Shown: positions 1 through 64,000 of the stretch, piece after piece | Layout: every line of letters starts with the position of its first letter | Position numbering within the stretch: position 1 is the first letter of the stretch | Assembly (NCBI GenBank): GCA_037576195.1 | Contig: CM075104.1 | Span: 9,058,775 to 9,122,774 of the forward strand | Length of the DNA stretch: 64,000 bases | From: Phytoseiulus persimilis | Taxonomy: Eukaryota > Arthropoda > Arachnida > Mesostigmata > Phytoseiidae | Reading direction: 5' to 3' | Notes under the pieces: generated by a model | Seen by the model: only the letters and a program-made list of their open reading frames with translations | Told to the model about the DNA's origin: nothing | Databases searched by the model: none | Made by a program: the position numbers and the translations under genes

Positions 1-3000
1 GCCCGATATGAACCGAGATCGCATCTCTTGACAATGCTGTCAAACAGTGCAGAGTATGAACCCGGCAGTAGCGAGTCTCGCAACGAAGGTGAAGGGCAAA
101 AATGAGGAAGTTCCTCTGTTCTTGTCGCTCATTGATTTGTATCATAGATGTTCGCCTTCGCGCTCCGCTTTCCAATGAATTCAGCAGTGGAATCCCGCCG
201 ACGAGAAGATGGGTAACGACGAAAACTCACTCTTTCCAAAAATTGGAAACTGGGAGGGAAGCGCCCAGCTCAACACGAGAACTGTAAAAATGTTTGTCAC
301 AGCAGCAGCGAGTTGGCTAACGCATTCAAATCGTGAGAAAGGTCACACGCCTCATCTCCAAATCTTGAATCTCCATGAAGTCAGAGAAACGGCAACTTTG
401 GACCGATCGAAATTCAAATGTGAATAAGCCGGAATTGAATAATTCAAGCCCTGCACGAAAGGAACGGCCGACTAAGCGACCGAAATTCGGGAAGCAGAAT
501 TTTCAGAAATTTCTACGTAGCTAGGGTTAGGTGGGGGGTCGAGTTGTTCTCCGTATGAGAGGAGAGGGCATTTCGCTTCTCTTCGTTGACCGGGCAGCCT
601 CATTGCGGAACCATCGGAAGTTTGCGATTTCCCTCCGAGTTTAGAACCGATCGGGAGTAGCACTCTGGAAAGTAGCCGTCGATTCAGAAATCTGCGGCTT
701 CTGGGAAAAAAAAAAACGCGGAACTGGTTTCGAGAATGATTCCTCCTATCGCATCGATGCATTCAGTTTTGGAAAACAAAACGAAGCGGTATGAAAACTG
801 AGAAACGAGAGGAGAAGGCTAGCGAGAAGCATTCCAAAAGCTGTAAAAGGCATCGGATTGACAGCCGACAAGAATCGTCGGACAGGTGTTGTCGTGCTGC
901 TCTTAGCGATGGATGTTGTCCACTGTCAAATGGAGGAGCGTCCCTGAGTGACGAGATGCAAATCGCATTCCTTTTATCGGGACGCATTCTCCCAGAAGAC
1001 TGTTTCGGGTGCGATCTGTTCAGTGGTTGAAGTGTTTATAGCACCCTTCACGTAGACGAATTTCGAAGAATGGTGTCGCTGTATGCGCCTCCACTGTCGT
1101 AGTCAATCGTTGATGTTTCCAATCTGGCCGCTACCACTGTTCGTCGTCCGACTGCCCTTCGGTTACTATTTCACGCTCGCTACTGTATCACCCGGTCAGC
1201 CGTGAGAGCCTCGTTGTGACGGAACGAAGGGGAGGATGCGAGCACCATTTCTTCGAAGAACTCTTCCTCGACAAAAGGACTTGTCAACTCTTCATGATCC
1301 GACTGGATTTCATTGCGCCGCTGTCTCACGAGCGCCCTTATCGTTTCGGTTATGTCCATCACCGGAGCTCTCGGCTACAGTTCCTAGTGGACTTCCAGAA
1401 GCACATGACACATTTTTCCGATCATTTAATCCCAGGGCCTTGCTTCTTCTGCGTTTGCTCCGAGTCCGCCCCGAAAATCTTGGTGACTTCCCATCGTTTC
1501 CGAAGCGGTTTGTCCGAAAGCGGAGGACCGACGCAGTTATTCACGATCGCCAAGGACGTTTTATTCCCCGCTGAGGGAATGGACGGCTCCGACTCGGGAT
1601 GCAAGAAGCATCGATGACGAATAATCCATGGATTATCAATCAACACATCAATCTCTTTCGAAGACGTCGAAGTCGTTTAAATCTCCTCCACGACCGCTGG
1701 CTGACTGAAGCATTGCTGTCACGTCTCAAAAAGAAAGTCGTGCAGAACATCTGTACCCGGAAGAAACGATGAAGAAGTTGGAGTTCCGACGGAGCCGCCC
1801 TTTGATCACTCCGAATATTCGATTTCCCATCCAGCCCTCGAATAATTGCTCACCCCTTCTGCTCGTAGGATTTCCACTTACCGCTGTCCAACACCGATGT
1901 TGCCTCTGATCGGTTCGTGGCTCATCAGTTCCATCGCGCCCAGCTCCGTGTCAACGATTTCTAATCGATTCCACGTTGCCAGCTGAGGTATCGATTTCCA
2001 ACGTCGTGACTCTGAGATCTTTCCTGATGTTGATCGAGATTTCTCAGCGCGCTTTCGGTTTTTTCCCGGTCGGAATTCTAAAGCCGAACTTTCTTCTGTA
2101 TTCGGCTACCGCATCCCATTTTGCCGGCGTTGGGCCACACACCGCGTATTCTGGTGAGCGAGCATTTCAATTTTTCAGATTGCATATCGTTTCCATCTGG
2201 AACATATGTTTGTTTTTGGTATGATGACACGACGACGATAACAGCGGGACAAAGCAACTTTCCGTCCGAACCCTCATCATGGATTCCCTCTCGTCCTCTT
2301 CCGTTTTGAATTTTCTTCCCCGACTACAATCACCGCGCAATGAGTCGGCTTCATAATTTTTCAACCGTTTTCGCGTGCTATGAAAAATCAGATGACCCGA
2401 GATTAGAGCAAGATCGGATCCTGGAACAGCGTTTTCGCCCAAGAGAACGCTGCCGTCCGTACGCACGATGTGACGACGACGCGCGTGCGCGAGCACGGCT
2501 CTGCCGATAACGCAAAGTTCGCACGTCAGGTAGCTAATGCCCGAACAAAGCTCATATTTTGAACACTTCCGCGTCAAATTGTTTCGTTTTTTTTTGTTCG
2601 ATCTGATCGATGCAGGATCGAAGCTGTAGGATGCCGATAACGAGGGAGGTTGAAGTTTTCGGTGAACAGTTGAGAAGGTATGGATGGAATCGAAACGAAT
2701 GGGTTTCCATGGACGGGCAGATGCGTTCTATGGCGTCAAGATAACCGAAACCACTTTGTCCGATGTCAGTTTATTGTGAAGAGATGGAGATCGGCCCTAG
2801 TCGTGGAATTACTATCGATCGAGATCTAAATGCTTTTGCTGCCCCCATTTGAACTCGTTCGCGGTTTTTGTAACAAATCTGCTGTCCGCGAAACCATTGA
2901 GGGATATCATTGAGGCGCGGACTTCAGGGATGGCATTCTCTGGATTCACTGGATGCGAACGGCTTCTCCCGAGAAGAGTTCGAAGCTGGACTGGGGGTCG

Positions 3001-3880
3001 ATAATTCTCCGGCGTTTCCACTGAGAAGCGTTGTCACACGGCACTGGACGGCGTGACGCATGCGACCGCTTGGACGCTGCTTATTGAAGCTCTGCATGAA
3101 TCCCTGATGGACTGCAAACATCAGCGGCAAGTTCATCAGTGACAAGCCGACTAGACTCTAGATCTTAACAACGAGAAACGTGGCGTCTGTCGTTTCGTCG
3201 ACTACGTTGTTAGTCAAGTGCTTTTGTGAACGGCTATCTGCGTTGCGAACATCGCCAGCAACGATACGTAAACACGTTGCCCGGCTTCGAACCTTATGCT
3301 AGCCCGCGCTCGACTTCCACAAGCGATGGTGGGAGAGAATAGGAATTTATTTCCCTCTTAAGATTTCTGGAGCATTCCCGCTTTTATCTTGCCGTATCAT
3401 CGTTTTCCCAGGCTACTTAACTGGAAGCTCGGGTGCCTGCTGAAAAATCATCCCACGCTGGGATGGGTCGCCAAAGCCTTCTCATCCCTGAAATAGAGAT
3501 TGTAGGAACAACGATGGGTGACGCTGTAGCTGCGGAACCTGTCGGAAACATGGGAAGTTCAAGCTCGTCGATCAGATCGAGAGCAGCCGGATGATCACTT
3601 AGTGGAGGTTGCCACGTTTCGAAGGGTGCTGCGCGCTCTCCTTCAAACTTGCCGAATCATTCGGGCTGGCGTAGAATCACGGGAAGCTCCTTCAGGGTGT
3701 GTCAGATAACTCTGATTTCGTTTCTCTCACCGTTAGCGGTGTTTCTTCTGCTGAGCGGTCGCAGACGGGCCGCCCCAGGATGTAGCCTTCACGATTGAGC
3801 AGAAAGCTACGCCGCCACTTGGTATAGATTATTCATGAAAACATTGATCGAGCGACAGGTGCGATGAGGCGCTGTGAGAC
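1..3880. other. Gene-poor stretch, no confident gene
   Basis: No recognisable protein family, RNA gene or repeat array is seen here. Two minus-strand open stretches look somewhat protein-like: 1180-1359, which begins with an ATG (MDITET) directly after an in-frame stop and is acidic, and 1422-1646. Neither has a recognised motif or a phase-checked splice partner, so they are not called as genes. Confidence 0.4.
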
Positions 3881-4401
3881 CAAAAACGGGTGATTTCCGG
3901 ACCCGCATCAGGGACAATGAGATCAGCGGTAGAGTTCATCATATTTTTCCCTTTCATCCTTCTCGATGATTCCTTTTCGCTGTCTGCGACGTCCCGTGAC
4001 CACCTTCGTGAACACTGCTTGAAATCACGAACTTCTCAGAACACGGTTTTTGTTAGCAGTGTCCATTTGTGTGTGGAACGCAATTTTATTCATTTTCGAA
4101 ATTTTCGTGTTTTCTCTGCTACGCGAAGATTCAATATGGGGGACCCGAATGAGGGATCGCTCGATTTCGACCGCCCGTGGAGTGAAATGGACGATTGAGA
4201 AGATAGGGCAAGCCCAGGAAACTTCGATAAAGTTCTGAATAGCAACGATCGTCTCAATTCCCGATCGATCGCAACCTCAAAACCTTCCCAAGAAAAAGAG
4301 AGGGAAGATTATCAAAAGTTCTGACGATGCGTTGGTCTGCCACTGCTAGAGTGCCCGAATTTCGAATTCAAATCTGTCTCCCGACCACACATCCTCATCC
4401 A

Positions 4402-4842
4402 GCTCGCTGGTTCCGTTGGAATTGCACTTCTCGGAAGCGTTGTCGCCAATGTACTGAATCTTGCGCGAGGAGCCCAACCAGAAGAAGAGGGAGTAGAGCA
4501 ACAGAAAGGAAATAACCAAAATGGTGATTTTGTACCTACTTCCATTCCGAATGAGCTTCCGCGGGCAAAACCGAAAGCGCGCGGTTCCTCTGTCTTCACT
4601 GTGGACAAATGAAAGTCGAATAACGGGCTTGGATTCTTTCTCTTTTTTTTCGCAATTTTTCCCTGCGAGCCGAAGAGAAAAAGAAAAACACGGCCGCTGT
4701 AAGTGACAGTGTCGGTCATCTCAAGACTGCTCTTCCAGGGACCATCGGAAATATTCCGGAAAGTGTCTTTTCCGGTGCCGCCCCGTACGTTGAAACCATC
4801 GTGGAAGCAATCGAGCGCGAATCTTGGAAGTATACCCTTTGA
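4402..4842 (+). CDS. Probable last two exons of an unrecognised gene
   Basis: Two plus-strand open segments join cleanly. The first starts after a pyrimidine-rich acceptor ending in tcatccag (exon from 4402) and reads LAGSVGIALLGSVVANVLNL followed by an acidic Gln/Asn-rich stretch, to a donor at AATG|GTGATT (exon end 4521, phase 1). The second starts after gctcttccag (exon from 4741), completes the split Gly codon and reads TIGNIPESVFSG...YVETIVEAIERESWKYTL before a TGA. The first exon holds one hydrophobic helix of about 18 residues. A possible signal-peptide start at 3917 (MRSAVEFIIFFPFILL) lies upstream, but its link is not established. I do not recognise the family. The long ORF on the opposite strand (4312-4878) is read as its antisense shadow. 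Confidence 0.42.
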
Positions 4843-4849
4843 TGCGTTT

Positions 4850-7800
4850 GTCTCATCACTCAAAAGCATCCACAACAAAAGTTCTCTTTATTGACAATGA
4901 TCCGGATGGATTGGCTGGCGAGAACGTGTCTGTATACAGATGTGAAATTCTCGCTTCCGAAGATCCACTGGGATTGCCTGCATACCAGCATACTCCAGCC
5001 CGTGGCTGCATTCCCCGGCTCGCCTGCACTCCGTGTTTCCGGAGTGATATTTTTCGGCTCAACTTGCCAATAATCGGTCTCGAATACGCTTTGACCATGA
5101 TTTGACGAAGACCACTCAGTTGCCGAAGGAGCGTGAGGGGTAGGTTGCGAGGCGCTCTCGTGCGTAATCACAGCACAACTGAATATCGATGGGTTCTTAT
5201 TGCTCTCGCACCTCTCTCCACCAGCGTCAAATATCACGGTTTCATCAGCATGAGGGTGTGGCTGACCGAGAGACCAAACTGCTGGTCAACTTCCAGCACG
5301 ATCAATCGATATTCATACCAAGGAAGAGTGCTCGAACCTCACATCACATGCACCAGCGTATGATGTGGTCAAGGCCTGGCGGGCTCACCGCAAATGGAAA
5401 GAAAAAAAGAACGCGGGAATAAGTTCCCGTCGCTCCCCACGGGACGGCGTGGCTTTAATCCATCGTCGCTTCCTCTTTCGCTTTTATCTATCCCCTGTCC
5501 ACGGATCCCGACAGGCCATGGAAAATTCTGCCGGCGCAGAATCCGGCGAGGTTTCCGTACCTGTGGCGACAGTGGTCGCCCCCAAAAAAGTCGTGGAACT
5601 TCATCTAAACGAGTATCACACGCTTTCCCGTCCGTAGCGGCTCAGGGAACTTTCCCAACGGTGGGACGTTTTACGCCACATCGACTTCTTCTCGTTCGTG
5701 TGCCGTATTCAAGGAACAATGCCACCGCCGCGCGGCAAGCTGGGTGCGTTCCATGCATCGAAACGTAAGCGCCAGTCTCATGAAGCTGGATTCTTACCGC
5801 AGACCGAGTTCGAGTCCAGCTTGGAACGGGCATCATCCGCGACGTCGGGCCGCAAGCTGATCGTCTCTTTTCTCGGGACTTCGAACCGCGATCGGGCTTG
5901 CCTGAGTTCGATGTCGTAATTGATCTCGTGAATGGTTTGCGAAGTTGACTCAGCTTCAGATGCCTCGCTTGAGTACGTGTGCTGTGACAACGGGCTCTTT
6001 ATCCATTGGTAGCTGAGAATTTCAGGCTGAAGTTTAAGAGCAATGTAAGAAAACGAAGAAGAAACAGTTGTTCACTGTTGTGGGGGTCTATTTTTTGTTC
6101 AACTCGCTGTTGTTGCGTTCTCCTTGCCGCCGCCGCCGCCAACGCCGACAGGGCTGCGGCAGCGTTTGGCCGAAGCGGCAGCAGAAGCACAGGCACCGTG
6201 TTCGGACACAGCACAGAAGAAGGAGCGGGAAATTTCAAATGACAGCGCACAGAAGTGGCGATCAGCGATGCGTTAAAACGACACCACAGCCTCCTCACTT
6301 CAGTCAACTTCGGTGAGGCCAACTTCGTCCCCGGCTCCGACTTGTCTTTGACTTCAACTTTCGACTCCGGGTGTTTGCCAAACACAAGCAATGACTTTTC
6401 GAAACAGCCGACGTCTTGCTCGTTTTTCCCACATGAATCGATACTTAAGACGAATCCCACACTGCGGCGAGTGCAATTCAAGTTTCAGAGCAGTTTAACG
6501 TGCACACTTGATACTGGTGTTTCCAGGCTGTTTGCTCAACTCTTCGATCGCGCTCTCGGTGTCCTCATCGCTCTCGGTGTCCTCGCGAAAGTTGTCGTGT
6601 CATGGAACGAACAGATGTTGGCCCTGTAGAGCTTTCCGGGCCATCGACAAGATTTTTAGGTTAGGGTGTCGTTGTGCCGAATCCATGTTTGCCCGAGGCA
6701 GCCAATTCGACACCAAAATAATCTGCTGATCACTGCCGCTTCCGAAATCTCGAATCGCTAAGCCAACCGAGTGCTCTTCGGAGCACTCAGGTCCGAATCG
6801 AATTATGATGCGCTGATTAAAGGCTCCGCTAGTTCGAAGTTTCGTTTAACTCCGTGCCGGAGGGCCTGCTTGATGAGGGCACGTCGATCCGGGTGTTCCC
6901 ATTCCTCGATCAGGGCAGTTTAACAAGCTTTTCTTCCACTGAATTTTGGTTAAGAAGACTCTGCCACAAATCAGGCTTCCGAGCAAGAAGCGTCAGAATC
7001 GCAGAGAAAAATGGATGAGAAAGGGATCAGCTTGGATTAAAGCCCGAGGAGCTCCGGGTTTGTGTTTGCTTGGACGACGTTGACACATCAGTGTCGTGAT
7101 TCAACGGAATAACTTGTTGTTGCTGGTTTTCGCACTCTTGCGGCCGTCATGACAAGAAGATTTCTGTTCTGGGATGAACGATTCGCAAAAAGCTTGTGTG
7201 GCGTTCAAGGTTCAGGAATTTTCACTTGCGTCCATTTCCATGTTGGAATTCCTCGTGCAGAACAGGACCGCGGAGATTGTCGAGTCATATTTCTGTTTCT
7301 CGGCTGAGCATGCTCGAAGCTCGACAAGCGGATATCGACATCGAGAGAAATCTGGGAGATTCGAAGCTGGTGGCTAACGTTTCGGACCCGTTCGGCAGTA
7401 GCGAACATGAGAGAAGCTCGGTCGGAGCCAAGTCAGGAGCCGGAATTGGAAGTCATGATCGACTTCGATTTTGAGCGGAATCGCTGAGTTGACAAAACAT
7501 GCCAATGAGCGGAAGAGTCGAGCAGGAAGGCCGGGTTGCGTACCGACATTCGAACCAGATGATTCGAATCAGCCGGAGAGGCTCATTCAAAGAAAGTTAT
7601 TCGTCGTTGATGGTCACGATTCCGGAGGCTTCCAAAACATCCAGCTCATCTGGACAACTTGCCCGGAGCAATGCAAACAAGCCGAATCAGAGCAGCGGCA
7701 ATTGCTATCTTCATTCAGATCAAGCTTGGATCTCGCTCAGTGAGCGCCCCGTAATCCTCATCATCCCGACCTCACCGTCATCGTGATGAACTGTCACAAT

Positions 7801-9258
7801 TCGTTTCCTCCCCCTGCCCGCCTCCCCTCCTACAAACGTCAGTGAGTCACTCGCGGAGGGGACTCACATTAAGCTTCAGTGATGTTCGGATGAGAAAATC
7901 TGTTTCTCCCTGAAAGAATATGAAGCTTTCTCCGCTCTTTTTTCTGTCTTGAACATAATGAGTTTATGGAAACGGCAAACAAATGAAACCTCTGAGTTCG
8001 TATCGTCGCACGCTCCCTCTGTGGACGTCGACGACGGTGGGAATATGGGCGTCGAGCAGAAAATTGCCACAAGGGTGGGAAGATGAAGACAATGAAAGGA
8101 AGAAGGAGCTTCTCTTTTTGTGTTTCAAGTACCGTTTTAGAGTAATGGACCGTCGGGGAATCCAACCAAACTGACTTTGCTCGCTCAGATAGGGGAGCGC
8201 CTTTTTCCTGTCGGGGGAACGTGATCCCGAACTGTAAATAAATTCATTATCTTTTCGCACGTTATTCTAAAAAGCGCTGTATTCGTTGGATATCTCTGAG
8301 AACCTAGAGGGAACTCTGGATCACATCTTCGGCAACACTGTGTTTGAGCGGGGAGGATGCCGGTTAGACGGGAAAGGTGGCCAGAGATGGGGTCGGAGAA
8401 GTAACGCGTTGCTCCTCGTGGCTCACGTTCGAGACCAAACATTCTCTGAAAATAATCGGGGACGAATCGGAGACTACAATATCTTGCGTCAGTTGAAGGC
8501 ATGAGCGAGCAAAGTCTGAAAGAGGGGAGCTAATACGACGTCGGTCTACTCGGTTCAGTGGACATTAGAGAAGGCAAAAAGAGGCGAACTTTGAACAAAT
8601 ATTCACGGAGGTCCGACGAGGAAAAGGCATGAAGATGAAGTGACTTCCAAAATCAGGACTCACGGAATCCTCACTGAAGCTCAGAAATCAAATCAAAGTT
8701 TGTCCACAAACGACTATATTCGCGGATGTTTTCTTCTCTCACGAGACTCGATCCCTCGGGCTCGTCAGCGCCGGGAAGGAGACATTTTATGAGCTTTCCA
8801 AATTTTTCGAACGAAACATCCCGTCTCCGTTCCTTCGATTCGTATTTACTTTTTCTCAAACTTTCCTTCTTTTTTTCTATCGATCAATCCCAGCTTTCTC
8901 GCTTCCAAGCGAGTCCATTTACCCGACTTTCCATCACGTTTTTCCCTCCTAAGAACTGACACAGCGACTGAAATTGAGTGAGAAAAATCATTATTTTTTA
9001 TTTTTCTTATGCATCTTCTGCGCGTCAATCTGATAGATTGTCCCGAGTTTACCTCAATAAATAGCGTGATGAGAAAAGCCGTCAAAGAACTCCGTCTGAG
9101 TCGTCCGAAGAGCGGGGAGACAGAGCCCTCTCATTCGAATGATTTCCCATACAGTCCACGACTGACCAAAATGAAGTAGAGTCGTCGCTTGGATTGTTCA
9201 TTGAATTCTGTGCGATTCAAAGTGGAGGGATTCAGGGCTGGGAACTGTTCAGAAAGGG
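4850..9258. other. Intergenic or intronic DNA with no supported gene
   Basis: Only scattered short ORFs of the length expected by chance occur here. A GCC/GCN-rich run near 6120-6180 is simple sequence. Plus-strand segments between 7174 and 7743 (for example 7471-7743) have protein-like composition but switch frame with no convincing splice sites; they may be a decayed gene. A tttatt at about 8998 would be a polyadenylation signal for the minus-strand candidate exon at 9259. Confidence 0.4.
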
Positions 9259-9480
9259 TTACTCAAGTAGCTCGCATTCCTCCTCGATCGGGATCTTGAC
9301 AGGATTGAAGAATGTTCCAGGGCGATTACTTGGAACAGCTTGGTAGTCTCCGAAGAAGACACCGAATGGAATGATTCGGGAGGCGGTGATGCGACACCCG
9401 TTGTGGTAGCCGACACCTTTTGATGGGTTTATAGATCTTAGAATTGTATAAAGTGCGAGCTCGATTGAAGACAATGGAAA
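9259..9480 (-). CDS. Candidate terminal exon, unknown secreted-type protein
   Basis: On the minus strand an open segment ends ...GVGYHNGCRITASRII, PFGVFFGDYQAVP, then FFNPVKIPIEEECELLE and a stop. The composition (aromatic- and Gly-rich, two Cys, acidic end) is unlike random frames nearby, and an AATAAA on the same strand follows about 260 bp downstream (near 9000). The upstream limit is uncertain: possible acceptors lie at ttctaag|ATC and tcaatcgag|CTC. No family is recognised and no upstream exon was joined with phase support, so this remains a candidate. Confidence 0.3.
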   Translation of the reverse strand, partial: FPLSSIELALYTILRSINPSKGVGYHNGCRITASRIIPFGVFFGDYQAVPSNRPGTFFNPVKIPIEEECELLE

Positions 9481-12400
9481 ATCCAAAATGGAGGGCTCTC
9501 TGTCTCATTCGTCAAAATCAAGCTATCAGAAGCGGCGAAATCAGAGACAGTGGCAGCGAAAGTGGTGGAAGGTAGTTCACGACGATCCGGGAGCAAGAAA
9601 TGTTTGATGGAGGCGTTCGTGCCGTCGAGAGAACTTCTCTTTTCCGAAAACAAGGAGCAGGTCTCCCCTATCATCATTACTATTATTTCCGTCATCACTT
9701 TCATCATCACGCTCGTCGCCGCTCCCAGCACCAGGATCATGGATGCCTCGTCATGGTCATCACGGATGCGTCCAACCGTTCAAGCTTGCTCGATTCGAGA
9801 ACAGAGCGGTCGACACCAACGGATCGAGAACGTGAAAGCTGACACTAAGCTCGCTGCTTTCATTGAGCAAGGATATCGGAACACTTTCTACCATGCCCTG
9901 CTCCGATTCAGCCGAAACGCCTCCGGCTCGCCGCCCCGACGAGCTTTGAGCGGCCGCTCAGGTTTGTGTAAATTTTCGGCGACCGCTATGCGTTGACAAG
10001 CACTCGAACAAGCGAGGTTTGTTCGACGCGACTGGTCCTCGAGAATGTCCCGAAGATTATCGGTGTTCACCGGGCCGCTGTTTGCGTAAAACGAGGAACC
10101 TCGAGCCTCGTTGAAAATGATCACTTGTTAAACAGTCGCCGCAGAGCACGCAGCGTCCGCTTCAGCGTGGAAAAATTATCTGTATTGTTGACGAGCGTTA
10201 GCGAAGCATTTGAATGTTCGGATCGACCGACCGCATTATTTGGTCGTGTGAAGATGCAATTTTTTGCTCGTCTCGTTCGCTCGCCAATCGTTGATCCGTT
10301 CCGTTTAAAAAACTATGGAATCTGAACGCGAACGGTCGGTAGCGGAATATGGTGAGTCCGCGGAGCCGAGTTCGGATATCAGCTGCACAGCTCGCCTGGA
10401 TCTTTGTAGCAGGTTGATTCTCTTCCGGGAAAGATCGGCATGGCGTTGGGAGCGCCGGACATGGACCTTTTTAATCGCAACGGTCCCGCAACTTCGAGGA
10501 GCATGAATACCGGCGATTGCACTTTCATGCGTCGTTTGCTGAAGCCGCCATGCCCGTCTAGGGAAAATATTAAGATTCTGGTGCTCGAATCTTGTCCATC
10601 GATATGAGCTGCTCCAGGCGAGCGAAGACAAGCGCCGAACCTGGCTCCGTGAATCCGCCCCCGCCTGGAACACAAAAATCTTGCACGGCACCAAGAATAT
10701 GAAGAAGCTAGAAAAGTGGAACCGAGGGACGGGCGAACGGACAAGACATACTTAGGAAGCGCTGCCAACTCGCGTGCCGCTCGCTCCTTCTTCCGACCGT
10801 TCATCCTCGTTTCGTTTTTGTTTTGTCTTTCCTCTTCATTTTAGTGAAAACTGATCTCCTCATAATCATCTCGCGTTTCCCCTGTCTGGCTTCTCGAACT
10901 GCGTTCCAGTTACATTCGACTTTCGCTTCTCACACGCGTTCAGCTGCGCATTTGCATTTTCGATCTCCGGAACGAATTCGTAAAACTCTGCTAAAATCGA
11001 AAACTGGAGTTTTTAGGTGCATACCCCTCAGTGGAGACCAGTTGAGTAAACCCATCTCATTCGTTCGGGGTCAGTGAAAACTCTCGGAGAGGAAGTTTAT
11101 CGGTTCTGCTGATCGACTGTGATTCACGATCGAGCGCGGAAACTTCGGAAGGTCAGGAGCGTTGCTCGAGAAAACGATTTTTTTGAGGTTCTCTATCTTG
11201 CACTGTGACGCTCTGTTGGGCGGTCTGTGTTTGAAAGCAAACTATCCGCAAATTTGAGGAGAAAAAAGATCCGCCACCGAAATCACAGCATTTCAGAAGC
11301 ACAAAAACTGAGCTGAGTGCATGCGAAATCTGGATCAAATTTCGCCATCAATTAAAACACGCTTCAGAGGTTCCGTCCGTTGTTCCCAGACTAGCTGCCC
11401 GCGGCATTTCACTTTCTGGAAACGAGAAGAGAACATCGGATCGGCTCGATTTCCCTCCCGGTAGCGGGCGAGCCGGAGGATTAACAAAAGCGTTCCTGTG
11501 AACTGATTCAGCCGAGGTCACGCCAGTACGTCGAGTTTTCGCGGAGACCTCAGGGAACTTCCCTGGAAGTTCTGGTTTTAGAGCTTCGTCGCTTCCATTC
11601 GTTCGGGTGCAGCTCCGATTCAACCTGTGCCGGAAACTGTTCTTTTGCATGAAAAGCATCTGCGTATCCATCGATTCCCCGAGTTTTGAAACGGAGCATC
11701 AATATTTCAAATGCTGAAAGGAGACAGGATCTGGCTTGCGGCAGCCGGGAAAAAAGTTTAAGCTGCGCAGGGAGAACGAAAGAGCGATTGAAATGCCCGT
11801 TGACAACAACCATCCGACCAAGAATATTCGGAAACTGCGGCCAAAACTCGCGGCGAATGAATCTGAACATAACGTGAGCTCATCATCGGACCGGCTGTCT
11901 GTCTTTCCGGCAGGCAGACAGAAACTCCGCTCGGAACCAGGCACCTAGTCATGGGAACCGTTGGTGAAAGTTGTGGACCACCGCAAACTCAACACACCAT
12001 CAGAGCGAGTGGGTGTGGTTGATGAGCGAGCAGATACACAGTCGGAATGAGAGACCAACTTACTGGTTGGGCGGCTGTTCCTTTCGGTCGTCAGAACAGA
12101 ACTTGGGTTCTAGATCAGGTTTTCCCAAGCGCGCTGCTTGTTGAAGTTGTCCAACAGAGTGATCGGCAGTCCTCCTCGTCATTGATTCTCATGCATCGTT
12201 CGGCCTTGTCTGGCAGCAATTGCTGACCGCGAATCTCATGTAGAGTTCGTCCCGCGTATTCTTCCCCTGGACGAAAGGCTGAGCGATTTTCCAGGATTCA
12301 TCACCCCTTAGGCGACATTCCTGGCCTGGCGTCCGATCCTTCCTCCGAGAGGGGAATCGAATCCCTCAACAAATCATGTCTGCGAAGCTTCCGGTGGTGC

Positions 12401-15400
12401 TCAATACTGTTTTGAGTGAACGTGTCGCTCGCCGCTTCACTACATGGAAATGGAGCTTCTGTGCGAGCTAGGGTTCGGGCTACGTTTTGATTCTCTGCGC
12501 GAATGTCGTTGTACCGGAGCGTTTTTCCCCCCGAGCGTCGTCTGTGTTCTTTTTTTGTGTAGATCCTGTGTGAGAGAGTGTGTTTGTGTGTGCGTAGAAT
12601 CGCCGTTTTTCCCGTGGTGCATCACAGATGAGATCTGCGGCAAACAGTCAATGACTCGTTCAAAGATCCTCTCCCCCAGTGGAGTCGAAACCGAACTTTG
12701 GCTTAAGCTGACGGGGTAGCAAATGAGCAGGAGCTCGGGACGAGGTACGAAAAGCCTTCGCTGAATGAGGAAATTTTCTGTCGCCGCAACAGGAGCGTCG
12801 CGTGTGCGACGGAGGGTCTCCGTAAGTTCCACTCGTTACGCGGAGACTGGGTCACTAAAATCTTTTTGACGAAATCGGACGGCGACCACCGCGCTACCGT
12901 AATGCTGATCCGGCCGCACAATAGCTCACCGTGTTATTCAAAGCGGAGGGGGCATTCCAGAACGGCACGCCGCAATACAATGAATTCTTCGCGGAACCGA
13001 ACACCTGGTAGAGCTCAATGCGCGAAGCATGTACTTCTCATCCAAATCTAGTTCATCATAACTGATTATCAAGCTTGATCTCGACTTCCCGCGGAAGCTC
13101 CAGGAGCGAGACTCTTTCTTCCATTATTGCAGGCGGTGACCGAAGGCGTGCTCGCCGCTCCTCCTGGAGAAGAATCGATGCGGGTCCCACTAATCTTTGG
13201 CTCATTTCCCGGAAGTGGGGGTTAGACCGCCGATTGTGTCGAGCTCGAGGGCGGGGCCTTCATTCGATCTCGGAAGAATTGAGAACATGATCAAGACGGT
13301 TTGTTTTCGGAGTCGGTTCGTATTTCCCGTTTTCCATGCTCCGCTTTTCCTCCCGAAATAATTTCCCCCGCTCATCTGTGCTTTTCCCAGAAAGATTCGT
13401 TCTTTCGACGTTGACTTCGAAATGCCTAGATTCTCCCCCGGCTCTTCTCCGGAAAGTCTCACGCCGACCGCACAAATCACTGCCGAGTGTTTCGTGCCTG
13501 GAATTATAAATGGCTGAAGCACGCTCTGCATGACACAGAAGCGAAAATGAAAAGGCAAGACACAGAAGGGAGGAACGCTCTGGAACAAAAGGTCCGAATC
13601 GCGCAAACACGGTTCTGGGCTCCATAATTAAGAGTTGCATCGATTCGACACCCACCGGAATCGGTGGAGAGAAGAAGCACGGACATAAATCGGAATCAGC
13701 CGGCACGGGAAAAATCACCGACGCCGGCGCATACCCCGTTGCACCAGCGATAAATCCTCATCAAGTTCTCGAATCTTCAGCTAATCTGTACCGATACTAC
13801 TTGCACCGCGATGCTGTTTTTCTGTGTTGCTTTCTGGTTCGTCTGGTTCTCATCCCGCCGCTCTCCGTTGTCAAAATCAAATACATCTCAAATACGCGGC
13901 AGTTCAGAAGCTTTAGGCTGTGAAGCAGAGCAGATCGTTGCTGGAGGCTTTGACAGCGGCTGCAGTGCGCCAGAAAACGGCGTCGTGAGTTGTCAGTCCC
14001 ACCAACGCCGTAGGCAAGAACAGCTTCGCGTTGAACAATATTCAAACAGTACCGGAGCGCTTTGTTGAGCAACATCGGGACATAGTGTTGAAAAGCAATC
14101 GACGGCGACGGACCGCGACGAGAATCTCGGAGCAGTCACTTTCGTCCCGGCAGGAAAACTTCAGTATCGAGTACTGAGCTCGGAGCGATTCCCAACAATG
14201 GGCTCCTTAACGATGTCTCACTAGCAACAGATGTCAGCATTCCTACCGCATTCGATTCGAGTTGCGTTGCTGGGGGAGTTTGAACTCGCCCCGACGGAGA
14301 CGATTCGTTCGAATCGCCAGACGCGCAAGACCGGCTACGATTCCCAGTGAATCACGGCGAGGTCAATAGAATTTTAATTGAGGTAATGTCATCACTGAGC
14401 TAGCTCACGTCACCGTACACCATTCGTGTACTTCGTTCATGCAGCTGAATCATCGCAATAACGGAAATTCACGATTGGGGTTTTCTGGCCACACACACTC
14501 GGAGGAGGCCCGAAGGCAAGAAGCGGGAATTCAGTGGCGGTTGCGACCGGAACGTCCGGTCGGAGCAGAGGTAATAATTATTTTCCATTCAAAGCAAAGC
14601 TAATCGACGTTCGAGAGAATTTCACGGTGTGCGATTCATAAGTCACGGTGGAGAAGGGGTCGCGCTGCGGCTCTGCTTCACTGACTCGCGATACACAATC
14701 ATTTTCCCCGCTAATTTCGCATTATTCGGCATCTGTTGATTTCATGCCTCTTGGATGTCGTCGTCATACGTTTACCCCCCGTGGATTCGAGGAGCGGCCC
14801 GAGAACGCACCGAGAAGCAAACGGGGAATGAACCGAAATGGGTGTCGATTCAATGAGAACCGTTATGGCGACGTTGACGACGGTGGCGGCGACGAAGCGT
14901 CAAGAAGAGAGAAAATATAAAAAGTTCTGCGGATTCAAGCCGGGCGACGATAGCTTCCGATATTCGGCAGTGGTTTTCCCGTATCTGTTCTGAGGTGCTG
15001 TCGACTTTGATTCCTCTTCCGAATTTTCTCCCAAAGTTCTTCACCGTCCACTTTCGCTCGCAGAGAATTCATTCACTCTTTGGGCATGATCGCAGCATGT
15101 CAGACGGAAGAAAGGACGGAAAGGAGAAGATCAGAACCGAACGCCATATGGTTTTCAATTGAGCGCATCATCGGGAAGTTCCCTTGCCTACCTGGTCGCT
15201 CAATTCCTTGTCGTCGGCGGCGGCGTCGTCGTCAATCACGAAGCCGGCAAATAATGTCAACTCTTTCCGCTGCTCGCGATCCACAAGGTGAACGGGAAAA
15301 CTCAGAATAGGTGCTGCTGGGTTAACGATAACGAATCCCTCGAATTCCTCCGCTCCCATGAGAAAGGAATCGGATCATCCGAGTCACCTGTTAGAGGTCA

Positions 15401-17159
15401 ACGAGGTCGTCGCGCGAGAAACGTCCGCTCGCTTCTGGAGGAACTTGGGGGAAAATGAAGTCGAAAAGTTTCCAGAGGAGAATATTGGTCGTTCCAACCG
15501 GCGACGAAGTCGACGCCGCGCCAAGCCGTCGCCAACACGACGCTTACACTTTTCCACCCAGCGCTCGAAAACGCGCGTTACCGGGGTGGTTTCCCAAGGT
15601 TTTGCTCTCGTTCATGCTGTGTGTGGAGGCTTCGGAGCATCGAATCTTGTCCGGGTGACTGGTTCGCAATCTGGACGGCGGTGGGACGGCCGGGGCAGCG
15701 AGAGAAAGATTCGGTGGAAGGAAGGAAGAGTTCATCTTAAATTTTGGCTTTCGAACGCGACCAGCTTGCAAATAGTCGTTGACGATGGAACCGTTTCCTG
15801 CTCCCGAAAACAAACCCAGTTCTCGAAAAGATATCTGGTCACACGTCCAGATGGCAAGGGACTTCGGATGTCGCTCATGCTCTTCTGTGCCTGAAGCGTC
15901 CAACAATCCACGCTGAAACTCTGAGAGTCGGCCGTTCCAAGCGTGATCGAGCTCAGAATCGAAGCGAGCCCCGGCTGATAAGTTCGCCTAATCTGTTGAT
16001 GGGAGTCCCTCCGGCGCTGAAACGCCGAGTGAGTCGTACCGGTCAAGCTGTTTTTCCGCTCCGCGTGCTCGGCTCCGATCTAAGTAGATTAGAGATGAGG
16101 GTTCAACCTCGTTCCGCTCAGTTTTCTGTTTGTTCTGGAAGAGCTTTCAACGGCAGCGATGCGTTGGACGATATTTCCAGCGAGAGGGAATATCGCTGAG
16201 CATGGTTCCTTTCGGAACTCCCAGGGAAAGAGTTTGTAGTTCTGTACGGGATAGATCTCGCTTCAGAGCTCGATGTCCACCGCGAGGTTGTCGGACACCG
16301 GACTCTCAGCTTGCTACGAGCTGAATGTAGTCCGAACGTCCGAAATTGAACTCCTCAGACGAACACGGGACGTGGACAAAAAAACTAGGAAAAAACACTT
16401 GGATGTCAGAGTAGACTACGAGCCAAGATCCCGGACCGAATTCGATAGATTGGTATCATTTTCGACGCAACGGCCCCTGATGTTCCAATGGGTGCAGATG
16501 CTCCACTCGGGAATTTCACGCTCAGCTGCAGGAGTGAGGTAATTTTATTTCTTCGGCTTCTGAGCAATGATCGCTCCTGCCACCGCCAACCGAGAATCCT
16601 GCCGTCGGGACCGCATCGCGGAGACTCCCGCCAACATAGATCACGGAGTTACGGTCCCTAATTCGACTTGGAAATCCAAGAACAGTGGCGAATCACAGCT
16701 CTGAGTGATTTTTGCTCATCGTGTCGAAAATATCGTCAAGCTTGGCGTCAGCTCCCGGCGCGTTCGGTCTCTGCGAAGACCAACTGTGCGGATGAGAAAA
16801 TCACTCCGCGGCTCCGAGTATCCGGTCGTCTCACCGAGAAAGTTTTGCTCAGCGAGATGCCCCAACCGATGGGGAAATCTATACTTCCCCGCGGAATCCG
16901 GGACAACTCCAGCGCAGATCAGTGTGTTCCTTGAATCGCGATTATCATGTAGAAGTTCACGGACATTCAGATAACGCATCGAAATGCGTATCTCGATGCA
17001 CAGGGGTGGCCTCAGAGATTCTCGACCCGGAAGCGTTATAAAGAGCAATGGCCTTCTCCGTTCGTCGGACACTGCGGCGGCGGAAGCAGGATTTGGCGAA
17101 AGGCGGTCAAATGGTTGTCTCTCTCGACGGAGACGAAGGGTTCGCCGCGGAGACCATCG
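9481..17159. other. Gene-poor stretch, no confident gene
   Basis: This holds trinucleotide-rich patches (catcat/atcatc near 9670-9715, gacggtggcggcgacg near 14870) and ORFs up to 178 aa (15358-15894, +) without any recognisable motif. In DNA of about 50% GC such lengths are expected by chance in a window this size. No tRNA, rRNA or transposase remnant was seen. Confidence 0.4.
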
Positions 17160-17369
17160 GCTCTCTCCGCATCTTTGCTGACTCTCTTCGCATCCATGTG
17201 GACCCTCTTTGCATCCGCGGGACTTCTCTTCGTATTCGGGCAGACTCTGCTCGAAGCCGCGCAGACTCTCTTCGCATCCTCGTAGACCTTGATCGCATCG
17301 CTGTAGATTCCCTTCGCAACCGCGTAGACTCTCTTCGCATCCCGACGGACTCTCTTCGCATCTTTGTCG
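17160..17369 (+). repeat. 21-bp minisatellite, about 10 copies
   Basis: Ten consecutive diverged 21-bp units with core ctcttcgcatc begin at 17160, 17181, 17202 and so on to 17349. The period is a multiple of three and stop-free: the plus strand reads repeats of DSLRIxx and the minus strand CEESLRG heptads inside a 261-codon open frame. No flanking splice sites or ATG tie it to a gene, so coding status is unresolved. Confidence 0.85.
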
Positions 17370-18316
17370 ACCCGAACTTCTCTCCCGCTGCCGCTCGAAA
17401 AGAGCCATGGAGGCCGGCGTTGATGCCTGAGTCAACCACAGAGCGGGTCGTGTATTTATCCGTTGATCGAGCCCCACTGTCTCATTCGAAGTTTTCCTCA
17501 CTGAACTTTCGTTCTCGCTCGAGGAGTTCGAATCGTCAGCCTTCGGGTCCCCGAGAAACTACAGATTCCAGCTTTCGACTCATTCCGCGGCGATTTCCGT
17601 TGCCAATTGCGATGGTGTTCTGACACACGTCGGTTTCAGGATCGGAGCTTTTCTCTGATGCAAGCGAACGCGAATCCCCTGCGATATTCGTTTTAACGAT
17701 GTGGAGCACAGGCAATCGGTCGTACGAATCGATGGATTTCGAATCCAAATAAGTGGTTTCCGCGAGAATTGCGTTTCGGAGCTATTTTCACTTCGGTCGG
17801 CGAATCGCATCTTCCACCTCTTTCGGAACACAACGCTTCAATTTGCCTCCTAAGACAGCCATAGAAAACTGTCCCTGACTCGATTTCGGTGGACTTGATT
17901 TTGAACAAGTCCGCAATTCGATTCCCGAAGATTTTAGCACACAAGACACAAAAACTTGATCGTAAACTCGGTGCCGACGCTTCTCTGCCTCGCTGACGTC
18001 GCTTTCCTGACATTTTACACATGAGCGAATCCGGCTTCTGATCGTGAGCTAACAGCGACGACGTGCTCGCTCTGAACCCTGATCTTCAAACACCATTCCT
18101 CCTACCACGGCCGGATTCCGAGAGTCGCGAGTTCCAAGTGAGCTGCGCGAGTCCGACTCCTCGTCTGGATGCTCTTAACTCACCACACAGTTTTCAGTGT
18201 TTATACTTCTCAGAATCCCAATTCGGCTTCTCGGTGTGATTATGATCACGCGTACCGAGCTGCTGTCAGCATCATTTACTTCGAGCTAATGTTTCAACTT
18301 TGTTCCAGTCTGCAAA
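17370..18316. other. Upstream region of the 748-aa secreted-protein gene
   Basis: No gene is seen. An acceptor-like tttgttccag at 18300-18309 sits just before the ATG at 18317, suggesting a 5' UTR intron for the downstream gene. Confidence 0.4.
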
Positions 18317-20937
18317 ATGCTTCTCGCCTATCTCTTCGCGCTGACTCCTCTATTGACGTTTTCATCAGCACAACTACAGGCAAGTTTTCTGGGAAGTCTC
18401 ACACGTGACTGACCCACCGACTGCCCCCTCCACAGGGGCGAGTTTCTGCTCGGAAACATTGCTTCCGAAGTTGAGAACAAATGAATCGTCACGAAAGCGT
18501 CGTATGCTTATCCAATTATCGAACCGGGCTTCCTCGATTCGAGCTTCGATCTTCATTTCAGTTCGGAGATCACTCAGAGCCAGGATTTTCCCAAATTCCA
18601 ATCGCCTTCCAACGCCGCTCAAGCGATGTGGTAGGTTCTCGGGAGCGCATGGTCCCTCAGTCCATCCTGACGGGTGTAATGGGAATGCAGTACTGAGTAG
18701 AGCGATAATACGCAGAGCTGATTAGTCACCGTTGTTTTGTTGGATCGTTTCAGGAGACACCTAAAGAAGCGAAGTTCATTCGGCCCTTCGGATTTCGCCG
18801 ACCTGTTATCATTCGGCGACCAGTCGTAGCTGTCGCTCCCAATTACGCTTCCAATGCCCAACAAGTTCCTGTCAGACCGATACGACCCCTTGTTTTGCGG
18901 AGGCCACTGCGACCTTTCCGTCCCCTACGGCCTTTCGGCATGAGACCTGTCGTAGGCCGCCCCATGGTAGCTCGACCCGTGATGAGCAACGTTCAGAGAC
19001 CGGTTTACGTCGGGCAGTCCGCAGCGCCTGTTCGAGCACCTGCGGCTCCGCTCCCTCTCCCCTTTCCTCAGTTGAATTCGAACTCCGGCCGTCTGCCGGA
19101 CATCGAGCTCCGCACGCAAGAGAGGAGGAACTTCAAACAGGAACTCCAGGAAATGAAGAAACCTCTTCTCAAGATTCTTAACAGCAGCGCGAAAATCGCG
19201 CTGCAAAAGGTTCTCCAGAAAGCGTCGGAGCCCAAAGATCCGAACTCGCAGAAAACGAAGGGCTCCCAGGTGGGCTTGGAGGAGGTCATCAACGGCGCTG
19301 AGGTGATCCTCCGACACTACCTCGAGATGAAGAACTCGAAGAATAAAACGGGTCCAGCGCCACAGAAACGCGCCGACAACTCGAGACTTTCGAGCGTGTC
19401 GGAAACATCGTTCACAAAAGCCAACAAGCAGACGACAGAGTCAACCGCTCACAGTGCCGCCGCCGCCGCCGCCACCACTACGACCACGAGTTCGAGGAGA
19501 GCTACGACGTCGACCACGAGATCTCCATCCCAGAGAAGCACCAAGACCACGGCCAGGAGCCGCGTTAACATTACGGAGGATCGAGCGGATGACCAGTTCT
19601 CGCACGTCCGCTCCACGGCTGTGCCGAGCTTATTGAGCCCGTGGCAGTCTTCGAACCTCCTGAATCTGATCAAGAACAGCCCACTCTACAACTCAATCCA
19701 GAGCTCTGTTTCGAAAACCTCATCCCAAGTCAATTGGAAGGCGACGAACGTGTCCCTGGTCAACGCGAAAATTGTGAACGACACCAAAGGTCGTCGTATG
19801 GGATACATTCCGTCGGCCTGGTATTCCGAAGACTCCGACGAGGTCTCGCGGAAGTCTCCTTCGTTGATTTCGCTGATGCCCCTCGAGTCGACGACGCCCA
19901 CCGCGGCGCAGCACACTTCTCGCTCCGAAGCCGGCGACGGTGGCGGAAGCTCCACCGAGACGATTCTGTCTTCCAGCGAGGAAACGCCCATTTCGGCGGA
20001 AAAGGTTGTGATGACCACAAAGTCTCGACCGGTCGATTCGAGCTCCGAAGAAGTGTCTCAGCATCGGCTGCTGGTCGTCGGCGAAGGATCTGCAAAGCCG
20101 CTGCTCTATTCCTCGTCGGATGAAACCCGATCTGAGGAGGTGCCTCTCTGGGTGTTGACCACGAGGAAACCGACCCACTCTTTCGGGTTCGGCCATTCTG
20201 TCGTCATCAACAACCACAGAGCCCCATCTCAGAACGGCGTGAAGCGACGACGCACTACAACAACGACGAAAAAACCCCAAACCACTTCATCCACGGAGAG
20301 CAGTCCCTCCGAGCCACTTCTTTTCTCGACGACGACACCTGCGACTTCCAACTCGAGATTCCCGCTCGAGGTGTTCGACTCCGACGACTTCAACACGACC
20401 ATAGTTCATCAGAACATAATAACAATCGCAAAGCCCACTCGGCCGTACGTGGTACATCCCACGAAAAAGTACACCATCAGGCCCAACTACGGTGAGGGTT
20501 CACAAGCATCCTCTCCTTCTCAGGTGGTTTCAGTCGCGGACTGGGACGAGTCCGACGAGGACTCTTTCAATAATCGAATACCTCAGGAGAGCAATCCAAC
20601 CCCTTCTCGTGTCAAAGCCCCGAGCTCGACGACCCCGATGCCTCCCGTCGCTCCGTCGACCTCTTCAAACAGTCAAAACAAGAAGAAGCAGCCGACGAAG
20701 AAAACTGACGCCCCTGTGGTGGAAGTCACAACCCCGAAACCGTGGATAGGGAACGCCGAAGCTCAATATGGCAACAAACCAATCACGCAAGTGCCCGCCA
20801 TTCTGAATCCTTTCGGTTCCGTCATACAGTTGTTCCCCAACTCCTTATTCCGAATCCTGCAAACCATAGGTGGGCTGGTGTTCGCGCTCCCCACTTTATT
20901 AACCTTCGGTTTCATGGCCGCGATGTTGATGGTGTAG
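18317..20937 (+). CDS. Secreted Arg/Pro- and Ser/Thr-rich low-complexity protein
   Basis: Exon 1 (18317-18379) encodes a signal peptide MLLAYLFALTPLLTFSSA. It ends at CAG|GCAAGT, a GC-AG type donor; the acceptor gatcgtttcag gives exon 2 (18754-20937) in phase 0. The protein is 748 aa. Mature order: an Arg/Pro-rich head (PFGFRRP, RPLRPFRPLRPF, about residues 22-90), a charged helical segment (ELRTQERRNFKQELQEMKK), long Ser/Thr-rich mucin-like stretches with Thr runs (TTTTTKKP) and several SSSEE acidic patches, and a hydrophobic C-terminus (GGLVFALPTLLTFGFMAAML) that could be a membrane anchor or a GPI signal. I saw no cysteine. Function is unknown; an extracellular-matrix, cuticle or mucin-like role is inference. 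A polyadenylation signal lies at 21702-21707, giving a 3' UTR of about 790 nt. Confidence 0.8.
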
Positions 20938-21701
20938 TGAAAGCTCAGGGATATGAATGAAAGAGTGAGTCCATTCGTGTGTAAGTGCCTACCCTAGTTT
21001 CGGACTCTCTGAGTCCTCGCTCGTGACACTGGTCAGGCCCAGACGCTTCCTCTGGACGATTCCGTTACTAGACGCTGGAATATCCTGACCTCGTTTCTCA
21101 CGAAAGTGCAATTCCGTCAGCTCTAGAATCCCGTTCGTCGTGCGTGTCTTGCGCCATGTTCAAATGTTGTGATGCCATTCGACTGTGATTTAGTGACGTA
21201 TAACCGTTGTGATCTTTTCAACCTCATCATCTGCAAGTACTTATTTATTGAGAGCAAAGTCGTTCACCAGAGGTGCCGGAGCTTTCTTAACTTATTCCAA
21301 TGTTCCTCCCAGGAGAGGAATGTTCGAAACGCTGTTACCTATGTAGTGCGAGTTATCGGGCACCTTTTTCGGGCGCCGGACATCTCGTGGCGGAGTTTTC
21401 TATTCATTGCATCGCTCTTTCCTGAAAAACTAAGAAATCAGTCAGCTTCAGTAGTTCCAATCCAGTTGTTAGATGTTGTGAGCAGGCGATGATCTCTTTG
21501 CTTCAATTTTAGCATAGATGCAGTGAATGCTCGTTGTAGATTAACGCCAAGCTAAGAAAGAGAAGAAGAGAACGAAAGGAGACAACACAGTGGAGCATAT
21601 AGAGTACATCGGGCATTTTGTTGTGGTCCCTGATACTCGCTCCTCACCCGCGCAACACACTTCTCTGTTAGATCTGCTATTTATTTACGACTTGGAAGAA
21701 G

Positions 21702-21707
21702 AATAAA
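21702..21707 (+). promoter_or_regulatory. Polyadenylation signal AATAAA
   Basis: AATAAA about 765 bp after the stop of the 748-aa secreted-protein gene. The intervening 20938-21701 has no gene and reads as its 3' UTR. Confidence 0.6.
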
Positions 21708-21837
21708 GGATAAATAAATATTGAGCATCCTCTATTTCTGAAGTGAAAGTCTCCTCCTTTGCTCTCAAACCCAGGAGTGGCGGTCGGGCTCGGTCGAATT
21801 CAACTGTGGGGAGATCCACTTGGAGGAACGAAATCGG

Positions 21838-22776
21838 ATGAGATGCGGAGCAACGGAGCTAAGAGAGGTCGGCTACGCTCTTCATCCTGACGATGATCGT
21901 GAGTGTGTTTCGGGAACAACGAAGAACTCTTTCAAAAACATGTGCGCGCGTATGACCCGCGAAAGGCCATGTTCGGATCATGACGCCGTCCTCGAAGCCT
22001 ATCCGAAGAAAGACGCGAACGAAAAGGGCCTCATGCCGGAAGACCCTATCCTGAAGCTCTACATGACGATCATCGGCTGCGAATTATTTGCTGTGCTAGT
22101 GACAGGCGGTTTGTCGACCAATATTTACTATACACAGCTGCTGAGGACGATAGTGTGGTCTCAGCTTCTCACGAACTGCCTCATTGTACTAGTCATGGTC
22201 ACAGCAGAAGGGAAAGGTGGGATTTAATGTCAGGTTCTCGCATATCGACTCATCGAAGATTTGACCCTCTTAAGCGGTTTCGGTATCCAGCTGTCACGAG
22301 AGATCCATTGGGAGCTTATCCTGGTTTTCGAGAGTGGAGAAATCTTGTTAATGGTCAATCGATGTTGATGCTCTCTGATTCTACGCACCTACATCGCCTA
22401 CAAACATTCCTCCCGAATTGGAAAATGCTTGATGTTATCGATATCTCTTTCAGAAATCCCAAGGGCTTATGAGCTGATGCACCATCTCATCGCTATTGTG
22501 CTGCAGACCATAAGCTTCTTCGTCATATTAGAGTCTATCTTCTCTTCGTTCGGGAGTTTCCTGCTCACTTGCCTGACCATCGGAATGTTGGCGATTTCAT
22601 ATATGTTCATTTCGCTGATGTTCCAAAAAGATCCTGAATCTGTTAACCCGAATGAGGAAGGACATGGTCTGAAGCCCGTTCATAGCCAACGGATCAAGGG
22701 GGGTTGGGTGAATACCAAACACGCGCTGCCGAACTCGCGAGGAAAACCCCGGGAAGCCCCTTTCGACCATGTTTAG
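21838..22776 (+). CDS. Four-transmembrane protein, family not recognised
   Basis: Exon 1 (ATG 21838, or open back to an acceptor ctcaaacccag at 21774) ends at GGGAAAG|GTGGGA (22216). Exon 2 starts after tctctttcag (22454) and ends in TAG at 22776. The split codon gives Glu, and the two-exon product is 233 aa from that ATG. Hydrophobic segments are LYMTIIGCELFAVLVTGG and TIVWSQLLTNCLIVLVMV in exon 1, then LIAIVLQTISFFVILESIF and FLLTCLTIGMLAISYMFISL in exon 2. The hydrophilic head has several Cys and Asp/Glu; the tail is basic. The layout is tetraspan-like, but no tetraspanin CCG or claudin W-GLW-C-C motif is seen. If the acceptor at 21774 is used, the first exon lies upstream and has not been found. 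Confidence 0.62.
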
Positions 22777-23573
22777 TGCGCAACGATCAATTGTATAAAT
22801 CAAATAGTGGGTATTATTTGTTAACAAGCCAAGAACAAGCATTCTCAACAATCATTTTGAAGTTGGCTTCCCTCATTCGGAGCTTTTTTCTGCTCGGATC
22901 ACGAGCCTAAATCCTCGATTTTCTCCGTTGAACCCCCGCGGCTGATCGAAGAATCATTTCGCTGGACCTCCTAGATCGGGTTTCGAGCACGAAAATTCTC
23001 GGTCAGTCCGGAGAGCTCATCATCATAACATATATCTGGGTTCGAAGAGCTGATTCGGGAAAAGCGAAACGATAGTTGGCAGTCTTATGAGCTCAAACGT
23101 TTCTCCCGATCTCCACGGAAAGAGTGAGGTGGAGAGCCAACGACGTGCGGATAGGGAGCCTCGTTATTCTCCCGAACCTGGGGCATCTCTATGACCTTTT
23201 TCTTCGACATGACACTCGTCACACACGGGACTGCCCTCTCGACGCAGTTGGTCACCTGAACCGTAGGAAGGGGAGTAGAGGTCTCTGCATCCGAAATATC
23301 AGATGACAAACTCCGCGGGATGCGCTGATACGAATTGAATTCATCCGGCCCGCTCGAGAAAATACGCGGTCGGAGGTTTCTACAGAAAGCCCATTTATTA
23401 TGCGACGCGTGATTTAGTTTTGGCCATCGTGTCGCTATGCGATTCTCGAAGATAGAACCAAGGGGATCGAGATTCATCTTGCCCCCTACGATAAATCTGC
23501 ACAGAAACGCTCGGCGAAGTGAGCGTAAGACGCTACTAACGATCTGTTTCCGGAACACTAAGTGACTTCTCAT
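22777..23573. other. Convergent 3' region between two genes
   Basis: This lies between the plus-strand four-TM gene and the minus-strand FATP gene. A minus-strand AATAAA at 23394-23399, about 175 nt past the FATP stop, suggests most of the right half is FATP 3' UTR. A 162-codon minus ORF here has no recognisable motif. Confidence 0.5.
23394..23399 (-). promoter_or_regulatory. Polyadenylation signal of FATP copy A
   Basis: tttatt on the plus strand is AATAAA on the minus strand, about 175 nt beyond the stop codon. Confidence 0.55.
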
Positions 23574-25931
23574 TCACAGTCTCCAAACCCCTCTACGCAT
23601 TCTATCGAAAATTTCCTCGTCGAAAAGAACGTATCGCTGCTTGGTTTTATCGAGGACGAAGAGCGGGTCTGTCACCAACGTCAGATCAAAAGCTTCCTTG
23701 ACGAGTTTCGTCTTCGACAGTTTGAAAGTGCTAGTTGCTTCGAGCTCCTTAGCAAGCCGAATCATGACTGGGATCGCGTATGCTGGCAGTTCGGCTCTCA
23801 TTCTGATCAATAGTTGCGACAAGTTCTCCTCTTCAGCGTAAACTCGATCGGGATCCAGCAGGGCCATCATTCCGGCCTTGCCCTCCGCGCCCGGAATCGA
23901 GACGCCGTAAACGGCACAGTCATTCATGATCAAGTATTTGTTGACGACGTTCTCGACCTCTGCCGTTGACACGTTCTCACCCTTCCATCGGAAAGTGTCC
24001 CCAGTGCGGTCTTTGAACTGTAGGTAGCCCATTTCGTCGTATTCCAAAATATCTCCGGTTCCAAAGCAGCGGTCGCCCTTCACGACGACGTCGGTGTAGA
24101 TCTTCTTCGAAGACGATGAGTTGTCCGTGTAGCCATCGAATGCGAACTCGGCTCTCTTGTTGTTGATTTTCGCGACCCATTCTCCAGGCTCGTTGGGGCC
24201 GCACAAGACGCACAGCCCGTCTCGTCCCCTGGACGGTTTGCCCGTCTCAGGATCAACCTTTATCAGGAAACGGTTCCAGCTCTTTGTTGCCACAGTTTTG
24301 CTCAGCCGGCAGATCGTGGGTATGCAGCCAACCTTGCCGACGGCCTTGTCCATGTTCATTATGTTTGCGTTGCCTTCAGAGGAGCCGTATAGCTCTTTGA
24401 TGTCGTCTATGTTGAAGCGCTTGGTGAACTGGCGCCATAGCGAAGGCTTCATCCCGTTGCCGTACATCATACGGATCGAGTGAGCCGTGTCCTCGGGCTT
24501 CGCAGGCTGCATGATCAGGTAGCGACAAATTTCGCCAATGTATTGGCTCACGGTGCACTTGTAGCGGATGCAATTATTCCAAAACCTCGATGCGCTGAAC
24601 TTCGGCGCCACGGCCCCAGTGCTTCCGAACAAAACCACCGAGGACATCCCCATGATACCACCAACAGTATGGTAGAAAGGGAGATGGAGGTAAATCACGT
24701 CTTCTGTCTTGACGCGGGCGAGGAACCTCGCTACGGCTCCGCAGAGCAGGAATCTATAGTTTTTCACTATGGCTGCTTTCGGCAAGCCCGTAGTTCCTGA
24801 AAGCAAGAGACAAGGCGGTGAGCTAGCGCATATCGTACAGAGCAAAACCCAGAGTAGCTCGACGGAATCGGGGTGAAAGGATGTGCGAGAACGATCTCAT
24901 CGAGAGGATCTTATTCAATCAGCTGTAACAGCTCGGTGGTTCGGGACTCGGTTGCAAGCCCGTCCACGACCAAAGGCGCTTTGTGCGCGCCTTCACCGGA
25001 ACTTCGAGTTCAAGATGGATATGCATGCGATTCGTGCCACTCGAACCGGGGAAAGCTAGGTGGAGAATGGTGAAGCGGATACTTTACCCGATGTGAAGAC
25101 GTAGAGAAAGCGGTCGGTTACTTTCCCTCGGTAGTTGGGGGCTGTTTCGTCGGCGCTGGCAATCGAGTTTTTGATTTCGGTCGATCCAAGCCTCTCCATA
25201 CCGTCATGGACTCCGAGGCAGAGCATTTGCACGCCCGACTCGGACAGAGAATTCAGCTCGCTACTTATTTCCATCAAGGCAGGAGCGGTCGTAGGAGTGT
25301 AAATCACAGCCGTGGCCTTCACGCTTGAAATCGAATGCACGAGAGGGGACCTCCGGAGATTCGTATTCACTAGAGCGGATGCTACACCAATTTTGGCCAG
25401 GCCGAGATACATGAGAACCATCTCGGGACAGTTCTCCATCACCAGGGTCACATCATCACCGGCTTTAAAGTTCCGTTCTTTGAAAAAGTTTGCCACCCGG
25501 TTCGTATAGAGGTAAGCTTCCTCAAAGGTCCAGGTTCGTTCCCCGTGATAGAACATTGTCTTCTTGGGATGCTTTTTCGTAACTTCGTTAAAGAACATCG
25601 TAGGAGTTTTCTGTCGTAGCTGCGTCATTTTACAAAATACCATCAATTCCACGTATCTCTTGATGGTGATGACATCTCGTGGAAGCGTTCGTACTATCAA
25701 CCATGCTGTCTTCCATCCAAGCAACAGAGAACTCGACACAAGAATCACGAAGCCCGCGTGCCATCCCACGATGCAGGTGACCGCAACAGCGACGAGAACT
25801 GGAAATCGACGCATGAGGCCAACGAAATCGGGAGCCATGTCGACGACGACGGCACGAGGCAGTATGGGAACAATGATTGAACCGGGAGAAAGAGCAGCGC
25901 TTTCTGACAGGGAGCTTACTAAATTCGTCAT
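23574..25931 (-). CDS. Long-chain fatty acid transport protein / acyl-CoA synthetase (copy A)
   Basis: This is an SLC27/FATP-family enzyme, which couples fatty-acid import to ATP-dependent CoA activation, typically at plasma or ER membranes. Exon 1 is 25931-25088 and exon 2 is 24796-23574 (minus); the intron splits the Gly codon of the AMP-binding motif (TSG|TTGLPKAA), and the product is 688 aa. Seen: N-terminal hydrophobic segments (residues about 35-85), the P-loop-like YVFTSGTTGLPKAA at about 278, LYGSSEGNANIMN, and the FATP signature DRTGDTFRWKGENVST. Start chosen at MTNLV because the neighbouring copy begins at the equivalent MTDPV; in-frame ATGs at 25940 and 26015 would lengthen it. All catalytic motifs are intact. 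It is a tandem paralogue of the gene at 29965-32113, with exon 2 identical in length (1223 nt). Confidence 0.95.
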
Positions 25932-26069
25932 TGTTTTCATTATCTCGAGGGCTGAACTTTGTGGCGCGCGTTGAGAAAGATTCTTCCCCTTCCGTGGCGA
26001 GAAGTAGCTAGTCATTGCACGATGAGTTAGCGCTAAGGCGAACAAAGCTCCTTGTTGGAAATGAGATGG

Positions 26070-27508
26070 GTAGCTGCAAATATTTTGCGGTTTTTACCCG
26101 CAATAACCGCGAGCGAACTGTGGTTATAACCGCATTCAACCGCAATTTTCCGAAACGTATGATTCTTCGAGAGAGCGTCGTGTCTGATTAGTGTGCTCTG
26201 GCTGGGAATCAGGAACTAGGTACTGAGAATTGGAGAGAAATGAATTGCTTCTGGAACTGTGAGATCTTGTGTGATGACTCCCTTTGAACCAAGTTCGTAC
26301 ACGCTTCCGAAAGCCGGACCTGGCTAGCAATGATACCTGGAGACACATCAGGAACAGCCTCCTCATGTACCCATGAGCAAGCAGTTCAAGGAATCGATGA
26401 GCCAGCATCGGAGGCGGAAGGCTCAATCTTCCAGAGCTTTGCGCATCTGGTAAGTTCAGGGAACAGAGCACAGTGGAAGTTGCTATTGTGTGGGCTGTAC
26501 CCCCATCGGGGGGCATCGATAAGAGGACTGTGATGAAGTCCTAACAGAAAATGGCTATCACTCATGCACTGGTCGGAACGGAGAGCATACGCCCTATTCG
26601 AAGCCGACAACGGTGATATCGAAGCCAGGAGCAGTGATTTGGAGTCAGACAAGAATTGGAAGCTCCTCAAAAGACGACCTCGAGGATTCCCTATAAGAAA
26701 AAAACTCGAGAATCAGGACGTGGAATTACGCGAGTCATCTCAACCCAACAAGGTAGCATGCCTCTGGGCACTCTTTGCTCGTGAAACCGTGCAGAAATCG
26801 GAGCCACTTCCACATCTCAGAGTTTGCAACACTTCCTCAGCGGATCGTGAGGAGTTGAACCCGACATTGCTGACTACGTTCATCGGACGGGGGGCTCCAC
26901 AAAACAAGGCGGGCGGCTTCCGCAGGATGGAATCACGGGAGTGCCTGAGATCTTGAGATGTCTCTGGGCCAACTCGATGCCGAGCTCCTACCTCCGAGCT
27001 GATGAACCGAAATCAAGTGACCCACACTAAAGACGGATCCACAGTTCACAGCAAGGAGCCAAGTAGAGCATCGAGCTAACACAGTTGTTCGATGTCAGCT
27101 TTCGAATAACTTTCCACCGTTTCGGTCTTCCGCAGATGGAACCACAAAACATGTCTCTTTTGCATCAGGATAATTTGTTAAAGATTTCGTGACTTGAAAC
27201 GTTCAACCAATGTTCCCGGCCCCATCTAATCAAGGTCGAGCTGTAACAAACAAGTCTGTATGAGATGTGTTTTGAGATCGCGTTGTATCCGCCAATTATG
27301 TAACCTTCTTCCTGATAAAAAAGGAGAAGCTTCCTGGAAATCCTTCAGGAAGCATTCTTCCATATAACCGCGGTTATTTGCGGTTATAACCGCCGTTTTC
27401 GGTCCTAATTCTGCGGTTAACCGCTATTGCGGTTATGGATTTGCGGTTATCGGTTAACCGTAACCGCGGTTTATAGAAATGCGGTTATTCGCAAAGCCTA
27501 GTAGCTGC
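26070..27508. mobile_element. hAT-like non-autonomous or decayed DNA transposon
   Basis: An exact 8-bp direct repeat GTAGCTGC (26070-26077 and 27501-27508) brackets 1423 bp. Both ends carry the inverted motif TTTGCG followed by clustered TAACCGC/GCGGTTA hexamers: left 26083-26155, right 27365-27495. An 8-bp target duplication plus dense subterminal repeats is characteristic of hAT elements. The outermost bases match poorly (aaatat versus taggct), so termini are imperfect. The interior has ORFs up to 130 aa (26564-26956) but no recognised hAT dimerisation or DDE motif. It lies between the two FATP copies, upstream of copy A. Confidence 0.55.
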
Positions 27509-29964
27509 TTGAGGCCAGAGTACGACCTCTGGTCTCCGTGAGACTCTGCACGAATTCCGATGCCAGCTATCCCTTCCTCCCGTACTTCTCCGAATAAGTT
27601 TCGCAGCAGCACTAACGAATTTTGCTCACTGAATATGCTAGAGAAGTATCATTTGTGGAGCCGAACGTCTTCGCTCCGTGTTATGCTTTCCTCCACCGCA
27701 TTGATTCTTTAGGAACGTCGACCTTTTTGAAGCTTCTATTTTTCAGAGCCGGCTCTGTTGGGCTCTCGGGAATACAGTCTTGAAACCATTCAATCAGTAG
27801 GCGATATCGGTACTGATGCCTGCCCGAGTCAACAATGGGGCATATCAGGCGCATCACGAACAAGAGAAGTTCAGGAAACGAGAAGCTTATCAGGCCATCA
27901 GCAAATAACCAACACCGGAATCAGTATAGTCTCTTTCACATTATCCTGTAGCGAAGAACACGCTCAGGGTTTTTACGTATGATCTGAATATGAATAGCTC
28001 ACCCATACGAGTATGAACGAATAATACGAGTATGACTGAGAATAAAATGCCCTCGATTCGCAAGGTCGGTGGGACAGCTCCCGGTTCAGCAGCATTAGAT
28101 GCAGTCCCCCTGGTGTTTTCGTCAGGCTAGAGCATCCATCAAGTTTTCATGCTTGGATCGAAATATGACCTTCTGCGCGCGACAACTCAAACTCGTGAGC
28201 CTGTCTCGATTGACACTCATCTCCATGACAGCACCCAGTTTGATAAGATGCATAAATGTTTGTTGCTGCGTATCGCTGGGTTATATCTCCTCCGTGCTGA
28301 CCTTAACTACAATAGCCTCGGTATAACCGGCGGGGGACTACGTATCGAGCCGACCCGAGAATCGTATGCATTTCGGCAGCTGCATCAAGTAGGGTAAAAG
28401 TACCATCTATGGGCCAAATACTAACCAATAATGGGCCATCGACGCGTTTCAAAGTACTGCTCTGACCGAAGGCGTTTCGTGGGGAGGGAGCGCCTCTCCT
28501 TCGTGACGAGGTGAATTGTGGAACGATCTAATGATTTCCTCCCTCCCATCTCCGATGTCCACATCCGACCGAACACTCAAATGTCTCAGAAACTATACGG
28601 CGATGTATCGAATTTGACTCTGCTTTCTCGCTCCGGGGCCAAGATGAAGCTTCAACAGACATCTCTGATTTCCGAGGGGAAAAGGGCTTCATATCGTTCC
28701 CGTGGACTCTGCAGTAGACAAGAGGCGGTCCCCTTGTGGAAAAGTACACCGCCCTTAAGGCCCCTAACTCGTCAGTACTTGACCCATAACTTGTAGGTGG
28801 CGAGATTTCTTAAGACTCCCAGTAACTGTGGCTTGCAGTGGAAAGAGTTTTCCGGAACTAAAGCTCATAAAAACTTGTTTGATTATCTATGTCAGATGAT
28901 CGTTTATCCTCACTGCCAGTGCTCTCCATGGAGCACGACATTGCGAGGTCTTGGGATCTCCGTGACGTGCTTTCCTAGATCGCATCACATGACGCCCGTG
29001 GAGTTTTGCTCTGAAATCCTTGATCTTTTTCCACGGAGTCCCGTTTTCAAATTGAATTTTCTTCATCTGTGGTGCGCAAGACACCAGCGATTGGTTTTGC
29101 ATCGAGTGTACTTGTAATTTGCCTGCATCATTGAACTTGTCTATTTATCATATCTCCGGCTATCTCCTGCGCTCCGGGTATTTTCGCCCGGGGCACAATT
29201 TGCCATAAGCCGGCCCTGTCCTAGAATTCCTTTGCCATGGGCGATCGTGTGATACAGCATCAATCTATTAGCTGCGTGGCTGAGATCCGACCATGCATGG
29301 TGTGCGGCAGTCGATGGATAATTTCCTACGTGTGATGAGGTATTTATATCATAGGAGTTCTCGGTCTTCGCGACATTCATAGTGACCGAGAATCTGGATC
29401 ACAAATAAATCGGCTACAACACGGTATGGCGCTTTTCCGGGAGGTCCACTCACCGATCGCTCGAGATTGACGATTCGAGAGTAAGTGACGATTTCAAAAT
29501 CGAATCGACACCAAGAAATCATCACACAGTGATTCGAATGATTGATCCAAATATCATGGCGATTCGAGCCAGTTCGAACGACACCGATTCAATTTCCATC
29601 CTGATCTCGACGGGCATGAATGAATTCAGGTATGAGTTCTTCGATAGAAAGCTTTCCCGCGATTCCGGTGTCCTGGAACGCTCCTCTTGCTACGCGGGAG
29701 ACTGGTTCTTGCCATGGCACTTCGATTAACGCACAGCGTATTCTTGACACACAGTGGATGCTTTATTCTCTCTCAATTCTTGGCTATGGGTCTGCTAGGA
29801 ATTCTATGAGAATAATTCCAACGTTCCTCAGCTCGGTCGTCATCTAGAAAAATCTTCTTTCGTCTATCACTTTCTGTAAGGTGTACATGTATATTTACAC
29901 GCTGCAAAAGTTCCCGGCATAGATGTATTCTACAAAACTTTCGGGGAATCGGATGGCTCCTCGT
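27509..29964. other. Spacer between FATP copies, no supported gene
   Basis: Short ORFs only (maximum about 106 aa), none with a recognised motif. A hairpin-prone CGAAGG...CTCCTTCG sits at about 28468-28504. The last 200 bp before 29965 is probably the 3' UTR of FATP copy B, with a minus-strand AATAAA at 29762-29767. Confidence 0.45.
29762..29767 (-). promoter_or_regulatory. Polyadenylation signal of FATP copy B
   Basis: tttatt on the plus strand (AATAAA on the minus) about 200 nt past the stop codon. Confidence 0.55.
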
Positions 29965-32113
29965 TTAAAGTCTCCAGATGCCTTTGCGTATTCGCTTAGA
30001 AATATCCTCATCGAAAGGGATATACTGCTGCTTTGCCACGTCGAGGACAAAAAGCGGGTCCTTGACTTGATTCAGGTCGAAACCCTCTTTGACTAGTCTC
30101 ATTTTCGGCAGCTTGAACGTGCTGGTAGCTTCGAGTTCCCTTGTCAATCGGATCATGATCGGGATCGCGTAAGCTGGTAGCTCACTTTTCATCTTGGACA
30201 ACAAGTGCGCTAAGTTTTCTTCCTTGGCGTACTCCTTGTCGGGATCGAGTAAGGCCACCATTCCGGCCTTGCCCTCCACTCCTGGCACCGAAACTCCGTA
30301 GACGACACAATCATTCATGATCGAATACTTGTTGATGACGTTCTCTACCTCGGTAGTTGACACGTTTTCACCCTTCCACCGGAACGTGTCTCCGGTGCGG
30401 TCTTTGAAGTGGAGATAGCCGAGATCGTCGTATTCAAGAATATCTCCAGTTCCGAAGAAGAGATCGCCCTTGACGACAACGTCAGAATAGGTTTTCTTCT
30501 TTGAAGATTCTGTGTCGGTGTACCCGTCGAACGCGAGCTCGGGTCTCTTCATGTTAATGGAAGCCACCCACTCACCTGGCTCGTTGGGACCACACAAAAT
30601 ACACAATCCGTCCGGGCCTCTGAGTGGTTTACCAGTTTCCGGATCAACTCTGATGAGGAAGCGATTCCACACCAGAGTTGATATGGTTGTACTAAGACGG
30701 CATATCGTCGGTATGAAACCCATATTTCCAACTGTTTTATCCATATTCATTGTGTTGGCGTTACCTTCAGTCGAGCCATAGAATTCTTTGACGTCGTCTA
30801 TGTGGAAGCGCTTGATGAAGTTCGGCCACAGCGTAGGTCTCATCCCGTTGCCAAACATCATTCGTATAGAGTGCGTTGCTTCCTCCGGACGCGCTGGTTG
30901 CGAGTATAAATAGCGACAGATCTCTCCTATGTACTGGGTGACGGTGCATTGGTATCGAGAGCAATCACTCCAAAACTTCGAGGCACTAAACTTTGGCGCC
31001 ACGGCCACAGTGCTTCCGAACAGAACAACTGGTGACATTGCCATGAGCCCACCAGCCGCGTGATAGAATGGAAGGTAAGAGTAGAGCACATCATCGTGCC
31101 TGACGCCGGCAAGATACTTGACGACAGCTCCACAGAGTATGAATCGGTAATTTTTCACTATGGCTGCTTTCGGCAAGCCCGTCGTTCCTGGAAATGAATC
31201 GTAGAGAGGTTGGAAGCTTTTCACAGAGGGTCTCGGAGGGGCACACCAGACAAAGCTTTCTCGCGCGTAAGTTCATACCTGAGGTGAAAACGTAGAGGAA
31301 GCGGTCGCCCACTTTTCCCCGGAAGCTCGGGGCTGATGCACTCGCTCTTTCAATTGAATCCCTGATTTCGGTAGCATCTAGCTCGTTAGTGCTCTCATGA
31401 GTTCCGTAGCAAAGCATATGAACATCAGCCTTGGTTACGAGCGATTTCAGTTCATCGCCCAGTTCTATCAGAGACGGTGCGGTAGCTGGCGTGAAGATGA
31501 TCGCCTTGGCTTGCACGCTCGAGAACGAATGCAGGAGCGGGGTTTTCCGGAGATTAGTGTTCACCAAAGCCGATACAACACCGATTTTGGCGAGCCCGAG
31601 GAACATCAGAACCATCTCCGGACAATTCTCCATCACGAGCGCTACGTCGTCGCCGGCTTTCAAGTTGCGTTCCCTGAAGAAGTTTGCTATACGGTTTGTA
31701 TAGATATCTGCCTCTTCGAAGGTCCATGTTCGGTCGCCGTAGTGGAACATCGGTTTCTTGGGATGCCTCCTGGCGGACTCAGTGAGGAACCTTGTCGGAG
31801 TCCTCTGTCGAAGCTGCGTGAGTCTCACGAAGACGATCACGAGAAAGAAATTCTTGAAAGCATTCAGATCGCGCGGCAGCGTCCGTATTATTAGCCATAC
31901 GGTCCTCCACCGGAACAGAAGGCAAGCCGACGCGAGGAGCAAGAAACCCGCATGCCACTTGAGGATGCAGATGGCTGCGATGGCGACGACAACGGGGAAT
32001 CGACGCACAAGGTTGCAGATGCCGAGCGCAACTCTGCTGATGACGGCCTGAGACGTCGTGAGCAGTGTTTTGTTGTTGGGATTCTTGTCGGGGAACCTCA
32101 CAGGATCTGTCAT
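29965..32113 (-). CDS. Long-chain fatty acid transport protein / acyl-CoA synthetase (copy B)
   Basis: Second SLC27/FATP-family gene. Exon 1 is 32113-31279 and exon 2 is 31187-29965; the 91-bp intron sits at exactly the same codon as in copy A (TSG|TTGLPKAA), and the product is 685 aa. Seen: N-terminal membrane segment (VVVAIAAICILKWHAGFLLL), WTFEEADIYTNRIANFF, VFTSGTTGLPKAAIVKNYR, FYGSTEGNANTMN, DRTGDTFRWKGENVSTTEVE and a C-terminal FKLPKMRLVKEGFDL. Start taken at MTDPV, with in-frame upstream ATGs as alternatives (the open frame extends to 32194). The two paralogues align along almost their whole length and diverge mainly in the first 40 residues, so this is an old but intact tandem duplication. 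Substrate range cannot be read from sequence. Confidence 0.95.
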
Positions 32114-32194
32114 TGTTCCGGGTTGTCTCGCGTGTTGAACTTTGATACTCATCGAACCTGACATTGACCAGCAGAACGTCAAATCAGAAGTCAC

Positions 32195-35100
32195 ACGCGA
32201 GAGTTCGACCGCGGATTTGGCGTAAACTTTTGGAAGGCACGGCTAAGAAGTTCCAGTAATGAACTACTCGAAGATCGCGGGACGGCGATGAGCTTGCTAT
32301 TCGTCAGCGAAGTCTCGAGAAGCTACGATGCTGCGATCGATCTCACGGCGGGGGATATTCCTGAAAACCGGGTTCTCTTATGAGTCATATTTCTTCCTTC
32401 TCGTTCCTCAGAATCCAGAGGCAATGCCTCAGTGAAATCATCGAAAGATGCCGGTCCGAGGAGCTCCGCACCTTCCGCTCAAAGTTCATTCTTCCCGGAC
32501 GTGTGCTCTACGTTTTAAGCTTTGGAACCAGCGTCGGCAGTCGCCCGAGCACTTGACTCCTGGGACGATTCATTCAGGCCTCCATTGTTACGGGATATGA
32601 TAACATTGGAATTCACTCTCGCGCGTTCCGCTGAGCATCAAATCCTGCGAGTGAGAGCTTAAGGGAGCAACGACTGGTCACTTGACCACGTACGAAGTGC
32701 GAAGTTGAAGCCGGAGAACTCAGTTTCGCTCCGGAACACGGAGTGATCAAACAGATTCATGGGATCTGCCACTGTCGCGGGTGACAAGTAGGTCCCGACT
32801 TGCCGGTTTTCGATGCAATACCAACAAAGGCTGAACATGAATCGGCGAACATGGCTACCAAGCTGGGAAGGGCGGCTTTCCATCGTCATATCTTGCCGAT
32901 AACACAAGTATTAGTTCCGTTTCGGTCCTATAATGCGCGGTTGACAGAGCACTCGTTCTGTAGGGGTAACGGACCGCTTGAGCTCAAATCCATAGTTTTG
33001 GGCTCGAGTCTTGAGCGAGGCGTTAATTTCGAGCCGCACGGAATCGTTTATCCTTGTTGAGTCTCCATGCTTGAACTCTGAATCTTGTGGTTTCCAGTTG
33101 AGGAAACCCTCGCCGCAATTCATAGTCGAGCTCCGGCAAGAGGAACCTGTTAAAAGGAGGAGAGAAACTGCGGGCGAACTACGTCCTTTCAGTTCCGTAG
33201 GAATTCGTTACTCGACCGCGCCCACCGCCTCCGTGATGGCAAAGGTCTAATGCTCTTGACGTGAGTCGACAAGCTTACTCGCTTGAGGTCTCGATTTGAC
33301 AGGGAAGCTGAGATTATTGGAGGAGATATCAGACTGCTTGAAATCCCATAAGTGGAGCTAGCTGATTGAAGTCCGAGTTCCCGCCCTCAACATCCGCGGA
33401 TAATATGCGGTCATCGGGAACGCCTCGATATCGACCGCGATTTCCTCGTAATGAGAGTATCATGAATGAGGTTCCCATGAAAGATCAACCATCATCCGTG
33501 TGGCACTCGGCAATGCCGGCCTCACATCTAGACTTGTCTGGTGATGGGTGGCAGAGCCGTTTATTGACTGCGTCGTCAAGGTGATTTCATCGTGTGCCAT
33601 TGCGGGTTCCGATACTGTGGTTCAGATCAAAAGAAGCTCGTTCGTGATTCAACGAGACCTGGGGCATAATTTACGCGCATCCGGCCAACTGACTGACACA
33701 AGCACTTCTTATGGAAGTTTTTAACTCACTCAATTGACTTTGTGGGGAGTTTCCGGAGCGCTGAGGCGTGCTGATTGTGGTGTGGCCACTGAGAAAACCG
33801 AATTCGCCGAGTACCTGTCAAACACTCGCATCGTAAGCGGGGTTCTGCACTTCCGAATCCAGTTGACGGTATCACTCACGCTACTCGATCTCTCTGTCGA
33901 GGAATTTCAGCTGTGGTGAGACATCGAACTTCAGTGCCCAGAGCAGTCGATGGCGATATTTGCAATCAAGTGTCAGCGCTGTAGTACATTCAAGTGCGAA
34001 GCCGACTCATGATCTAACCGGCCCATTAAGCATGCGGCTCATCTCCATAAAAGTGAACGTGAAATGAGTCGTGACTATGGTGTTTGTCCATGACAGCGGG
34101 AAAGAGATCGTTGCTACGTAGCTCTATTGTATCTGCAGAAACATAGCATTCTGGCGGATCCCATTCGGTGCAATTCAAGTTAACTCAAGCGACTCGGGGG
34201 CGCAATATACAAACCGCAGTCAACGCAGCCCGTTATCAACCGAATCGGAGAAGAAACTCAGCTGTGAAGCTCCTAGCCTAATGATCACAAGGTCTCACTC
34301 ATTCCTATTTCTGCTGCAAGCAAACATGACATTGATGCATGCTGCAGAGGTCTGAGCCTACTCTAGTTTTGGGGCCGTCATATCTACCGTTCTTGACGAA
34401 AAATAAGGACACTCTCTATTTGACGGGGACTCCCTAACTGACGGGCACCTTTTGGAGAGTTCGAGACTCAGCAGGCCCTCTCCTTCAGGCAGGTACTCTC
34501 CAACCGACGGCTCTCCCCAACATAAACCCACTCTCTAAATCGCGGACCTCATCAATGTCAATGCCGGGAATTCACTCGGCTTTTCGTTTTGTCTCAGGGG
34601 TATGATGGCGTGGCGTGGCCAGGCTGGGCTGAAGAAAATCTCCGTCCGGCTTCCCTCCACGCATTCTGTAACACCCTGAAGAAAACTTCCCACTATTTAG
34701 TCCCGAACCATTCCAGCCAGCTTCCCTTTTCAGGGTTAGAGATATGATGATGATCATCATCATCGTCGCGAGTTTTTCATGACGCGACCAACATGGTTTT
34801 CAAACCTGAGAAGATTCGCGGAAGGGGGGGCTGAGCAGGGGGAGGGGGGAGCGAACGCACTTCTCTCGGTTAGGATCCGTTTCACCGACACCCAGTTGAT
34901 CGAAACCCATTTCATCGAAGCCCACTCCACCGAAACCCTCATCATCGAGAAGTCTCCTCTCCCAGTCGCGAAGCGTGGGCCGCGGAGTTAGCGGGAATCA
35001 GCGCGGCACAGAGTTCGCGTTTCATGCCGTTGCTCGCCTCGGATCGCCCACTGCCACAGCCGCGAGGCGAACTCAATCACTGCCCTCTCCACCATCCACC

Positions 35101-36100
35101 TCCTCACCCCAGACAGCCACCTGATTGATTAATTGATATTTTGTCCACTTCTGAGAATATGAATAAATTATAATTCATTATAATTATTATTTATTCAGTA
35201 ATTACTGATGGGGCATCCACAGCTTCATCTTTCACGTGTTCCAGTGTTCCACGGGCGCACAACGAGGGTGAATTCAAAGAACCCTGTTCTACAAAGTATA
35301 CATTTGGGACAGCATCAGTGGATGGCGGAAGTCTCCTGTGGCATTTTGACTCTCTCTCTCCTCTTTGCCTCTTTCCAGCCCGTCAAATAAGTGTGAATAG
35401 CTTTGCGAGTGGGTGAGGGGATTAATCGGTGAACCGGGCTTCGGCAAACTGAGTTTCGTTAAAGTGGGTCTCGGTGAAATGGGTTTCTGTGAACTCGGTA
35501 TACGCCCTTCTCTCAATGTCAGCTTCCCTGTTGCGCGTCACTCTGCGAGAAAACTCCCACAGATTGAATCTGGGCTCTTCGATTGCAGATTCGCGTTTCC
35601 ATATTCGCGACACTACATGCTGTCACAGTCTTACCGACAGCTGACGTTGGCACTGAAATTGAGCTCTGAGGAGATTTGACATCCGACTCGATGAAAACGG
35701 AAATGTGACGACAAGTTCGGTCAGGTCCTGAAGAACCTTCTAGCCTGAGGATTCTTTGAAGATGATTCCTTGGATACCTAATCCAACCCACCTGAATCAG
35801 AGGTGAATATTCTGGCGTCCACACATCGATTCCTCAGACTGAGCTCAAGCTTGGTTCTCCGCCAGGTCAGAACTGAGAGACTGTCAAGATGTCACATGCT
35901 AGGTCGTGAACATTCTTTCGTACCGCATCAATCGACGAATAGATATTTTGTTCCGATCATGCAATGAGCTTTGCGGTGGCGAGGAAGGAGTTCAGCAACC
36001 TATACACGTTCTATCAGAGGGGACTCTTTTGGGAATCCCCAGTTTGAAGACCTTCAAAAATTCGAACAAGAAGAATCTCGCACTGGGTGGGAGATATCGA
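32195..36100. other. Gene-free, repeat-bearing intergenic region
   Basis: No protein family is recognised. Contents seen: inverted blocks of 15-bp repeats at 34883-34942 and 35427-35501, a palindromic gatgatgatcatcatc near 34745, an AT-rich patch at about 35130-35200, and G-rich tracts near 34825-34850. Confidence 0.45.
34883..35501. repeat. Inverted pair of 15-bp minisatellite blocks
   Basis: The left block (34883-34942) has about four units of pattern caccgaaacccattt. The right block (35427-35501) has five units of its reverse complement, cggtgaaatgggttt. The blocks face each other about 490 bp apart, so single strands could fold back. This could be a foldback-type element; the termini are undefined. 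A related 16-bp version occurs at 62554-62616. Confidence 0.6.
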
Positions 36101-36104
36101 AGTA

Positions 36105-36598
36105 CAGGGTGGTCATCGTGAGTCGGGAATCTTCTTACTCTCTCTTCTTTTGCTCATGTATCGGTGAAAAATTATCCGATTCCGGACTTTTTTTGCATTC
36201 GATAGCTGGAAGGATGGCGCATCTTCTTCTTCTCGATTTTCGTGAATCGGTGAGAACTGAATCTCGCAAATCGGCTCAAAGATTGCCTTTTTTTTCAACT
36301 TTTCTCAAAAAACTAGTCGACAAACTTTTGAAGTCGACCGATCGAATTCGTAAGTGTCAAGGTCGACGCAGGATAGGATGCTGCTCAAACGCCCAACAAC
36401 TGCAGATTTCTATCTCAGGATATGTGAGGAGGACGGAAGATCGTTTCAGCCTTGACCTCAAGATCGACCTCCTGACAAGATCGCGTCTTCTCCGCATTTT
36501 GGCCCGTAACTCTAAGAACTCTTTGCCATCGGAAAATTTCCCGAATTCAGCAAGAGAAGAGAGAGTAAGAAAATTCTCGACCAACGATGACCACCCCG
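36105..36598. mobile_element. MITE with about 40-bp TIRs and TA duplication
   Basis: The left end CAGGGTGGTCATCGT (36105 on) and the reverse complement of the right end, CGGGGTGGTCATCGT, match over about 40 bp with few mismatches, ending in a shared CTTACTCTCTCTT. TA dinucleotides lie immediately outside both ends (36103-36104 and 36599-36600), as for Tc1/mariner-type insertions. The interior has no transposase. A related single end (AGGGTGGTCAGCGTTAGTCGGGA) occurs at 50664-50686. Confidence 0.75.
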
Positions 36599-36664
36599 TA
36601 CTAGGGAAGATGAGAAATTGATTCCGAGTGCTACGTGGAGGTGTTGAAAAACCACTCCTAAATC

Positions 36665-36720
36665 CCGCAGATAACGAATCTTTTCTTTCGATTTTCCGTA
36701 AAAAAAAAACGCATCACATG
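36665..36720. repeat. Partial copy of the CCGCAGATAACGAA MITE family
   Basis: CCGCAGATAACGAA at 36665-36678, preceded by AAATC, matches the terminus of the MITE at 62879-63049, including the bases outside its core. No matching second end was found nearby, so this is a solo or truncated end. Confidence 0.5.
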
Positions 36721-37248
36721 AGATCGCTGGAATGGGAATTAACGAGTGTTGCATGAAGATGCTACAATACCTACTTCCCGACTAGAGCAACGACGATTGC
36801 CGGTGAACATTGCTCGTAACGGGTAAAGGCAAGCTACACGCTACGTGGAGATTGGATTTGAATGGAAAGGGTTCCCTCAAGAAATCCTGGTCTCTTCATG
36901 CCGACAATACAGTCTCATTGACAGAGCCCGCGGGTGAACTTCGTAAACTGCTGACGATGAGGAGCAAAGTGGTTATCCACGGAGAGCTCACTTCACACTT
37001 CGAGGAGAAAGTGATTCTCACGACACCGATTCGGCAACAACAGCAGCCCAGACACACGAAGGCGAGCCCACTGCTTCGTCAAGAGAAGTATTCAAGTGTT
37101 GCACTCTCCGACGACAGAAGATACCTCGGCAAACAAGAGTGTATGTTTCAACAACAGGCCACAGCTGCCCTCCGTAAAATACACGTCCATATCCATCATC
37201 AGAAGTCAGAGTCAGACCCAATCATGATCGCAATCGAGTTATGGTTGA
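36721..37248. other. Flank of the minisatellite element, unassigned ORF
   Basis: An open plus-strand frame runs from 36810 (TTG, no early ATG) into the repeat element. Its unique part of about 145 codons has no recognised motif and is within chance expectation for this window. Confidence 0.35.
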
Positions 37249-40200
37249 CTAGCCGGCCTTCGGCCGACTACGCTGGCCGACCCGTCCCTTGCTTCGGGAG
37301 TCTACTGCTGACAGACACACATTGCCTTACATGTAGTGTCATGAGACCTTCGGGAGTGGCTACCGATTCTCGACAGGATCCTGACCTGGAATCGAGGCAC
37401 TTTCCTCTTCCTTCACTTGGCCAGCATCATGGTTTCGAGAAGTATGGTCAGATTGGTCCCGGAATCACCCCTCCAGGTTTTGAAAAGCGTGGTTAGACAT
37501 TTCTCGAGATCACCCCTCCAGACTTGGAAAGTGATAGTCAGATTGGTCTCGGGATCACCCCTCCAGACTTGGGAAAGTATGTTCAGATTGGTCCCGGTAT
37601 CACTCCTCCAAACTCGGAAAGTAATGGTCAGATTGGAGACGGAATCACCCCTCCAGGTTTTGGAAAGTATGGTCAGATTCGTCTAGGAAGCACCCCTCCG
37701 GACTCAGAAAAGTATTGTCAGATTGGTCCTGGAATCAAGCCCTTCCCCCCCCCAGAGTAGGAGAGTAATGGCCAGATCGGTCTCGTAATCACCCCTCCAG
37801 AGTTGGAAGCTAATGGCCAGATTGGTCTCGGAATCACCTCTCCAGAGTTGGAAAGTAATGGCAAGATTGGTCTCGGAATCACCCCTCCAGAGTTGGAAAG
37901 TAATGGCCGGATTGGTCTTGGAATCACCCCTCCAGAGTTGGGAAGTAATGGCCAGATTGGTCTCAGAATCACCCCTCCAAAGTTGGAAAGTAATGGCCGG
38001 ATAGGTCCCGGAATCACCCCTCCAGAGCTGGAAAGTAATGGCCAAATTGGTCTCAGAATCACCCCTCCAGAGTTGGAAAGTAATGTCCAGATTGGTCTCG
38101 CAATAAGCCCTCCAGAGTTAGAAACTAAAGGCCAGATTGGTCTCGTATTTACCCCTCCAGAGTTGGAAACTAATGGCCAGATTGGTCTCGGAATCACCCC
38201 TCCAGAGTTGGAAAGTGATGGCCAGATTGGTCTCAGAATCACCCCTCCAGAGTTGGAAAGTGATGGCCAGATTGGTCTCAGAATCACCCCTCCAGAGTTG
38301 GAAAGTGATGGCCAGATTGGTCTCAGAATCACCCCTCCAGAGTTGGAAAGTAATGGCCAGATTGGTCTCGGAATCAACCCTCCAGAGTTGGAAAGTAATG
38401 GCCAGATTGATACCGGAATCATCCCTCCAGAGTTGGAAACTAATGGTCAAATTGGTACCGGAATCACCCCTCCAGAGTTGGAAACTAATGGTCGGATTGG
38501 TCTCGGAATCACCCCTCCAAAGTTGGAAAGTAATGTCCAGATTGGTCTCGCAATCACCCCTCCAGAGTTAGAAACTAAAGGCCAGATTGGTCTCGTATTT
38601 ACCCCTCCAGAGTTGGAAACTAATGGCCAGATTGGTCTTGGAATCACCCCTCCAGAGTTGGAAAGTAATGGCCAGATTGGTCTCGCGATCCCCCCCCCCC
38701 CCCAGAGTTGGAAAGTAATGCTCAGATTGCTCCCGGAATCACCCCTCCAGAGTTTGGAAGTGATGGCTCAGATTGCTCCCGGAATCACCCTCCAGAGTTG
38801 GAAACTAATGGCCAGATTGGTCTCGGAATCACCCCTCCAGAGTTGGAAAGTAATGGCCAGATTGGTCTCGGAATCACCCCTCCAGAGTTGGAAAGTAATG
38901 GCCAGATTGGTCTCGGAATCACCCCTCCAGGGTTGGAAAGTAATGGCCAGATTGGTCTCGGAATCACCCCTCCAGAGTTGGAAAGTAATGGCCGGATTGG
39001 TCTCGGAATCACCCCTCCAGAGTTGGAAAAGTAATGGCCGGATTGGTCTCGGAATCACCCCTCCAGAGTTGGAAAGTAATGCCAGATTGGCCTCGGAATC
39101 ACCCCTCCAGAGTTGGAAAGTAATGGCCAAATTGGTCTCAGAATCACCCCTCCAGAGTTGGAAAGTAATGGCCGGATTGGTCTCGGAATCACCCCTCCAG
39201 AGTTGGAAAGTAATGGCCCGGATAGGTCCCGGAATCACCCCTCCAGAGTTGGAAGTAATGGCAAATTGGTCTCAGAATCACCCCTCCAGAGTTGGAAAGT
39301 AATGTCCAGATTGGTCAGATTGGTCTCGCAATCACCCCTCCAGAGTTAGAAACTAATGGCCAGATTGGTCTCGTAATCACCCCTCCAGAGTTGGAAAAGT
39401 AATGGCCAGATTGGTCTCGGAATCACCCCTCCAGAGTTGGAAAGTGATGGCCAGATTGGTCTCAGAATCACCCCTCCAGAGTTGGAAAGTAATGGCCAGA
39501 TTGGTCTCAGAATCACCCCTCCAGAGTTGGAAAGTGTAATGGCCAGATTGTCTCAGAATCACCCCTCCAGAGTTGGAAAGTAATGGCCAGATTGGTCTCG
39601 GAATCAACCCTCCAGAGTTGGAAAGTAATGGCCAGATTGATACCGGAATCACCCCTCCAGAGTTGGAAACTAATGGTCAAAGATTGGTACCGGAATCACC
39701 CCTCCAGAGTTGGAAACTAATGGTCGGATTGGTCTCGGAATCACCCCTCCAAGTTGGAAAGTAATGTCCAGATTGGTCTCGCAATCAGCCCTCCAGAGTT
39801 GGAAACTAAAGGCCAGATTGGTCTCGATTTACCCCTCCAGAGTTGGAAACTAATGGCCAGATTGGTCTCGGAATCACCCCTCCAGAGTTGGAAAGTAATG
39901 GCCAGATTGGTCTCAGAATCACCCCTCCAGAGTTGGAAAGTGATGGCGAGATTGGTCTCAGAATCACCCCTCCAGAGTTGGAAAGTGATGGCCAGATTGG
40001 TCTCAGAATCACCCCTCCAGAGTTGGAAAGTAATGGCCAGATTGGTCTCGGAATCACCCCTCCAGAGTTGGAAAGTAATGGCCAGATTGATACCGGAATC
40101 ACCCCTCCAGAGTTGGAAAGTAATGGTCAATTGGTCCGGAATCACCCCTCCAGAGTTGGAAAGTAATGGTCCAGATTGGTCTCGGAATCACCCCTCCAGA

Positions 40201-40413
40201 AGTTGGAAAGTAATGTCCAGATTGGGTCTCGAATCACCCCTCCAGAGTTTGGAAACTAATGGCCAGATTGGTCTCGAATCACCCCTCCAGAGTTGGAAAC
40301 TAATGGCCAGATTGGTCTCGGAATCACCCCTCCAGAGTTGGAAGTAATGGCCGTTATTGGTCTCGAATCACCCCTCCAGAGTTGGAATTTTTATGCCAGA
40401 TTTTTATGATAGA
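37249..40413 (+). mobile_element. Minisatellite-bearing element, copy A (3'-truncated)
   Basis: The head starts at CTAGCCGGCC with a CGGCC-TTC-GGCCG hairpin, followed by conserved single-copy sequence to about 37430. Then comes a 45-bp array of about 65 units to 40390. In place of the full tail it ends in gatttttatgataga, directly abutting the head of copy B at 40414. It encodes no protein of its own. The classification is open: palindromic head, internal minisatellite, no obvious TIRs and head-to-tail tandem order recall Helitron/Helentron-type elements, but no replicase or diagnostic terminus is present. Confidence 0.75.
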
Positions 40414-43400
40414 CTAGCCGGCCTTCGGCCGACTACCTGGCCGACCCGTCCCTTGCTTCGGGAGTCTACTGCTGGACACACATTGCCTTACATGAATCAC
40501 CCATGAGACCTTCGGGAGTGGCTACCGATTTCTCGACAGGATCCAGAGTTGACCTAGAATCGAGGCACTTTCCTCTTCCTTCACTCACCCCCAGCACATG
40601 GTTTCGAGAAGTATGGTCAGATTGGTCCCGGAATCACCCCTCCAGAGTTGAAAAGTAATGGCCAGATTGGTTCTCGAATCACCCCTCCAGAGTTGGAAAG
40701 TAATGGTCAGATTGGTCTCGGGATCACCCCTCCAGAGTTGGAAAAGTATGTTCAGATTGGTCCCGGAATCACCCCTCCAGAGTTGGAAAGTAATGGTCAG
40801 ATTGGTCTCGGAATCACCCCTCCAGAGTTGGAAAGTATGGTCAGATTGGTCTCGGAATCACCCCTCCAGAGTTGGAAAAGTATTGCCAGATTGGTCCTGG
40901 AATCAATCCCTTCCCCCTCCAGAGTTGGAGAGTAATGGCCAGATGGTCTCGGAATCACCCCTCCAGAGTTGGAAAGTAATGGCCAGATTGGTCTCGGAAT
41001 CACCCCTCCAGAGTTGGAAAGTAATGGCCAGATTGGTCTCGGAATCACCCCCCTCCAGAGTTGGAAAGTAATGGCCAGATGGTCTCGGAATCACCCCTCC
41101 AGAGTTGGGAAAGTAATGGCCAGATTGGTCTCGGAATCCCCTCCAGAGTTGGAAAGTAATGGCCAGATTGGTCTCAGAATCACCCCTCCAGAGTTGGAAA
41201 GTAATGGCCAGATTGGTCCGGAATCACCCCTCCAGAGTTGGGAAGTAATGGCCAGATTGGTCTCGGAATCACCCCTCCAGAGTTGGAAAGTAATGGCCAG
41301 ATTGGTCCCGGAATCACCCCTCCAGAGTTGGAAAGTAATGGCCAGATTGGTCTCGGAATCACCCCTCCAGAGTTGGAAAGTAATGCCAGATTGGTCTCGG
41401 AATCACCCCTCCAGAGTTGGAAAGTAATGGCCAGATTGGTCTCGGAATCACCCCTCCAGAGTTGGAAAGTAATGGCCAGATTGGTCTCGGAATCACCCCT
41501 CCAGAGTTGGAAAGTGTAATGGCCAGATGGTCTCGGAATCACCCCTCCAGAGTTGGAAAGTAATGGCCAGATTGGTCTCGGAATCACCCCTCCAGAGTTG
41601 GAAAGTAATGGCCAGATTGGTCTCGGAATCACCCCTCCAGAGTTGGAAAGTAATGGCCAGATTGGTCTCGGAATCACCCCTCCAGAGTTGGAAAGTAATG
41701 GCCAGATTGGTCTCGGAATCACCCCTCCAGAGTTGGAAAGTAATGGCCAGATTGGCCTCGGAATCACCCCTCCAGAGTTGGAAAGTAATGGCCAGATTGG
41801 TCTCAGAATCACCCCTCCAGAGTTGGAAAGTAATGGCCAGATTGGTCTCGGAATCACCCCTCCAGAGTTGGAAAGTAATGGCCAGATGGTCCCGGAATCA
41901 CCCCTCCAGAGTTGGAAAGTAATGGCCAGATTGGTCTCGGAATCACCCCTCCAGAGTTGGAAAGTAATGGCCAGATTGGTCTCGGAATCACCCCTCCAGA
42001 GTTGGAAAGTAATGGCCAGATTGGTCTCGGAATCACCCCTCCAGAGTTGGAAACTAATGGCCAGATTGGTCTCGGAATCACCCCTCCAGAGTTGGAAAGT
42101 GATGGCCAGATTGGTCTCAGAATCACCCCTCCAGAGTTGGAAAGTGATGGCCAGATTGGTCTCGGAATCCCCCCTCCAGAGTTGGAAAGTAATGGCCAGA
42201 TTGGTCTCGGAATCACCCCTCCAGAGTTGGAAAGTAATGGCCAGATTGGTCTCGGAATCACCCCTCCAGAGTTGGAAAGTAATGGCAGATTGGTCCGGAA
42301 TCACCCCTCCAGAGTTGGAAACTAATGGTCAATTGGTCCGGAATCACCCCTCCAGAGTTGGAAACTAATGGTCGGATTGGTCTCGGAATCACCCCTCCAG
42401 AGTTGGAAAGTCATGTCCAGATTGGTCTCGGAATCACCCCTCCAGAGTTGGAAAGTAATGGCCAGATTGGTCTCGGAATCACCCCTCCAGAGTTGGAAAC
42501 TAATGGCCAGATTGGTCTTGGAATCACCCCTCCAGAGTTGGAAAGTAATGGCCAGATTGGTCTCGGAATCACCCCTCCAGAGTTGGAAAGTAATGGCCAG
42601 ATTGGTCTCGGAATCACCCCTCCAGAGTTGGAAACTAATGGCCAGATTGGTCTCGGAATCACCCCTCCAGAGTTGGAAAGTAATGGCCAGATTGGTCTCG
42701 GAATCACCCCTCCAGAGTTGGAAAGTAATGGCCAGATTGGTCTCGGAATCACCCCTCCAGAGTTGGAAAGTAATGGCCAGATTGGTCTCGGAATCACCCC
42801 TCCAGAGTTGGAAAGTAATGGCCAGATTGGTCTCGGAATCACCCTCCAGAGTTGGAAAGTAATGGCCAGATTGGTCCGGAATCACCCCTCCAGAGTTGGA
42901 AAGTAATGGTCAGATTGGTACCGGAATCACCCCTCCAGAGTTGGAAAGTAATGGCCGGATTGGTCTCGGAATCACCCCTCCAAAGTTGGAAAGTAATGTC
43001 CAGATTGGTCTCGGAATCACCCCTCCAGAGTTGAAAGTAATGGCCAGATTGGTCTCGGAATCACCCCTCCAGAGTTGGAAACTAATGGCCAGATTGGTCT
43101 CGGAATCACCCCTCCAGAGTTGGAAAGTAATGGCCAGATTGGTCTCGCGAATCCCCCCCAGAGTTGGAAAGTAATGGCCAGATTGGTCCCGGAATCACCC
43201 CTCCAGTTTGGAAAGTAATGGCTCAGATTGGTCCCGGAATCACCCCTCCAGAGTTGGAAAGTAATGGCCAGATTGGTCTCGGAATCACCCCTCCAGAGTT
43301 GGAAAGTAATGGCCAGATTGGTCTCGGAATCACCCCTCCAGAGTTGGAAAGTAATGGCCAGATTGGTCTCGGAATCACCCCTCCAGAGTTGGAAAGTAAT

Positions 43401-45183
43401 GGCCAGATTGGTCTCGGAATCACCCCTCCAGAGTTGGAAAGTAATGGCCAGATTGGTCTCGGAATCACCCCTCCAGAGTTGGAAAGTAATGGCCAGATTG
43501 GTCTCGGAATCACCCCTCCAGAGTTGGAAAGTAATGGCCAGATTGGTCTCGGAATCACCCCTCCAGAGTTGGAAAGTAATGGCCAGATTGGTCTCAGAAT
43601 CACCCCTCCAGAGTTGGAAAGTAATGGCCAGATTGGTCTCGGAATCACCCCTCCAGAGTTGGAAAGTAATGGCCAGATTGGTCCCGGAATCACCCCTCCA
43701 GAGTTGGAAAGTAATGGCCAGATTGGTCTCAGAATCACCCCTCCAGAGTTGGAAAGTAATGCCAGATTGGTCTCGGAATCACCCCTCCAGAGTTGGAAAC
43801 TAATGGCCAGATTGGTCTCGGAATCACCCCTCCAGAGTTGGAAAGTAATGGCCAGATTGGTCTCGGAATCACCCCTCCAGAGTTGGAAAGTAATGGCCAG
43901 ATTGGTCTCGGAATCACCCCTCCAGAGTTGGAAAGTAATGGCCAGATTGGTCTCTCGGAATCACCCCTCCAGAGTTGGAAAGTAATGGCCAGATTGGTCT
44001 CGGAATCACCCCTCCAGAGTTGGAAAGTAATGGCCAGATTGGTCTCGGAATCACCCTCCAGAGTTGGAAAGTAATGGCCAGATTGGTCCGGAATCACCCC
44101 TCCAGAGTTGGAAAGTAATGGTCAGATTGGTACCGGAATCACCCCTCCAGAGTTGGAAACTAATGGCCAGATTGGTCTCGGAATCACCCCTCCAAGTGGA
44201 AAGTAATGTCCAGATTGGTCTCGGAATCACCCCTCCAGAGTTGGAAAGTAATGGCCAGATTGGTCTCGGAATCACCCCTCCAGAGTTGGAAACTAATGGC
44301 CAGATTGGTCTCGGAATCACCCCTCCAGAGTTGGAAAGTAATGGCCAGATTGGTCTCGAATCACCCCTCCAGAGTTGGAAAGTAATGGCCAGATTGGTCT
44401 CGGAATCACCCCTCCAGTTGGAAAGTAATGGCCAGATTGGTCTCAGAATCACCCCTCCAGAGTTGGAAAGTAATGGCCAGATTGGTCTCGGAATCACCCC
44501 TCCAGAGTTGGAAAGTAATGGCCAGATTGATACCGGAATCACCCCTCCAGAGTTGGAAACTAATGGCCAATTGGTCCCGGAATCACCCCTCCAGAGTTGG
44601 AAAGTAATGGTCAGATTGGTCTCGGAATCACCCCTCCAAAGTTGGAAAGTAATGGCCAGATTGGTCTCGCAATCAGCCCTCCAGAGTTAGAAACTAATGG
44701 CCAGATTGGTCTCGTAATCACCCCTCCAGAGTTGGAAAGTAATGGCCAGATTGGTCTCGGAATCACCCCTCCAGAGTTGGGAAGTAATGGCGTTATTGGT
44801 CTCGAAATCACCCCTCCAGGAATTTTTATGATAGATTTTTATGATAGATGTATAGGAGAGGAGGTGGGGAAGGATATCCGATGACGATGGGATGAGTCTG
44901 GCTGGCGTCATAACGGGGCGGTGCACCTTATCGTCAGAATTTGGATGCGGGTGACAGTATGGAGGGGGTCAAAGTTGGGGTAAATCGCGAGGGGGGGGGG
45001 GGAGGAGGGGAGGGGGAGGGGGGAAGGGTAATGGGTGGCCTATGTCCTTCCCGGAATCACCCCCCTACATTATGCAGTTTGTTCCAAGTCGATCCGATCA
45101 ATACCGGAGGAGCCTATTGAGGACAAACAAACAAACAGAAACAAACAAAAAAACAGACCCTGGATTTTTATATATATAGATCA
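40414..45183 (+). mobile_element. Minisatellite-bearing element, copy B (full-length)
   Basis: The head is at 40414-40600. The 45-bp array runs 40600-44815, about 93 units, including long almost identical runs. The tail (44816-45180) contains duplicated ttttatgatagat, a poly-G/GGGGA tract, a GATCCGATCAATACCGG block, ACAA repeats and a terminal tttttatatatatagat. It is followed immediately by the next CTAGCCGG head. Confidence 0.8.
44985..45040 (+). repeat. G-rich tract in the tail of copy B
   Basis: A run of 12 G followed by GGAGGGG, GGGGGA and GGGGGG blocks. Four or more G-runs within 45 bp meet the pattern for G-quadruplex formation on the plus strand. The same feature recurs in copy C (47375-47420, with a 16-G run). 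Confidence 0.8.
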
Positions 45184-47589
45184 CTAGCCGGCCTTCGGCC
45201 GAACTACGCTGGCTGGCCCGTCCCTTGCTTTGGGAGTCTACTGCTGACAGACACACCTTGCCTAACATGCGGTGTCATCGGGACACCTTCGGGGGTGGCC
45301 ACCGATTTCTCGATAGGATTCTGACCTGGGATCGAGGCACTTTTCCTTCTCTTCACTGGTCAGCATTAGGGTTTCGAGAAGTAATGCTCAGATCGGTCCC
45401 GGAATCACCCCTCCAGAGTTGGGAAGTAATGCTCAGATTGGTCTCGGAATCACCCCTCCAGAGTTGGGAAGTAATGCTCAGATTGGTCTCGGAATCACCC
45501 CTCCAGAGTTGAAAAGTAATGCTCAGATTGGTCTCGGAATCACCCCTCCAGAGTTGGAAAGTAATGCTCAGATTGGTCTCGGAATCACCCCTCCAGAGTT
45601 GGGAAGTAATGCTCAGATCGGTCTCGGAATCACTCCTCCAGAGTTGAAAAGTAATGCTCAGATCGGTCTCGGAATCACTCCTCCAGAGTTGGGAAGTAAT
45701 GCTCAGATTGGCCCCGGAATCACCCCTCCAGAGTTGAAAAGTAATGCTCAGATCGGTCTCTCGGAATCACTCCTCCAGAGTTGGGAAGTAATGCTCAGAT
45801 TGGTCTCGGAATCACCCCTCCAGAGTTGAAAAGTAATGCTCAGATCGGTCTCGGAATCACCCCTCCAGAGTTGGGAAGTAATGCTCAGATTGGTCTCGGA
45901 ATCACCCCTCCAGAGTTGGGAAGTAATGCTCAGATTGGTCTCGGAATCACCCCTCCAGAGTTGGGAAGTAATGCTCAGATTGGTCCCGGAATCACCCCTC
46001 CAGAGTTGGAAGTAATGCTCAGATTGGTCTCGGAATCACTCCTCCAGAGTTGGAAAGTAATGCTCAGATCGGTCTCGGAATCACCCCTCCAGAGTTGGAA
46101 AGTAATGCTCAGATTGGTCCCGGAATCACCCCTCCAGAGTTGGGAAGTAATGCTCAGATTGGTCTCGGAATCACCCCTCCAGAGTTGGAAAGTAATGGCC
46201 AGATTGGTCCGGCCATCGGAATCCGCCTCCCCGGGTCCGTACCCGAGTTGGAACCGGGTACCCGAAGTCGGCGGGTAAACCCCTCCAGAGGGAAACCCGG
46301 GTCAGATTGGTCCGGAACCGGGTATCATACCCGGTTCTGCGATCCCCTATTGGAAAGTAATGGCCAGATTGGTCTCGGAATCACCCCTCCAGAGTTGGAA
46401 AGTAATGGCCAGATTGGTCTCGGAATCACCCCTCCAGAGTTGGAAAGTAATGGCCAGATTGGTCTCGGAATCACCCCTCCAGAGTTGGAAAGTAATGGCC
46501 AGATTGATACCGGAATCACCCCTCCAGAGTTGAAAACTAATGGTCAAATTGGCTCGGAATCACCCCTCCAGAGTTGGAAAGTAATGTCCAGATTGGTCTC
46601 AGAATCACCCCTCCCAGAGTTGGAAAGTAATGTCCAGATTGGTCTCGGAATCACCCCTCCAGAGTTGGAAAGTAATGGCCAGATTGGCACCGGAATCACC
46701 CCTCCAGAGTTGGAAAGTAATGGGCCAGATTGGGTCTCGGAATCACCCCTCCAGAGTTGAAACTAATGGTCAAATTGGCACCGGAATCACCCCTCCAGAG
46801 TTGGAAAGTAATGGCCAGATTGATACCGGAAATCACCCCTCCAGAGTTGAAAACTAATGGTCAAATTGGCACCGGAATCACCCCTCCAGAGTTGGAAAGT
46901 AATGGCCAGATTGGTACCGGAATCACCCCTCCAGAGTTGAAAACTAATGGCCAGATTGGTCACCGGAATCACCCCTCCAGAGTTGGAAAGTAATGGCCAG
47001 ATTGGTCCCGGAATCACCCCTCCAGAGTTGGAAAGTAATGGCCAGATTGGTCTCGGAATCACCCTCCAAAGTTGGAAAGTAATGTCCAGATTGGTCTCGC
47101 AATCACCCCTCCAGAGTTGGAAACTAAATGGCCAGATTGGTCTCGGAATCACCCCTCCAGAGTTGGGAAGTAATGGCCTTATTGGTCTCGAAATCACCCC
47201 TCCAGGAATTTTTATGATAGATTTTTATGATAGAGTATAGGAGAGGAGGTGGGGAAGGATATCCGATGACGATGGGATGAGTCTGGCTGGCGTCATAACG
47301 GGGCGGTGCACCTTATCGTCAGAATTGGATGCGGGTGACAGTATGGAGGGGGTCAAAGTTGGGGTAAATCGCGAGGGGGGAAGGAGGGGAGGGGGAGGGG
47401 GGGGGGGGGGGTGGGTGGCCTATGTCCTTCCCGGTGAGTCGCCCTACATTATGCAGTTTGTTCCAAGTCGATCCGATCAATACCGGAGGAGCCTATTGAG
47501 GAGACAACAAACAAACAACAACAAACAAACAAACAAACAAACAACAAAAACAAACAAACAAACAAACAGACCCTGGATTTTTATATATC
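45184..47589 (+). mobile_element. Minisatellite-bearing element, copy C (full-length)
   Basis: The head is at 45184-45370. The array runs 45370-47205, about 40 units; its first part is a distinct subfamily (gggaagtaatgctcag in place of ggaaagtaatggccag). It is interrupted at 46206-46350 by GGGT/ACCC palindromes, then reverts to the ggccag type. The tail at 47205-47589 is collinear with copy B's tail: G-tract, ACAA run and AT-rich end, the last ending tttttatatatca. Confidence 0.8.
46205..46350. repeat. GGGT/ACCC palindrome cluster inside array C
   Basis: Five self-complementary motifs: GGGTccgtACCC (46233-46244), CGGGTACCCG (46255-46264), GGGTaaACCC (46273-46282), ACCCGGGT (46295-46302) and a perfect 9-bp hairpin AACCGGGTA-tca-TACCCGGTT (46316-46336). 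Fragments of the 45-bp unit lie between them. Confidence 0.85.
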
Positions 47590-48785
47590 AGCGTGCTCCT
47601 CACAATTGACGTTATTCTGCTTCTGGATCCTGATCCGCTCTCAGACACTCAGCCGAAATCGCGTATTGATTTTGGTTCACTAACATTTACAAAGGGTCCA
47701 GCCAATTGTCGTGGAACCACATGGAGAGTTTCTGATTGATATGCGTTTATGGCTTCCTTCAGCGCTCAGCATCCCAGGCCAAGATGTGTGTTCCGATTGG
47801 AACCAGCTCTGGGATCGTGTTCAGTTTCCCGGACACCTGTAGTGTCCCGGATATTACCGGCGGGATAATAGTATCCCGCCTGGTGCTTGAGTATACCAGG
47901 ACTGATCACAATAATAACCTGACTAGGGAAAATTATCATAACCTGATGATAATAACGAGCCCCAGTCCCGGTGGAGCGTCCAAGGATTCGGAATGGCCAG
48001 AGCTTTATGAAACGCGACCGCGGTTTCCAAGCTCACAGAGGGAAGAACTCGATGACCGTCGATTCGGAAAAACTGCAGGAACCACCAGAAAAACCCACCG
48101 TTGCAGGTCGGTGAGCCCTAAGCAAACTGGGCTACGAAGTAGCGAACGTAGCTGTGCTAGGATGGCCTTTGTTCGAAACCAGAGAAATCCCGAGGCAACC
48201 TTGGAAATATGGAACGTGTCATATCCCTTATGGACCAGAGATGGCTGGAAGCTCTCCTGAACACGATGGAAATCCCCGCGAAACAGACTGAGCTCTGCAT
48301 CTGAGCTCAATGGCTTCATCAGGTGAACGGCGGTGGCCATATCGAACCTATAATATGAACCCAAGGGTAACCAGCCCATTTACAGCCCTCAACGCACACA
48401 GCCCACATGCTAGAAAAAGAGAGTCAGATGAATGCAGGAGAGAAGCTCAGAAGGCATGACATGCTTCTGAAAGACAGCTCGAAGAGAGGAGGATACTCCT
48501 GGATGCGAGAGCTTACTTCTATGACAACCGAAGAGGAGATTCTCTGCTGGCCCTAGCAAGAGCGCGCATGCTATGAACTAGGAGAATCCCTAAGAACAGG
48601 ACGATAATACATGCTCGAGATGCGATACATACGAACAGTGAAACAATACACAATCTTCGACCGATTCACATCATCGGCTACACCGTCTCCGATGACGCAA
48701 ACTGCAGAGACGACCATCTCCTTAAGGCAAGACGATCTGCAACAGCGACGGGAATGGAAGGCCGATTCGAACGGACTGTGTGCTA
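47590..48785. other. Region after the minisatellite element, with hairpin row
   Basis: No supported gene. Four hairpins occur at 47829-47953. ORFs up to 174 aa (47736-48260) lack motifs. Two overlapping plus frames near 48430-48560 are Arg/Glu-rich but stop-interrupted, possibly a decayed repeat. Confidence 0.4.
47829..47953. repeat. Row of four consecutive hairpins
   Basis: Hairpins seen: CCGGACAC/GTGTCCCGG (47829-47850, one bulge); GGCGGGATA-atag-TATCCCGCC (47859-47880, perfect 9 bp); CCTGGT/ACCAGG (47879-47900); ATTATCAT-aacctg-ATGATAAT (47932-47953, perfect 8 bp). Confidence 0.85.
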
Positions 48786-50081
48786 CAGTGCCCGAAATCA
48801 GGATAGAGCCACCCTATTTTTCGAATAAAACAGTGAGTACATGGAGGCGGAACTGTGAGAGGTGATGGCCATGGATGACTACCGGGAGAACAAACATGAT
48901 CCACAGGCAAGTGCGACTTGTCCAGCAGATGTAAGAAGAAAAGCAGAACTATCGGTTTTTGAATGCGGAATTAGAATGGAGCCACCCATTTAACATCGTC
49001 GTTTTCACTGCGACGTGCTCATGCGTTGTCTAATGAGCAGACTGATTCACGAGGGAGAGGAGCATGAGGATAACACTCACATTCGAGAGGATTCGTTGCA
49101 CACGTCGAACCATCGCGGGGGGCCGGCGATCATCGCGTGGAGTTGATGCGATTCACTTGCCGCTCCTTGCGTGACGCTGAACGAGCCGCTCTCGGGCCAC
49201 GGAGTGCTTCTTGTACGTTCTGCCTACCCACTGCGTGGAGTAGGACGATCCCAGGTTGACGGAATTGTCCACAACGCTTCTGAACGTCCGACGAGCCTTG
49301 CGATGGGTCTACGCGCAAAACCCTCGTTGAAGCCTCACCACAAGATAGCCGGGCTGGACTTCGCCCGCCAGTTTCATGGGCTGGACGTCCGAACGCATAA
49401 TAGGCTGTTCAGTGACGAAAAAAAATCAATTCAGATGGTCTGGACGGTCTCCAATATTATTGGCGTGATCTGCGGCAAGAGAAGGCCGTGAGAATGAGCC
49501 GCAACTTCGGCGGAGGCAGCTTGATGATGTGAGCGGCCTTTGGAAGTCGTGCCAAATCACAGACTGGAATCCATGTACTGCCGTGGCCGGCGGTCAGTCC
49601 GGATTTGAGCCCCATCGAGAACCACTGGGGCGGTGATCGCGCGACGTGTTTACAAGGATGATCGCCTATTTAGAAGCGTTCCGGAGCTCGAAGACGCCAT
49701 CAGGGCAGCCAGGGCGTCTGTTGACACGAATCTTGTGCGCAACCTCATCTAGAGTATGTCTAGGAGAATTTTCGCCGTCATTCAGCCACAGGCAGGTTCC
49801 ACGACATATTAAATAGCGTAACATTCACCTCGCGAACCATATTACGCGTCCCTTCATCTGAAACATATCATTTCCATGGGTGGCTCTTTCCTGATTTCGC
49901 ACTCAAAAACCGATTATTTTGCTTTTTTTTTTCTTACATCTGCTGGACAAGTCGCGCTCGCCTGTGGATGATGTTTGTTCTCCCGGTAGTCATCCATGGC
50001 CATCACCTCTGACAGCTCCGCCTCCTTCACTCACTTCACCATTCGAAAAATAGGATGGCTCTATCCTAACTTCGGTAACTG
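48786..50081 (+). mobile_element. Tc1-like transposon, inactive, with long TIRs
   Basis: The 1296-bp element starts CAGTGCCCG and ends with the inverted counterpart ...CGGTAACTG; TA flanks both ends (48784-48785 and 50082-50083). The terminal inverted repeats are about 210 bp (48786-48998 and about 49870-50081), sharing for example gatggccatggatgactacc and cttgtccagcagatgtaaga. Between them lies a broken Tc1 transposase. One Tc1 relative per target at TA, and a size of 1.3 kb, are typical of the family. Confidence 0.92.
49130..49790 (+). pseudogene. Tc1-family transposase remnant
   Basis: Conserved Tc1 blocks are readable across frames: FSDEKK (first catalytic Asp region, about 49410), an YYW-DLRQEKA stretch, RNFGGGSLMM (about 49505), PWPAVSPDLSPIENHWG (third acidic residue, about 49590-49630) and RVYKDD...VPELEDAI (49650-49710). 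Multiple frameshifts and stops occur. The segment between the GGGSLMM block and PWPA is too short: the QDN-type block carrying the second catalytic Asp is missing, indicating an internal deletion near 49550-49585. It cannot encode active transposase. Confidence 0.85.
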
Positions 50082-52831
50082 TATGTAGATACCCCGCACC
50101 GGATGACGAATGAGGCGATATGCATTGTTTTCTAGTCCCAGCGGTTTCCTCTGTTCTAGCGGTTTTTGCCGGGGAACGAAAATCCTCAGTTTGACGACGG
50201 AGGAGCTTGCGAGGAGACATCGATAAGTCGCTCAGAATTAGTTTGAGATAAGCGAGCACCGATCCATTGATGTTCTCCTCGATGGACCCTTGGTTCGAAT
50301 CCTAAAAACACGAATGGAGAGTGGAAACGGGCGCTCTCCAAACACTGAGATCGAGGGGAGTCCTTCGGAAGCAGCGGAGAGGTGCTACGCGAGTTTTCGG
50401 ATCGCACAAACAACAAAGCTGAGAATATCCCTGGCTGGGGAGATCGCTGCAATGGAGAAAGAATATATCAACGATCTCGACACGAGGTTCTTCGGGTCGC
50501 AAGCGTAACATTCGCTTCTCAGTGGAATACGAGGACGAATACTCTCTGTCTATCATGGAAGGCTCTCGTCGTTGTCTTCCAGTATTTGCATTTTCAAAAC
50601 CAAGCCCTGCCTTCCTGAATCAAACAGGCTGCGATTCCTATGAAGTGCTTATCTCTGGGCATAGAGGGTGGTCAGCGTTAGTCGGGACTTTCCATAATTC
50701 CCTTTTTCTGGCCATAACTCATCAACGGTGAATTCTAGAAGACTTTTCTAGAAGTCCTCGAAAAAAACGCCTATCTTGCTCAAAATTCAAGGAAGTGCCC
50801 GTTGTACGACTCACGGGAACCGATCCAGTTTGTGTTGATCTCATCGGATGCGGCAAAGGATTCCCCACACTCGCCGAAGAAACGGCGAAGATCGGTTCAG
50901 AGCCCGAAATTGACGACCGATCGCATCAGCATCACAAAAATCACTGATCTGCTGACAAGATGTCGTTCTCGATCGAATTCGATTTGTGATCTCGAGAAGC
51001 TTCTGAGTTGGTCCTATAACCCGACTATGGAGTTGCCGCGTCGACCAGACCACTTCTTCTCCGCTCAAAATCTAAGCTTTTCCAGTTATTCGTCCTGCGA
51101 AGAAAAACCGAATGAGCCCTTCTCTTCGGCGAGAGCGAGGAATCTTCCGCCGAATCAAATAGAATCAATACGATCGGTTCTCTTGGGACGTTTCACGGAC
51201 AGTTTCTCGAAAATAACTGAGATAGAGAATGGGTTATTCTCGAGGGTTACTAGAAAAGTCAATTCTTCATCGATTTATGCGGATAAACCGTTTGCTAAAA
51301 TAAGTATCTCTCTTGCGGCTCGCTCAGTATTGCACTCAATGAGACAGACAGAAACTAGGAGGATTCACGCCCAGCTGGGTCGAGCACGTCGAACATTAGA
51401 ACGGCACCGAAGCCTGTCGCGCACGGCTCACGCAAGCTCGTATCCGCGCTGGGCATTGCCCGCCTGGAGACTGGAGTCAGCATCCCGAGCAAGCATGCCG
51501 TTGACGGTTCCGTCGGCTCGTCTCCTCAAAGGATGCTCTCCGAGGTGAACGGTCAGTTGAAGTCAAGGGTGGAGGCAGTGGCGACTCTCGGTGATGCCCA
51601 GGGCGGAACCTCAATCTGATGCCCCTTATGGCGGGATTTTCTTCGAAGCGCGACACAGAGATAGATGCAATTCTGGACTACCCTGAAATCTGGGAGATAG
51701 GACACTACTTCTTCAACCATGAATATACCCAGAATTCACAGTCATCGATGGAGTTCTCAAGATCTAACATCTAACACCACTCTAAGTTCCGGAGGCTTGA
51801 GACTAATGTATGCCTTCTGCGAGTAACTTCGACTCAGAAAGACCCGTTGCCTAGTCCGCCGGAGTTATATGCCGCCAACTTGAGGGCCCATTGAAGGTTC
51901 GGAACGCGATGTTTGGTTTGGCGAATGCCGTCGCCAGATTCCAGAGGGACGTCTCGATGTCCGGGCTGGGTGAAACGCTGCATTAGACCCCGCTCCCCAA
52001 GGCCTTGATGCCCGGGGCAGACCGCCCTCCATCCCCTTGCTACGCTACAGGGTTGGAGTATTACGAAGGAGCATGACCGTTGAACAGTCGGCACGAATGA
52101 CAGCACCACTCATGATCCCCGGATCTAACAGTAGATACTCCCGCTTAGCACAGAGGAAATATCCGCAATGAAGTGCGGACCCGCACCCCCGTCGCATATT
52201 TGGAGACGCTGCAGAATCGGGTGTCGGATACGGGATCGATCGAATCAGAGATGCTGAAAAAAAACACAAAACTTCTGCCGCCCCATTGCTCCTCTTTTGG
52301 GGGGCTGTGGACTTGACCTCCATGACTGGCGAACGACGCGTGCAGAAGTTTTGCGTCGATTCGTTCGATTCACGGCTCCTCATGGGCAGCTCGTGGTGTT
52401 GAGCGGAAAGCAGAGAGAGAATCTGATATTGCTGAACATTATATTGAAGTCCGGAGTGACTCCTCGGGGGGTTCGCCCTTGCAAGCGACGCTCCTCGGGT
52501 CGAGGTTCGTGGAAGAACCTGAATCGGCGATTCGACCCCTCCTCTGGGAATTGGTGAAAAAAAAGTTGTGCCCAAAAGTTGTTGATCGAGAGGCCTTGTT
52601 TCCCGTGAGACTTTGTGGAGCATTGCAGTTCGTTCCCACTCTTGGCAATCTGAACCACAGATTCGCTTGCCAGCTGCCACCTGTGCAGCCGATTGAGTCA
52701 GTAACAAGCTATCGGTTGCGTCATTAGCCATAGGAAAATGAGATAGGACACGGGCCTCTGACGTGCAATAAGAGCAATAAAAAGAAGCAAGACCTTCGTC
52801 GGATGTCGAATTCCGATCGAGGGAACAGAAC
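50082..52831. other. Intergenic region with unassigned ORFs
   Basis: The largest open frames are 248 codons (+, 50802-51548, TTG start) and 283 codons (-, 52045-52896, antisense into the protease first exon). Neither shows a domain, signal peptide or splice-supported structure; both are probably chance or decayed repeats. A solo MITE end related to 36105-36598 lies at 50664-50686. Confidence 0.4.
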
Positions 52832-54177
52832 ATGAAGATCGTCAGCAGGAACATCGTCCTAGTTCTCCTCGTTGGAATAGCTTCGGCAGAGTTCAATCCT
52901 CTTCAACAAGGCATCGGGAACTCCTCTCTTAGCGGAGTCTTTGGGGACTTGAGTCTGGGGAACGTCTCTCTGAAGGGAGTTTTCGACGACTTGGGAGAGG
53001 CTGGAAGTTCGATCATCGATGGCTTTGACGATGTTCTCAAGGGTGAGTCACACAAGAACTATTCCCGTCGCGCTGATCCGCTCCCGTTACGGTCGTGTGT
53101 TCCTCTGTGTCGAGCCGATTCCTTCCTCAGATGCTGGGATCACGGCTGCGGACTTGACCTCGGACATGATCGAGCATATAAAGAATGTCACGCAACAACT
53201 TGCCGAGGTTATGCAGGATGCACAGAATACATTCAAAGTGAAACTCAATCAAAACGTCATCAAGCCGTTCGGCAAAGGTCTGGAGCGTATGATGAACCAG
53301 AGCCGGACGGTTTCGGATGAGAAGTACGACTATGACTACGTGAACTATGTTCATGAGGGACAAGTCACTCCGGTCAAGGTGGGTCGGCTCTGTTAGTCGA
53401 TGATCGGGGTCCGAGGTGCATCGCTTGTGGCTGGGACCCCATGCGACAGGCGATGAACTCTCTTTATTCTACAGGATCAGGGTCAATGCGGGAGTTGCTA
53501 CGCGTTCGCTGGTGTGGCGGCCGTGGAATCGTTATACAAGAGGAACAAACTTGGAACCAAAATTTTCTCGGAGCAGCAGATCATCGACTGCTCCATCGGG
53601 CTGTACGCAGCTGGGCAACTAAATAATGGATGTAGCTCGGGAAGTTCGGATGCAGCGGCACAGTACTTCAACGACTACCAAGTTGAGGAATCCGAGGACT
53701 ATCCCTACCAAGCAGAAGTTGGGCGCTGTGCTGTCGAGCCAGCTCCCAGCAAGCTCAAAATCAACGTCACGACTGTGCTTGTTGACAATGAGGACCATCT
53801 CGCTCAAATACTCAACAAAAATGGTCCACTCGTGGTTTACATTTACGCAGGAATGACGTGAGTGCAGCTCCCGGTTTTCGCCCGATTCCTCTCGAGTTTG
53901 GGGTACATCAATTCCATGAGAGATTCGTTCCAGCTTCAACTATTATTCTGGTGGCGTCTACAACGACGTCCTCACCTCGAAGCAACCGGTAGATCATGCT
54001 GTTCTCGTTGTCGGCATCGAGAAAAATTGGCTGGGTCAAGAGTATTGGACCATAAAGAACTCTTGGGGCTCGAAATGGGGCGAGCAGGGCTTCATCCGCT
54101 TCGCCAAGGGCTCCAACATAGCCAACATGATCACCAACCCCATAACTGTCGTTCACCTCGGGAGTATAAGATACTGA
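52832..54177 (+). CDS. Secreted papain-family (C1A) cysteine protease
   Basis: Four exons: 52832-53042, 53131-53378, 53475-53857 and 53934-54177, all with GT-AG boundaries and matching phases; product 361 aa. There is a signal peptide (MKIVSRNIVLVLLVGIASA). The mature domain has VTPVKDQGQCGSCYAF, giving oxyanion Gln155 and catalytic Cys161, then VDHAVLVVGIE with His302 and YWTIKNSWGSKWGEQGF with Asn323, so the catalytic triad is complete. The usual Trp after the catalytic Cys is Tyr. The pro-region (about residues 20-145) is atypical: Gly/Ser/Leu-rich near-repeats (SLSGVFGDLSLGN, SLKGVFDDLGEAG) and a helical segment, with no recognisable ERFNIN/GNFD inhibitory motif. The residues before VTPVK lack the common DWR. 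A secreted or lysosomal endopeptidase role follows from the family. AATAAA lies at 54224. Confidence 0.93.
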
Positions 54178-54223
54178 TGTTCGTTCAGAAGCCTCTTTGA
54201 GGTCAAGGCCCAGCGGTTCAGTG

Positions 54224-54229
54224 AATAAA
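54224..54229 (+). promoter_or_regulatory. Polyadenylation signal of the cysteine protease gene
   Basis: AATAAA 47 bp after the stop codon. Confidence 0.7.
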
Positions 54230-55400
54230 TATTCGGGGTTGATCTCAGGGATGAAATTCGAGGTCGAGCTCAATCCACTTCGCAGATGGAATTGTGCTGC
54301 AATGATTCCACGTGAGCCAGACCAAAGCTCATTCCTATTCGAGCGCTTCTGCCGGATGGATTGGTCGAAACTACTTGTCCCGGGGAAGAGGGATGGGCAG
54401 AGTCTGGACTCTGGAGTCGCAGTCCTGAACATCAATCGGGAGTCTCTGTGTGAGCATCTCGGCGGAGTGCATTGTTAGCTTGATGTGGATGACGGTGTTT
54501 GTTGAAGCTTACTCGTAACTGCGAGGGTCAAACATAACTGGGCGAGCGCGGACAAAACGCCGCCGGGAGTTCCGAACAGCTTCGCGTGGCGTCGATTGCG
54601 CCTGCTTCGAACAATACGTCGGAAAATCCGCTGTCGTTGACTCGACCTTGGAGACATCTCGTTCCATTTTCAGAATCAGCATCCGCATTTCATGGTCGTG
54701 AATCCTAATTGAGATCTCCGTGACTCGGATAATCCACCTACGCCACCTAATAGACCGACGGCGTCGATCCCGCCGTTTGATGAGCACTGCTAAAGAGCGA
54801 GGCGGAGCAAAAACTCCTCCCGCATGTGCTCAGCCAAGACAGTGTAACCTCGTATGAATCGGAGGATCAATGTCAAAAAAAAGCTCCGTAAACCCGAGCT
54901 CTCAACGATCAAGGTCGCCGGTGGAAACTCAGCACTCGGCCTTCATATCCAACCCCGATTGAGGAAGGAATTCAGGACTGTATATCTACTAATGACTATG
55001 AATAATGGTCCTCATAATCAAGGTCACCGATCAGAACCGAACAGTGAGTGATAGTTACGGTGACCATGACTTATAGTTTCCCCTACCACGAGAGATAGTT
55101 GCCGCGACGACTTCTGATGCTTGGTGCGCGAAGTCCATATTCTCGAGTTCCTATTGTTTGAATTGTTGTTCTTAATGGGGAATTTGTTTTGCGCGCTTAC
55201 GGTGATTTTTAAACTGAAAAGCTGTAAGCACACCGGCTCCTTCGGAATGGCGAGCATATGCCAGAACAAGCTCTCTGAAAGCTCGCATGCTCATTCGGCG
55301 AAGCTCGCTTTACCCTCAACAGATGGAGATTAATGGTTCTTTGTATTACTTATATGGAGTTACGAGTTCACAAATGACTCATTCGCAGAGCTCGCTCGTG
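54230..55400. other. Spacer between protease and lipocalin genes
   Basis: No supported gene. A minus-strand frame 54509-54787 is basic and protein-like (TTG start, unrecognised), and a hydrophobic short plus frame begins at 55121. Both are left uncalled. Confidence 0.4.
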
Positions 55401-56406
55401 ATGGAGCTGCTTTTCATTTTATTCCTCCATGTGGGCGTTGGCCTGGCTGTGGAAGTCAATTTGATGGAACCCTTCGAGCCCAGCAAGGTACGAACCGCGG
55501 GCCGGCCTGGACTCCCCCGGAACACCGAGGCGCACTCAGAAGGGAACCAGGATGCGATCTCCCAGGCAGCCCCCGGAAGTGAGACGGGTCGATCCAATGC
55601 TGTGTGCATGCACTGATGTGGGACTCGGTTGCAGATAACCGGAACTTGGTACGTCGCTCGGAGGAATGCGCAGCTTCTGGAGAAATCGCTCCGCTGTGTG
55701 GCGGTAGAACTGGTGAAGAATAACGATGACGGCGAATTCACGATGCTGGGCCGCTGGATTGACGAAAAGTTAGTTCCTACATCCCGTTTCCTGACCGGGA
55801 GCATTTTTCCGTTTAAAATATCTGAACGCTGCAGGAGTCACTTCAAGTGGGATAATCACTGTCCTTTGAGGCTAGCTACCGAAATCTCGCAGCTGACTCG
55901 GCGATTTCTCCCAACTCGGTTAACTTCACTCCCCAGGCAAGTGGAGCATAACAACACGTTCCTCGTCGTCGACGACACACTCCATCCTGCGAAATTCGTC
56001 TTCAAATCTGACAGTGTGTATTGTTTCCAACACTTTGTATTCAATGCCATCCATCTTACCACTCGGTGACGATGCTTCCGCGCTTCTCGCAGTCTCTAAC
56101 AGAGCTTCTGAAACCTTCAAGCGGAGAAAATCGCCGTTTCATTTCTGGGCTCGGATTACGTGAACTGGGTCGTCGCCTACGGCAAAGTGAGCCTAAAAGG
56201 TGATTCCCGATGGATTCTGAAACGATTTCGGTTCTCAACTGACAAACCCTAACTGCAAGTAATGAAATCTTCTGTCATCAGAGTCATTCTTCGTGGCTTA
56301 TCGGAAGCTTCCCGGTGATCCCAGCTTCACCCCAATGATCCAGAAAGTGCTCGATGACAACATGGTCGGAAAGGACTTCCTGTACATCGACCACTCGAAC
56401 TGTTAA
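55401..56406 (+). CDS. Secreted lipocalin
   Basis: Five exons: 55401-55487, 55635-55768, 55937-56013, 56122-56199 and 56282-56406. Phases agree at every junction and the product is 166 aa. The signal peptide is MELLFILFLHVGVGLA. Exon 2 opens with ITGTWYVARR, carrying the lipocalin first-block G-x-W signature; exon 4 gives VSFLGSDYVNWVVAYG, the second conserved block (TDYxxY-like, here SDYVNW). The end is ...DFLYIDHSNC with a terminal Cys that could pair with the Cys of KSLRCVAVEL. Length and the five-exon layout are typical of arthropod lipocalins (apolipoprotein-D-like or salivary binding proteins). The protein would form an extracellular beta-barrel carrying a small hydrophobic ligand; the ligand is unknown. 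The exon 4 acceptor (accttcaag) is weak but is the only one that avoids an in-frame stop and keeps the phase. Confidence 0.9.
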
Positions 56407-56974
56407 GGTCTCGACGTGCGTTCACGCATGTACCTCAGTTCTGATAATGAGTTCAGTACTGAGCTTTGAACTTATACAGATCGGATCTTCCTAGTTGTCG
56501 GGAACCAGCGCAACCAAACGCGTGGATATGAATGATCCGAATAAACTATCATCTTAATGCTCTTGAGAAGACCTCAAAAGCCTCTTTGTGGGAAATTACT
56601 GCTCAACTGTGATGGGGACCCCGAGCGGCTGAAAGCGGCGCGGAGTTGATCGTCTCAGAACTTTTACACAACGAGCGGGCAGTCGAGAAATAGCGAAATC
56701 TGGCCATATCTCCCTTTGTTACGCTCGGAAGATCGCCACGCGAACTAAAAAGCATCGTTAGGGCACCTTGTGCGTTCAGTGTTGTCGTTACGACCGAAAG
56801 ATATTGTTGTCCTCGACCCCAACCGCCCCAATCTCGCGGATGATCCCGCGATATTCGACGAATCGAAGAACTCCCTCGATTCTCCCGAGGGCGAGAGAAA
56901 CCCTCACTTGAGAAGATCCGCGTGAAGAGTGACAGGGAGAGTTATGACATGGTCACAATGAACCAGACTGCGTC
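56407..56974. other. Spacer between lipocalin and MFS genes
   Basis: 568 bp with no ORF of interest. It probably holds the lipocalin 3' UTR and the promoter of the downstream transporter gene; no canonical AATAAA or TATA element is evident. Confidence 0.4.
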
Positions 56975-59108
56975 ATGACGTGCTCGGAATCTACTGATAG
57001 CGCCAAGTTTGATCGAAAAATTATGTTTCTTGGTGTATTCCACATTGTGTCATTGGGTCTCGTTCAGGTGTGTTCGGTCGCGGATGAGCTTCCGGGCGAG
57101 GCTTTGACTTTCATCAGAGATCTGTCCTCCGATGGATCGAACCGGACCGTATCCTCATGGCTATGGTTCTGTTCATCAATATTATCACGCACACATGTGT
57201 GTCCATGTATACACGGATAATCAGCCTCAAATAACGCGCGAGGGATTCAGCAAATCGATTCTGATTTCCGCCCCAGTTGTCCAGGAGATTTGTTCCCTCG
57301 TGGTGTCCGAAACCTTGTGGAAGTTCGTCTTCGATAGATGACGTTCCTAGGTATCCCAGCTTGCTTTGGGCGCTTCGAAGACCGACCTCCGTAGCTCTCC
57401 TTGAGCGGAATCTTTGAGAGCTCTGAAACCCGGGATTTCTGGAGCCCATTTTCTCGCTCCCCGCTGAGACTTCCAGAGTTTCTCCGTCAGCGATGTGTAC
57501 GTCGTGCCATGCTGACAATGAAACGGTCCAACAAGTCGCTGGTGGCATCAGCTCGGTATCCCGATTGTGACAGTTAACTGAGTTTTCCGATGTCTCCTCT
57601 TTTCGTCTCCCGAGATTCGACACTGAGCTTTACCGTTGGCTCCTCTCCAGGGACTGACAGAAGGCGGCATTCAACTTCTGGTGGGATCAACCTTCCGTTT
57701 CCATTCCCTAGTCATCTCCAAAGGATCGTCCACCGATTCTTCAGTTTACCTGCACTCAGCACTTCAGATTGGTGGAGTCGCGTCCTGCGTGATAGGCAAG
57801 CTCGCGCTACATTGTTCGACCACGCCCTTTTCTCTCAAAGTTCCTCGTTCTCCTGCAGGATATTTCACTCAGAAGATGCGATGAAGCTCATGTTAATTAT
57901 GTTCTTTGCAGCCATGACTTCCCCACCGCAACACCCCCGGAGCGTCCAAAGTATCCTTGCTCTTTGCTTGGTACTCCGATCAGTGATTCTGATCTGTCCC
58001 GTCATCTTCGACGATCTCCCGGTGTCAATGCTGCTCGCAGTATCTCTGGGTGCGATTGATGCCGTAGTAGAAATAGGTGAATGAGAGCTATATAGAGTCC
58101 CTCTAAGATATCGGTTGATTCGTTTGGAAGTTGTCGGATCCGATGCCGTGGAGTCGATGGAATGTGATGCACCGGATTCGAACGGCTTCCTTATCGATGT
58201 GCTGATTCAGACTTCACGCAGGTGTCTACTCCAACTTGATGGCGCTCCCTCCTGCGGTTTCGCACGTTGTCATATTCCTCTTCAACTCACTCGAATGTGT
58301 CGGGCAACTGACTGCCGCCACTGCCGAGTTTCTGCGGATGATCGCCGGAAAGTTTGTATTCCTATTTACCTTTCGGTGCGATTGGAAGCGAGGTCAGCGA
58401 TCTTCCAGATTCCCCTAAATTCCGCTCGATTCTATTTCTCACGAGACATTATCCCCCAGATCTTCATCGGGGGTGTCCCTCTTCTTCGCCACTTCCGTTC
58501 TCAATATGTTTGTGGGAATCCTCTCATTTTTCATCTCCTCGGCAGCACCGGAGTGCTCTCCCAGGCCGAAGACGACGACTGGTAAATTGATCGTAGTTGC
58601 GTGCGGTAGTTTCCTGAGTTCGGCCCTCGTTTCAGTGGCGATTGCTCTCATTCCGAATATTCAGGGAAGCAATCAACAGGTGTCTCTTGTCGGTGTTTTC
58701 TTCCTCGCTTTTACCGCGTCTCGCATCCTGTCGGCTTGTGTCCTCATGAAGCTCAGCTGCACTGAGACTTTGTGGTTGATGTTCTCTGTCGCTGCAGCTA
58801 TATCTACTCTTTTGTTGCTGGGCGGCTCGCGCGGTGGAGTCACTTTCAATGTTACAGCGATGGGGTTCTCGTTGGGGCCACTCTATCCCTTCGCCTTGTG
58901 TTCCCTCGGAGTTCAGTCCTCACTCTCCCGGATGAGTCTCGTTGTGCTTCTCGCACGACTCGGAAGAATTTCCATCCACGTTGCGGTTTTCGATCCTGAC
59001 TCTTTACTCCTGGTGCTTTCCGTTCTCAATCTGATGACGGCCTCTCTAATGCGTCTCTTGGCACGGCTCATGAGACAGCAAGCTGGAGGATCTCTTGCGG
59101 AGGCGTGA
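56975..59108 (+). CDS. MFS-type transporter, MFSD4/NaGLT1-like layout
   Basis: Exons inferred: 56975-57067, 57651 to 57795 or 57840, 57912-58076, 58222-58351 and 58460-59108; about 393-408 aa. Segments are strongly hydrophobic: KIMFLGVFHIVSLGLVQ, SALQIGGVASCVIGKLA, SVQSILALCLVLRSVILICP, SMLLAVSLGAIDAVVEIGVYSN, PAVSHVVIFLFNSLECVGQL, a long central loop, then VSLVGVFFLAFTASRILSAC, LWLMFSVAAAISTLLLLGG and MGFSLGPLYPFALCSLG. The AIDAVVEIGVYSN block and the late GPLYPFALCSLG helix resemble the organisation of MFSD4/sodium-glucose-transporter-1-like proteins, an assignment by resemblance only. The exon 2 donor is the weak point: ATAG|GCAAGC (GC donor) or AAAG|TTCC (non-consensus) both keep phase 1. 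It is short for an MFS protein (usually 450-500 aa), so an exon may be missed or the protein reduced. AATAAA lies only 18 bp past the stop. Confidence 0.72.
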
Positions 59109-59126
59109 TAAGTTTACTCCATCGAC

Positions 59127-59132
59127 AATAAA
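59127..59132 (+). promoter_or_regulatory. Polyadenylation signal of the MFS gene
   Basis: AATAAA starting 19 bp after the last base of the stop codon: a very short 3' UTR. Confidence 0.65.
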
Positions 59133-60536
59133 CGCTTCAGTCAGCGAACCTCATGCAGAACGTCCGCCCTTCCTCCTCCCCTGAGCACGTCCTGCGTGAG
59201 CTCTTCGCGCTCTGCCATTGGTCAGGTATATCCCTAGGAAAAAACATACTCAGGTGTGTTTCGGACTCGCTCTACTTCATCATAGCGTCAATACCGCTCC
59301 TCCACATCAGCAACCTTGAGCCATCTATTTCAAAAAAATCTTTAGGAGCCTGGCATTCCACTTAACGTACAGTCGCTTCGGAGCCACACGTTGTTTCCTC
59401 CTCAGACAGAAAGTTCAGCAAGGACAGTGCACGGAATTTCGTGATCCCGAGATTTTCAAGTTCGAATTGAGCAGACTTTGCAGAGTAGAATTGAAAAATG
59501 TTATGACAGCGGTTTCGAGCGAGGCTCCCGCGAAGCGAGCTTCACCACCCTTCGAAGACCCTTTACCAACTGTTGTTAACTACAGAATGAAGTAACATGC
59601 ACTGACTGGCCTAAAAGAGAACTGAAGGGTTCGTCGAAGGTGCCTTCTTTCGGTTGCTCGTCGCTTCCCGTGATAGACTCGGGGAGGAAGTCGGTATCGG
59701 AACGGGTCGTCGCACGTTTCTTCTCTTTGTGAAACATCGCTCGGTGGAAAACCGAGTTAACGATCGGAATCCTAGCTCGCAGCAGCAGAAGCCGGACTTA
59801 GAGCGAACCTCGAGTCCGCTTTGTGACAAAGCGCGTTCATTATATGCCATCATCATGGTCATCATCATTGATCAACATGGGATGGGATAAAAGTCAGCCC
59901 ATGGAATCGATTCCTAACATCAGAGCGCTAACTGAATACGGCTCTGTGAGAGCGAGATCCATGGGTGGTGAACGTGCCAGCGGATTTGGAAGTGCCATCA
60001 TGGAGGCTATTCATAACGTTCCGACTCGTGAGGCTGGATGCGAATCGGCAGCATGCAGAAACAGCCGTTACAATATTTAGAACAAGTCGACCGAATCCGG
60101 TGAAGAGATCGAACAAATGCTTTCATTCCGTTTCGACTTTTGTCCGACAACTCGACTCGAGCAGAGATTTCATTTTCGATCGAGAACCTCGGTGTTCATT
60201 AGATCTCGACTTTCTGCATTCTGGAGAACAACCTTGACCGATCGCGTCTCAATCAGTGGATTCGATTGAGAGATGATCAGCTTATGAGCTCTTGCGCTCC
60301 ACAAGCTCCGCCGTTTTCGGACTATGCCCAGGAGCCGAACAAACAGGAGAAAGGCAAAGATCGGAGACTTCTCGTATCAACTTCATCAATCGAACATCTA
60401 CGGCCAGCATAGGGTTCATCGAAAGGATCTGGAGGCGTGGGCCGTCTGCTGATGAGGTTGATCACTGAACCCGGATTCAGATATTGGAGACTTCAGTTCG
60501 AAAGTTCCGAGTTCCTGCGTGGGAACGAAGTCAGCG
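59133..60536. other. Spacer upstream of the ionotropic receptor gene
   Basis: No supported gene. It may hold the receptor's first exons and promoter; the segment 60480-60536 stays open in the receptor frame but lacks a signal peptide. An atcatcatggtcatcatcat simple patch lies near 59850. Confidence 0.4.
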
Positions 60537-63488
60537 ATGCACCTGCGCGTCGGTGTTATAGATGTAAGGGCCACGAGAAGAGCTTGGCAAGTGCTGAGTG
60601 GTTCCTCCATCGCATGCTCGATTTGTTTGTGGATCGCATTTGACGAATGGGATGAAAGTGCAGCGAGCGTTGGTCTCTTCCAGCTTGTGCCCTTCGCGCG
60701 ATTCACTGAGAACGCAGACGGCCGTCTTTACGTCGCCGAGGGAGGTTTTGGACTCACCATGTTGGACGTGTTCGCTTCCATGAACATGAGGTGGTTCTGA
60801 TCATCCGCTCCTTACCGGCCGTGGAGCTCCGATCCTTCCTCAGCTGTGACCTTGTTTTCTCCTCATTCCAGTCTAGAGTTCAAGAAAAATAGTCACGGAA
60901 TCGGAATCGTGTTCGAGAACGGTACTGGAGATGGCTTACTCGGCAACCTGGTGGACAATGTGGGTCGAAACATTCCGCACGAGCTCTTGAATCAAGTTTC
61001 GGAGCGCTGGCGCCTCAATTAATGAGGTGAATGATTGCATTGCCCGGAGAAGCTATTTTTTCATTGCAGGTCGCAGATATAATGTGGGGACCGTACGCGT
61101 TGTCGCCGGAACGACAGGTTGGTGGGGTCACCGGATCGAGAGGAATCGTACCGATACCGGTGAGAACTACGATATGAATACATAAACTGGCACTACCGGA
61201 GCAGGGGTTGTGCTACGCATTCGGACACGGCCCGAGCACGGTTCTCGAGCAACTTCGTTGCACCGGCTCCACGAACGGCTTTCCAGTGACCCTTAAACAA
61301 AATCCTCCTCAACAGTTCAAACTCTTCGGCGCCCGCAGGCGAGCCCGAGTTCAGAACACATACGGAATCCTGTCCACGCTCCCCGTTGAGGTGAACCGAC
61401 GGTTCAATCTGAGGAATCATCGTGATATCTATCCGGGAGCAAGCCGGCGTCCAAACTTCAAGCGAAATGATTGCCCTATCCCATTCTTCAGATTTACGTG
61501 TGCGTCGCTTTGACGATGGCTGTTGTTTTGCTGACGCTGCGGGGACTCCTGAGTCCGTCTTCCGTCTCAATCACGCATCTGCTGGCTTGGATGACAGGAG
61601 AAAGTAAATTTGGAAGAGATCAAGTCCCCATTTCCGTGACACCAATCAGCGACGAATCGATTTGCCCCAATGAGACGATACTCGACAGTCGATCTCAGAA
61701 TAAACCCCCGTCCCAGGTCTCTCTCCCGCGGAAGCGGCGAAGTACAAGACGAAGACTTCAGCTGCCGCCCTCGTCGGACTTTATTTGTTTTTCAGTATCG
61801 TGATCTCGAACTTATTCTCGAGTGAGATGCGGGCATCATTGACGGTTCAGGAAGGATCTCCGAAAATTCAGTCGTACATCGATCTCATCGGTGCTTTCAA
61901 AAAGACTCGTTTATTAGTTTGGAAGTACGCACGTACTCAGTACATACTCCAGGTGCGCAAGAGAATGTGTTTCATCCTTGTGTGGCTGCTCATATGAAGT
62001 TCCTATCTTACGTTCTTGAACTGATTCTTCAGGAATCCTCCGACAAGATCGTCCGACAGGTTTACCGAAGAGTGGTGGAAGAGGACTCTCTCGTTGATCT
62101 GGTTGGGTTTTATACCAGAGCTTTGGTCGAGAACATGGCCCGCGGGAAGTGTGTGTTTTTCGGAGATGGTTTTTCACCCGTTTCCGGCGTGAGTTCTCGT
62201 CGCTTTTAAGCTTCCAAGGATCTAAACATCGCCATTTGAGCACTTCACCAACCAGAACAGCCTTGCTATTTCAGCTCTCGCGATTCTGCGGAGAATTCTC
62301 GAGTTTCTCAGAATTCTATGAAGGCTTCGTGATCGAGGAAATGATGTCCGGAATGTTCTACGCTCCGCATATATCCGAACCTATCAAGAGAGTGATCGAT
62401 AAGAGGTTGGTCGTGTCCGCATCCAGTCAACGGATTGAGGTCTCAGTAGAACATAGCTCGATCCATGGAAACCCACGCGCATATGCGGGCGGAGGGGAGA
62501 CGGAATTTCCGTTCTGTGGGTGCTCTAAATCGATGTGGTCGCCTTGGAGCCCATCGATAACCCATCGCGCCGAAAACCATCTGTGCCGAAAACCCATCTT
62601 ACCGAAAACCCAAATACACTGAACAGCTCTCTCTCTCTCTCGACTCGCTCCGCTGAATCATCGGCGAGTCCACTGTTGTTCCGACGGTGGTCTTGCCCTC
62701 GCTGGTTCTACCCCTCAGTTATCTCAGGGTCGATCACAGAAACAGGACGTGACGAAAAGAGAAATGTATTACCGTCGTTGGTACCAGTAAGAGCGTCCCT
62801 CGCCGAAACCTCTCGATCACGCTGAATTGCGTATGACCTGCGGAGGTAGAATCGAGTTCATTGGTCCACCCCGACATACCGCAGATAACGAACTTTTTTT
62901 TTCATTTCCTCGGAGAAATTTCCGGATAATGGAACAGTCGGAGAAGTAGCTCGTCAGAAAACGAGCTCATCAGATAGCGAACTCGGCAGATAATTACCTC
63001 ATATAGCGCATTCTATTGAGGGGATGGAAACAAAGTTCGTTATCTGCGGGATTTCAGGGTAGGTGATGTTGTCACCCACGGACCCCCATCGATGCTTGCC
63101 CGGTTACGCTTCAAACCCTCCGGTGTCAATTCAAAGCGAACAGGCACACAGGCTGCGGACGCTACCACTGATTGTTCACGCTAGATCCCAATTGTTCCAT
63201 GAGAATTTCAGAGGCCTCTTTTTATGCAAGCTGTCAGTATTATTTGTCGTCCGAGCCGCGATTTTCCTGTTGAGAGTCGATAGAGAGTTCATTGATTCAG
63301 TGAACACTTTTGCTCGTCATGAATTTGTTACGATCGATCTAAGTATTCTCACCGATCTGGTTCCACAACGGACTTGGGTTCTCCAACACCGTGTTTATTA
63401 TGTCTCCTCTGAAAAAGACGAGCTCATCGTGGGCCAGGTGTTTAGGCGCGTGTGTCCCCAGCCTGGAAATCCCAATGTTGGTACGTAA
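60537..63488 (+). CDS. Ionotropic receptor (iGluR-fold), N-terminus and last exon provisional
   Basis: Phase-consistent exons: up to 60563, 60684-60790, 60872-60959, 61070-61159, 61205-61390, 61492-61603, 61717-61952, 62033-62188, 62275-62405 and a candidate last exon 63212-63488; total 469 aa from ATG 60537. S1 lobe: HLRVGVID-LVPFARFTENADG, GFGLTMLDVFASM, NGTGDGLLGNLVDNVADI and GPYALSPERQ with the family's ligand-binding-type Arg. M1: LPVEIYVCVALTMAVVLLTL. Pore region, then M3: AAALVGLYLFFSIVISNLFS followed by SEMRASLTVQ. S2: SPKIQSYIDL and EPIKRVIDKR. Last exon: GLFLCKLSVLFVVRAAIFLL as M4. These are hallmarks of arthropod chemosensory IRs. No large amino-terminal domain or signal peptide was found, so 5' exons are missing. 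The final intron (62406-63211) contains a MITE and a 16-bp repeat. Confidence 0.8.
62554..62616 (+). repeat. 16-bp minisatellite block in the receptor intron
   Basis: About four units of pattern cgaaaacccatcttac, closely resembling the 15-bp repeats at 34883-34942. A (CT)n run follows at 62625-62641. Confidence 0.6.
62879..63049. mobile_element. Small MITE with perfect 18-bp TIRs
   Basis: CCGCAGATAACGAACTTT at 62879-62896 is the exact inverse of AAAGTTCGTTATCTGCGG at 63032-63049. The 171-bp element carries internal 16-bp periodic units (ctcgtcagaaaacgag, ctcatcagatagcgaa, ctcggcagataattac) at about 62950-63010. It lies in the predicted last intron of the receptor gene. Another end of the family is at 36665. 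Confidence 0.8.
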
Positions 63489-64000
63489 AGAGATGGATAA
63501 CAAGAAATGGCTAGAACTAGACTATATCCGATGGTTCGGCGGAGCAACCGGGAGAGAGGCAATCGTTTGAACGGGTCTTCGGAGGGATGAACGGAATTGT
63601 CTCTGAATTCGACGGGAGAAGGGAATGAGGGCGAACTGGGGCACGAGACAAGCTCGAAGGAGCGAATCGTCACGGGAAGACTACAGAATTGCACTAAAGA
63701 GTGGAGCTTCCCCGTTCACGGTGCTTTCGGTGTAATGCTTGCACACCCAATTGGAGGAGGCGGATTTCTTCTCGGAAATCGTCCGCATGAATGCTCTATC
63801 ATGAATGAGACACTGCACAAGAACTGCATCACTAAAAGTCTCTGATTCCAGCATCCAGAGAACTTTCGAGGCCCAATTATTGGCCCACACCATCGACGAC
63901 CGAGCCTCCAAGTTGAAATACGAAGCCTGCAGGACCTCGTTCTCAGACACTGGTTCGGCCATACAGGCTCTATCCCTGGATCAGCTTCTATCCGTATTCA
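63489..64000. other. Window end, unresolved possible exon
   Basis: After an acceptor-like ctgattccag (63849) two frames remain open to the window edge, one reading HPENFRGPIIG and one IQRTFEAQLLAHTIDD. Without downstream sequence neither can be chosen, and no family is recognised. Confidence 0.3.

Follow-up and report, generated by a model that had tools for sequence, protein, structure and literature searches.

We identified three units in the window, the whole 64,000-nucleotide stretch of Phytoseiulus persimilis DNA that was analysed. Each unit begins, in plus-strand coordinates, with the same CTAGCCGGCC hairpin (at 37249, 40414 and 45184) and carries an array of 45-bp repeats, as the first-pass annotation had described. 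The element is a canonical Helitron on the minus strand, with TCTATATATATAAAAATCC at its 5' end, the 45-bp array, and a GC hairpin that closes in CTAG at its 3' end. This reverses the polarity given before, in which the 3' end had been called the head and the 5' end the tail. The features are as follows.

37248, no strand: host A at the left border, which reads as a host T after CTAG on the minus strand
37249..40413, minus: Helitron copy A, short form, whose 5' end is an internal look-alike terminus
37249..37270, minus: copy A 3' terminus, a hairpin running into the terminal CTAG; a closely similar terminus adjoins a RepHel gene
37249..37430, minus: copy A 3'-terminal segment (head), with 40 scored genome matches at up to 100% identity
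37440..40387, minus: copy A 45-bp array, about 65 units
40400..40413, minus: copy A look-alike 5' terminus, TCTATCATAAAAAT, joined directly to the CTAG of copy B
40414..45180, minus: Helitron copy B, full length
40609..44819, minus: copy B 45-bp array, about 94 units
44820..45180, minus: copy B 5' segment (tail), beginning TCTATATATATAAAAATCC on the minus strand
44822..44849, minus: two 13-bp look-alike 5' ends adjoining the copy B array (TRF); such sites are used as junctions
45181..45183, no strand: TCA, the 3-bp, host-like spacer between copies B and C
45184..47587, minus: Helitron copy C, nearly full length, of a subfamily other than that of copy A
45379..47205, minus: copy C 45-bp array, broken at about 46211-46350
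47206..47587, minus: copy C 5' segment (tail), without its last six bases (TATAGA on the plus strand)
47208..47234, minus: two look-alike 5' ends adjoining the copy C array (TRF)
47588, no strand: host T at the right border, which reads as a host A before the 5' end on the minus strand

The three head-to-tail copies of the first-pass annotation thus stand in their units, hairpin, arrays and B/C tail, and are corrected in strand, abutment and the details of copies A and C. Copy A has no tail and terminates precisely at an internal repeat that mimics the true 5' end. The full tail attributed to both B and C is present in both, with the exception of the copy C terminus, which reads ...TTTTTATATA at 47587 and lacks the customary TATAGA. 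Direct abutment without host spacer holds for the A|B junction, which is exact (40413|40414, spacer 0) and which we classed as short-type (copy A look-alike to copy B CTAG), and fails at B|C, where the TCA intervenes. An Rfam scan of 36500-48200 returned just two weak miRNA-like matches, far under the thresholds, that we ascribe to chance. Because the 216-base 3' segment of copy C folds in an ordinary way on the plus strand (z 0.08), a ribozyme or structured-RNA reading was rejected.

Collecting many copies, as had been suggested, gave consistent termini (TC at the 5' end, CTAG at the 3' end) and insertion between A and T. A 28-base pattern of the 3' end has 265 exact matches in the genome against 0 for a reversed control, a copy number far above chance expectation. 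CTAG stands at the 3' end in all 265 matches, and also at the RepHel locus L062. The 5' end TCTATATATATAAAAATCC was seen at L039, L041, L049, L050 and L057, and it also flanks a RepHel locus at the 5' side. Copies are dispersed, and neither confined to this locus nor set at the fixed spacing of a satellite. A host A adjoins the CTAG end in 100 of the 100 dispersed 3' ends listed (of 169), and a recount shows T as the adjoining outer base for 80 of the 100 5' ends listed (of 106); the 20 listed ends that are not followed by T count against our best reading. When joined, the flanks of L042 have contiguous matches at 37 further sites, and the L046 flanks have them within the surrounding 72-bp tandem array; both are empty sites without target duplication. 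These were the two informative pairs among eight flank pairs in the empty-site test, in which 38 of 194 candidates were scored. The other six pairs had no match among those listed, and the window flanks none among the 38 scored. Insertion is precise, between a host A and T and without duplication, at the two loci with a visible empty site. The 3' hairpin runs into the terminal CTAG, where the canonical Helitron position is 10-12 nt inside (PMC5148889). For the last 40 bases, 99 of 500 shuffles reach as low a folding energy, so this value is unremarkable. The hairpin position and the folding energy both count against our best reading. In the terminal 150 bases of one copy (L057), no exact inverted repeats of at least 8 bp join the two ends, which agrees with the annotated absence of terminal inverted repeats.

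A search with the PF14214 Rep domain produced 101 matches in the genome. At L059, an open frame of 1951 aa combines Rep and PIF1 domains and holds the HxH and YxxxY motifs. This locus is a relative and not the window element itself; its 3' end is CTGG and its frame contains no endonuclease domain. In the array-bearing group, the Rep part lies at L060, where the array adjoins the RepHel leader, and a helicase-like C-terminus, one part of the protein, lies at L062. The L062 frame resembles the C-terminus of the L059 helicase (score 44 over 24 residues), ends soon after it and stops 243 bases before a CTAG end, ATAGCCGGCCGAAGGCCGGCTAG. That end abuts TCTATATATAAAAATCC of a neighbouring 3.2-kb unit (C3:242158-245363); the neighbour has no Rep match in the PF14214 search, and L062 was rejected as a junction of two RepHel copies on this ground. 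At L063, a RepHel leader is flanked at its 5' side by TCTATATATATAAAAATCC, the tail and the array. For the RepHel copy at C3:38.5 Mb the predicted 3' end was not found in the 401 bases examined. Pieced together from separate loci, RepHel genes adjoin the same CTAG hairpin end, TC tail and 45-bp array; one array-bearing RepHel copy lies at C3:245363-252816. The features of the long autonomous relative sharing these ends, which the annotation had proposed to look for, are spread over separate loci, with Rep and PIF1 both in L059.

Genome-wide, we counted 66 exact head-to-tail junctions, comprising 29 full junctions (to the true 5' end) and 37 short ones (to an internal look-alike). An exact-pattern search for inverted junctions returned 0 tail-to-tail and 0 head-to-head cases. 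Exact patterns overlook a junction whose middle has been trimmed, as happened with a tail-to-tail case at L045, and long palindromes may also be missing from the count. The 29 distinct 3'-end contexts in the examined loci divide into 8 full, 5 short, 1 full with a 3-bp spacer and 15 host, with 0 of 29 inside an array. Three single copies offer 155, 309 and 180 AT sites, compared to just 2-3 of the TCTAT type. In L043, L049 and L058, the newcomer is immediately followed by the resumed tail of the older copy. In L053, two resumed tails come after a series of three short junctions; L048 has a single short junction, then an intervening unit and two resumed tails. Short 5' ends standing alone in host DNA were not seen in the examined loci. 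Four contexts were classed automatically as 'other', and appear by eye to be mutated repeats or continuing tail.

The heads within the window are mutually 76-84% alike, the copy A head is 100% and the copy C head 97.9% identical to copies elsewhere, and the neighbouring heads of L043 are 85% alike. Judged by such identities, some stack neighbours (in the window and L043) come from different subfamilies. The best relative of the copy B head is only 83% alike among the 37 heads compared, which counts against our best reading.

We consider it probable that the three units are stacked non-autonomous Helitrons, of a family whose RepHel-encoding relatives reside in this genome too, and that such stacks arose through successive insertions, all in one orientation, at the nick site of the element's own 5' end, along with some direct duplication. 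RepHel, which would nick A|TC at the 5' end of the donor, may also use that site in resident copies for landing. Entry of a newcomer at the host A|TC would create a full junction. Entry at one or other of two internal A|TCTAT look-alikes, which adjoin the array, would create a short junction, beyond which the older tail continues. Repeated rounds could build head-to-tail stacks, and recombination or more rolling-circle steps might afterwards trim or multiply units. More tentatively, the Helitron transposase may prefer the 5' ends of resident copies as an orientation-specific landing site, homing at its own origin instead of overrunning in replication, with internal motifs docking too. In this version, a circle would arrive and exchange strands, at its CTAG|TC joint, with the nicked A|TC on the resident copy, and the two internal copies of the 5' motif next to the minisatellite would serve as additional docking sites. 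Other observations count against self-insertion. The window stack lacks the predicted resumed old tail behind copy B, and therefore a later loss must be assumed; one 5' end in L042 abuts array sequence, as after past entry of a newcomer into an array; and L045 contains the trimmed tail-to-tail junction.

It is unlikely that the stacks are instead rolling-circle concatemers of a canonical Helitron, in which RepHel overran CTAG or multimeric circles inserted whole. The junction published for circles is CTAG|TC (PMC4778049), a single orientation was observed among the patterns searched, and certain neighbours are identical or nearly so: two adjacent units of L049 match at 2506 of 2506 bases, and two 500-bp units of L053 at 499 of 500. 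Such adjacent units would fit concatemers or unequal exchange equally well, and they count against our best reading. However, the neighbours in the window and L043 belong to different subfamilies, and L043, L049 and L058 pair a short junction with a resumed old tail directly behind the newcomer, which a concatemer would not produce.

That the element is a Helentron or HINE, as the first-pass annotation proposed, is very improbable, although its broader placement among rolling-circle derivatives stands. Some copies of predatory-mite HINEs contain microsatellites or tandem repeats (PMC4067079), and oyster HINEs are described with central arrays (PMC7492417). Helentrons are characterized by subterminal inverted repeats, T-rich targets and an AP endonuclease (PMC4067079). 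Here, the ends are TC and CTAG and the target is A|T, as opposed to T-rich targets or T flanks; 12-15 bp subterminal inverted repeats are absent from L057 (terminal 150 bases, exact matches of at least 8 bp), and the L059 relative encodes no endonuclease domain. A higher-order satellite unit arising by unequal crossing-over without transposition would suit the long 45-bp arrays, the multi-unit stacks and the identical adjacent units, but is contradicted by the dispersed copies, fixed ends, A|T target and empty sites, and has a negligible probability. Equally negligible is a retrotransposon or other element inserting in tandem, which would share the lack of terminal inverted repeats and the AT-rich terminus, and is contradicted by the two empty sites without target duplication, by the constancy of both ends and by the RepHel loci that adjoin these ends.

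Tandem Helitrons, self-insertion and array-carrying relatives are already published; of interest here are the array-bearing RepHel partner and the docking in one orientation. Helraiser/Helibat1 of bats is similar in its 5' TC, 3' CTAG with hairpin, A|T insertion without duplication and RepHel, and the CTAG|TC junction of Helraiser circles is identical to the present stack junctions. Its hairpin, of 19 bp, is set back 11 nt from the 3' end, whereas the present hairpin runs into CTAG, and the cited portions of these accounts mention neither an internal minisatellite nor 5' look-alikes, unlike what we observe here (PMC4778049, PMC5876387). FoHeli of Fusarium likewise has several 5' termini per 3' terminus via self-insertion, and one tandem case. 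It is titled non-canonical, whereas the present element has a canonical A|T target and many stacks, and its landing sites were traced, in a single orientation, to the 5' end and the look-alikes of that end (PMC5148889). Adjacent maize Helitrons show the same exact CTAG|TC head-to-tail joint, between unlike Helitrons, which was interpreted as consecutive insertions; insertion at an AT made up of the host A and the element T is one of two orders offered for that pair. The maize case is one pair, compared to the 66 exact junctions, internal look-alike sites and resumed tails described here (PMC2267711). Elsewhere, rolling-circle replication has been said to leave head-to-tail Helitrons as its footprint (PMC5876387). 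The many junctions, the two kinds of docking site and the subfamily marks therefore make the replication-footprint and consecutive-insertion ideas distinguishable.

In the parts of the sources cited here, a predatory-mite genome paper mentions Helitrons once (PMC6902594), and a wheat Helitron paper has nothing further on stacking (PMC13286980). Cg_HINE of oyster (PMC7492417) and HINE-Mo of Metaseiulus occidentalis, itself a predatory mite (PMC4067079), resemble the present element as non-autonomous rolling-circle elements with internal tandem repeats, but differ in having Helentron ends and targets. The authors of the oyster study could not assign an autonomous partner (PMC7492417). Here, RepHel loci bear the array beside the gene, which ties the minisatellite to Helitrons whose own RepHel-encoding loci carry it.

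We confirmed that the three units of the window proposed by the first-pass annotation are real, each with a head and an internal 45-bp minisatellite array, and with tails on copies B and C:

37249..40413, minus strand: copy A
40414..45180, minus strand: copy B
45184..47587, minus strand: copy C

The copies had been described as abutting without a spacer, which is exact for A|B, while TCA lies between B and C. The true 5' end of copy A is an internal look-alike of the family 5' end, TCTATCATAAAAAT. Searching the genome (181 Mb) with the head and the tail showed that both are dispersed through it, with 40 scored matches for the head and 55 for the tail; a 28-base 3'-end pattern has 265 exact matches, compared to none for its reversed control. 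The array of copy C is interrupted at window 46211-46350 by sequence that is rich in GC and palindromic in part (GGGTACCCG / CCGGGTA motifs). Since 45 bp is divisible by three and the unit is open in several frames, spurious long frames of up to 499 aa arise (window 37440-47205). Elsewhere in the window, two adjacent fatty-acid transport protein genes, apparently a tandem duplicate, lie on the minus strand (23574-26045 and 29965-32194). A fatty-acid transport gene of the window has its closest relative in the predatory mite Galendromus occidentalis, at 73-74%, which makes a phytoseiid mite the most probable host.

On the minus strand, the tail forms the 5' end of the element and begins with TC, and the head forms the 3' end, a hairpin running into CTAG. 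Among the matches listed, A precedes the 3' end (on the plus strand) in 100 of 100 copies (169 in total, from a pattern that excludes G as the next base and hence omits the usual stacked copies). T lies beyond TATAGA in 80 of 100 listed (106 in total), the other 20 having G (7), C (7) or A (6). Empty sites were found for two loci: once the two flanks are joined, L042 has contiguous matches at 37 places, and L046 has its match in a neighbouring 72-bp tandem array. The other six of the eight joined flank pairs had no match among those listed (38 of 194 candidates scored). In L057, a single copy, no exact inverted repeat of at least 8 bp joins the last 150 bases of the two ends. These are the traits of a canonical Helitron and not of a Helentron, as defined in PMC4778049, PMC5148889 and PMC4067079, and the Helentron-type resemblance suggested earlier is not borne out by the TC and CTAG ends, the A and T flanks, the empty sites and the lack of inverted repeats in L057. 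One canonical trait deviates: the hairpin runs into the 3' end instead of lying 10-12 nt inside. Family copies also occur within a 72-bp tandem array at G000 C4:769451-774704, where two near-identical insertions lie ~7.2 kb apart.

Genome-wide, the exact head-to-tail pattern occurs at 66 junctions, 29 with the CTAG of one copy on the true 5' end of the next (full junctions) and 37 with it on a look-alike (short junctions). Exact tail-to-tail and head-to-head patterns number zero each, a count that the trimmed tail-to-tail junction of L045 escapes. At that locus (1567-1640), the tails of two family members adjoin, and the palindrome centre is trimmed. Across the fetched loci, the 29 distinct 3'-end contexts (33 under a different key, which placed a short junction of L043 wrongly with host) comprise 15 host, 8 full, 5 short and 1 full with a spacer, with none inside the array; one 5' end, in L042, adjoins array sequence. 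AT sites number 155, 309 and 180 in the single copies L057, L050 and L041, and TCTAT-type sites number 3, 2 and 2 in the scanned stretch of these copies.

We propose that RepHel, the Helitron protein with Rep and PIF1 helicase domains, would nick A|TC at the donor 5' end and, likewise, at the 5' end of a resident copy. The CTAG end of the incoming circle would then join the resident TC, and the host A would join the incoming TC. Joining at a nicked A|TC would produce precisely the observed junctions, all in a single orientation, and the internal look-alikes next to the array may act as extra docking sites. Published work already describes Helitrons in tandem, insertions that follow one another at a CTAG|TC junction, multiple 5' termini, and rolling-circle elements that bear arrays. 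The literature searched, which included few subscription papers, gave no account of this Helitron family, or of docking in a specific orientation at the 5' end and at internal look-alikes.

If a newcomer inserts at an internal A|T, the tail of the older copy should continue directly behind it, and such resumed tails are present in L043, L049 and L058. Two resumed tails occur in L053, which has three short junctions, and two in L048, where an intervening unit separates them from its one short junction; L052 is truncated by the locus end. In the window stack, a short junction is present and no tail resumes. Its neighbouring heads are 76-84% alike, and the heads of copies A and C are 100% and 97.9% identical to copies elsewhere, with no close match for that of copy B among the 37 heads compared (best 83%). 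Neighbouring heads in L043 are 85% alike. Speaking against this, two neighbours in L049 are identical across 2506 bases, and two 500-base units of L053 agree at 499/500; some units are thus gained through other forms of duplication or through the insertion of very recent copies. L039 has two tails and one head; such copies fit the nested-pair idea of PMC5148889 (section 16), in which an element that begins to transpose at the outer 5' end terminates at the first 3' end it meets.

A genome profile search for the Helitron Rep domain (PF14214) gave 101 matches. An open frame of 1951 aa in L059 encodes Rep and PIF1 domains, along with the HxH and YxxxY motifs. The 3' end of L059 has a closely similar hairpin ending in CTGG. 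L059 is a relative, as the L059 and L060 proteins share 33% identity across the aligned part. A closer RepHel group is marked by a leader adjoining the 45-bp array (L060), with eight matches, six of them at RepHel loci. One leader-bearing locus has a Rep open frame of 1682 aa (C3:248366); on its 3' side, in L062, a frame resembling the L059 helicase C-terminus is followed by a stop and, 243 bases on, by the end of ATAGCCGGCCGAAGGCCGGCTAG, directly against TCTATATATAAAAATCC of the neighbouring unit. On the 5' side of another, L063 has TC, tail, look-alikes and array, the leader lying ~1.1 kb beyond, and its TC 5' end abuts the CTAG of the next unit. By coordinates, tail ends lie 5' of two further RepHel copies, followed by C (C4:824396) and G (C3:24155182), not T. 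For the RepHel copy at C3:38.5 Mb, the predicted 3' end was absent from the bases fetched. Both ends and the array are thus each tied to RepHel genes, on separate copies rather than one read through.

L060 also carries a ~3.5-kb array of 72-bp tandem repeats on the 3' side of its RepHel frame (1-3522 and 3520-7116; 190 N in the locus), and its protein has STPR-type peptide repeats ahead of the Rep domain. Residues 880-1380 of the L059 RepHel (188-6040) are up to 60% identical to relatives in strongylid nematodes, compared to 48-50% in the mite Galendromus, which makes a horizontal transfer between the lineages of mites and nematodes worth considering. In L020 (3-1568), a frame after a RepHel copy resembles, by eye, the protease part of a Copia-type retroelement.
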